Virus record (IMG/VR): IMGVR_UViG_3300030104_004638
Coordinates: 1-29,596 of that record
DNA length: 29,596 bases
Reading direction: 5' to 3' (one strand)
Source of the DNA: a virus
In this document: piece by piece, positions 1 to 29,596 of the stretch
Position numbering within the stretch: position 1 is the first letter of the stretch
Layout: every line of letters begins with the position of its first letter
Position numbers and translations under genes: made by a program
The notes under the pieces: model-generated
What the model was told of the DNA's origin: nothing
The model's input: only the letters and a program-made list of their open reading frames with translations
Databases searched by the model: none

Positions 1-45
1 ATGTAGAGTATTTTCCTTTTTATGATTTGTATAGCCCTCCCCTTA

Positions 46-414
46 CTAGGTTAAATTATTATTTTTTTTTATTTTTATTTTTTTAATCATATTATTTTTT
101 TTTCTTCTATTAACAGCATGAGCAGTCTTAACTCTATGACACCTATTACATAAGCTCTGCAAGTTAGAAACATTCCACACACTACCACCATCAGCTATCT
201 CTTTAATATGATCTACTATCTTAGCAGTAGTTATCTTATTATTTCTTTCACACTCTACACATATAGGATTATGTTTTATATAATGATTCCTAAGCTTCCT
301 CCACCTATTACTCTGATATATATTAGCATACTCAGCTCTAGAATAAGATTTATTATAATCCTTCTTAATCTTTCTTATCCATTTATATTTAGTAGTAGTA
401 GGTAAATAAGGCAT
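46..414 (-). CDS. HNH endonuclease, TerS-associated type
   Basis: A 122-aa small HNH nuclease. Residues about 25-40 (SNRWRKLRNHYIKHNPIC) have the R-W-rklR..hl..nPlC lead-in typical of phage HNH proteins encoded next to the terminase. Two Cys pairs, CVEC (about 52-55) and CNRC (about 89-92), should bind structural zinc. The VDHI...GG...N-LQ-LC core supplies the catalytic His and the closing Asn/His of the beta-beta-alpha-metal fold. The C-terminus is a Lys/Asn-rich tail. In HK97-like phages such nucleases act with the terminase in cutting genome ends, and if the genome is circular or permuted this gene is immediately upstream of terS. The start overlaps the previous stop (TAATG). The family is clear; a role in packaging is inferred from family and position. 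Confidence 0.88.
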   Translation of the reverse strand: MPYLPTTTKYKWIRKIKKDYNKSYSRAEYANIYQSNRWRKLRNHYIKHNPICVECERNNKITTAKIVDHIKEIADGGSVWNVSNLQSLCNRCHRVKTAHAVNRRKKNNMIKKIKIKKNNNLT

Positions 415-638
415 TACTCAAAGCTTTTTAAATCTGAATTAAATAACTCTACTACCATATACTCAAATAGCTGAGCATTATTAACCTTAATACCTATAGC
501 ATTTAGCTTAGCCTTTAAGTCCTTATACATTAAATAAGTACTATGCTTACAGCTTATACTTAGCTTATGGCTATACTCAGTATCATATAAATTATTACCA
601 GCCATATTAATTAAATCATTTATATCTATTTCTTTCAT
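414..638 (-). CDS. small protein of unknown function before the HNH gene
   Basis: A 74-aa protein I do not recognise. Its middle (about residues 24-60, SHKLSISCKHSTYLMYKDLK then a second predicted helix) gives a short strand followed by two helices. That could fit a ribbon-helix-helix-like DNA-binding fold, but no diagnostic motif is visible. Its stop overlaps the HNH start as TAATG, so the two genes are translationally coupled and probably expressed together. It is preceded by a hairpin-containing intergenic region and a possible promoter. A regulatory role is only a guess. Confidence 0.6.
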   Translation of the reverse strand: MKEIDINDLINMAGNNLYDTEYSHKLSISCKHSTYLMYKDLKAKLNAIGIKVNNAQLFEYMVVELFNSDLKSFE

Positions 639-656
639 ATATATATATTAAACAGC

Positions 657-689
657 AAAGGCCTACAAATCGGAGATCTATAAGCCTTT
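657..689 (-). other. hairpin in the leader of the last two-gene unit
   Basis: AAAGGCCTA at 657-665 and TAAGCCTTT at 681-689 form a 9-bp stem with one G-T wobble around a 15-nt loop. It sits 19 bases before the start of the 74-aa gene. No U-tract follows, so it is more likely a leader structure or operator-like site than a terminator. Confidence 0.45.
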
Positions 690-712
690 ACATAAACAGA
701 AACAATACAAAA

Positions 713-739
713 CCTCATTAAGAGGAATATACAAATATA
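713..739 (-). promoter_or_regulatory. possible promoter -7 element plus a small hairpin
   Basis: On the minus strand TATATTTG (739 to 732) matches the Bacteroidota -7 consensus TAnnTTTG and lies just after the stop of the upstream gene. No good -33 TTG lies 17-21 nt upstream, so the promoter call is weak. Directly downstream, CCTC-TTAAT-GAGG (725 to 713) followed by TTTTG could be a weak terminator for the replication operon or part of the new leader. Confidence 0.4.
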
Positions 740-747
740 ATCATTTA

Positions 748-960
748 TTAAGACTTATCTAACTCCTTTAAGATATGTATAAAAAATTCTTTGATTATTT
801 TCTTCTGTTCCTTATTAAACTTATCTAAGCCTTCTATCTCTTTATTTATTTTCTTATTATATACTACAGCTCTCTCTCCTATATGAGTAAAGTATTCTAT
901 AGCTGCATCTTCTGTTTTATTATTCTTTTTATTATCCATATATAGTTTAGTCATTACCAT
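748..960 (-). CDS. small charged protein of unknown function
   Basis: A 70-aa lysine/glutamate-rich protein, predicted helical, with no recognised domain. Two starts are possible, ATG at 960 and ATG at 954. The second lies directly after the upstream HNH stop, while the first overlaps it by a few bases. It is the last gene of the replication operon, before the intergenic region with hairpins. Function unknown. Confidence 0.6.
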   Translation of the reverse strand: MVMTKLYMDNKKNNKTEDAAIEYFTHIGERAVVYNKKINKEIEGLDKFNKEQKKIIKEFFIHILKELDKS

Positions 961-1319
961 TTAATTTTATTAAGCTCCTCATCTTCTATCTTCTTTATTA
1001 TATTCTTTAGATGTATTACATAACATCTCTTATTAGCCTCTTTTGATTGTTCTACTTCATTATGACACTCTCTACATAAAGCTATTAAATTCTCAGGATA
1101 ATCTCTATAATTTTCTGTACCTCTTATCTTATTACCCTTAGCTCCTCCCATAGCTCTAGGTATTATATGATGAATATCTACAGCTTCTTTAAGGATAGGA
1201 GGTAATCCTTTACTATAAGCAAAAGGCTTATCACAATTATATTTACATATTTCACATATAATAACATCTCCCTCATCATATCCAAAGTAATTACAGTATA
1301 TTTTTTTATGATTTACCAT
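954..1319 (-). CDS. HNH endonuclease (second, in the replication operon)
   Basis: A 121-aa HNH protein distinct from the one at the left end. CEICKYNC (about 22-29) and CREC (about 87-90) form zinc-binding knuckles. DIHHIIPRAMGG (about 48-59) carries the catalytic His region, and the ENLIALCRECHNEVE segment completes the HNH core with its Asn and final His. It lies between a small membrane peptide gene, whose 3' end it overlaps by 14 bp, and a 70-aa unknown. It may be a free-standing homing-type nuclease or a processing enzyme. It is not next to the terminase, so packaging is not the obvious role. Confidence 0.87.
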   Translation of the reverse strand: MVNHKKIYCNYFGYDEGDVIICEICKYNCDKPFAYSKGLPPILKEAVDIHHIIPRAMGGAKGNKIRGTENYRDYPENLIALCRECHNEVEQSKEANKRCYVIHLKNIIKKIEDEELNKIKW

Positions 1320-1416
1320 TAGTTTTTTTATCTATCCAGGATCCTACTTGTGAAGATATATAAATACCAGCTGTAAAGCCTATACCTAAACATAATCCTA
1401 TTAATATATATTCCAT
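1306..1416 (-). CDS. 36-aa single-pass membrane peptide
   Basis: An ATG at 1416 opens a 36-codon frame ending in TAA inside the start of the HNH gene. The product begins MEYILIGLCLGIGFTAGIY, a clear hydrophobic helix with Gly spacing (GLCLG, GIGFTAG) suited to helix packing. A short polar tail ending WIDKKTNGKS follows. It fills what would otherwise be a gap between two tightly packed genes, which supports it being real. Function unknown. A small inner-membrane effector is possible but nothing shows this. Confidence 0.6.
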   Translation of the reverse strand: MEYILIGLCLGIGFTAGIYISSQVGSWIDKKTNGKS

Positions 1417-1418
1417 TA

Positions 1419-1829
1419 TTATTTATTTTTAGTTATTACTATTATTTCTTTACCATGTTTATAATTAGCTGGGATTATAACTTCTCCTCCCTCTCCTAAA
1501 GTAGTTAGATTTCTAGTCATTTGATTATAAGCTCCTTTATGTTTTTCTTTAAGCTCTTTTAACTGTTTTTCTAAATCCTGAATTTCAGAAATATGTTTAA
1601 AATCCCATCTACCAGCTGAAGATCTAGAGCTGATATTATATCCATCTATTTCAGTACCTCCTCTACCATATTTAGTAATCTCATCTAAAGCTATATCATC
1701 TATCATAGATTTATACTCTTTTGCTTTTTTTTCTATTTCTTTTAATACTATAACAGCTTTAAGAGGATCTATTTCTCCCTCTTTTACTAAATCATATATA
1801 TCTTTTACTGGTAATTTACTTATATCCAT
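1419..1829 (-). CDS. conserved phage-type protein of unknown function, replication operon
   Basis: A 136-aa protein with an N-terminal helical part (residues 1-50), a glycine-rich middle (GRGGTEIDGYNISSRSSAGR, about 55-74), and then a W-D-F-K-H motif leading into a long charged helix (about 75-115). This layout, a short motif around RWDFK followed by a coiled-coil segment, resembles small proteins I associate with phage replication regions, but I cannot assign a named family. It lies directly downstream of the replisome-organizer-like gene, separated by one base. Confidence 0.7.
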   Translation of the reverse strand: MDISKLPVKDIYDLVKEGEIDPLKAVIVLKEIEKKAKEYKSMIDDIALDEITKYGRGGTEIDGYNISSRSSAGRWDFKHISEIQDLEKQLKELKEKHKGAYNQMTRNLTTLGEGGEVIIPANYKHGKEIIVITKNK

Positions 1830-1830
1830 A

Positions 1831-2631
1831 TTATTTTACTTTTTTCCATTGAGCAGCTCCATTATAAGAGTATTTTTGCTCATACCCTAAGCTTATTAAA
1901 TGTTCTCGGTATTTTTTTTGCTGAGTTTGATCTTCTGCTATTCTTTGAGCATAAGCTTTATCATAAAAATCAGGCATACCTCCCTTTTTTTGTGTAGGAA
2001 ATTGATTTCTTACCCATCTATCCAATCTCCTCTCTATTGAAAAAGTTTTTTCAAGTTGATACCTCATCTTACCCTTAGTATTTTTTTCAGTCCAGTATTC
2101 TATAAAATTAGTATGATGTAAAGAGTTAGGTAATTTATATACATATTCTTTAAAAGATTCCTCTGTGTTAGGAAATTCATTTTTATTATTATTCTTTTTT
2201 TTATTATTATTATTCTCTTTATTATTATTCTTATTATTATCATTATACTCTATATCTAGACTATCTATAGGGTATATATACTTTATAAGCTCATTATTTT
2301 TAACTTCATTTAATTCTTTTTCTATACACTTTTTAACAGTAGGAGAAGCTGAATAATTATACTTTAAAAAATTAACTATAGCTATTTCATTAGTTTTTTT
2401 ACTTATTACTATTTTATTTAATCCTACAAACAGCTCTAAAAGCTTTTCTACAGTTTCTTTATTATATCCAGTATGATAAGTTATTTGCCTTACTGAAATT
2501 TCATAAATTCCACATTGTTTTACATTAGGATTAGTAAGTAAGTATATATAAAAGTATTTTTGTTCAGGAGTTAGATCCAGTATTAAAGGATCATTCCAAA
2601 AAGTAGTATGTATCTGTCTATATTTCGCCAT
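1831..2631 (-). CDS. replisome organizer / replication initiation protein (DnaD-like)
   Basis: A 266-aa protein. The N-terminus (1-110) has the RQIHTTFWNDP...LTPEQKYFYIYLLTNP...GIYEIS pattern of phage replisome-organizer N-terminal winged-helix domains. These bind the origin and recruit host helicase loader or helicase. An Asn/Lys low-complexity linker (about 132-155) leads to a C-terminal domain with FIEYWTEKN...RRLDRWVRNQF, as in DnaD/primosomal-type phage proteins. With no phage polymerase in the window, this protein most likely redirects the host replisome. The SSB-like and DnaA-C-like genes are just upstream, forming a compact initiation set. The low-complexity linker makes its reading frame tract-rich and prone to slippage. 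Confidence 0.78.
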   Translation of the reverse strand: MAKYRQIHTTFWNDPLILDLTPEQKYFYIYLLTNPNVKQCGIYEISVRQITYHTGYNKETVEKLLELFVGLNKIVISKKTNEIAIVNFLKYNYSASPTVKKCIEKELNEVKNNELIKYIYPIDSLDIEYNDNNKNNNKENNNNKKKNNNKNEFPNTEESFKEYVYKLPNSLHHTNFIEYWTEKNTKGKMRYQLEKTFSIERRLDRWVRNQFPTQKKGGMPDFYDKAYAQRIAEDQTQQKKYREHLISLGYEQKYSYNGAAQWKKVK

Positions 2632-2651
2632 TTTGTTTCTGTTTTAATTTA

Positions 2652-2963
2652 TTAAAAAGGAGGATTATTATCTATATGTATTTCATCTTCTAAAACTATA
2701 TTTTTTACATTTAAAGTATTAAAAAATTTATCCTTCCATTGATTACTCTTAATATAAAATTCAATTTTTACAAATCTATCTATTTTTATACTTTCTTTAA
2801 ATAAATTTATTTTAGTTTCTCCAAAAATTTCAAATTGATGTTTGTGATGAAATCCTGTATCTGATTCTTCTATAGTAATTAACATTTTTTCAGCATTTTC
2901 TCCATTTTTGAGTTTTATATTTTCTGTTTTAGTATTTATTATTTGTCCTCTTATTTTATACAT
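2652..2963 (-). CDS. single-stranded DNA-binding-like protein (DUF3127 type)
   Basis: A 103-aa OB-fold-like protein. The start MYKIRGQIINTKTENIKLKNG and the later FEIFGETKI...IDRFVKIEFYI segment match the layout of DUF3127, a short SSB-like family common in Bacteroidota. The C-terminus, ending IDNNPPF, mimics the acidic SSB tip (DDDIPF) that recruits partner proteins. It probably coats ssDNA during phage replication and docks host replication proteins. It overlaps the upstream gene by 8 bp and is followed by the replisome-organizer-like gene. Confidence 0.75.
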   Translation of the reverse strand: MYKIRGQIINTKTENIKLKNGENAEKMLITIEESDTGFHHKHQFEIFGETKINLFKESIKIDRFVKIEFYIKSNQWKDKFFNTLNVKNIVLEDEIHIDNNPPF

Positions 2964-3393
2964 AACTTTTTTTATTTAATTTAATTTTTAATATATCTAT
3001 CTGATGTTCTAGTCTATTATTTTCATTTAATATCTGCTCATATTTATTTTCATTTAATAAATCATACTTAGTTTTAGTTATACTATAAGCTAAATCTAAA
3101 TTAGTATCAGTCCAATTACTATACTGAGTATAAGTATTATCATAAGTTTTTTTATAATGATTAATTAATTCATATTCAGTTTCATGATATTTTATATGTT
3201 TTTCTATAAACTCTATAGGCTTATTAAATATCTCTGAAATTTGAAACACATTATAATCCTGAGATAATAATATATGATAAACTATAGCTCTACAGTCTTT
3301 TATCCTGGGATTACTAAATACATTATAAAAATCTGCAAATTTTACAGAATTATAATAACAGCATATTCTAACTAATCTATTTACTGAAGGCAT
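2956..3393 (-). CDS. DnaA C-terminal-like HTH protein
   Basis: A 145-aa protein. Residues about 30-75 (KDCRAIVYHILLSQDYNV followed by FQISEIFNKPIEFIEKHI) follow the pattern of the DnaA domain IV helix-turn-helix: a helix with R..v.ylL, a turn, then eIs..F.k....v.khi. The remainder is Tyr/Asn-rich and ends in a coiled coil (about 115-140). It probably binds double-stranded DNA at the phage origin. There is no AAA+ module, so it is not a full initiator. The start overlaps the previous gene's 3' end, and it lies directly upstream of the SSB-like gene. Confidence 0.6.
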   Translation of the reverse strand: MPSVNRLVRICCYYNSVKFADFYNVFSNPRIKDCRAIVYHILLSQDYNVFQISEIFNKPIEFIEKHIKYHETEYELINHYKKTYDNTYTQYSNWTDTNLDLAYSITKTKYDLLNENKYEQILNENNRLEHQIDILKIKLNKKSYV

Positions 3394-3595
3394 TATCTAT
3401 ATATTTATCTTCTGCTATATAATCTTCTCCATAAATTAACATCTTATACTCCTCTGATTTATATTCTAAATAATCAATTACATCAATATCTTCACTTTTA
3501 TCTAACATTAATAAAACATCAGCTAAATCATCTTTATTACATCTTACTAAAATATCTGATGTATTATTACATAATATAATATAAGTACTCTCCAT
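3377..3595 (-). CDS. small acidic protein of unknown function
   Basis: A 72-aa acidic protein rich in Asp, Glu and Tyr. It starts MESTYIILCNNTSDILVRC, which looks like alternating beta strands, followed by a helical acidic segment (DDLADVLLMLDKSEDIDV). No family recognised. It overlaps both neighbours by a few bases within the replication operon, so it is certainly co-expressed with them. The acidic character is compatible with DNA mimicry, but nothing specific supports that. Confidence 0.6.
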   Translation of the reverse strand: MESTYIILCNNTSDILVRCNKDDLADVLLMLDKSEDIDVIDYLEYKSEEYKMLIYGEDYIAEDKYIDNAFSK

Positions 3596-4011
3596 TATTT
3601 ATTAAATTCTTCAGCTTCATCTTCTGAATAAAACCCAGCTAGATTAGCCATTTTAAGTACTACCCTAGCTAAACCTCTTTTTTCAGCCATACAGATAGGA
3701 AAATTTGATTTATTATTAGCTGGAGAAACTTCTCCAAAACTCTGAGCCATAGCCAAAGGCTGCCTAGTAGATCCCTGAGGGCCTTCTACCTCCTTCATAA
3801 TAGCTCCCTGAGCTAGTATTATACAGCTTTTATGATCTTCAGATATTTTTTCAATTTTAAAATTTACAGATATATCTAACTGAGCCTGAATTTTCTCTAT
3901 ACCAGCTCTAGTTATTATAGGTTTATCTTTTCCTCCAAACTTTAAAACAAAAATATCATCTTTTTCTAAATTATATTTTTTATATATTTCTTTTAGTTTA
4001 TTTGTATTCAT
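3595..4011 (-). CDS. conserved phage protein, possible recombination/annealing function
   Basis: A 138-aa protein. Two motifs stand out: KPIITRAGIEKIQAQLDISV near residues 29-48, and CMAEKRGLARVVLKMANLAG followed by FYSEDEAEEF at the C-terminus. Together with the middle segment FGEVSPANNKSNFP, this layout is familiar from phage early regions of Bacteroidota and marine phages, where it lies near SSB and exonuclease genes. The MAEKR..dR.vLKL helix recalls the end of single-strand annealing/ERF-like proteins, but I cannot confirm homology. Position upstream of the DnaA-C and SSB-like genes fits a DNA-metabolism role. Confidence 0.6.
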   Translation of the reverse strand: MNTNKLKEIYKKYNLEKDDIFVLKFGGKDKPIITRAGIEKIQAQLDISVNFKIEKISEDHKSCIILAQGAIMKEVEGPQGSTRQPLAMAQSFGEVSPANNKSNFPICMAEKRGLARVVLKMANLAGFYSEDEAEEFNK

Positions 4012-4150
4012 AATGTTCTTCTAATTTATTTACTTTTAATAATAATTTTAATTTAACTAAATCTAAAGCAGCTTTATCAGCTGTATTCATTTTTTCATTG
4101 TGTAATACAGATAATAATAAACTGTAATCTCTTTTATCTAATTTTTCCAT
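3998..4150 (-). CDS. 50-aa helical protein of unknown function
   Basis: ATG at 4150 opens a 50-codon frame ending in TAA at 3998. It overlaps the preceding gene by 17 bp and the following start by 14 bp, which is how other genes of this operon are packed. The product starts MEKLDKRDYSLLLSVLHNEK and continues with a Leu/Lys-rich amphipathic helix. No family recognised. Without it this would be the only sizeable gap in the operon. Confidence 0.6.
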   Translation of the reverse strand: MEKLDKRDYSLLLSVLHNEKMNTADKAALDLVKLKLLLKVNKLEEHYEYK

Positions 4151-4538
4151 CTTTAATTTCTTTATATTTTTGTACTTTTTCTTTTAATTTTGTTTTAGTT
4201 AATTTATCTTTTTTAGTCATTAACTCATTAGCTATTTTATATTTAGGATCTATACTATTAACATCATTCATATCTATATTTCTTAATACTCTTTGATAAT
4301 CAGATTTTATAGTTCTTAACATTGTAGTATCATCTAATTTTTCTATATCTACTTTACCCTGACCTATATGTAATAATATAGCTTTTTTTTCATCTTTACT
4401 CATTCTTTTAAAAGCTCTATCTAAAGTATTTAATATATCATCTACATCTTTATCTGATAATCTTTTCTCCTTTATAGGCCTATTAGGTATTATAGGCTTA
4501 TTAGGTATTATAGGTATTATAGGTATTTTTTTAGTCAT
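4134..4538 (-). CDS. unknown protein with an N-terminal Pro-Ile-Ile repeat
   Basis: A 134-aa protein whose first 22 residues are a repeat of proline and isoleucine (KIPIIPIIPNKPIIPNRPI). The rest is highly charged and helical. Residues 25-55 look like a small helical domain (LSDKDVDDILNTLDRAFKRM), and the C-terminus is Lys-rich. The N-terminus may form an extended polyproline-like arm. It belongs to the early operon and overlaps the upstream gene by 8 bp. No family recognised. Confidence 0.65.
   Translation of the reverse strand: MTKKIPIIPIIPNKPIIPNRPIKEKRLSDKDVDDILNTLDRAFKRMSKDEKKAILLHIGQGKVDIEKLDDTTMLRTIKSDYQRVLRNIDMNDVNSIDPKYKIANELMTKKDKLTKTKLKEKVQKYKEIKDGKIR
4473..4527. repeat. short tandem repeat encoding the Pro-Ile-Ile arm
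   Basis: On the plus strand the unit TATTAGGTATTATAGG recurs, with shortened copies of TATTATAGG. It lies within the 5' end of the preceding minus-strand gene. Being coding and in multiples of three, changes in copy number would lengthen or shorten the protein arm without a frameshift. Confidence 0.7.
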
Positions 4539-4851
4539 TAAGTTTTTCTTTTAATAAATTTTCTAATTTTCTCCAGTCATTTTTGTAATGATAAAATAAT
4601 ACATCATAACAAAAAATCGTAGAATATAAATAACATACATTCCTATTAAAGTATTTTTTAATCTCCTCCATCCCTTTTTTTCTGTAAACATCTATTATAT
4701 CTTTATCATTTATTTCTTTAGTTGCAAATTTTTTTTTGTGTTTTAGTAAGAGCCTTATGGCTCTATCTCTTTGTATATCCTCATCTAAAGATATTTCATT
4801 AACATCTAATAAGTAATAAAGCTCATCCATAAATTCATATATATTAATCAT
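4531..4851 (-). CDS. unknown helical protein, early operon
   Basis: A protein of 106 aa if begun at the ATG at 4851 (MINIYEFMDELYYLL). A TTG two codons upstream at 4857 would add two residues, but ATG is preferred here. The sequence is predicted all-helical, with an acidic N-terminus, a basic middle (DRAIRLLLKHKKKF) and an aromatic C-terminal part (YLYSTIFCYDVLFYHY). No family recognised. It follows the first gene of the early operon. Confidence 0.6.
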   Translation of the reverse strand: MINIYEFMDELYYLLDVNEISLDEDIQRDRAIRLLLKHKKKFATKEINDKDIIDVYRKKGMEEIKKYFNRNVCYLYSTIFCYDVLFYHYKNDWRKLENLLKEKLND

Positions 4852-4882
4852 ATACAAATATATATAGATAAAGCCTTATTAC

Positions 4883-5089
4883 TTACCCCCTATCTTTAAG
4901 CTGAGCTATTAGCTCCACTTGCATATCCATAAGATTCTTAAAGCTTTTAGTAAATAACCACATCTTAACATCACTACATCCATCCAATTTATTAAAATCT
5001 ACTTTAGTGTTATTTAATACTCTTAATCTTATTATTTCGTTTACTAGCCATACTTTCATATTAGGCCTTAAAGTTTCTGTATAGTTCAT
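4883..5089 (-). CDS. first small gene of the early/replication operon, unknown function
   Basis: A 68-aa protein that starts MNYTETLRPNMKVWLVNEII and is predicted mostly helical. It is the first gene after the 88-bp control region containing a TTGTTA/TAACAA palindrome, so it is likely among the first expressed early proteins. First-expressed early genes are often host-takeover or regulatory factors, but no motif shows what this one does. Confidence 0.6.
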   Translation of the reverse strand: MNYTETLRPNMKVWLVNEIIRLRVLNNTKVDFNKLDGCSDVKMWLFTKSFKNLMDMQVELIAQLKDRG

Positions 5090-5102
5090 AGTTTCTATTT
5101 TT

Positions 5103-5167
5103 GTTTACACAAATTAACCTATAAACTATTTAAAAAGAAAATTTTGGAGATGATTGTTATTAACAAT
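5103..5167 (-). promoter_or_regulatory. control region of the early operon with operator-like palindrome
   Basis: A perfect 15-bp palindrome (7-bp arms, 1-nt centre) lies at 5153-5167, reading ATTGTTATTAACAAT on the plus strand. It shares its arms TTGTTA/TAACAA with the palindrome at 25882-25895. A degenerate -7 box TTAATTTG (5117 to 5110, minus strand) lies nearer the start codon. No convincing -33 is seen. The region separates the late block from the replication operon. Confidence 0.5.
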
Positions 5168-5177
5168 AGAATGTTTA

Positions 5178-5924
5178 TTACTTAGAATAGCTTATTTTTT
5201 TACCTAAATCCATAGGAATAAAAAAACCATGTTTACCATCTACTACTATTCCACAGCCAAGAGTAGGCTTTTTACTAAAATTTTTACCATAAGCAAAAGC
5301 TAAGCTATTACCTATTAAGCATCCTACATTAAGAGCAAAGCATAACTCTTTATATGAAGCTCTATAGTTTACTCCTCCTGAGCTATGAGTATGACCTATA
5401 ACTACTGACTGTCTATAATCTTGCATAAAGCTTACAGCTGCATTTTGACCACTCTTACCAGTACCATGAAGATATAATACATTATCTATTTCTAGATAAT
5501 TATGAGTATTCCAGCTTTTAGGAAAATTCCAAGCTTCAGCAAAAGATTTATAAAATTTCTTAGGTATAGAATGTTTTAACATTCGCCTATTAATTAATTC
5601 ATCATGGTTACCCATCATTAAATCTCCAGCTCCAAAAGTTTTAAATAATTTATCTATATCTTTTTGAGCCATTTCAGCCTCCTTACCTCCTGAGGGCATA
5701 TCTGAATCTTTCTCCCACATATTCCATGCTGAGCCATCTACTAGATCTCCTATATGTACTACTCTATTTACTTGAAATTTATTAAATGTTTCATACAAAA
5801 ACTTTAAATGATCCTTATGAGCAAAAGGATAATGAGTATCAGATATGATACCTACTACATTAGATTTTTTATGATAGTTTATAAAATCATAAACATATTT
5901 ATTTAATCTAGGCCTAAAGCTCAT
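5178..5924 (-). CDS. calcineurin-like metallophosphoesterase
   Basis: A 248-aa protein with the full set of metal-binding motifs of the metallophosphoesterase superfamily: DTHYP (D-x-H, about residue 29), GDLVD (about 60), GNHDE (about 106), LHGTG (about 153) and GHTHS (about 177). These bind two metals and hydrolyse phosphoesters; the substrate cannot be read from the sequence. Such enzymes are common in marine and Bacteroidota phages, where roles in nucleotide second-messenger or nucleic-acid turnover have been proposed. It is last in the late/lysis block, overlapping the holin-like gene by 4 bp, just before the early-region control site. Confidence 0.88.
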   Translation of the reverse strand: MSFRPRLNKYVYDFINYHKKSNVVGIISDTHYPFAHKDHLKFLYETFNKFQVNRVVHIGDLVDGSAWNMWEKDSDMPSGGKEAEMAQKDIDKLFKTFGAGDLMMGNHDELINRRMLKHSIPKKFYKSFAEAWNFPKSWNTHNYLEIDNVLYLHGTGKSGQNAAVSFMQDYRQSVVIGHTHSSGGVNYRASYKELCFALNVGCLIGNSLAFAYGKNFSKKPTLGCGIVVDGKHGFFIPMDLGKKISYSK

Positions 5925-6316
5925 TTATCTTTTTTAGATGATCCCCCAAAAAAGAAATCAATAATAGTATTTACTTTAGCACTCATAGCTCCAAAAAGAG
6001 TACTTATAAAACTGATTTCAAACTCTCCTAAATTAATATCTCCTATTACAAAATATCTAGCTAATACAAAAGACAAAACAAAATAAGCTATAGTAAATAT
6101 AGTAGCTAATATCTTCTGTATATTACTATCATCTGAATACATAGCTCTTGCTGATTTTCTATCTTCTACTTCTAATTGATACATAGTCTGCTCATGAGAT
6201 TTAAGTAAAGATTTCAGCTTATGTTTAGCCTCTAATTTTTCTTCTTTAGTTGTAATAACTTCATCTAATATCTTACTAGAATCAGATACTAAACTTTTAA
6301 TAATACTTTTTATCAT
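5921..6316 (-). CDS. holin-like membrane protein
   Basis: A 131-aa protein. The N-terminal soluble part (1-70) is charged and includes EVEDRKSARAMY, a pattern seen in a common phage holin-like family. Two hydrophobic helices follow (about 68-90, ILATIFTIAYFVLSFVLARY; and about 100-125, FEISFISTLFGAMSA), then a short polar tail FFFGGSSKKDK. It probably makes the inner-membrane lesion that releases or activates the endolysin encoded immediately upstream, with which it overlaps by 4 bp. Confidence 0.72.
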   Translation of the reverse strand: MIKSIIKSLVSDSSKILDEVITTKEEKLEAKHKLKSLLKSHEQTMYQLEVEDRKSARAMYSDDSNIQKILATIFTIAYFVLSFVLARYFVIGDINLGEFEISFISTLFGAMSAKVNTIIDFFFGGSSKKDK

Positions 6317-6822
6317 AATGATTTATATTCTTTAATACTTTTATATCTAGTTCTGTTATTTTCATCTTTATAAGCTTCTAGTAATTTATTTCTATTTTTG
6401 CCTTCTGCAAAACTTATATGAATCCACCTATAATCAAATTCATTTATCATCTGGTCAAATTCTATACCTAGTTCTAGTATAGTATCAAATATCATTTTAT
6501 TATTAGCTTTACCATTTTCATCTACAAAATGTAAATCAGCAGCCTGGCCTTTACAGTGTTGAGAATATATTTTAGTAATAGATCCATCTTTATTTTTTTT
6601 CTCTTTATAAGCTCCCCCTAAAGCCTTATTTAATTCTAAACTTCTCCAGCCTGAATTTATTTTAATAGGGCCTATACAATCTCTTAAAGGTTGTAATACT
6701 TTCATACATAATATCTGCATATTTCTTATATGTTCTTTAGGAGGATTTAATTCTAAGCCTCTCCTTTTAGCTACATTAGATTTTAAAAATTCTTTTAAAG
6801 TAAAATTTTTGGATAACAACAT
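6313..6822 (-). CDS. endolysin, M15-type peptidoglycan peptidase
   Basis: A 169-aa protein. SGWRSLELNKALGG (about 57-70) and SQHCKGQAADLHF (about 86-98) match the M15_3 D-Ala-D-Ala carboxypeptidase / L-alanyl-D-glutamate peptidase pattern SxHxxGxAxD, whose His and Asp bind zinc. WIHISF (about 132-137) gives the third ligand in the W-x-H-[IV]-S motif. The start LSKNFTLKEFLKS is also typical. No signal peptide is visible, so export should need the adjacent holin-like protein. It cuts peptide stems in murein at lysis. Confidence 0.9.
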   Translation of the reverse strand: MLLSKNFTLKEFLKSNVAKRRGLELNPPKEHIRNMQILCMKVLQPLRDCIGPIKINSGWRSLELNKALGGAYKEKKNKDGSITKIYSQHCKGQAADLHFVDENGKANNKMIFDTILELGIEFDQMINEFDYRWIHISFAEGKNRNKLLEAYKDENNRTRYKSIKEYKSL

Positions 6823-6823
6823 T

Positions 6824-7219
6824 TTAATTAAATTTATTTAACAATAACTGATCTATTTGCTTCTGTAATTCTTTGTATGTTACTTTAAAATCTAGCATAA
6901 TAGTACTCTTATATCTTTTTATTTCATCTCCATTATTAAATACTATTATAGAGGGCTGTTTTATTTCATATTTATCCATATACTCTACATTATTACAAAG
7001 TATAATAGTATAGTATTTACAGTTTTTTAATTTATCTAATCCTTTTATAAAATTACTTTCATTCCAAGAGGTATTAAATTCTACTATAGCTATTTCATCC
7101 TGTATAAAATTCTGAGCTGGAGCTATTGTAGCAAATAAAAACACTAAAAGCATTAAAAGTATATAGATATAATTACTTATATCTTTTTTATTTATTGATT
7201 TCATATAATCTATTTTCAA
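6824..7219 (-). CDS. exported thioredoxin-fold protein lacking the CxxC site
   Basis: A 131-aa protein (126 aa from the second ATG at 7204). A signal peptide or anchor occupies residues about 15-38, ending ATIAPAQ, a typical Bacteroidota cleavage site. A thioredoxin-like domain follows: IAIVEFNTSW (strand and active-site start), ENFIKGLDKLK-like helix, then PSIIVFNNGDEIKRY with the conserved cis-Pro and following hairpin. Where W-C-x-x-C is expected, the sequence reads SWNES, so no redox-active disulfide is possible at that site. It is encoded between the endolysin and a membrane coiled-coil protein, overlapping the latter. A structural or protein-binding role in the periplasm during lysis is an inference. 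Confidence 0.62.
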   Translation of the reverse strand: MKIDYMKSINKKDISNYIYILLMLLVFLFATIAPAQNFIQDEIAIVEFNTSWNESNFIKGLDKLKNCKYYTIILCNNVEYMDKYEIKQPSIIVFNNGDEIKRYKSTIMLDFKVTYKELQKQIDQLLLNKFN

Positions 7220-7481
7220 TTACTATTAATTTCTCTTTTAATTCCTGAATACCTTGAGCATTATTTTCTGTTATTATAAGAGTATTTTTTATATTTTCTC
7301 TTATTAATAAATCTTTCATCTCAAACTCAGTAGATGATATACTAGGCTTAGGCTCATCCATAGCTATTTTTATATCAGCTTGTAATTTTGCATACATCAT
7401 TACCATAGATACAGTAAAGCCTATTATTAGTATTAATGTTTTTAAGTCTAAAGTCAAATTAGTAGATTCTGATATTTTCAT
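7188..7481 (-). CDS. single-pass membrane protein with coiled coil
   Basis: A 97-aa protein with a short cytoplasmic N-terminus, one hydrophobic helix (about 14-33, TLILIIGFTVSMVMMYA), a Pro/Ser segment, and then a long charged helix (about 50-95) with heptad-like Leu/Ile spacing (IQELKEKLIVIENRLYEI). This layout fits an inner-membrane spanin component or a holin accessory. It sits in the envelope block between the exported beta-rich protein and the thioredoxin-fold protein, overlapping both. Confidence 0.65.
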   Translation of the reverse strand: MKISESTNLTLDLKTLILIIGFTVSMVMMYAKLQADIKIAMDEPKPSISSTEFEMKDLLIRENIKNTLIITENNAQGIQELKEKLIVIENRLYEINK

Positions 7482-8515
7482 TTTAGTAGTATATTTAAGC
7501 CAATTTTTATATTATAATTTTTCCTATCTAAATAACTTAGATATATTCCTTCAGTATGTACTGATATTATCTTAGTAATTTTCTTTTGTATTAAAGCTCC
7601 TATTTCATAATCTATAGCTCCTGAATATCCATAATCAGTATAAGCATAATTATAAGGTAATACATTACTCCATATAAGAGTATGGTAATTATCTTTATGA
7701 GTATAGTATGATATACCTAAAACAGCAGATAAAGTAGTTTGATTACCTAGTTTATTTATTTCATTAGAATTATATCCATTTACTATATCTGAATAATGAT
7801 ACTCCATAAATTCACTATTACTATCAGCTATAGTATCTCCAGCTGGATTAGTCCAGTAATAATATGTAGGCTCTATCCTATCTACATATCCATTATTATT
7901 ATAATCATCCCAATTAAAATATGAGTTAAAACCTAGAGAATTAGCTACTTCAATATAATCCTCTCCACTAAAAACACTAAAAGGATAAACTCCATAAGCT
8001 GGATGTACTCTGATTAAAGCTCCAGCTGATAGCTGAAACTTATTTATATCCTTTTTTAATCTTAGATCTACTTCTTTATATTTAAGATCTATTCCTTCTA
8101 GGTTTGTGCTTTGTAGCTTTATCATGTAAAAACTACCTAAATATCTTATAAAATAATCCTGATTAATATATTTAATACCTCTATCTCTTACATTTTCATA
8201 AGATATTAAATACTCTAAGCCAGTCATTAAAGCTGATCTAAATTTACCATAATCAGTTTCAGTACCATCTTTATAAGATTTTCTATCTTCCATAGATAAT
8301 CTAGCTAATCTCCTTACTCCAAAAGCATATCTATAGTTATATTTATTATCTTTTGTAGTTTCTGTTAAAATTCCATCTTGTATAGTATAAGTATTAGCTT
8401 CATCTAATACTTGATTAATTCCTATAGATCCATAAAAAGTACTATACTTAAATACTCCTAGCTGAGCATTAACAGAAATAGATATAAAAAATAATATGTA
8501 TATATACTTTATCAT
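7478..8515 (-). CDS. exported beta-rich (outer-membrane-barrel-like) protein
   Basis: A 345-aa protein. The signal peptide is clear: MIKYIYILFFISISVNAQ, ending in the AQ site typical of Bacteroidota exported proteins. The mature part is Tyr-rich with alternating strand-like segments, and the C-terminus ends in an amphipathic strand (NIKIGLNILLK), as in outer-membrane barrels. Residues about 215-226 (DYNNNGYVDRIE) match an EF-hand calcium loop at positions 1, 3, 5, 6, 8, 9 and 12. A secreted protein in the tail-to-lysis block suggests host outer-membrane modification (lysis aid or exclusion of rival phages), which is inference. I know similar proteins only as hypotheticals from uncultured marine phages. 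Confidence 0.7.
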   Translation of the reverse strand: MIKYIYILFFISISVNAQLGVFKYSTFYGSIGINQVLDEANTYTIQDGILTETTKDNKYNYRYAFGVRRLARLSMEDRKSYKDGTETDYGKFRSALMTGLEYLISYENVRDRGIKYINQDYFIRYLGSFYMIKLQSTNLEGIDLKYKEVDLRLKKDINKFQLSAGALIRVHPAYGVYPFSVFSGEDYIEVANSLGFNSYFNWDDYNNNGYVDRIEPTYYYWTNPAGDTIADSNSEFMEYHYSDIVNGYNSNEINKLGNQTTLSAVLGISYYTHKDNYHTLIWSNVLPYNYAYTDYGYSGAIDYEIGALIQKKITKIISVHTEGIYLSYLDRKNYNIKIGLNILLK

Positions 8516-9507
8516 TATAAATTAACGGATTTATAATATAAAAATACTGTTAAATGTATATCTCCAGTAGGATTACTAGGATCAGCATATAGCTCTAAAG
8601 GCATACCTAGAGTAGTGTTTATAGGAGATTTCAAAGGTATTTCTACTCCAGCAGGAGGCCCACTAGCTGCAAAAGCATCTCCATTAACCTGATATAACTG
8701 ATTATCTCTAGCTCTATAAGCAAATCTATCAATACTACTCCAGTAATGTCCAGGCCTAAAAGATCTCAGCCAACCTACATACATACCATAAGCTGTAATT
8801 TCTGGATTTCCTACTATATTTACTACAATAGTACAGCTTAAAGGAATATGTAAAATCCCAGCACTTCCAGCTAATAAAGTATAGGGATTTGAGTTTAAAG
8901 CTTGATATTCAGCAGTAGTTATTTCATATCTTTTTAATAAAGGTACATTAGATAGTCTTTGAGTCTGTACTTTATAATCAGGTACTATTAAACTACCAGA
9001 AGGAAAATTATCTGAAAATTTAAAAACAGTAGGAGTTATTTTTATTAATGTACCAGAATCCATTAAATCTACACTACACATAATTCTAACACTTTTATAA
9101 GTAATAGTATTATATATCCAAAAATAGTCGCCCCTTCTAAGTAGATCTATTCCTAAATGACCTGTAGGATTAGCTATATAAATTACATCATGAGTACCAG
9201 GCTTTATTTTAATAGAAGTTTCAGCTATAGCATTATCACACAAAAACAAATAAAAGGGATTAGTATATCCAGGAGAATACTTAGCACTCCATCCCCTTTT
9301 AATAGGACTAGCTCCAGCATTAGTATCTCCCCCCATATAGCCAGTAGTACTAGGATTCCTATTTCCATCCCATCTATACTGAGTTTTTTTTCTAGTATTA
9401 TTTAACTGAGTTAGAGTATGTTGTTTTTTAGGAGCTAGATAATTATTACCAGGCCTTTCCTTTTTTTTCTTTTCAAGATTTATATTTTTACCAAAAGGTT
9501 TAGCCAT
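8515..9507 (-). CDS. putative tail fibre / receptor-binding protein
   Basis: A 330-aa protein. The N-terminus (1-60) is basic and disordered-looking. Residues about 70-185 are beta-rich, with a GD/Y-rich section. The C-terminal region (about 190-330) begins EITTAEYQALNSNPYTLLAG, continues with hydrophobic strands, and ends DIHLTVFLYYKSVNL. That arrangement (an [IV]-t-a-e-l-L-n-a-P..L-v-a start and a ..l.v.iyYr.v.l end) is a beta-sandwich type seen in phage fibre and adhesin proteins. It directly follows the large tail-tip gene (8-bp overlap), the usual place for a host-recognition protein. Confidence 0.55.
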   Translation of the reverse strand: MAKPFGKNINLEKKKKERPGNNYLAPKKQHTLTQLNNTRKKTQYRWDGNRNPSTTGYMGGDTNAGASPIKRGWSAKYSPGYTNPFYLFLCDNAIAETSIKIKPGTHDVIYIANPTGHLGIDLLRRGDYFWIYNTITYKSVRIMCSVDLMDSGTLIKITPTVFKFSDNFPSGSLIVPDYKVQTQRLSNVPLLKRYEITTAEYQALNSNPYTLLAGSAGILHIPLSCTIVVNIVGNPEITAYGMYVGWLRSFRPGHYWSSIDRFAYRARDNQLYQVNGDAFAASGPPAGVEIPLKSPINTTLGMPLELYADPSNPTGDIHLTVFLYYKSVNL

Positions 9508-12430
9508 TACTACTATATGTTTTATCTATTATATTAGTTCTATTAAAAGTAACACAATCCTCTAAGGATAATGTAATTTGACCAGTACCAGCTACATAAG
9601 TGAAACCATTTACTATATATCCTACATCAGCTCCTGATTGATTTTCTTCCCATTTATTTATATTACTAGGCTTAATTATAGCTGAGCCTAGCCTTCTCTC
9701 TATACATTTATCTGAAGTACTGTCTACCATAGTAAAATCTAAACCTCTTTTCATTTGAAAATAATGAGATAAAGCATTTTTAGGCCTTTGCTTATGTAAA
9801 ACATCTCCAGCAACAGCAGCCCCAGCCTCCCACACAGCTCTCCAGTTTAATACATCATCATTTTCTATAGGATTACCTAAATCATTAGCTTCTTCTATTA
9901 TTCTAAACTCTCCAGGAAAATCTCCACCAAAACCTCCACTACCTCCTTCTGATACAGCAAAAGGATCCTCAGGGGGATTACTACCTATTACTATCTCAGG
10001 CTCTTGTACCATTTCCTCAGATGGAGTACCATTTGTATTTTCATACCAGCCTATAGTTTCATCAAAACTATTTACCCCAGCATTTACTCCAGCTATATTT
10101 ACTCTTAAATCTGATAAATAGTAATCCCATTGTAAACCCCTAGCCTCACATCCGAAACCTCCTACTATTGTATATGGAGGTACATCTCCTCCAGTTCCTA
10201 AACTAGCATAATCCCAGCTCTTACAGGCTGCTCTTTGTGTTACAGGTATATTAGGATCAGGAGCTGGTAAATAAGGATCATTAATAGGTAAAGAGCAATC
10301 ATCTACACCTAGTAAAGTAAATAAAGCTATTTGTCTAATCATATTAGCTCCATAATTACCATCTCCATCTTTACCTACTGGTATTTTAGGAGATTGAATA
10401 AAAAAAGTTTCACTATGCCTATAATTTTGACAATCATAACCCCATGGAGTAGCATTAGTAGTAAGCCATTCCACCCAGCTACCAGGATCATCACAGTTAA
10501 AAGATACACATCCATTAGTATAAAGTACAGTAGGCTTATGAAATACTGGAGAAAAAAAGGCCCATCTACAATCTATAGGAGATTGACTATCGGCTGCTGG
10601 AGATGAAGTTCTCCACCATCTATAATCATCATAACCACTATCTAACCCCCATTGTTGTACTCCCTGTATAATATAAGATGTATTATCAGGAAAATTAGGC
10701 CAGTATCTTTGACCTGACCATCCCCCATTATATCCATATACATTATTAGGATAAGTATAATTTTCAAAAGCTCTCATATCATTCAAATAAGAGCTACCCC
10801 AAACAGGAAAACCTGTACCCCTTTGTATACTCCATGGAGTACTTCCAGCTAATCTAGCAAATCTTATATTTGTTAGCCAAAAAGCCTCACTTCTATAATT
10901 ATTTCCATCAGGTAAAGTATAAGGCCCAGCATCATCTCTAACCCAAGTTAAAAGCCTTAAAGCCAATCTAGGCATAATAGTAGCAGTTTCTTCTATACCA
11001 TATTGAGTATTACCAAAACTATCAGGAAAATTAGAGCCTCCATAATAATTAAAAGCATCTCCAGCTGAATCATATCCCACTAATCCTCCTGATGCTACTC
11101 TACTCCACATCTTAGGATATAATTCACAATTACCAGTAATTACTATAGTTTGTTTACAAGTCCTGTCATTATTTGCTCCAGTCCACCCAGGAGCTGATTC
11201 ATTACTAACCCCAGTTAAATCATAAGCTGAAAAACCAGCATTAAAAGAGGTAAGAAAATCAAACTGTCTATAAGTACCACTAGATACAGATCCACTCTCA
11301 GAAGTAGTTTGATTCCAATTAGTTTTAACTTCTGCTGGCCCCATGTGTAAACCTAAAAAATTCTTATGATTGTAAATACTTTTATAATTTAATAAGGGAG
11401 GTAAAAATAATTCTTTAGCTCCACTTAATATAGTACCCCCCTGAGAAGGATCATCAATAAACTCAGAAATCATTTTCATATCCTGATCTGTACTAGCATC
11501 ATCATCAGCTAACTGAGCTGTATGAATCATATAAAGTTGATCCCCAGTATCTAAATTAGGATTATCAGATGAGTTATGATTTATTAAAGGAGCTTGTAAA
11601 AACCAAGTACAGTTACCAGTATAAAATCTAGTACCTCCACTAAACTGAGAATCCCACAGAGGAGTCATCATTATCCTAAGCTGAAAACAAGATAATATAT
11701 TTTCAATTATTTTATAATAGCTCCAGTTTTGACCATCTTTATCTTTAAAAGCCATACTACTAACTTTTGTTAAAGCTAAAGGATCATGATCTTCATCATC
11801 CCTCCATAATGAGCTACTGATATTACCCATAGCTTTATTATAATAAAAAGGCTGATGAGTTAAAAAATTTTCTGTTGTAGAGCTTCCAATAGTCCAAAAA
11901 CCAAAAGTAGGATCACTAGTAGTAATCTCCATTAATCCAGCTTTTATATAATATAATAAACTTCTTATACCTTCCTGATCGGGCTTTAATTTTTTATATT
12001 TTAATTGAGCTAATCCATCTATAGCCTTTATTTTAATAAAATTAGTAGGAGAAATATCTTCCATAGATCCTAAATCTCCAAGTATTACTCCTATCCAATA
12101 TCTTCTCCAAGATGTACCTGTATATCTTTTTATTTCTAAAGCTAATTCCCCTTCATTATCTCCTGAAACAGCTAGTATATCATCTACTATACCAGCTTGA
12201 TCTGTATTACCATCTTCTATTACAAAATTAAAATTTACAGAAGTCGTTTTAATAGGAGCTAACATAGTATCATCACTACCATCCATTTTCAATACAAAAC
12301 CTTTAGAGGTACATTTAAAAGGTATAGTAGTACCAGTACCAGTTTTTTTATGGATGTTTATTTGATACCTAGATTCTACTCCATTATCATACTGACTATA
12401 AAATTCACTTTGATATTTTATATAAGCCAT
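9500..12430 (-). CDS. large tail-tip / baseplate hub protein
   Basis: The largest protein of the window (976 aa). The N-terminal 150 residues are beta-rich and end FIKIKAIDGLAQLKYKKL. The A-x-DGLaxLK motif is typical of hub-like tail-tip proteins of Bacteroidota and marine phages. The long middle (about 200-780) is rich in Trp, Tyr, Gly and Pro. The end (about 880-976) has a compact domain finishing in a TYVAGTGQITLSLEDCVTFN segment. It follows the tape measure and a small membrane protein, where the distal tail and hub genes normally lie. It probably combines hub and adhesin roles, as no separate Dit or Tal genes are seen. Confidence 0.68.
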   Translation of the reverse strand: MAYIKYQSEFYSQYDNGVESRYQINIHKKTGTGTTIPFKCTSKGFVLKMDGSDDTMLAPIKTTSVNFNFVIEDGNTDQAGIVDDILAVSGDNEGELALEIKRYTGTSWRRYWIGVILGDLGSMEDISPTNFIKIKAIDGLAQLKYKKLKPDQEGIRSLLYYIKAGLMEITTSDPTFGFWTIGSSTTENFLTHQPFYYNKAMGNISSSLWRDDEDHDPLALTKVSSMAFKDKDGQNWSYYKIIENILSCFQLRIMMTPLWDSQFSGGTRFYTGNCTWFLQAPLINHNSSDNPNLDTGDQLYMIHTAQLADDDASTDQDMKMISEFIDDPSQGGTILSGAKELFLPPLLNYKSIYNHKNFLGLHMGPAEVKTNWNQTTSESGSVSSGTYRQFDFLTSFNAGFSAYDLTGVSNESAPGWTGANNDRTCKQTIVITGNCELYPKMWSRVASGGLVGYDSAGDAFNYYGGSNFPDSFGNTQYGIEETATIMPRLALRLLTWVRDDAGPYTLPDGNNYRSEAFWLTNIRFARLAGSTPWSIQRGTGFPVWGSSYLNDMRAFENYTYPNNVYGYNGGWSGQRYWPNFPDNTSYIIQGVQQWGLDSGYDDYRWWRTSSPAADSQSPIDCRWAFFSPVFHKPTVLYTNGCVSFNCDDPGSWVEWLTTNATPWGYDCQNYRHSETFFIQSPKIPVGKDGDGNYGANMIRQIALFTLLGVDDCSLPINDPYLPAPDPNIPVTQRAACKSWDYASLGTGGDVPPYTIVGGFGCEARGLQWDYYLSDLRVNIAGVNAGVNSFDETIGWYENTNGTPSEEMVQEPEIVIGSNPPEDPFAVSEGGSGGFGGDFPGEFRIIEEANDLGNPIENDDVLNWRAVWEAGAAVAGDVLHKQRPKNALSHYFQMKRGLDFTMVDSTSDKCIERRLGSAIIKPSNINKWEENQSGADVGYIVNGFTYVAGTGQITLSLEDCVTFNRTNIIDKTYSSNG

Positions 12431-12616
12431 TTAACAGCAGTTTTTATGCTTTTTTCCTTTTTTATTTCTATTAGGTACTATAGCATTTATTATTTTATCT
12501 ATATATGTAAATACCTGATTATCTTTTTCAGTAGGAGTTAAATTTACTATTACCTTAGCTAAAGCTAAAACAGCAATAAGTAACTCTAAAAAATTTGATT
12601 GTATAAAATCTATCAT
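12431..12616 (-). CDS. small membrane protein between tape measure and tail tip
   Basis: A 61-aa protein with a hydrophobic helix at about 8-27 (NFLELLIAVLALAKVIVNL), a PTEKDNQVFTYIDKIINAI amphipathic helix, and a very basic tail ending KKHKNCC. The T-P-t-x-x-D-x-x-F-x-x-I-D-k-I pattern recurs in small phage membrane proteins from Bacteroidota, sometimes labelled holin-like, but the function is not established. The two terminal cysteines are unusual. Its place inside the tail block is odd for a lysis gene. Confidence 0.62.
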   Translation of the reverse strand: MIDFIQSNFLELLIAVLALAKVIVNLTPTEKDNQVFTYIDKIINAIVPNRNKKGKKHKNCC

Positions 12617-12631
12617 AATATATAATTTAAG

Positions 12632-15070
12632 TTAAAAATTAGTAGCTGATCCTGATACTCTATCTTGACTTATTGTACTTCTAGTATTACTTAATAAAAT
12701 ATCACTACCTGAAATAGTACCATGTAATAAACCTCCTCCTACTCCCCCTATCATTCCTTTAAGTTTATCTAGTGGAGCTATTACTTCAGGATTAATAGCT
12801 GATGTTCCTGATCCCTCTCCTACATAAGCTAAAGTAGGCCCTGAAACAATACCCCCCTCAGCAAAAGGAGGGATAATAGCATTAAATATACCTCCTACTA
12901 CTATACCAGCAGTAGCCGCTAATATAGCATTAGCTGGCCAGGGCAATCCTTTTAAAGCACTAGCCGCCCAAGATGCAGTACCTTCAGCTATTTTAGTTTT
13001 AATAATATCTCTAGCAGCTGATTTAGTTTGTTGTACCATAGCTCCTAAACCTCCATCCTGACTATTAGCCATTTGTTCAAAAGCTGAGGATGTTTGCTGT
13101 TCTAACATAGATAGAGTTTCTTGCATTTCCTCAGTATCTAGGCTTCCCTTAATTTTTATTATAGGATTACCTTCTTCATCTACTTCTCCCTCTCCATCTC
13201 CTAAATTAATATCATCTATATTTAATACTCCATTTAACTCTACAGGATCTACTCCTTCATCTCCCCCTCCCATTAAATCATCTAATACACCTCCACCAGC
13301 TCCAGTTATAGTAGATATGATATTATCCATTCCATTTTTTACTTTACCTAAAGTTCTATCTACATCTTCCTCAGTAATAAATTCTACTTTTTCTTTAGAC
13401 TGGATATTATTTAAAGCATCATCCCAGTTTTTTTTAGTTTTATTAGCAAAAGCCTTAGCATCATCTCCCATCTGTTGCATAGCTTTCTTAAAATTAGGAG
13501 CTGGATTTCTAAAATTTATTACATCTTCTATAGCTCCCCCTATAGCTCCTAATACAGTTTTAACATTACCAAACATAAATTTTATATAATCCCATACAGT
13601 TTTAAAAGCAAATTTTAAAGTTTCTACAGCTACTTTAAATAACATAGATTCATTATATAAATCTATAAAACCATTTACTACCTCTACTATTTTTTTCTTA
13701 GTCCATTCCCAGTTTTTTATAAGTAAACCCACAGCCGCCACAATAGCTCCAATAATTAAACCAGCTGGCCCCATAGCAAATAAGGCTTTACCAGCTGAAA
13801 TAATAGCCCTCCCAGCCATTCTAACCACTTTTACCACAAAACCAAAAGCAGTAGTTAATTTTCCTATAATCATTAAAGTAGGCCCTATAGCTACTAAAGC
13901 TAATCCTATTTTAACTATTTTCTCTCTAGTTTCTTCACTTAAACTAGAAAAAGTTTTAGCCATTTTACTAAATACTCCAGCTAATTTAGTAGCTACAGGC
14001 ATTAAACTCTCTCCTAGTTTTACCCCAGCTACCTGAAGATCAGCCATAGCTTGTTTAAATTTAAAAGCTGAAGTTTGAGAAGTTTCATCAAAAGCATCAT
14101 TTACAAAACCCTGAGCATCTTCCATACTCCCTAAAATTTCTGTATAGCTTTCAGTTTGTGTACCTAGTACACCTAGTACTCCTTTTAAGGCTTGAGATTT
14201 ACTAAAAAATTCTGATAAAGGTATTCCAGCTGAGTTAAATTGTTCCTGTAAAAACATCAGAGTTTGTTGTAAACCCTGTTCTCCTAGCATAGTTCTTAAA
14301 TCATCAGCACTCATAGCTCCCCCCTCTAATCCCTGGGTAGCCTTTGCTAAAGCATCAGCAGCCTTAGGAGTAATCTTAGCAAAGCTCATCATAATTCCTG
14401 ATAAGCCAGTAGTAGCATCAGTAGCAGAGCCTGTAGTTCTAGTATAAGTAGAAATCATACTACCTAGCTCCTCCATGCTTATACCTAAATTAGATGCTAA
14501 ACCTAGCTGGGATCCTAGTACATTCGCCAGTTCCTCACTTTTGAACATACCAGTTTGTACCATAGTACCGAAAATATCTAAGGCTTGAGATGATGATAAA
14601 ACTTCTTCTCCATAGGCATTTTGAGCCGCCGCCGCCACAGTAGCCAAAGCCTCCATATCTCCTAAACCAGCGGCTGATCCTTTTGCTGTAGCCTCTAAGG
14701 CTCTTAAAGCTGATTCTCCATCTAAACCAGCTGAAGTTAAAAAGTATAAACCTTCAGCTAATTGATTAGGAGCTGTAGCAGTTTCTCCAGCTAAATTTAA
14801 AACAGAATCAGAAAGCTGATCTACAGCATCTTTAGGTAATCCTACTAGAGTTTGAATTTTAGTCATAGAGGACTCAAACTCAGAGGCTGTTTTAACAGCC
14901 GCAGCTCCAATACCAATTAAAGGTAAAGATACTCCAGTAGTAAGAGAAGATCCTACATTACCTATTTTTTTACCAAATTTATTTAGCTTACCCTCTACTT
15001 GTTTAAGACCTGAAGTAAAGGCTTCAGAATTAAGTTTTAAAAATACAGATAATGTTTTATTAGTACCCAT
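12632..15070 (-). CDS. tail tape measure protein
   Basis: An 812-aa protein. Residues about 30-270 match the TP901-1-type tape-measure domain: SLTTGVSLPLIGIGAAAVK, FESSMTKIQTLVGL, FLTSAGLDGESALRALEA and related segments. A hydrophobic stretch follows (about 385-450, with KIGLALVAIGPTLMIIGK and AAVGLLIKNW), then a helical and acidic linker (about 590-640) and a Gly/Ala-rich C-terminal membrane-like segment (about 695-735). The protein sets tail length; at about 0.15 nm per residue, 812 residues would suggest a tail somewhat over 100 nm. It follows the chaperone pair directly and starts right after the T stop. Confidence 0.92.
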   Translation of the reverse strand: MGTNKTLSVFLKLNSEAFTSGLKQVEGKLNKFGKKIGNVGSSLTTGVSLPLIGIGAAAVKTASEFESSMTKIQTLVGLPKDAVDQLSDSVLNLAGETATAPNQLAEGLYFLTSAGLDGESALRALEATAKGSAAGLGDMEALATVAAAAQNAYGEEVLSSSQALDIFGTMVQTGMFKSEELANVLGSQLGLASNLGISMEELGSMISTYTRTTGSATDATTGLSGIMMSFAKITPKAADALAKATQGLEGGAMSADDLRTMLGEQGLQQTLMFLQEQFNSAGIPLSEFFSKSQALKGVLGVLGTQTESYTEILGSMEDAQGFVNDAFDETSQTSAFKFKQAMADLQVAGVKLGESLMPVATKLAGVFSKMAKTFSSLSEETREKIVKIGLALVAIGPTLMIIGKLTTAFGFVVKVVRMAGRAIISAGKALFAMGPAGLIIGAIVAAVGLLIKNWEWTKKKIVEVVNGFIDLYNESMLFKVAVETLKFAFKTVWDYIKFMFGNVKTVLGAIGGAIEDVINFRNPAPNFKKAMQQMGDDAKAFANKTKKNWDDALNNIQSKEKVEFITEEDVDRTLGKVKNGMDNIISTITGAGGGVLDDLMGGGDEGVDPVELNGVLNIDDINLGDGEGEVDEEGNPIIKIKGSLDTEEMQETLSMLEQQTSSAFEQMANSQDGGLGAMVQQTKSAARDIIKTKIAEGTASWAASALKGLPWPANAILAATAGIVVGGIFNAIIPPFAEGGIVSGPTLAYVGEGSGTSAINPEVIAPLDKLKGMIGGVGGGLLHGTISGSDILLSNTRSTISQDRVSGSATNF

Positions 15071-15358
15071 TTAATTAGATTTTTTAGAATTTTTATTAGC
15101 TTTATTTATTAGGTACATAGCTTTCTTTCTTTCTTTATCTATATCTTTTATAGTAGATTGTTTCTCCCAATCAAATTTAATTAGGTCAGTTTGCTTTATT
15201 TGATCCTTCCTCTTGCGATCTTTATTTATAAGAGCTGTAGTTTGAAATCTTACTCTCTCCCACTCCATCCTCTGTAGCATATCTTCAAACTCCTTCCTAC
15301 TATCTAGTTTTAGCTGTAATTGTCTAGGAGTAAAATCCCAAAACTCAGCTACACTCAT
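15071..15358 (-). CDS. tail assembly chaperone, T-type part
   Basis: A 95-aa frame that begins in the sequence as MSVAEFWDFTPRQLQLKL, the typical gpT-like motif (..s..eFw..tp.el...) of tail assembly chaperones, followed by a charged helix rich in Lys. The ATG at 15358 is probably not the main start. The frame is open upstream through EGEEEITSPSIEDLFGLATG to the A10 run in the G gene, so the main product should be a G-T fusion made by -1 slippage. The chaperone coats the tape measure before tail-tube assembly. Confidence 0.75.
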   Translation of the reverse strand: MSVAEFWDFTPRQLQLKLDSRKEFEDMLQRMEWERVRFQTTALINKDRKRKDQIKQTDLIKFDWEKQSTIKDIDKERKKAMYLINKANKNSKKSN

Positions 15359-15750
15359 ATCTAAAAAACCAGTAGCAAGGCCAAATAAATCTTCAATACT
15401 AGGAGAAGTTATTTCTTCTTCTCCTTCTTTTTTTTTTCTGAAGGATTTAACTTAGCTAAAGATCCACCGAAAATCTCCATAGCCTCATTAAATACCCCCA
15501 TCCCTTCATCATCTATCCAATCAGCTACATCATCAGCAGTAAATTTAAAAGACTCTTTATTTCTTCTAGCTCCATGCTTTAATCCACAATATATAAGCTG
15601 AATAGCAGAGCTTAAAGATATATTTTGCCCTAAACTTCCTAACTCTTGTAAAGGAGTATTTGTTATATCACACCACTCTCCCAAAGCCGCAAATCCATAA
15701 TGGATAGGCCTCATTTCGCCACCTATTGCTATAGTTTTTTTATCTACCAT
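15071..15750 (-). CDS. G-T fusion tail assembly chaperone (programmed -1 frameshift)
   Basis: The G frame runs into ten consecutive A residues (T10 on the plus strand at 15428-15437). Slipping back by one base leaves the G frame, which would otherwise stop at TAA about 20 nt later, and enters an open frame: after the lysine run it reads EGEEEITSPSIEDLFG, then LATGFLD, and joins MSVAEFW of the T part. This is the standard G/GT arrangement of long-tailed phages, located immediately before the tape measure gene. The junction and frame are seen in the sequence; the slippage itself is inferred. Confidence 0.72.
15409..15750 (-). CDS. tail assembly chaperone, G-type part
   Basis: A 113-aa protein. 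The N-terminal beta segment (TIAIGGEMRPIHYGFAALGE) and the acidic helices that follow (LSSAIQLIYCGLKHG, then FTADDVADWIDDEG) match the fold pattern of small G-like tail chaperones. It ends in a Lys run encoded by an A10 tract (NPSEKKKKEKKK), where -1 slippage gives the longer G-T protein. It is preceded by an intergenic 58 bp with an 8-bp inverted repeat, and follows the two tail-tube genes as expected. Confidence 0.78.
   Translation of the reverse strand: MVDKKTIAIGGEMRPIHYGFAALGEWCDITNTPLQELGSLGQNISLSSAIQLIYCGLKHGARRNKESFKFTADDVADWIDDEGMGVFNEAMEIFGGSLAKLNPSEKKKKEKKK
15428..15437 (-). promoter_or_regulatory. A10 slippery site for -1 frameshifting
   Basis: A run of ten A residues on the coding strand near the 3' end of the G gene (frame 0: GAA AAA AAA AAG). 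A -1 shift here enters the T frame with no stop. G-rich GAAGGAGAAG follows immediately downstream. Confidence 0.7.
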
Positions 15751-15760
15751 AATTATTAAT

Positions 15761-15782
15761 TTTCTTTAAATATATAAAGAAA
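15761..15782 (-). other. hairpin in the leader of the chaperone gene
   Basis: TTTCTTTA (15761-15768) and TAAAGAAA (15775-15782) are a perfect 8-bp inverted repeat with a 6-nt centre, ending about ten bases before the chaperone start codon. It is all A/T except for one G-C pair per stem, so it is weak as a terminator. It may tune translation or decay of the chaperone mRNA. The rest of the 58-bp gap has a G6 run on the minus strand and no recognised promoter. Confidence 0.45.
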
Positions 15783-15808
15783 AAAAATACAATATATACC
15801 CCCCTATT

Positions 15809-16267
15809 TTAAGCATCAGTTAAAGCTCCACTACCCTGAATAGAAACAGAATATGTAGCCCATTCTGATATACCAGCATTAATAGAAATAGAAGTAATAT
15901 AACCCTCTCCAGTATATTCTCTAGCTCCAGTTTGACCAGTAGTATTAGAAAATTTAACATGAATCTTATCTCCTGATTCTAATACTGGATACCATCCACT
16001 ATCAGCAGTAGCTCCTCCTACTGGTATATCAGCACTATCAGAAGTACCATCAGTAAAATAAGCTTCACAGTCTAAAGTCCAGCTCCTAGCTCCATTTATA
16101 AATTCTTTATTTCCCTGAGATTGCTTATTTGTAACATCTATAGTTTCCTGATTAATGTTTAAAGTACAAGTAGTAGAGCCTCCTACAGCAGTATAAGAAT
16201 ATGGAGCAGTTCCATCTAAATCTACTGATAATACGAGATTACTCCCTGAAATTGTTTTAACAGCCAT
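15809..16267 (-). CDS. major tail tube protein, copy 2
   Basis: A 152-aa beta-rich protein: AVKTISGSNLVLSVDLDG at the start, CTLNINQETIDVTNKQSQG in the middle, a RSWTLDCEAYF core motif, and GYITSISINAGISEWATYSV with SIQGSGAL at the end. This is the TP901-1-type tail tube pattern (S-W-x-x-x-x-E/D-g..., G.g.it..s..g......y...l.G.G.l). It is clearly related to the gene just upstream, sharing SWTLDCEA, GYITS and SIQG.G.L. The subunits stack as hexamers to form the tail tube. Confidence 0.85.
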   Translation of the reverse strand: MAVKTISGSNLVLSVDLDGTAPYSYTAVGGSTTCTLNINQETIDVTNKQSQGNKEFINGARSWTLDCEAYFTDGTSDSADIPVGGATADSGWYPVLESGDKIHVKFSNTTGQTGAREYTGEGYITSISINAGISEWATYSVSIQGSGALTDA

Positions 16268-16300
16268 TTTTTATTATTTTTTATTATTACACATTTATTT

Positions 16301-16753
16301 TTAAGCCATAGATAGAGTACCAGTACCCTGTATAGATATACTATAAGTACCAGCATCTTCAGTACCTCCAGTTATACTCATACTAGTTATGTAACCTGAT
16401 CCATGAAACTCATTACTACCAGCATCAAAATCTACATAAACCTCTCTAGGATATTGTACTACTCCATTTTGTGATGCATTAGCATCTCCATAAGCTGCTG
16501 GAAACATAGTTGTAGGATTTTTTACCCCAGCATCCTCATTATAGAAAGCTTCACAATCTAAAGTCCAAGAGCTACCCAAGCCTATAAATTCTTTTCTATC
16601 TCCTGAAGATTTATCGGTAACCTCTCCCATATCTATAGTAAGATTTACAGTACATGAAGTAGCCGCAGCGATAACAGCAGCTCCACCCTGAGTAGGAGAT
16701 GTATCATCATCTATTTTTAGTACCATATTAGTACCATTAATTACTGTAGCCAT
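16301..16753 (-). CDS. major tail tube protein, copy 1
   Basis: A 150-aa paralogue of the next gene: NGTNMVLKIDDD at the start, CTVNLTIDMGEVTDKSSG, SSWTLDCEAFYNED, and GYITSMSITGGTEDAGTYSI with SIQGTGTL at the end. By eye the two proteins share roughly 35-45% identity, highest in the last 30 residues, with the largest difference in the loop after the SWTLDCEA motif (about residues 68-110). They are separated by only 33 bp of A/T-rich sequence. Tail tubes are usually built from a single protein, so two copies suggest a mixed tube or a division of roles. Confidence 0.83.
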   Translation of the reverse strand: MATVINGTNMVLKIDDDTSPTQGGAAVIAAATSCTVNLTIDMGEVTDKSSGDRKEFIGLGSSWTLDCEAFYNEDAGVKNPTTMFPAAYGDANASQNGVVQYPREVYVDFDAGSNEFHGSGYITSMSITGGTEDAGTYSISIQGTGTLSMA

Positions 16754-16756
16754 ATT

Positions 16757-16975
16757 TTAACTTTTTAAATTTTTACTTTTATTATTATCTTTTTTATCTT
16801 CTTTTTCAGTTTTTGTTATTTCTGTTTTTTCTTTTTTTTCTTTTATTAAATTATATTCATCTTCTATTAAACCTAATTCATATAATACTTTATAAGATTG
16901 TATATCTACTGGATTAGCTTTATCTCCTTTTCTTTTACCTTTACCATCTTTTATAATGTTTACTAAATATCCCAT
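16757..16975 (-). CDS. small charged protein between tail terminator and tail tube genes
   Basis: A 72-aa protein. The N-terminal 40 residues (MGYLVNIIKDGKGKRKGDKA followed by a short helical piece) look like a mini-domain. The C-terminal half is a low-complexity Lys/Glu/Thr/Asp tail (IKEKKEKTEITKTEKEDKKD). No family recognised. It is in the late block between structural genes, 3 bp upstream of the first tail-tube gene, and could be a minor virion or assembly factor. Confidence 0.6.
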   Translation of the reverse strand: MGYLVNIIKDGKGKRKGDKANPVDIQSYKVLYELGLIEDEYNLIKEKKEKTEITKTEKEDKKDNNKSKNLKS

Positions 16976-16982
16976 TTTAAAA

Positions 16983-18437
16983 TTATTTTAGTTGTTCATA
17001 TTTATTATAAATATATTCTTTTACTTTTTTATATATTATATCTGTAGGCTGGAATGGAGCAGTATCTTCATCTTTATTATGAGTCTGAGCTTCATTAGGT
17101 ATAAACATTAAAAACTCATACATCCTAAACCCTTTAGAGGAAATACCAGCATGGCCTATACTTTTAAAACTAAAATTACTACCTACTGTAGACTCCATAT
17201 TATCAGTATTACCAGTAATTAGATTATCTTGTAAAATTTGTCCAGTAGTTAATTTAGGATTATAATTTGAGTTAAAATACTCATACCATCCAGCCTGATT
17301 AACATTTCCTCCAGTATAATTTTTACTACCCCCCAAAGATAAGCATAAAAAATGATAATCACCTACCCAATACTTGCTATCATCTGTAGAATTTATTAAA
17401 GTTCTCTCTCTACTAGCTCCAGTAAAACTATTAGCATGAGGATTAAAGTGGATAGTAATAGTAGATCCTACTTTTTTATGAGATAAAAGTATAGGATTAA
17501 AATTAACAGCATCATACTGATTACCTAAAATATAATTTTCTCCATCCTCTCCTACTGGCTTATATACCATTATAAACATAGCCCCATAGGGCAAAAAAAT
17601 AGAATTATCTCCTATTATTTGAGATGATGCCCTACTCATTAAATTATTCCTAGTAGAAAAATATAAAAAAGGCTTAGTATTTTCTACTATTCCATCTTGA
17701 TATTTAGGCATATATGTAGGATTAGCTACATCACTAGATCTCAAATAAGAATAAAAAGTATCATTATAAAAAGTATTAGTAGCTGGATTTATACATAAAT
17801 TTTTAGTAGTTCCTAGTTTATTAAATGAATAAACTACAGTAGAATTATCTGATAATTTTTTATCATAATCAACACCTCCACTAAAAGGAGAAAGATCATC
17901 TCTCATTAAATTAACCTGAGTAAAATCACAGCATAACATTAGAGGATTAGTAGGAGTTTTATTATTTGAATTTTTTAAATCATAACTTAATCTAATAATA
18001 TCATAATAATAATATACATCATACTCTACCCTTTTAGTATATATTTCTAATTTATCAAAATAATCATCTTCCTCCTCTTGATAAAAAATATGAGATATAT
18101 CTACATTTCCTATAAAACTATGATTATTACCATTCTCATAATATCCAGGTACTTCAGCTAATCCAGCTGATGTTTTATCTACATAAATATCTAATACATC
18201 TCTTATTTTAGTATTTAAAATTTCTACTTCTTTATAACTTTTAGCTATAATCTGTAAAGTTAATCTATTATATAATATATTAGGGGAGTCATCTTTAGAA
18301 GTTTCAGGATCATTATAGTTATGATATACTACTACTGGATAATCTACATTCTGAGGCACTACATTAGGATATATACCTCCAGTAGCTAAATCAGAGATTT
18401 TACTTTTAAGGATTTTATATATTGCTTTTCCTATCAT
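16983..18437 (-). CDS. tail terminator (DUF3168-like) fused to a LamG/ConA-like domain, copy 2
   Basis: A 484-aa protein. Residues 1-145 resemble DUF3168 tail terminator proteins: YPNVVPQNVDYPVVVYHNYN, RLTLQIIAKSYKEVEILNTK, then a LEIYTKRVEYDVYYYY strand. A second region (about 160-484) is beta-rich with a LamG/concanavalin-like plan: KPFLYFSTRNNLMS (a ...l.F.....l. strand), GAMFIMVYKP (the central strand), and a closing FRMYEFLMFIPNE...YKKVKEYIYNKYEQLK segment like the E-i-l-i-y...v..yl..KY ending of LamG-like domains. A normal tail terminator is about 130 aa, so the extra 330 residues are the oddity. Its start overlaps the stop of its paralogue (TAATG). Confidence 0.68.
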   Translation of the reverse strand: MIGKAIYKILKSKISDLATGGIYPNVVPQNVDYPVVVYHNYNDPETSKDDSPNILYNRLTLQIIAKSYKEVEILNTKIRDVLDIYVDKTSAGLAEVPGYYENGNNHSFIGNVDISHIFYQEEEDDYFDKLEIYTKRVEYDVYYYYDIIRLSYDLKNSNNKTPTNPLMLCCDFTQVNLMRDDLSPFSGGVDYDKKLSDNSTVVYSFNKLGTTKNLCINPATNTFYNDTFYSYLRSSDVANPTYMPKYQDGIVENTKPFLYFSTRNNLMSRASSQIIGDNSIFLPYGAMFIMVYKPVGEDGENYILGNQYDAVNFNPILLSHKKVGSTITIHFNPHANSFTGASRERTLINSTDDSKYWVGDYHFLCLSLGGSKNYTGGNVNQAGWYEYFNSNYNPKLTTGQILQDNLITGNTDNMESTVGSNFSFKSIGHAGISSKGFRMYEFLMFIPNEAQTHNKDEDTAPFQPTDIIYKKVKEYIYNKYEQLK

Positions 18438-19954
18438 TAGTTAGTAATTCTATTTAACATGTTATGCTTTTCTATAATTTGTCTTTTTATTTGTAAATAC
18501 TTACTACTTCCAAAGGTTAAGGCTTCAGGCCACATAACAAAATCATATAAATTAAAAGGATCATTCATATTGAAAGTACCAGCTCCTAAAGTATCATAAC
18601 TCCCTATATCAGTATGTATAGTTTCAAAATTAAAAAAACCCTCTTTAAAGTATGTAGTAGCATTATCACTCCAACTACTATACTCATTTTCATCCCCATA
18701 AGCAGTAAAATCTGAAGATGTAATCAATTCATACTGTCCCTCTATTACAGTATTATCTCCTTCTCTTAATTTAAAACTAACAGCAAAAAAGAAGGGATCT
18801 TCAAAACTTAAATCAGTAAACATCCCAAAAAGAGGCCAAGATACTATACCACTAAAAAAATTAAAACCTCTATGATTATCAGCTCCAGCATTATTTTCTA
18901 AAGCCATACCTCCCCCATTAAATTTAGTTAATTGCATAGCAGTACCCCCAGCTTGTACCTCAGTATATAAAAAAACAGATGCTATAGAGTTAGTATTAGC
19001 ATTTTCTTTAAATAAAACATTAGCACATTTACCAAAATCATAAGATTGAGGTATTCTAAGTACTGTAAAAAAGGTTAATTCTTTATATTTTCTAGCAACT
19101 CTATTAGGGCCATGTTGAGATTTTAAATAATTACTAGTATCAAATTCTAGATAAAAATTACTATTATATTTAGGAGGATTAGATATATCTTTTTTTAATG
19201 TAGGCCTACTAGAATTATTAGCCATAGTACGATTAAAATTTTCATATACTCCATCTAAAGTAGAATTAATTATATTAGGATTATCACTCTGTAAAACTGA
19301 TGGAGAAAATAAATAATTTACTTGCTCATTAATTTGTATGGGCTGCCTATATCTAGGATTTGCTGTAGCTATAGGATTATAAGCCATTAAATTAAAATCA
19401 GTAAATTTTAAATTTACATCAGCTCCCCAAATACTTAAATCATCTACATATACTAAATCAAAATTTAAAGTACTTCTATATATTTCTAATTTTTCATCAT
19501 AGGATTCAGTTATAGAAATAAGTTCAATAAATTGAATCTGTAAACCTCCTACATATTGTACATCTCCAGTACTAGGAGGAGGAAAATCTCCAAAATTATA
19601 AGGAATAGAAGAAATAGGAAAACCAAAACCTACACTAACAGAAGTAGCACTATTATAAGAATTTTTATATCTATGTAATTGATTAGATATTAAAGTAGAT
19701 AGAGATGATATATCTGAATATGTTTTAGATAAAATATCTAAATCTATAGATACTATATTATTAGGAGATCTAAGTTCTTTTATCTTATCAGGAGATGTTT
19801 TTTCTATAGTATAAACTACACAGGGATAAGATGTATTCTGAGGCTTTACATTAGGATATAATCTATCATTTAATATATTTTGTATTTCATACTGAGGATT
19901 ATCAAAACTAGTATCATCTCCTAGTAATAACCATTTTAAAGCTTTACCTACCAT
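18437..19954 (-). CDS. tail terminator (DUF3168-like) fused to a LamG/ConA-like domain, copy 1
   Basis: A 505-aa paralogue of the next gene. The N-terminal domain (1-175) shares YPNVKPQNTSYPCVVYTIE, SIDLDILSKTYSDISSLST and the YDEKLEIYRSTLNFDLVY strand. The C-terminal part (about 185-505) is beta-rich: FYLEFDTSNYLKSQ, ELTFFTVLRIP, PFFFAVSFKLREGDN and the closing LYDFVMWPEAL...YLQIKRQIIEKHNML, again a LamG-like start and end. It directly follows the gp10-like gene, the standard slot for the tail terminator that caps the tube and meets the connector. The added domain would sit outside the neck or tail and could bind glycans; that is inference. Confidence 0.68.
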   Translation of the reverse strand: MVGKALKWLLLGDDTSFDNPQYEIQNILNDRLYPNVKPQNTSYPCVVYTIEKTSPDKIKELRSPNNIVSIDLDILSKTYSDISSLSTLISNQLHRYKNSYNSATSVSVGFGFPISSIPYNFGDFPPPSTGDVQYVGGLQIQFIELISITESYDEKLEIYRSTLNFDLVYVDDLSIWGADVNLKFTDFNLMAYNPIATANPRYRQPIQINEQVNYLFSPSVLQSDNPNIINSTLDGVYENFNRTMANNSSRPTLKKDISNPPKYNSNFYLEFDTSNYLKSQHGPNRVARKYKELTFFTVLRIPQSYDFGKCANVLFKENANTNSIASVFLYTEVQAGGTAMQLTKFNGGGMALENNAGADNHRGFNFFSGIVSWPLFGMFTDLSFEDPFFFAVSFKLREGDNTVIEGQYELITSSDFTAYGDENEYSSWSDNATTYFKEGFFNFETIHTDIGSYDTLGAGTFNMNDPFNLYDFVMWPEALTFGSSKYLQIKRQIIEKHNMLNRITN

Positions 19955-20404
19955 TTACATCCAAAATTTACCTATTAATTTTTTTACACCTTCTATAATT
20001 AATTTAGCTGTAATTCCTTTGGTACTTTCAAAAGCATCAGCCAAAAAGGGAGTACTTTTTTCAGTCATTCCATCTCCTCTAGTTTTGTGAGGATAGGCTG
20101 CAAAAGCTACATACCAGCCCTTATTTCTATCTTTTTTTCTATACCTAGCTCCTACTCTTACTCCTGTTTTAGTTCGCCACCTACCTACTGATTTTTTAAG
20201 TATTTTAGTTTCATCTGTAGGAGCTAAATCCTTCATAATTGAAGCCATGGGCTTAGCTGCATTAAATACTATTTTATTTATTTCTGTATTAGCCTTCCTA
20301 GCTGAAAATTTATCTTTAATACGATCTAATCCCCTAATAAGAGATTTTAAATCATCATTATCAATATCTAAATCTATTGCCCTGTTTTTATTTCTAGCAC
20401 TCAT
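19955..20404 (-). CDS. HK97 gp10-like head-tail/tail-completion protein
   Basis: A 149-aa protein starting with the DDLKSLIRGLDRIKDKF helix, followed by INKIVFNAAKPMASIMKDLA, a basic middle (GRWRTKTGVRVGARYRKKD), WYVAFAAYPHKTRG and a closing helix. This is the arrangement of the HK97 gp10 family found between head-closure and tail-terminator genes. It probably acts in joining or completing the neck. It overlaps the upstream gene at the stop/start (TAATG). Confidence 0.82.
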   Translation of the reverse strand: MSARNKNRAIDLDIDNDDLKSLIRGLDRIKDKFSARKANTEINKIVFNAAKPMASIMKDLAPTDETKILKKSVGRWRTKTGVRVGARYRKKDRNKGWYVAFAAYPHKTRGDGMTEKSTPFLADAFESTKGITAKLIIEGVKKLIGKFWM

Positions 20405-20778
20405 TATAGATTATTATCAGTAAGATTACATCTTATTATTATTCCTTTACCTCTACCTAGTGTTTCCATACTCATTACATTCCAGTATTTACTTTCATAT
20501 AATATCTCAAAATAATCTTCAGGAGAAATAGTAGAGCTGTTCATCTGTAAATCAGAATCATATCTCACTAAAAAATTTATTTTGCTTTCAGCTCTTATAG
20601 TATCATCTTCTACTTTCTCATTACCTTTAGTACCAGTAATAACTAATTTAGCCCATACAGTTTTAAGTAGAGCTTTAGTTTTAGTAATTTCTCCATACTC
20701 ATTTTGAGCATTAGTATTATAATACACATCTATAGGAGTATCTAATTCTCCAGCTTTTAAATTTTCACTTTTAGCCAT
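20404..20778 (-). CDS. head closure / head-tail joining protein
   Basis: A 124-aa small beta-barrel-like protein: AGELDTPIDVYYNTNAQNEYG at the start (the l...i.i.....d..G pattern), VWAKLVI, a FLVRYDSDLQ strand and DYFEILYESKYWNVMSME near the end, all typical of phage head-tail joining proteins. It should seat on the connector ring and close the capsid after packaging. Placed between the gp6-like and gp10-like genes, as in HK97-type genomes. Confidence 0.82.
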   Translation of the reverse strand: MAKSENLKAGELDTPIDVYYNTNAQNEYGEITKTKALLKTVWAKLVITGTKGNEKVEDDTIRAESKINFLVRYDSDLQMNSSTISPEDYFEILYESKYWNVMSMETLGRGKGIIIRCNLTDNNL

Positions 20779-20781
20779 TTT

Positions 20782-21438
20782 TTAGTATGTTTTAAATCTA
20801 TATGGATCTAATAAGTATTCAGAGGCCTTAGGTAATCTACTTACACTATCCTCTCTTTTTTCATACATAAAACCAATTATAAGTAATATAGCTGATTTTA
20901 TAGCTTCAGGTACATCACTAGCTCCAGTACCATAACCAGCTTTAAATTTAATCTCTATAGCATCAGCTCTATCATATACAGTAGGAAAACTAATACTCTT
21001 TTGAATTTCTACAAATCCTTTTTGATTAATAAAAGTATGTACTGAGTAATCTGTATTTTCAGTCCATGTTATTTGAGTATTACTAGAATCATAATACTTA
21101 ATATGTGTAATACTATCTAAAGGAGCATAAGGTAATACTATTTGATTTAAACCATCTTTACCTACAAAACCCCCAGTAGTTAAATAAGTACCATTAGATA
21201 AGCTAGTAGTATAATGATTAGATACATAAACATCATCCCAAGTTTCCATATACATAGTATATTGAGTTTCTAAAAATCTACTATTTGTATAATTCTGAGC
21301 CACTTCTACAGCTGCTCCTATCATAGTAGTTATTAAAGTATCTTCAGCAGTATTAGTAACCCTTAAAAAACTTTTAGCTGTAGCTAAAGGTATTAAATCT
21401 GTATATGTAGAAGTAGAATTTAATTGTAATTTAACCAT
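20782..21438 (-). CDS. gp6-like head-tail connector protein
   Basis: A 218-aa protein. The LATAKSFLRVTNTAEDTLIT segment with the following TMIGAAVEVAQNYTNSRFL helix is the signature of the phage gp6-like connector family (AK.yLRv....D..i..li.aA...v..y.gr). The middle has strands and the acidic Y/W motif ETWDDVYV; the C-terminus has AIKSAILLIIGFMYEKRED, the final helix, then SRLPKASEYLLDPYR. It forms the ring beneath the portal. It is the first gene after the terminator that follows the major capsid gene. Confidence 0.88.
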   Translation of the reverse strand: MVKLQLNSTSTYTDLIPLATAKSFLRVTNTAEDTLITTMIGAAVEVAQNYTNSRFLETQYTMYMETWDDVYVSNHYTTSLSNGTYLTTGGFVGKDGLNQIVLPYAPLDSITHIKYYDSSNTQITWTENTDYSVHTFINQKGFVEIQKSISFPTVYDRADAIEIKFKAGYGTGASDVPEAIKSAILLIIGFMYEKREDSVSRLPKASEYLLDPYRFKTY

Positions 21439-21456
21439 TTTAAACCTTTATAAAAT

Positions 21457-21488
21457 AAAAAAGGAGGAGGTACTCCCCCCTCCCTTTT
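21457..21488 (-). terminator. intrinsic terminator after the major capsid gene
   Basis: On the minus strand a G-rich arm (AAAAGGGAGGGGGG) pairs with CCTCCTCCTTTTTT, leaving a short AGTA loop and ending in a T6 tract. G-U wobbles work only in the minus-strand RNA, which supports that orientation. It lies between the capsid stop and the connector start, with no clear promoter after it, so partial read-through is expected. Confidence 0.78.
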
Positions 21489-21509
21489 AAAAATTAATAA
21501 CTAAATATA

Positions 21510-22751
21510 CTAAGCTACTAGAGTAGTATATTTAACAAAACTAGCTCCACTAGCTACCTTCCAGTCATAGTGTTGATTTACTACTAATCTTACAGCATTT
21601 TCAGTAGCCGCAGAATAAGGATCTACTAAAATTGAAGTAGGCCCAAAAGTAGCAAAATAAACTCTAGAGAAATCTCCAAACATTCCATCTCCACTAACAC
21701 CAGCAGAAGATGCTGGAGCAGATGAGAAATATCCAGGATAACCAGCTAAGCTATTATCTACATATAATGGAAAAGTAGATGTTACCTGAGCCTCTTGCTT
21801 AATAGCTGAGTATAATTCAAAACTATTTACAAAACCTAGATTACCATCTAATCCATGGTCATTAGCTATAGTTTGAATAGCCTCTAACATATCACTAGCA
21901 ATAGATCCAGCTCCAAATGTAGCCTCAGTAAATGTAAGAGTACCAGTAGTACCTACAATACATCCAGGCCCAGCCGCAGCATTAGTACTAGCAAACATAT
22001 TAGCATCTATTTTATTAGCTATTTGTCTACCCATATCTCTCATGATAGCCGCCTCTGCTCCATTTCCATTTTGCATTAATATAACATTACTAACATTAGC
22101 ATATCCATTAATACGATTAGGAGATAAAGTAATTTTACTAAAATCAGCTGAAGTATCAGCACCAGCCGCATTTTCAGCAGCCCACTCTACAGCATTAGCT
22201 CCAGTAATAGGTACTACTGTATCAGCAGCCAAAGTACCTAAATTAGTTACTCCTACTTGATTATATAAAGCTCCTTCTACTAAAGCATCAGCAAAAGCCT
22301 CAACAGCTACAGGCTGTATCTGAGATGCAGTCTGATCTACTATAGCTCTTTTTTCAGCTTTATTAGTCATAAAACTAGGTAATCCTATACCATTCATAGC
22401 TCCTCTATTCTCATTTTCAGCCTCTTGATGCATTTCTTTCTCTACACCAGTTAAGCCTCCATTCTGAATATCTCTTACAGCTTTAAATAAGCTCCAAGAT
22501 TTCATCTCTTTTTTAGCAATATCTTCAGTATTTTGTACAGACATATTAACAGCTATAGATTTATTTAGCTGCTCTTGTCTTTCAGCTATTGCAATTTTTT
22601 TATCTAAAGCTTTAATTTCTGTATCAAAACCTTCCCAAGACTTGCTTTCATCTTCAGATAAATCTCTATCTTCAGACTTTGCAGTATCCAATATAGCCTC
22701 CATAGTTTCCACTAGCTCAGCTCTATTTTCTTTTAAAGTAATTGAGTTCAT
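21510..22751 (-). CDS. major capsid protein, HK97 fold
   Basis: A 413-aa protein. Residues 1-105 form a charged coiled coil, the delta/scaffold domain (LKENRAELVETMEAILDTAK, ETEIKALDKKIAIAERQEQL-like spacing). The remainder is the HK97-type shell domain, with the N-arm around AIVDQTASQIQPVAVEAFAD, the A-domain and the GDFSRVYFATFGPTSILVDP strand near the end. Expected cleavage by the upstream-encoded protease falls near residues 105-130. It is followed by a strong terminator. Several Ala-Ala pairs here use GCG GCT codons, a feature of this genome. Confidence 0.93.
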   Translation of the reverse strand: MNSITLKENRAELVETMEAILDTAKSEDRDLSEDESKSWEGFDTEIKALDKKIAIAERQEQLNKSIAVNMSVQNTEDIAKKEMKSWSLFKAVRDIQNGGLTGVEKEMHQEAENENRGAMNGIGLPSFMTNKAEKRAIVDQTASQIQPVAVEAFADALVEGALYNQVGVTNLGTLAADTVVPITGANAVEWAAENAAGADTSADFSKITLSPNRINGYANVSNVILMQNGNGAEAAIMRDMGRQIANKIDANMFASTNAAAGPGCIVGTTGTLTFTEATFGAGSIASDMLEAIQTIANDHGLDGNLGFVNSFELYSAIKQEAQVTSTFPLYVDNSLAGYPGYFSSAPASSAGVSGDGMFGDFSRVYFATFGPTSILVDPYSAATENAVRLVVNQHYDWKVASGASFVKYTTLVA

Positions 22752-22753
22752 TT

Positions 22754-23401
22754 TTAATACAATTTTTTAAGTTTTAATAATTTGATTTTTTTATCTAACA
22801 ATTCTCTCTTAATTTGGTATTCATCTTGTTTCTTGTTTTCTTGTTTTTCTTTTTCAGTTCTATAATTTAAAAAACTTCTTTTACCTACTTCAGCATCAGG
22901 ATAAGCTGGATATACTACTGGAGATACATCTAATAACCTACCCACCTTTTTAATAGTTCTTATAGTCATTCCATTCTCATCTTCATCCCAATCATCCTCC
23001 TCTACTATAAAACCAAAACTAGACTGAGTTATATTACCATTTTCTAAATTGACTAATAAATCATTACCTGTAGTAGTATCAGGAGCTGTAAAATTATATT
23101 TTAATCCTCTCTCATCTACTGATAAAGACAAAGTACCAGCTGTAGTCCTTCCTAGTATTAAATTAGGATCATGATTAAATAAAGCTCTTACATCATTATC
23201 TAATACTGAATTAAAAGCCTCAGGATCTATTTTTTCTCTAAACCCCCCTAAATTTTCTGATAAAGCTGGATTACCTTCTGTATCAGTAAACACACTAGCA
23301 TATCCTACTACTTCTCTACTTTCAGAATTTTCAACCCTTATCTCTGAATTAGTAAAATTTCTTCTCTCTAATCCTTCTATTTTATTTTTATTCTTATCCA
23401 T
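22754..23401 (-). CDS. HK97-type prohead protease
   Basis: Starts best at ATG 23401 (MDKNKNKIEGLERRNF), which overlaps the portal stop; an ATG six codons upstream at 23419 is possible. The core REVVGYASVF, ALFNHDPNLILGRT (catalytic His in NHD) and TQSSFGFIVEEDDW (catalytic Ser) match the family, with the Asp/Glu partner in the last strand (LLDVSPVVYPAYPDAEVGKR). The C-terminal Lys-rich helix is likely self-cleaved. It trims the capsid protein's delta domain during maturation. Confidence 0.92.
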   Translation of the reverse strand: MDKNKNKIEGLERRNFTNSEIRVENSESREVVGYASVFTDTEGNPALSENLGGFREKIDPEAFNSVLDNDVRALFNHDPNLILGRTTAGTLSLSVDERGLKYNFTAPDTTTGNDLLVNLENGNITQSSFGFIVEEDDWDEDENGMTIRTIKKVGRLLDVSPVVYPAYPDAEVGKRSFLNYRTEKEKQENKKQDEYQIKRELLDKKIKLLKLKKLY

Positions 23402-24593
23402 CTTGATTATTATTATCATTATTAGTTTTACCTACACCCCCTAAATTTAAAGGTACATAGTAATCATTAGCTCCCTCATCTTCTACCTTATTCATATCTT
23501 CCATAGATCGTATATCATTAGGAGATAAAGCTCCTACATTAAATAGTTTAGTATAGTAATCAGCTCTACTATTTACATCTCCTCTCAAAAGTTCATTAGT
23601 TCTAAACTTACAAAAATGAGTAGATTGTTCTTTAGTACTTAATAGCTTTCTATTTAACTCTTGCTCCCAGTTTATTAAATAAGGAGTTAAAGAGTATTTA
23701 GCAAATTCTAGAGATTGCTGTTCTATATTAGAATAAGTACTCCTAGATAAATCTCCAATAAGATGAGGAGGTACTCTAAATATCCTAGCTATTTCAGCTA
23801 CTGAGAAATTTCTACTATCTATAAAAGCCGCATCTGCTAAAGGCATAGCTATAGGCTTAAATTTAGTTCCATTTTCTAAAACAGCTGTACTATGAGAATT
23901 AGCTAATCCTGAGTATCTATTTGCCCATGATTGCCTAAGCCTATTAGCCGCATCATCAGTAAGTACTCCAGGATGTTCTAATACTCCTGATAAATTAGCT
24001 CCTTTAAAAAAATTAGAGCCATATTGCTGAGTAGCCAATCCAAAGCCTACAGCTTCTTTATTAGCTTGTATAGGAGATTTGCCTACTAAACCATCAAAAG
24101 ATAAACCTACTATATGTAGTATCTCCATAGAGCTAAAAGTACCTAAATCTTTTACCTTATAATATGTTTCTCCATCATCTCCTACAGCTACCTCTACTTT
24201 ATCAGGCTGGAGTATTTCTAAAGATATAGGCCTACTACCTCCATTCCTAATAATTAAACAGTAAGCATTACCCCAAAGAAGTAGGCTATTCATTAAAGTA
24301 TTTCTCCATGTAAAGGAGGTATATTTAGAGTTAGGAGATGTAGATAACAGCTGATTAAGAGGAATTTTCTCATCTATATACTTAGATCCATCTTTATCCT
24401 TCCGATACACATTTAAGGGCAAACTACTTATAGTTTCTGATAACAATCTCACAGCTGCCCATACAGCTGGTAATCCTATAGAATTATCTTCACTAACTCT
24501 GACTCCACTAGAGCTAGAGCCTACAGCTCCTATAGTAAAGTTATTAGCATTTCTTTTTTCTTTTGACTTATAAAAAAAATCTAGTAATCCCAA
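23394..24593 (-). CDS. phage portal protein (HK97 family), TTG start
   Basis: A 399-aa portal protein. ISLPAVWAAVRLLSETISSL-like N-terminal helix (seen as GLPAVWAAVRLLSETISSLP), PLNQLLSTSPNSKYTSFTWR, NAYCLIIRNG, PLADAAFIDSRNFSVAEIAR (the F-V-e-I-a-r-i-F-r-v-P region) and PPHLIGDLSRSTYSN are all family hallmarks. The frame has no ATG before residue about 96: an in-frame TAA lies just upstream and the only sensible starts are TTG at 24593 (or the ATT before it). It forms the dodecameric DNA gate. It begins a new transcription unit after the cassette terminator. Confidence 0.9.
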   Translation of the reverse strand: MGLLDFFYKSKEKRNANNFTIGAVGSSSSGVRVSEDNSIGLPAVWAAVRLLSETISSLPLNVYRKDKDGSKYIDEKIPLNQLLSTSPNSKYTSFTWRNTLMNSLLLWGNAYCLIIRNGGSRPISLEILQPDKVEVAVGDDGETYYKVKDLGTFSSMEILHIVGLSFDGLVGKSPIQANKEAVGFGLATQQYGSNFFKGANLSGVLEHPGVLTDDAANRLRQSWANRYSGLANSHSTAVLENGTKFKPIAMPLADAAFIDSRNFSVAEIARIFRVPPHLIGDLSRSTYSNIEQQSLEFAKYSLTPYLINWEQELNRKLLSTKEQSTHFCKFRTNELLRGDVNSRADYYTKLFNVGALSPNDIRSMEDMNKVEDEGANDYYVPLNLGGVGKTNNDNNNQDG

Positions 24594-24607
24594 AATAGAT
24601 TATTTAT

Positions 24608-24641
24608 TAGGTATGTATTTACATTAATACCTACAAATATA
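24608..24641 (-). promoter_or_regulatory. possible head-operon promoter -7 box with inverted repeat
   Basis: TATATTTG (24641 to 24634, minus strand) is an exact Bacteroidota -7 box, placed directly after the cassette terminator and about 40 nt upstream of the portal start. There is no good -33 TTG at the usual distance. Immediately downstream, TAGGTAT and ATACCTA (24608-24614 and 24627-24633) form a 7-bp inverted repeat with a 12-nt centre that could be an operator or leader hairpin. Confidence 0.5.
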
Positions 24642-24646
24642 ACAAA

Positions 24647-24674
24647 AAAAAAGGAGGTATATATACCCCCTTTT
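24647..24674 (-). terminator. intrinsic terminator at the end of the accessory cassette
   Basis: On the minus strand AAAAGGGGGTAT pairs with ATACCTCCTTTT around ATAT and runs into T9. The one imperfect pair is a G-U wobble only in the minus-strand RNA (A-C on the other strand), so it acts on minus-strand transcripts, right after the last cassette gene. Confidence 0.82.
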
Positions 24675-24677
24675 ACA

Positions 24678-24962
24678 TTAAAAATTTATTTCTAGTTGTA
24701 CCTTAGATGGATTCCATTCATAGTAAAGTAAAGTATAAAAAGTACCCCTATTAAATTTATCTCTAAATTGCTCTTTATGTAGTAAGGGAGTATTTCTAGT
24801 AATACTCATTTTTTTATCTTTAAAATTAACTTGAATAGGTATAAAACCATAATGGCTATATAGCTTTTTTTGAGGTATAGCTATAAGAGTTTTACTTTTT
24901 AAATTAGGATTAACTCTATATCCTTTGATTAATTTTTTGATACTGTAGTAGTTCATTTTCAT
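24678..24962 (-). CDS. last cassette gene, unknown function
   Basis: A 94-aa basic protein. It starts MKMNYYSIKKLIKGYRVNP (a second ATG lies two codons in) and contains TLIAIPQKKLYSHYGFIPI and a FYTLLYYEWNP segment near the end, suggesting a compact mixed fold with strands. No family recognised. It overlaps the zinc-ribbon gene by up to 47 bp and is followed at once by a terminator, so it closes the cassette. Confidence 0.6.
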   Translation of the reverse strand: MKMNYYSIKKLIKGYRVNPNLKSKTLIAIPQKKLYSHYGFIPIQVNFKDKKMSITRNTPLLHKEQFRDKFNRGTFYTLLYYEWNPSKVQLEINF

Positions 24963-25146
24963 TTTGTTTTTGTTTTAGTTTCTGTTTTTTTATTTTCTGT
25001 TGATTGTATTTTTGGATATTTGCTAGATAACTATCTGCCTTATTACTCTGTAGAATAAAATTACCTTTACACACAAAACATCCATCTACTTTTATAAGAG
25101 CCATTCTTTGACATCTCATACAAAATCTAAATTTTTGATACTCCAT
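24916..25146 (-). CDS. zinc-ribbon protein with a basic helix, cassette gene
   Basis: A 76-aa protein. CMRC (about residues 9-12) and CFVC (about 23-26) are two knuckles spaced like a small zinc ribbon. The rest is a Gln/Lys/Asn-rich amphipathic helix (IQKYNQQKIKKQKLKQKQNE), which could bind nucleic acid or form a coiled coil. A zinc ribbon plus helix suggests a small regulatory or adaptor protein acting on DNA, RNA or a host polymerase; that is inference. It starts at the TAATG stop overlap of the preceding gene. Confidence 0.62.
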   Translation of the reverse strand: MEYQKFRFCMRCQRMALIKVDGCFVCKGNFILQSNKADSYLANIQKYNQQKIKKQKLKQKQNENELLQYQKINQRI

Positions 25147-25385
25147 TATATAGTTCTATTAAATTCATTAATAGCATATAAAATACCTTTTTTAGAAATA
25201 GGTATATCATATTCCTCTAATTCAGCTCCATTATCACATCCATACTCATCATCTAACTTACCTTTTTCTAATTTGCTTTTAAAACTGATAGCATCTTTTT
25301 TATTTGCAAATCCTTTATTTATATACTGTTCACTACTACATCCATCAGCTGAATAGTCAAACCATTTTATTATATATACTTTCAT
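25146..25385 (-). CDS. cassette gene, small unknown protein
   Basis: A 79-aa protein starting MKVYIIKWFDYSADGCSSEQ, with a strand-rich N-terminus, a Lys-rich helix (ANKKDAISFKSKLEKGKLDD) and an acidic patch (EYGCDNGAELEEYDIP). The layout (a beta strand, FxNKkDAisFkskL helix, strand) resembles small alpha/beta proteins whose function is unknown. It is coupled to the next gene by a TAATG overlap. Confidence 0.6.
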   Translation of the reverse strand: MKVYIIKWFDYSADGCSSEQYINKGFANKKDAISFKSKLEKGKLDDEYGCDNGAELEEYDIPISKKGILYAINEFNRTI

Positions 25386-25396
25386 CTTATTTCTGT

Positions 25397-25651
25397 TTAG
25401 TGTATATTCTCATAGATATTTAAAACCTCCTCTAAATCAAACTCATCCAAATCTCTATATTTTTTAAATTTTTTCATCATCTCTAAATTTTGTTCTAAAT
25501 ATGTACCTCCTCCATTACCATCATTTCTGATATATCCTATAATCTCTTTAGTACCTTTTAAAGTTATTTCTGAATCATATCCTACTAATCCTCTATTAGT
25601 TTTATAATATCTAATTGATTTAACTTGTATTGAATTTATTAAATTTTCCAT
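25397..25651 (-). CDS. cassette gene, small unknown protein
   Basis: A protein of 84 aa from the ATG at 25651 (MENLINSIQVKSIRYYKTNR); a GTG seven codons upstream at 25672 is less likely. It contains alternating strands (GLVGYDSEITLKGTKEIIGY, then IRNDGNGGGTYLEQ) and an acidic C-terminal helix (DLDEFDLEEVLNIYENI). No family recognised. It follows the terminator after the 44-aa gene, so it is probably expressed at a lower level than that gene. Confidence 0.58.
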   Translation of the reverse strand: MENLINSIQVKSIRYYKTNRGLVGYDSEITLKGTKEIIGYIRNDGNGGGTYLEQNLEMMKKFKKYRDLDEFDLEEVLNIYENIH

Positions 25652-25702
25652 AATTTTTGATGCTCTTAACACCTCTTATTAGTTATTGATTATTTCTGTT
25701 TT

Positions 25703-25731
25703 AAAAAAAAGGAGGAGATTATCTCCCCTCC
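25703..25731 (-). terminator. terminator inside the cassette, overlapping the end of the 44-aa gene
   Basis: On the minus strand GGGGAGAT pairs with ATCTCCTC (one G-U wobble) followed by a T8 tract. The TAA stop of the 44-aa gene lies within the hairpin. It should separate a short, abundant first transcript from the four genes downstream. Confidence 0.78.
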
Positions 25732-25853
25732 ATATTATTAATTTTATTTAATTGATTAACAGCTCCTTTTTCTGTTCTATATCTTTTACTAATTACATCT
25801 CCATTATTAGTTATTACTTGAAAATAGTTTCCGATTTTTGTTACTTTATTCAT
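25719..25853 (-). CDS. first cassette gene, 44-aa basic protein
   Basis: An ATG at 25853 opens a 44-codon frame (MNKVTKIGNYFQVITNNGDV, then ISKRYRTEKGAVNQLNK) ending in TAA inside a terminator hairpin. The strand-strand-helix pattern (a Y-F-q-V..nG.v.sk.y.t...A...l arrangement) looks like a mini-domain of the kind found in small host-interaction proteins. It sits about 30 nt downstream of the best promoter in the window, so it is probably the most strongly transcribed gene outside the head block. Function unknown. Confidence 0.68.
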   Translation of the reverse strand: MNKVTKIGNYFQVITNNGDVISKRYRTEKGAVNQLNKINNMEGR

Positions 25854-25881
25854 TTTGTTTTTTTTTAAATTATTGTTTCGT

Positions 25882-25895
25882 TTTGTTATAACAAA
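25882..25895. promoter_or_regulatory. operator-like palindrome overlapping the cassette promoter
   Basis: TTTGTTATAACAAA is a perfect 14-bp palindrome that overlaps the TTTG of the -7 box and the expected start point. Its arms TTGTTA/TAACAA recur, with one extra centre base, in the early-operon control region at 5153-5167, suggesting one shared regulator. Confidence 0.55.
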
Positions 25896-25921
25896 TATAC
25901 TACTTTTTTGCTTATAAACAA
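25892..25921 (-). promoter_or_regulatory. Bacteroidota-type promoter of the accessory cassette
   Basis: On the minus strand TTG (25921 to 25919), a 19-nt spacer, then TATATTTG (25899 to 25892) fits the Bacteroidota consensus TTG-N17-21-TAnnTTTG. The start point should be near 25885, about 30 nt before the 44-aa gene. Confidence 0.75.
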
Positions 25922-25925
25922 CCTT

Positions 25926-25963
25926 AGAGGTAAAAAAAGATTGATTATTTTACTCCTACCTCT
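25926..25963 (-). other. inverted repeat between terL and the cassette promoter
   Basis: AGAGGTA (25926-25932) and TACCTCT (25957-25963) form a 7-bp stem with a 24-nt loop; a second, shorter pairing is possible because GGAGTAAAA follows the left arm on the minus strand. The U7 run lies inside the 3' arm and not after it, so it is at best an imperfect terminator for terL. The rest of this 170-bp gap is A/T-rich and holds only the cassette promoter and operator-like site. Confidence 0.4.
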
Positions 25964-26023
25964 GTTAATTTTTTTAAAAGTTTTTTTAAATTTTTTGCTT
26001 TTTAGGTATTTTATAGGTAATTA

Positions 26024-27577
26024 CTATATAAATAGTAGGCCTCTACCCTCGTAAATTGATTGATTATCTCCCTCTAATCCATTAAGATATTCAGCTAAAG
26101 CACATACTAGAGCTATTACTCCATCTATTTTTTCAGTACTTTTAGCCTTATTAGGTTTGATATTACCAGCTGGATCTTCTGATATATGTACATTATTTAC
26201 CATCCATCTCAGTACTGGATTACCTCCATGATTAATCTGTTTAGATAGTATTAGTTTCTCTAGCATTTTAGTAGGAGCTGATAGAGATACAAATCCCATA
26301 CCTATAGGATTCATCTTAGCTCCATCATTAATTAAGTTTACTACTAATTGACTAGCTCCCCATCTATCAAAAGCACAAGATATGATATTATACTCCTCAG
26401 CTAAATCTTTAAATTTCTGCTCTATATAATTATAATCCTGTACATTTCCAGGAGTTTCTATTATATATCCCTCATCTACCCAGGTTTGATAATCTACTCC
26501 ATCTCCTAAGCCTTCAGCTTTTACCTTAGCCTCAGGTAAAAAGAAGTAAGGTAATACATCAAAATTACCATCTTCATCAGGGAAGATTAATACTAGAGCT
26601 GATATATCTCTAGTACTAGCTAAATCTAATCCAGCAAAACAATCTCTCTTAATTAATTTTTTAGGCTCTATAGGAGATATATTACACATCATATAATCAT
26701 TATCTGAAATCCATAAGCTCTCTGAGCCAGTCCATAAATTAAGATGTAGTCTTTTAAAGGTATTAGTAAAGCTAGGAGTTATCTCAGCTTTTTTAAATTG
26801 TTGCTTAAAGTAAGCTTCCTTAATAATTACACCCAGTCCAGGATTAGCTTTTTTCCATACCTCCTCAGATTTCCAATCATCATCAGGCTCAGCTCTAAAA
26901 AGTACAGGTAAAAAAGTATCATCATCTATTATTTTATCTCTAACTTTTGTAGCATACTCTGACATCTTATAGCATATACTATTTTTATCATATCCAGCAG
27001 TAGTAATAAATATCTGTAAAGGCTCTCTCCTAGCTCCTGTAGCTGTAGTAAGAGTATCTACTAGCTCAGAGTTTCTCTGAGTATGAAGCTCATCAAAAAT
27101 TAAAGTACTGATATTTAATCCATGAGCTGTATTAGATTCAGCTGAAATAGCTTTATAAAAAGAGCCTGTACTCTCTATAGTAATAGAGTTTCTATATATC
27201 TTACATCTAGAGTTAAGCTCTTTATTATTCAGGATCATACTCCTAGCTATTTGAAATACTATACTGGCTTGATTTCTATCAGCCGCCGCTGATATTATCT
27301 CTTGTCCTGATTCATTACTACAGAATAACTGATATAAAACTATAGCCGCACATAGATTAGATTTACCATTTTTTCTAGGTATTTCAATATATACAGATCT
27401 ATATTTTCTATATCCATCCTTATCTACCCAGCCAAAAATAGGCTTTATTATTTGTTCCTTTTGAAATTCCTCTAATATAAAGGGCTTATTTCCTAGCTCC
27501 CCTTTAGTATGGCTACAAAATTTTTCTATAAAGGCTACAGCTTTATTAGCTTTATGTTTATCATATTTATATTTCAT
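26024..27577 (-). CDS. terL: terminase large subunit
   Basis: A 517-aa protein of the HK97-like TerL family. The ATPase domain has Walker A-type IPRKNGKSN (about 69-77) and Walker B-type TLIFDELH (about 154-161), followed by the TTATGARREPLQIFITTAG coupling segment. The RNase H-like nuclease domain has CFAGLDLASTRDISALVLIF (first Asp), AFDRWGAS (second Asp) and STEKIDGVIALVCALAEYL (third Asp). It drives DNA into the capsid and cuts the ends. The start overlaps the stop of a 44-aa basic protein (ATGA). Confidence 0.95.
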   Translation of the reverse strand: MKYKYDKHKANKAVAFIEKFCSHTKGELGNKPFILEEFQKEQIIKPIFGWVDKDGYRKYRSVYIEIPRKNGKSNLCAAIVLYQLFCSNESGQEIISAAADRNQASIVFQIARSMILNNKELNSRCKIYRNSITIESTGSFYKAISAESNTAHGLNISTLIFDELHTQRNSELVDTLTTATGARREPLQIFITTAGYDKNSICYKMSEYATKVRDKIIDDDTFLPVLFRAEPDDDWKSEEVWKKANPGLGVIIKEAYFKQQFKKAEITPSFTNTFKRLHLNLWTGSESLWISDNDYMMCNISPIEPKKLIKRDCFAGLDLASTRDISALVLIFPDEDGNFDVLPYFFLPEAKVKAEGLGDGVDYQTWVDEGYIIETPGNVQDYNYIEQKFKDLAEEYNIISCAFDRWGASQLVVNLINDGAKMNPIGMGFVSLSAPTKMLEKLILSKQINHGGNPVLRWMVNNVHISEDPAGNIKPNKAKSTEKIDGVIALVCALAEYLNGLEGDNQSIYEGRGLLFI

Positions 27578-27708
27578 CCCTGTCCTCTAGATACTTTTAT
27601 ATAGTTATCAGAATTTTTATTTTTACTTTGTTTAGTTTTCGCATGAATACCTCTCCTTTTTTTTCTTTTATTTGGAGAAAATCTCCACACATTTTTTTTA
27701 GTAGCCAT
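27574..27708 (-). CDS. 44-aa basic protein between methyltransferase and terL
   Basis: ATG at 27708 opens a 44-codon frame whose TGA overlaps the terL ATG (ATGA). The product starts MATKKNVWRFSPNKRKKRRG and ends SDNYIKVSRGQG; the basic stretch and the (N)Y-x-K-x-x-R-G-Q-G ending recur in small proteins next to terL in phages of this kind, to my recollection. The high Lys/Arg content suggests nucleic-acid contact. It lies where terS and terL would otherwise touch, so it may help packaging; that is inference. Confidence 0.68.
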   Translation of the reverse strand: MATKKNVWRFSPNKRKKRRGIHAKTKQSKNKNSDNYIKVSRGQG

Positions 27709-29011
27709 TTTTTAATATCTCTTTAATTATATAATACATTACATCAGATGTCATACTATTACCAGCCTGTTTATAAAGTTGAGTATCAGATAATCCCTCC
27801 TCTTTACATCTGTAATAAAACTCATCAGGAAACCCCTGTAATCTTAAACACTCTAAAGGAGTTAATCTTCTTATTCTTTTTTGCTCTAGTATTTTAGGCT
27901 CTAATCCTCCTCCCTGCATACAATTAAGAGCTGGAGCTATACCATCTTTACTATATATTCTACCCCTTTGAGGATTATCAAAATTACCAGTATTAACTAT
28001 ATTACCTACCTGTATTATTTTACTCTCTTTTATCATAAAATCTTTTGATACAGAGCTAATACAATTACTTATATCATCTTTTCTCTCCTCTATCTTACCT
28101 TCCTCTCCTCTATAGTTCCTAGTTCTATAGGCTACTGATTTGATTTCTATAGCCTGAGCATTACCAGTATCTATACAATAAGAAGTATTGTCATCTTTAC
28201 TCAGAGGCCCAGTACCTCCTTTACCAGTTTTACTAGATCTAGGATATAAGCTATGAGTTCTTATATATTGTTGATCTCTACCTCCTCCTTTATAATATGC
28301 AGCTGTTAAAGTAGCTGATATATCTTTATCTAAACTTTTATTATTATGTCTTTTAATTCTATCTACAGCCTTATCACTCAAATAATACTTATCATCTACT
28401 TCCTCCTCTAATAAATCAGCTAATTTTTTTTCTAATTTAAAAGGTTTAGGCCATTTAAAAGTATGATTATCATCTCTAAATCCTACTATAAATACTCTCT
28501 CTCTGTTTTGAGGTAATCCAAAATCTTTAGTATTAAATACTTTATAATAAACATGATAATTTAATCCATCTTTATACATAGTAAAGCTATACTGTTTATT
28601 AACACTTTTAGCTAAACAGTCTAAAATAACTGCAAAGGTCTGCCCTTTATTATGAGATAATAATCCTTTTACATTTTCTAATATAAAATACTTAGGCCTT
28701 TGAGCTTTTAAATACTGAAGTAAATCAAAAAATAATGTACCTCTAGTATCATCAAATCCCTTCCTCTTACCAGCCATGCTAAAAGCTTGACATGGAAATC
28801 CAGCTACATATAAATCTACATAAGGAGTATTATTATGATTTCTAGTAGTAATATCATCATAGAAATTTTCAGTATTATGATTTATTAAATAGCTCTGTTT
28901 AGCATATTTATCAAAATCACAAGCAAACATACTTTTGAAATCTACTCCTAAATTTTTTAAAGCTATTTCAGGAGAGCCTATACCTGAGAAATCTGTACCT
29001 ACTTTTAACAT
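27698..29011 (-). CDS. C5-cytosine DNA methyltransferase
   Basis: A 437-aa enzyme with the motifs in canonical order: motif I GTDFSGIGSPEIAL (SAM binding), motif IV GFPCQAFSMAGKRKG with the catalytic Cys, motif VI ENVKGL, motif VIII QNRERVFIVGFR, a target-recognition region (about 210-375), motif IX RRLTPLECLRLQGFP and motif X QAGNSMTSDV. It transfers methyl groups to C5 of cytosine in a sequence context I cannot deduce. No partner restriction enzyme is nearby, so it is probably an orphan enzyme protecting phage DNA. Its place between terS and terL is unusual and suggests insertion. The first gene's stop lies three bases upstream of its start. Confidence 0.95.
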   Translation of the reverse strand: MLKVGTDFSGIGSPEIALKNLGVDFKSMFACDFDKYAKQSYLINHNTENFYDDITTRNHNNTPYVDLYVAGFPCQAFSMAGKRKGFDDTRGTLFFDLLQYLKAQRPKYFILENVKGLLSHNKGQTFAVILDCLAKSVNKQYSFTMYKDGLNYHVYYKVFNTKDFGLPQNRERVFIVGFRDDNHTFKWPKPFKLEKKLADLLEEEVDDKYYLSDKAVDRIKRHNNKSLDKDISATLTAAYYKGGGRDQQYIRTHSLYPRSSKTGKGGTGPLSKDDNTSYCIDTGNAQAIEIKSVAYRTRNYRGEEGKIEERKDDISNCISSVSKDFMIKESKIIQVGNIVNTGNFDNPQRGRIYSKDGIAPALNCMQGGGLEPKILEQKRIRRLTPLECLRLQGFPDEFYYRCKEEGLSDTQLYKQAGNSMTSDVMYYIIKEILKNGY

Positions 29012-29014
29012 AGC

Positions 29015-29494
29015 TTAGTCATTAAAAAAGTTAAATTCATTATCCTTAATTTCTAGCTTAGATGGAGCTGATATTTTTGTTCTACTACTGGGAGTTAATC
29101 CAAAATGAGCCGCTATTTTTATAGCTTGATCTAAAGCTTGTTTAGATATAGTTTGCATAGGTACTATCTGAGAATGTTTAGGCCTACCCTCATCATCACG
29201 ATATACCATTACTCTCCCTACTCTCCTCAGCTCTTGCTCAGCCTCAATATGTAAAGCCATAGAATTACTATAAGCCTCTATCAGTTTTATATCCACCTGA
29301 AATAACATACCTAAATCATTAAGCTGTTTTACTACTAAATTAAATTGTTCTTTACCTATTTCAGATAACCATTTAGGAGCTGCTGGTACTCCTGATACTT
29401 TAGCTACCTCCATAGGATTATCTAGCTCTCTAGATTTTCTTAGAGTACCTCTAGCTTTTTTTAATTCTGTAGGTATTTTTTTTCTTCCTGTCAT
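29015..29494 (-). CDS. terS: terminase small subunit (P27 family)
   Basis: A 159-aa protein. GRKKIPTELKKARGTLRKSR (the start typical of the P27 family), VPAAPKWLSEIGKEQFNLVV, and DIKLIEAYSNSMALHIEAEQ match P27-type small subunits; the C-terminal helix (SKQALDQAIKIAAHFGLTPS) is also characteristic, followed by an acidic tail. It recognises the packaging site and stimulates TerL. It is the first structural-block gene and lies 100 bp from the palindrome-rich window end, the likely packaging-site region. Confidence 0.9.
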   Translation of the reverse strand: MTGRKKIPTELKKARGTLRKSRELDNPMEVAKVSGVPAAPKWLSEIGKEQFNLVVKQLNDLGMLFQVDIKLIEAYSNSMALHIEAEQELRRVGRVMVYRDDEGRPKHSQIVPMQTISKQALDQAIKIAAHFGLTPSSRTKISAPSKLEIKDNEFNFFND

Positions 29495-29511
29495 TTTATA
29501 TTTTTTAAAAC

Positions 29512-29537
29512 CTAAACTAAAACTAGTTTAAGTTTAG
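29512..29537. repeat. 26-bp near-perfect palindrome upstream of terS
   Basis: CTAAACTAAAACT (29512-29524) and AGTTTAAGTTTAG (29525-29537) pair at 12 of 13 positions around a central AAACTAGTTT. It lies 18 bp upstream of the terS start, in non-coding DNA. It could be a TerS-binding or packaging-site element, or an operator. Confidence 0.72.
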
Positions 29538-29542
29538 TAGTA

Positions 29543-29567
29543 CCCCCCCAGTTTCACACCCCCCCCC
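29543..29567. other. C7 and C9 tracts in the putative packaging region
   Basis: Two homopolymer C runs (29543-29549 and 29559-29567) are out of character for an A/T-rich genome. They lie between the 26-bp palindrome and the terminal hairpin. On the coding strand they are G7 and G9. Confidence 0.7.
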
Positions 29568-29596
29568 TCAGAGTTTTGGATAGAAAAACTTCTGAG
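29567..29596. repeat. hairpin-forming inverted repeat ending at the window end
   Basis: CTCAGAGTTTT (29567-29577) and AAAACTTCTGAG (29585-29596) form an 11-bp stem with one bulged base and a 7-nt loop. The repeat finishes on the last base of the window. This could mark a real terminus or recombination point, or the place where a circular or permuted genome was cut for display. The first 45 bases of the window are also non-coding and show no promoter or terminator I recognise. Confidence 0.6.

Follow-up and report, generated by a model that had tools for sequence, protein, structure and literature searches.

Paired tail tube genes and paired tail terminator genes in one phage clade: a candidate two-component tail

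Introduction

Phage tail tubes are the standard example of an assembly in which identical rings are made from a single protein. The stretch of DNA analysed here, called the window, is one entire virus record of 29,596 bases (IMG/VR, IMGVR_UViG_3300030104_004638), and its tail region holds two related tube genes together with two related terminator genes. This locus raises the question of whether a single tail can combine two types of tube subunit, and how such subunits would be arranged. The host is probably a marine member of the Bacteroidota, because of a distant capsid match to a Cellulophaga phage and the AT-rich genes. Within the literature library covered, no paper on this two-tube clade was found.

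Organization of the tail locus

The tail genes lie on the minus strand in the order HK97 gp10-like neck protein, terminator T1, terminator T2, a 72-aa gene, tube B, tube A, two small genes, and tape measure. The HK97 gp10-like neck or tail completion protein (19955..20404; phrog_5, 1.8e-9) is present in a single copy and is followed by T1 (505 aa, 18437..19954) and T2 (484 aa, 16983..18437). The 72-aa protein (16757..16975) has no family match and holds a conserved position in the gap between T2 and tube B. The small gene in this gap encodes 56–83 aa across the relatives, and a 59-aa gene occupies the equivalent place in single-copy phages. Tube B (150 aa, 16301..16753) is transcribed before tube A (152 aa, 15809..16267), with an A-rich spacer of 33 nt (16268..16300) running from the TAA stop of B to the start of A. 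The single-copy tail protein downstream of tube A (15409..15750; phrog_2115, 4e-7) is conserved in position and is probably a tail assembly chaperone. A second single-copy small gene ahead of the tape measure (15071..15358; phrog_16333, 6e-12; weak match to PF09550 TAC) possibly encodes the other half of a chaperone pair. The tape measure protein itself has 812 aa (12632..15070; PF10145, 1.1e-18; phrog_1533, 4.6e-64). A and B thereby sit between the terminator genes and the chaperone and tape measure genes, and no ORF of sheath size was found between the terminators and the tape measure. Elsewhere in the window, a Dcm-like DNA cytosine methyltransferase flanked by terminase subunit genes was recognised by eye from its translation (27698-29011).

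The tube proteins as paralogs of one family

Aligned by BLASTP across 152 columns, tube proteins A and B show 37% identity and 58% positives, a similarity far beyond chance (E=3e-28). Both lie above the Pfam gathering cut-off of PF06199 (61.6 bits for A and 36.6 bits for B against 23.8), and both match the major tail protein family phrog_1407 (4.6e-28 and 1.7e-17). A is the closer of the pair to the ordinary PF06199/phrog_1407 family, and B is the more divergent paralog. Judged from these sequence matches, A and B are paralogous tube-type proteins of one tube family, and the adjacent, related tail-tube genes that the preliminary description had reported at 15809-16753 are borne out. The three motifs it had named (SWTLDCEA, GYITS.SI..G and SIQG.G.L) are each found in A and B alike, the latter two as GYITS-S-I--G and SIQG-G-L. 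Tube B additionally carries a conserved extra loop, YGD-ASQNGV-QYP, behind the helix, which occurs neither in A nor in the single-copy relatives. Both proteins retain a T-K-S-K-F core in the long loop that links strand 2 to strand 3, and six residues of this stacking loop are fixed differently in A and B. The same loop joins rings in the solved tubes of P74-26, SPP1, and YSD1 (PMC10034513). A tblastn search found no relative of tube B among named phages, and tube A had one weak relative in the 84,980 bacterial and archaeal genomes scanned.

For structure, a joint B–A model was obtained by translating across the window's in-frame spacer, with TAA taken as Gly, on a six-row alignment in which stops were read as residues. 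The resulting hetero-dimer is poor (pLDDT 50.5, pTM 0.42) and unusable for interfaces. At this low confidence, the A half matches the tubes of monocin (Z 8.7), GTA (Z 8.1), lambda, and SPP1, and the B half those of SPR (Z 7.6), HFTV1, Milano, and JBD30; with a second structural aligner, the halves give Z 6–9 overall against solved tube proteins. Sequence-profile searches of the PDB connect A with the monocin tube 8qhs (1.3e-11) and GTA Rcc01691 (3.1e-6), and B, weakly, with the monocin tube (0.0012). Because of the model matches to solved tubes and the profile matches by sequence, the tube core is probably intact in A and B alike. The preliminary description had held that a copy lacking this core would speak against its proposal, and no such loss was seen: the order of strands and helix is identical in the two halves of the low-confidence model (pLDDT 50.5), and both match solved tubes.

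The duplicated terminators and their added domains

T1 and T2 share 27% identity across ~170 N-terminal residues (E=2e-11). Both match the tail terminator family phrog_347 (1.7e-9 and 4.2e-6, respectively), and both fall under the Pfam cut-off for PF11367. The genes at 16983-18437 and 18437-19954 are thus paralogous, and the duplicated terminator gene noticed in the preliminary description is upheld. Two long terminators of 460–524 aa are present in 17/17 contigs that reach far enough (window counted), and the tree separates them into distinct groups (T1 clade 100/99, T2 clade 96/92).

Each terminator has an extra C-terminal region of ~330 aa, alike in length, which the single-copy relatives lack. 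In the AF2 model of T2 (pLDDT 82.8, pTM 0.85), residues 1-147 match the terminators of phiXacJX1, GTA, T5, and lambda (Z 12–15). Residues ~145-484 match jelly-roll carbohydrate-binding folds (Z 12–17), the top match being a cyanophage tailspike (Z 17.2), and the C-terminal region of T2 is accordingly modelled as a jelly-roll, lectin-like domain. The C-terminal regions of T1 and T2 are colinear, and no homology is claimed for them because their similarity is weak (E 0.0064, probability 6%). Although likeness of fold does not establish function, the neck of the two-tube phages may carry a lectin-like, candidate carbohydrate-binding collar. Carbohydrate-binding modules are described in the neck passage of lactococcal phages of the 936 group (PMC6669499).

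Spread, phylogeny, and selection

Single-protein and profile scans yielded 25 further IMG/VR contigs with both tube genes, with B before A every time, and one additional contig that ends inside B. Some of the 25 contigs are near-copies, and 22 distinct A/B pairs entered the tree. Mean identity is 58% among the A proteins and 64% among the B proteins, but 36% when A is compared with B, so each copy is under constraint of its own. In the 58-row tree, A forms a clade with support of 95/64 and B a separate one with 98/98. The single-copy relatives fall with B (99/94), and a single clade of A plus B is only marginally compatible with the data (p-AU 0.0525). Since A and B, like T1 and T2, form separate clades and both pairs are present throughout, the two duplications predate the entire clade as sampled. 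On this phylogenetic evidence, the duplication of tube and terminator genes is old and fixed in the clade. Comparison with the tail loci of related phages, suggested earlier as a means of dating, therefore places the duplication before the sampled clade.

Between close pairs, dN/dS is 0.02–0.29 in A and 0.05–0.30 in B, neither being consistently faster, and these ratios indicate purifying selection on A as well as on B. The alignment and dN/dS calculation proposed for the pair itself succeeded in part: the identity of 37% stands, but the A–B dN/dS of 0.84 was set aside because in this AT-rich genome synonymous sites are unreliable at such a distance. The leaders of A and B are both A-rich (10–17 of 20 bases), and capsid-like codon usage favours A in 6/10 genomes and B in 4/10. 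As weak proxies for product amount, these signals give no sign of either copy being a minor product.

Two other accounts of the gene pair were rejected. Tape measures have 781–829 aa in the two-tube clade versus 602–1122 aa in single-tube phages; the tapes are not doubled, and a second tube gene for a longer tail is thus unsupported. A fused or read-through B–A product is contradicted by the separate ORFs, the TAA stop of B, and the relative reading frame of the two genes, which is not conserved across relatives; the spacer is 18–52 nt in the 22 relatives tabulated.

Single-copy relatives and other lineages with two tube genes

Several related contigs (L036-L037, L039-L043, and L047) have the genes in the same order but a single terminator, of 135 aa, and a single tube gene, for a protein of 145 aa. 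Cellulophaga phage phi39:1 (KC821626) is also alike in gene order but differs in having one terminator-position gene without the added domain (gp17, 122 aa) and one tube gene (gp18, 150 aa). Sequence comparison identifies gp18 as a tube homolog, and mass spectrometry is reported to have detected both proteins in virions. One tube gene and one terminator are likewise present in Streptococcus phage CSJC and in Paenibacillus phage HB10c2. Furthermore, the 175 named phage records matching tube A do so at one place apiece, with similar counts when two other members were used as query. The earlier statement that a single tube gene is usual is thereby confirmed for most tested phages of the family of A and B.

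Two tube genes are also found outside the clade, and those of L038 and L064 proved on checking to match the tube family. L038 (146+256 aa) and L045/L046 (149+250 aa), which group together in the tree, each have one terminator. Their PF06199-type pairs lie at L038:6001-7221, L045:2871-4097, and L046:2653-3879, beside a short terminator, and the second tube gene has ~100 extra residues near the N-terminus, ahead of the tube core. L064, a Candidatus Cloacimonadota MAG contig, has adjacent tube genes of 135+134 aa (3128-3962) and one terminator. Its two tube copies differ with dN/dS of ~0.19, and the pair apparently arose by a separate and younger duplication. Another two-tube lineage, near the single-copy group, is seen at the contig end L063:3-654, where a complete tube gene comes after the C-terminal part of a first. 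From L038, L045/L046, and L064 it follows that the doubling of the tube gene happened or was kept more than once, and also that tube and terminator duplications are separable. The two duplications co-occur perfectly, but within one clade only.

A proposed two-component tail and its alternatives

The window phage and about 25 relatives, which make up the clade, probably assemble their tails from two types of tube subunit and not the usual one. On balance, we infer that A and B are tube paralogs made in quantity, and that both are present in the virion in bulk as parts of one non-contractile tail. In the ancestor, a single tube gene would have doubled in tandem, as would the neighbouring single terminator gene, and each copy would then have specialised and been retained. 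In the likeliest arrangement, A and B would alternate round a mixed ring of six subunits with threefold symmetry (A3B3), and T1 and T2 would together form the terminator ring that caps this tube. A precedent for a two-component ring is given by the fused tubes of T5 and P74-26, which are pseudo-hexameric trimers (PMC5717097, PMC10034513). The phiCbK tube has also been described as threefold. The terminator ring contacts the last tube ring, and two terminators would suit a tube end with two kinds of surface. A mixed tube needs no two terminators, since in T5 a threefold tube is paired with one terminator hexamer, going by the titles of the structure entries. Of the earlier proposal that a tail of two subunit types goes with the duplicated terminator, the tube-type pair, with each copy long constrained, therefore stands, and the link to the terminators is limited to one clade. 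The fullest version, a tail that is threefold from the cap down, with A3B3 rings, a T1/T2 hetero-hexamer terminator, and alternating lectin-like domains as collar, is doubtful. If true, such a tail would achieve with two genes what the fused T5/P74-26 tubes achieve with one, and the asymmetry would extend into the terminator.

Stacked rings of A alone and of B alone are nearly as likely as A3B3. A stack of alternating homohexamers is unlikely when taken by itself; it falls under the reading in which both proteins are used in bulk, and its probability overlaps with that reading. The stacking loop, with its shared T, K, S, K, and F core and six A/B-fixed differences, has the pattern that contacts of A rings with B rings would lead one to expect. 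However, a hand count gives no clear excess of differing residues in the loop (6/11 versus 11/33 at other conserved sites), so the pattern decides nothing, and among solved tails we know of none in which rings alternate. The strongest rival, which we regard as doubtful, is that one copy forms nearly the whole tube and the other supplies one or a few end rings, at the terminator side or the tail tip, fitting the tube to the structure next to it. In contractile systems, tube paralogs that serve one end are well established. AlgoCIS, for example, uses Alg1 as tube, Alg5/Alg7 of the same fold as tube initiator, and Alg16A/Alg16B as stacked caps (PMC8894135). B would fit such a role, being more divergent (36.6 versus 61.6 bits), having a derived conserved loop, and adjoining the duplicated terminators. 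Against it, leader and codon signals mark neither copy as low-level, and the two evolve at similar rates. Moreover, A and B both precede the tape measure, unlike initiator-type tube proteins, whose genes usually lie among those of the baseplate and follow the tape measure.

It is quite unlikely that one copy was acquired horizontally from another phage, in which case A and B need not co-assemble and may serve alternative or staged uses. The grouping of the single-copy relatives with B and the marginal p-AU value point in this direction, and transfer has been suggested for the pair of the cluster DJ Gordonia phages (PMC12859696). Yet common origin was not rejected by the test, long stems may mislead, and the fixed tandem order and parallel divergence in all members argue for joint use. 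It is extremely improbable that one copy is redundant or decaying and lacks a role of its own; no observation in favour of this was made, and dN/dS of 0.02–0.30 in both copies and the retention of both in all relatives contradict it. Our preference thus remains with the bulk use of A and B in one tail.

Comparison with known systems

Paired tube genes are already known, yet unexplained, in actinophages. Two related major tail genes occur in cluster DJ Gordonia phages (PMC12859696) and also in clusters EL, AM, AU, AW, BI, and CC (PMC11080557). The cluster DJ phages resemble the window in having two homologous tube genes near the terminator and upstream of the tape measure; their pair is 43% identical in FortCran and retained in 56/56 DJ phages. 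The DJ/EL-type actinophages differ in their larger tube proteins, a gene between the copies, and one annotated terminator. A and B match phrog_1407 and not phrog_2645, the actinophage DJ/EL-type family seen in Microbacterium phage DizzyRudy. This phage encodes three phrog_2645 proteins, two of them 51% identical across 216 residues. The three major tail genes lie near one another (L087:5783-9803), and the middle product has 586 aa, of which the first 219 residues match phrog_2645. New here are the other tube family, the host group, probably Bacteroidota, and the paired long terminators.

In SPP1, one gene yields both major tail forms by recoding. A long/short pair of this type does not apply here, as A and B are complete genes with their own starts and are 37% identical. 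The likeness to SPP1 gp17.1/gp17.1* (cited in PMC8718954) is that of two major tail proteins per phage. AlgoCIS is alike in combining tube-fold paralogs with two cap proteins in one machine (PMC8894135), but it is contractile, and there the additional tube-fold proteins are part of the initiator of the tube, at the spike. A and B differ from contractile tube-initiator paralogs of the Alg5/Alg7 or T4 gp54 type, which are encoded with baseplate genes, in lying upstream of the tape measure. In T5 pb6 and P74-26, as proposed here, two diverged tube-domain copies make the tube (PMC5717097, PMC10034513); there the copies are fused in a single protein, whereas the window clade has two genes. The clade would be a likely intermediate ahead of a fused tube such as pb6. 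With two tubes and two terminators beside syntenic relatives that have one of each, it offers a natural before and after of the passage from a homo-hexamer to a two-component assembly, and the same question is raised by many actinophages, whose double tube genes are likewise unexplained.

Follow-up and report, generated by a model that had tools for sequence, protein, structure and literature searches.

Paired tail-terminator-like proteins with predicted ConA-like C-terminal domains in the siphophage module of an uncultured virus

Two adjacent genes, here called A and B, fill the place of the one tail terminator in an HK97-type siphophage module of the window that we analysed, one linear IMG/VR virus record of an uncultured virus (29596 bases, 29.5% G+C), and each is predicted to join a terminator fold to a ConA-like jelly roll. 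A tail terminator is generally viewed as a small assembly protein with a single gene copy. The initial annotation had proposed, for positions 16983-19954, a pair of terminators fused to ConA-like domains, and this proposal stood up well. Both open reading frames are present on the minus strand, the sequence motifs that had been quoted occur in A and B, and structure prediction followed by a fold search of both full proteins gave a terminator N-domain and a sandwich-type, ConA-like C-domain in each. Beyond that annotation, we found that the C-terminal parts are related to each other and that the major tail protein gene downstream has been duplicated as well. As an overall explanation, we think it probable that A and B are tail caps whose ConA-like domains act as exposed adhesins at the neck.

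All nameable genes of the window lie on the minus strand. In the order of transcription, the head part encodes the small terminase subunit, a DNA methyltransferase, the large terminase subunit, portal, protease, major capsid protein, adaptor, stopper and Neck1, and these are followed by A, B, an ORF of 72 aa, two major tail proteins, two small tail ORFs, the tape measure protein and a protein of 976 aa (Table 1). The ORFs of A and B overlap by one base.

Table 1. Features of the neck and tail region of the window, with the evidence for each assignment
Feature	Position	Strand	Evidence
Gene A, 505 aa: predicted tail-terminator fold (1-172), predicted ConA-like jelly roll (~172-502)	18437..19954	-	profile, AF2 model
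Gene B, 484 aa: predicted tail-terminator fold (1-147), predicted ConA-like jelly roll (~145-482), variable first part	16983..18437	-	profile, AF2 model
Neck1 / HK97 gp10-like tail completion protein, directly upstream of A	19955..20404	-	phrog_5 1.8e-9
Stopper / head completion Hc1	20404..20778	-	Pfam Phage_HCP 43.6 bits, cut-off 25
Adaptor Ad1	20782..21438	-	phrog_442 2e-23
72-aa ORF between B and first tube gene	16757..16975	-	comparative genomics
Major tail (tube) protein copy 1, TP901-1-like	16301..16753	-	phrog_1407 1.7e-17; Pfam Phage_tail_2
Major tail (tube) protein copy 2, TP901-1-like	15809..16267	-	phrog_1407 4.6e-28; Pfam Phage_tail_2
Tape measure protein	12632..15070	-	phrog_1533 4.6e-64

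Profile matches, predicted fold and gene slot agree in showing a predicted terminator core in both proteins. The N-terminal 173 residues of A align with 147 residues of B (E = 2e-11, 27% identity), as expected from the likeness noticed earlier, and both match the 'tail terminator' family phrog_347, A at 1.7e-9 (residues 24-98) and B at 4.2e-6 (residues 2-124). The more specific label of a DUF3168-like terminator fared less well, because Pfam Tail_completion_gp17 (PF11367), which we take to be the former DUF3168, stayed below its cut-off of 24.5 bits for both proteins (15.4 and 17.5 bits). AlphaFold2 (AF2) models, for which 21 sequences of A and 27 of B were aligned (some of them partial), reached a mean pLDDT of 79.3 with a pTM of 0.80 for A, and 80.4 with 0.78 for B. 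In a fold search of the PDB, residues 1-171 of A matched the RcGTA terminator (Z 15.6, 124 residues, 2.3 Å), and residues 1-146 of B matched a connector chain of phiXacJX1 (Z 15.4, 113 residues, 2.4 Å) and the RcGTA terminator (Z 14.5). T5 p142 was matched by A with Z 13.4 and by B with Z 13.8 over 131 residues, and phage lambda gpU was among the matches of both; no BppU-type N-domain was among the matches listed. A PDB sequence search with the A and B alignments returned nothing relevant. The slot itself, between Neck1 and the major tail protein, is the same in phages CSJC and HB10c2.

The C-terminal parts of both models, from about residue 172 in A and residue 145 in B, are ConA-like jelly rolls. 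For both, the best fold match was the tailspike of the cyanopodophage Pan3 (PDB 9vyh), with Z 16.6 over 252 residues at 4.2 Å for A and Z 17.6 over 231 residues at 3.2 Å for B. GH54 arabinofuranosidase also matched both (Z 14.2 for A, 14.7 for B), as did clostridial neurotoxin binding-domain chains (Z ~14 for A, ~12.5 for B); the fold is widely shared and has no bearing on toxicity. Alginate-lyase structures were found among the matches of A, and PilC pilin and trypanosomal sialidase among those of B only. ConA-like folds are common, and sugar binding is not universal among them. At the level of sequence families, the C-terminal parts had no Pfam match at E up to 1, the full proteins matching PF11367 only, and at E up to 0.1 no member among 21 for A and 27 for B matched a LamG/ConA model. 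NCBIfam gave no match for the C-domains at E up to 0.05, and tblastn of these domains against INPHARED gave none at E up to 1. The initial annotation had called these parts LamG/ConA-like, and because no LamG/ConA Pfam model matched at E up to 1, the LamG label holds for the predicted sandwich fold and not for a sequence family. No other ORF of the window convincingly resembles the C-domains (best other E 0.026).

A relationship between the two C-domains emerged from profile-profile comparison. With hhalign they scored 48.1 (probability 84.5%), when reversed profiles gave 24.2 and 23.9 and none of 30 column shuffles exceeded 25.7. The full-length proteins scored 154.6 over 436 columns. Single-sequence profile searches did not show the link, since A met the C-profile of B at E 0.057, when an unrelated ORF reached 0.026, and B met that of A at E 0.49. 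As A and B are related over both domains in the profile-profile comparison, the whole two-domain gene looks, from the sequences, to exist twice. In a tree of terminator domains A forms one clade (97/85) and B another (90/70), and in a tree of tube proteins the two copies likewise form one clade each (100/99, 84/60), so both pairs predate the lineage sampled here. Some short terminators stand beside A or B in the terminator tree, on long branches. Constraining A and B into a single clade was not rejected (p-AU 0.093), and a single fusion followed by duplication is thus allowed, not proved; constraining the two tube proteins together was not rejected either (p-AU 0.371).

Relatives were collected by scanning IMG/VR with patterns from A, B or the tube protein, which makes the sample a non-random one. 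A first scan with A alone as the query was empty. Counting once per contig, B was found in 27 other IMG/VR contigs and A in 22. A scan with the alignment of the A C-domain gave 21 loci, 20 of them on contigs already known for A; the new locus, L090, is likewise a terminator fusion. In every contig that shows both slots, B comes after A (21/21), with a spacing of -7 to +3 bases except in L032 (+48), and the complete proteins measure 472-524 aa for A and 460-499 aa for B. All C-domains with a visible N-terminal side are attached to a terminator core (21/21 for A, 21/21 for B). The ORF of 72 aa has a relative in 20/23 contigs that run past B, being missing in L032, L036 and L037.

More distant relatives have a short terminator in the slot. 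This was seen in 12 contigs, of which eight have one tube protein and a terminator of 135 aa, three (L060, L067, L068) have two tube proteins and a terminator of 136-143 aa, and one (L019) has a terminator of 111 aa and ends shortly after it; in L066 the terminator profile found no match. Among six INPHARED phage records examined, the five with annotation also have one short gene in this slot, of 118-136 aa. Annotation identifies it in CSJC and its position in HB10c2, and in the remaining three genomes it was recognised by tblastn to the L064 terminator. No intermediate was seen among these contigs, neither a single fused terminator with both slots visible nor two short ones. Searched with tblastn, INPHARED contained no relevant record for full A and B at E 0.01, and at E 10 the N-domain of B had five weak partial matches, in jumbo phages only. 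Control genomes carrying phrog_347 offered no useful starting point for surveying more broadly.

The major tail protein downstream of B is also duplicated, and two tube proteins are present in 22/22 contigs of the A/B lineage that reach far enough. A duplicated tube needs no duplicated cap, as shown by L060, L067 and L068 with their single short terminators. The tube copies of L060 and L067 group together (97/95), the second copy having 250-256 aa, and this pair looks, on the tree, like a separate duplication. In these three contigs the second tube copy (L060 6451-7221, L067 3345-4097, L068 3127-3879) has ~100 extra residues, possibly a tail decoration.

In T5 (PMC11784142) and R4C (PMC10276861), the terminator has a loop or beta-hairpin whose tip docks into the tube ring beneath. 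In our alignment of this hairpin, for which 20/21 A rows and 20/27 B rows were long enough and which includes some near-copies, the tip has a lysine in every one of these A and B rows (20/20 each) and in 9/10 single terminators, the exception being L019, and its neighbours are copy-specific, A and B each having a signature of their own. The tip is modelled at pLDDT <50 in both proteins, so its placement is taken from the alignment. As both copies keep it, both look like working tube-contacting caps. We propose that A and B are tail-terminator subunits that would cap the tube at the neck, with a ConA-like domain on each C-terminus, and that both would still dock on the tube through the hairpin tip.

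The simplest arrangement of such caps would be one six-membered ring in which A and B alternate (3 A + 3 B), above a tube made of the two tube-protein paralogues, and we hold this mixed ring tentatively, at slightly below even chances. The three-fold/pseudo-six-fold rings of T5, as described in the excerpts of PMC11784142, would be in line with it. The main rival is that A and B form two separate, stacked homohexameric rings, or are used at different steps. We rate this rival as rather unlikely, even though A and B are old and distinct clades, some contigs combine two tube proteins with one short cap, and in T5 a homohexameric cap sits on a three-fold tube (same excerpts of PMC11784142). What speaks against it is the tube-contacting tip with its lysine, kept by A and B alike, when a stack would leave only one of the rings on the tube. 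We know of no neck with two terminator rings.

The terminator core would bring the ConA-like domains to the neck, where a ring of six mixed subunits would carry six of them around it. These six domains may be auxiliary adhesins that bind host or particle glycans and so aid adsorption. A role as glycan-binding neck adhesins seems to us the likely one, on the strength of the tailspike-like fold, the faster change of these domains described below and the example of the lactococcal 936 phages, in which two carbohydrate-binding modules (CBMs), one of the tail and one of the neck, have been shown to bind host cells (PMC6669499, in excerpt). The full picture is more speculative: two kinds of lectin-bearing terminator would make up a mixed 3+3 ring above a tube of two components, and what is usually taken for a plain six-fold cap would itself have turned into a heteromeric adhesion collar with two specificities. 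We offer this as a possibility that may well turn out otherwise.

Rates of change were compared in six close pairs, not all independent since L007 is used twice. The dN of the C-domain of A was above that of its N-domain in 6/6 pairs, and 2.4-2.9 times as high in the four pairs with any N-domain difference; for B it was higher in 5/6 pairs. Throughout the six pairs dN/dS was <1. In A, dS was also higher in the C-domain (6/6 pairs), and recombination or segment exchange may therefore account for some of the divergence. Across 17 matched genomes (136 pairs), the mean identity of A was 52.5% in the N-domain and 42.6% in the C-domain, and that of B 50.0% and 49.8%. Faster change of the C-domain is thus clear for A and is seen for B only at short range, and the equal conservation of the two domains of B could reflect a structural role or a constant ligand.

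A purely structural role is the chief alternative to that of adhesin. The ConA-like domains would then bind no sugar and would stabilise the neck, by fixing the cap to the stopper, to the capsid vertex or to the first rings of the tube. Besides the conservation of the C-domain of B at the level of its ring domain, such a brace would agree with the absence of any contig of the lineage, among those with a visible slot, that lacks the ConA-like domains, and with the extra structural domains, for example for sheath contact, that some larger terminators have (excerpts of PMC11784142). We nevertheless consider it unlikely, given that the nearest fold match of both C-domains is a phage tailspike, that the C-domain of A has 2.4-2.9 times the dN of its ring domain in those four close pairs in which the ring domain differs, and that the more distant relatives do without a ConA-like domain altogether. 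That the C-domains are enzymes of ConA-like fold, glycoside hydrolases or polysaccharide lyases that clear host polysaccharide, is quite improbable, although the fold matches include GH54 (both proteins) and alginate lyase (A): no profile of a glycoside hydrolase or a lyase matched, A has just 8 invariant columns from residue 265 on, and no catalytic set was recognised by eye. An assembly artefact, or an oddity of one contig, might be feared in a record of this length from an uncultured virus, but with the A and B pair in 21 other contigs from many metagenome sets it hardly deserves consideration.

In their N-domain profile, predicted fold and gene slot A and B are like the terminators of siphophages (lambda gpU, T5 p142, RcGTA, phrog_347). 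Those are single, however, whereas here there are two paralogues, each with an extra C-terminal part of >300 residues that bears the predicted ConA-like jelly roll. The nearest analogue is the neck passage structure (NPS) collar of lactococcal 936 and P335 phages, as it appears in excerpts of PMC6669499 and PMC10747895, where domains of carbohydrate-binding type surround the neck, as the ConA-like domains of A and B would by virtue of their terminator core. The NPS is a different, separate protein, described there with a BppU-like N-terminal domain, in some cases a coiled-coil stem, and CBMs of other folds, and in A and B the added domain is instead fused to the cap itself. Major tail proteins extended by a CBM (936, PMC6669499) and 'evolved' Dit proteins (JBD30 and R4C, PMC11445458 and PMC10276861), again from excerpts, combine a tail subunit with a domain of carbohydrate-binding type as A and B do, but belong to the tube or the distal tail and not to the terminator. 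The Pan3 tailspike, although the best fold match of the C-domains, has 9-11% identity to them and is named a tailspike, not a neck protein; a paper on it was not found in the open-licence literature searched.

Terminators with other added domains are already known. T4 gp15 and the longer neck or tail chains of P1 and phiCD508 in the PDB have a terminator-type fold plus extra residues, like A and B. In the excerpts of PMC11784142, the additions of larger terminators are connected with the sheath in contractile tails, or with repetition of the terminator fold in PVC16, and a ConA-like addition is not mentioned for them there. For a terminator fused to a lectin-like domain we found no described case, either by tblastn in INPHARED or in the open-licence literature searched, and papers that mention a tail terminator together with concanavalin concerned, in the parts available, separate proteins or unrelated uses of the word. 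The claim of novelty is limited by a BFVD search with the model of B only, in which longer proteins (398, 532, 385 and 404 aa, those of 398 and 532 aa nameless) align with a long stretch of B at an rmsd of 17 Å or more and leave room for other long terminators. If the proposal is true, a platform for adhesion can be built on a tail cap, and a six-fold tail ring can split into two specialised subunits. The two cap genes, the two tube genes and the relatives with short terminators would provide a genetic handle on neck-aided adsorption to cells or particles.

Information on the host was sought by tblastn of the portal, terminase and tube protein against INPHARED, and all matches were below 60% identity and came from phages of many hosts. 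Scans of genome contigs with the alignments of B and of the tube protein found no relative. Several of the related contigs have IMG sample numbers that are presumably marine.

Compared with L003 over window positions 9500-24593, the head and neck genes are 83-94% identical, and A, B and the tail genes 42-77%, except for an ORF of 61 aa at 95%; this drop suggests a tail-module exchange with a break near the junction of Neck1 and A. Between L023 and L026 the major capsid proteins are 79.9% identical and the adaptors 99.5%, which looks like an exchange of the capsid gene. The protein of 976 aa after the tape measure (window 9500-12430) had a single weak PHROG match, and its relatives had the top dN among the genes compared in two pairs, with dN/dS of 0.61 and 0.85 on partial ORFs; perhaps it is a distal tail or receptor-binding protein. 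The window also encodes an HNH endonuclease (954-1319), a metallo-phosphoesterase (5178-5924) and a peptidase M15 (6313-6822) that is perhaps the endolysin.
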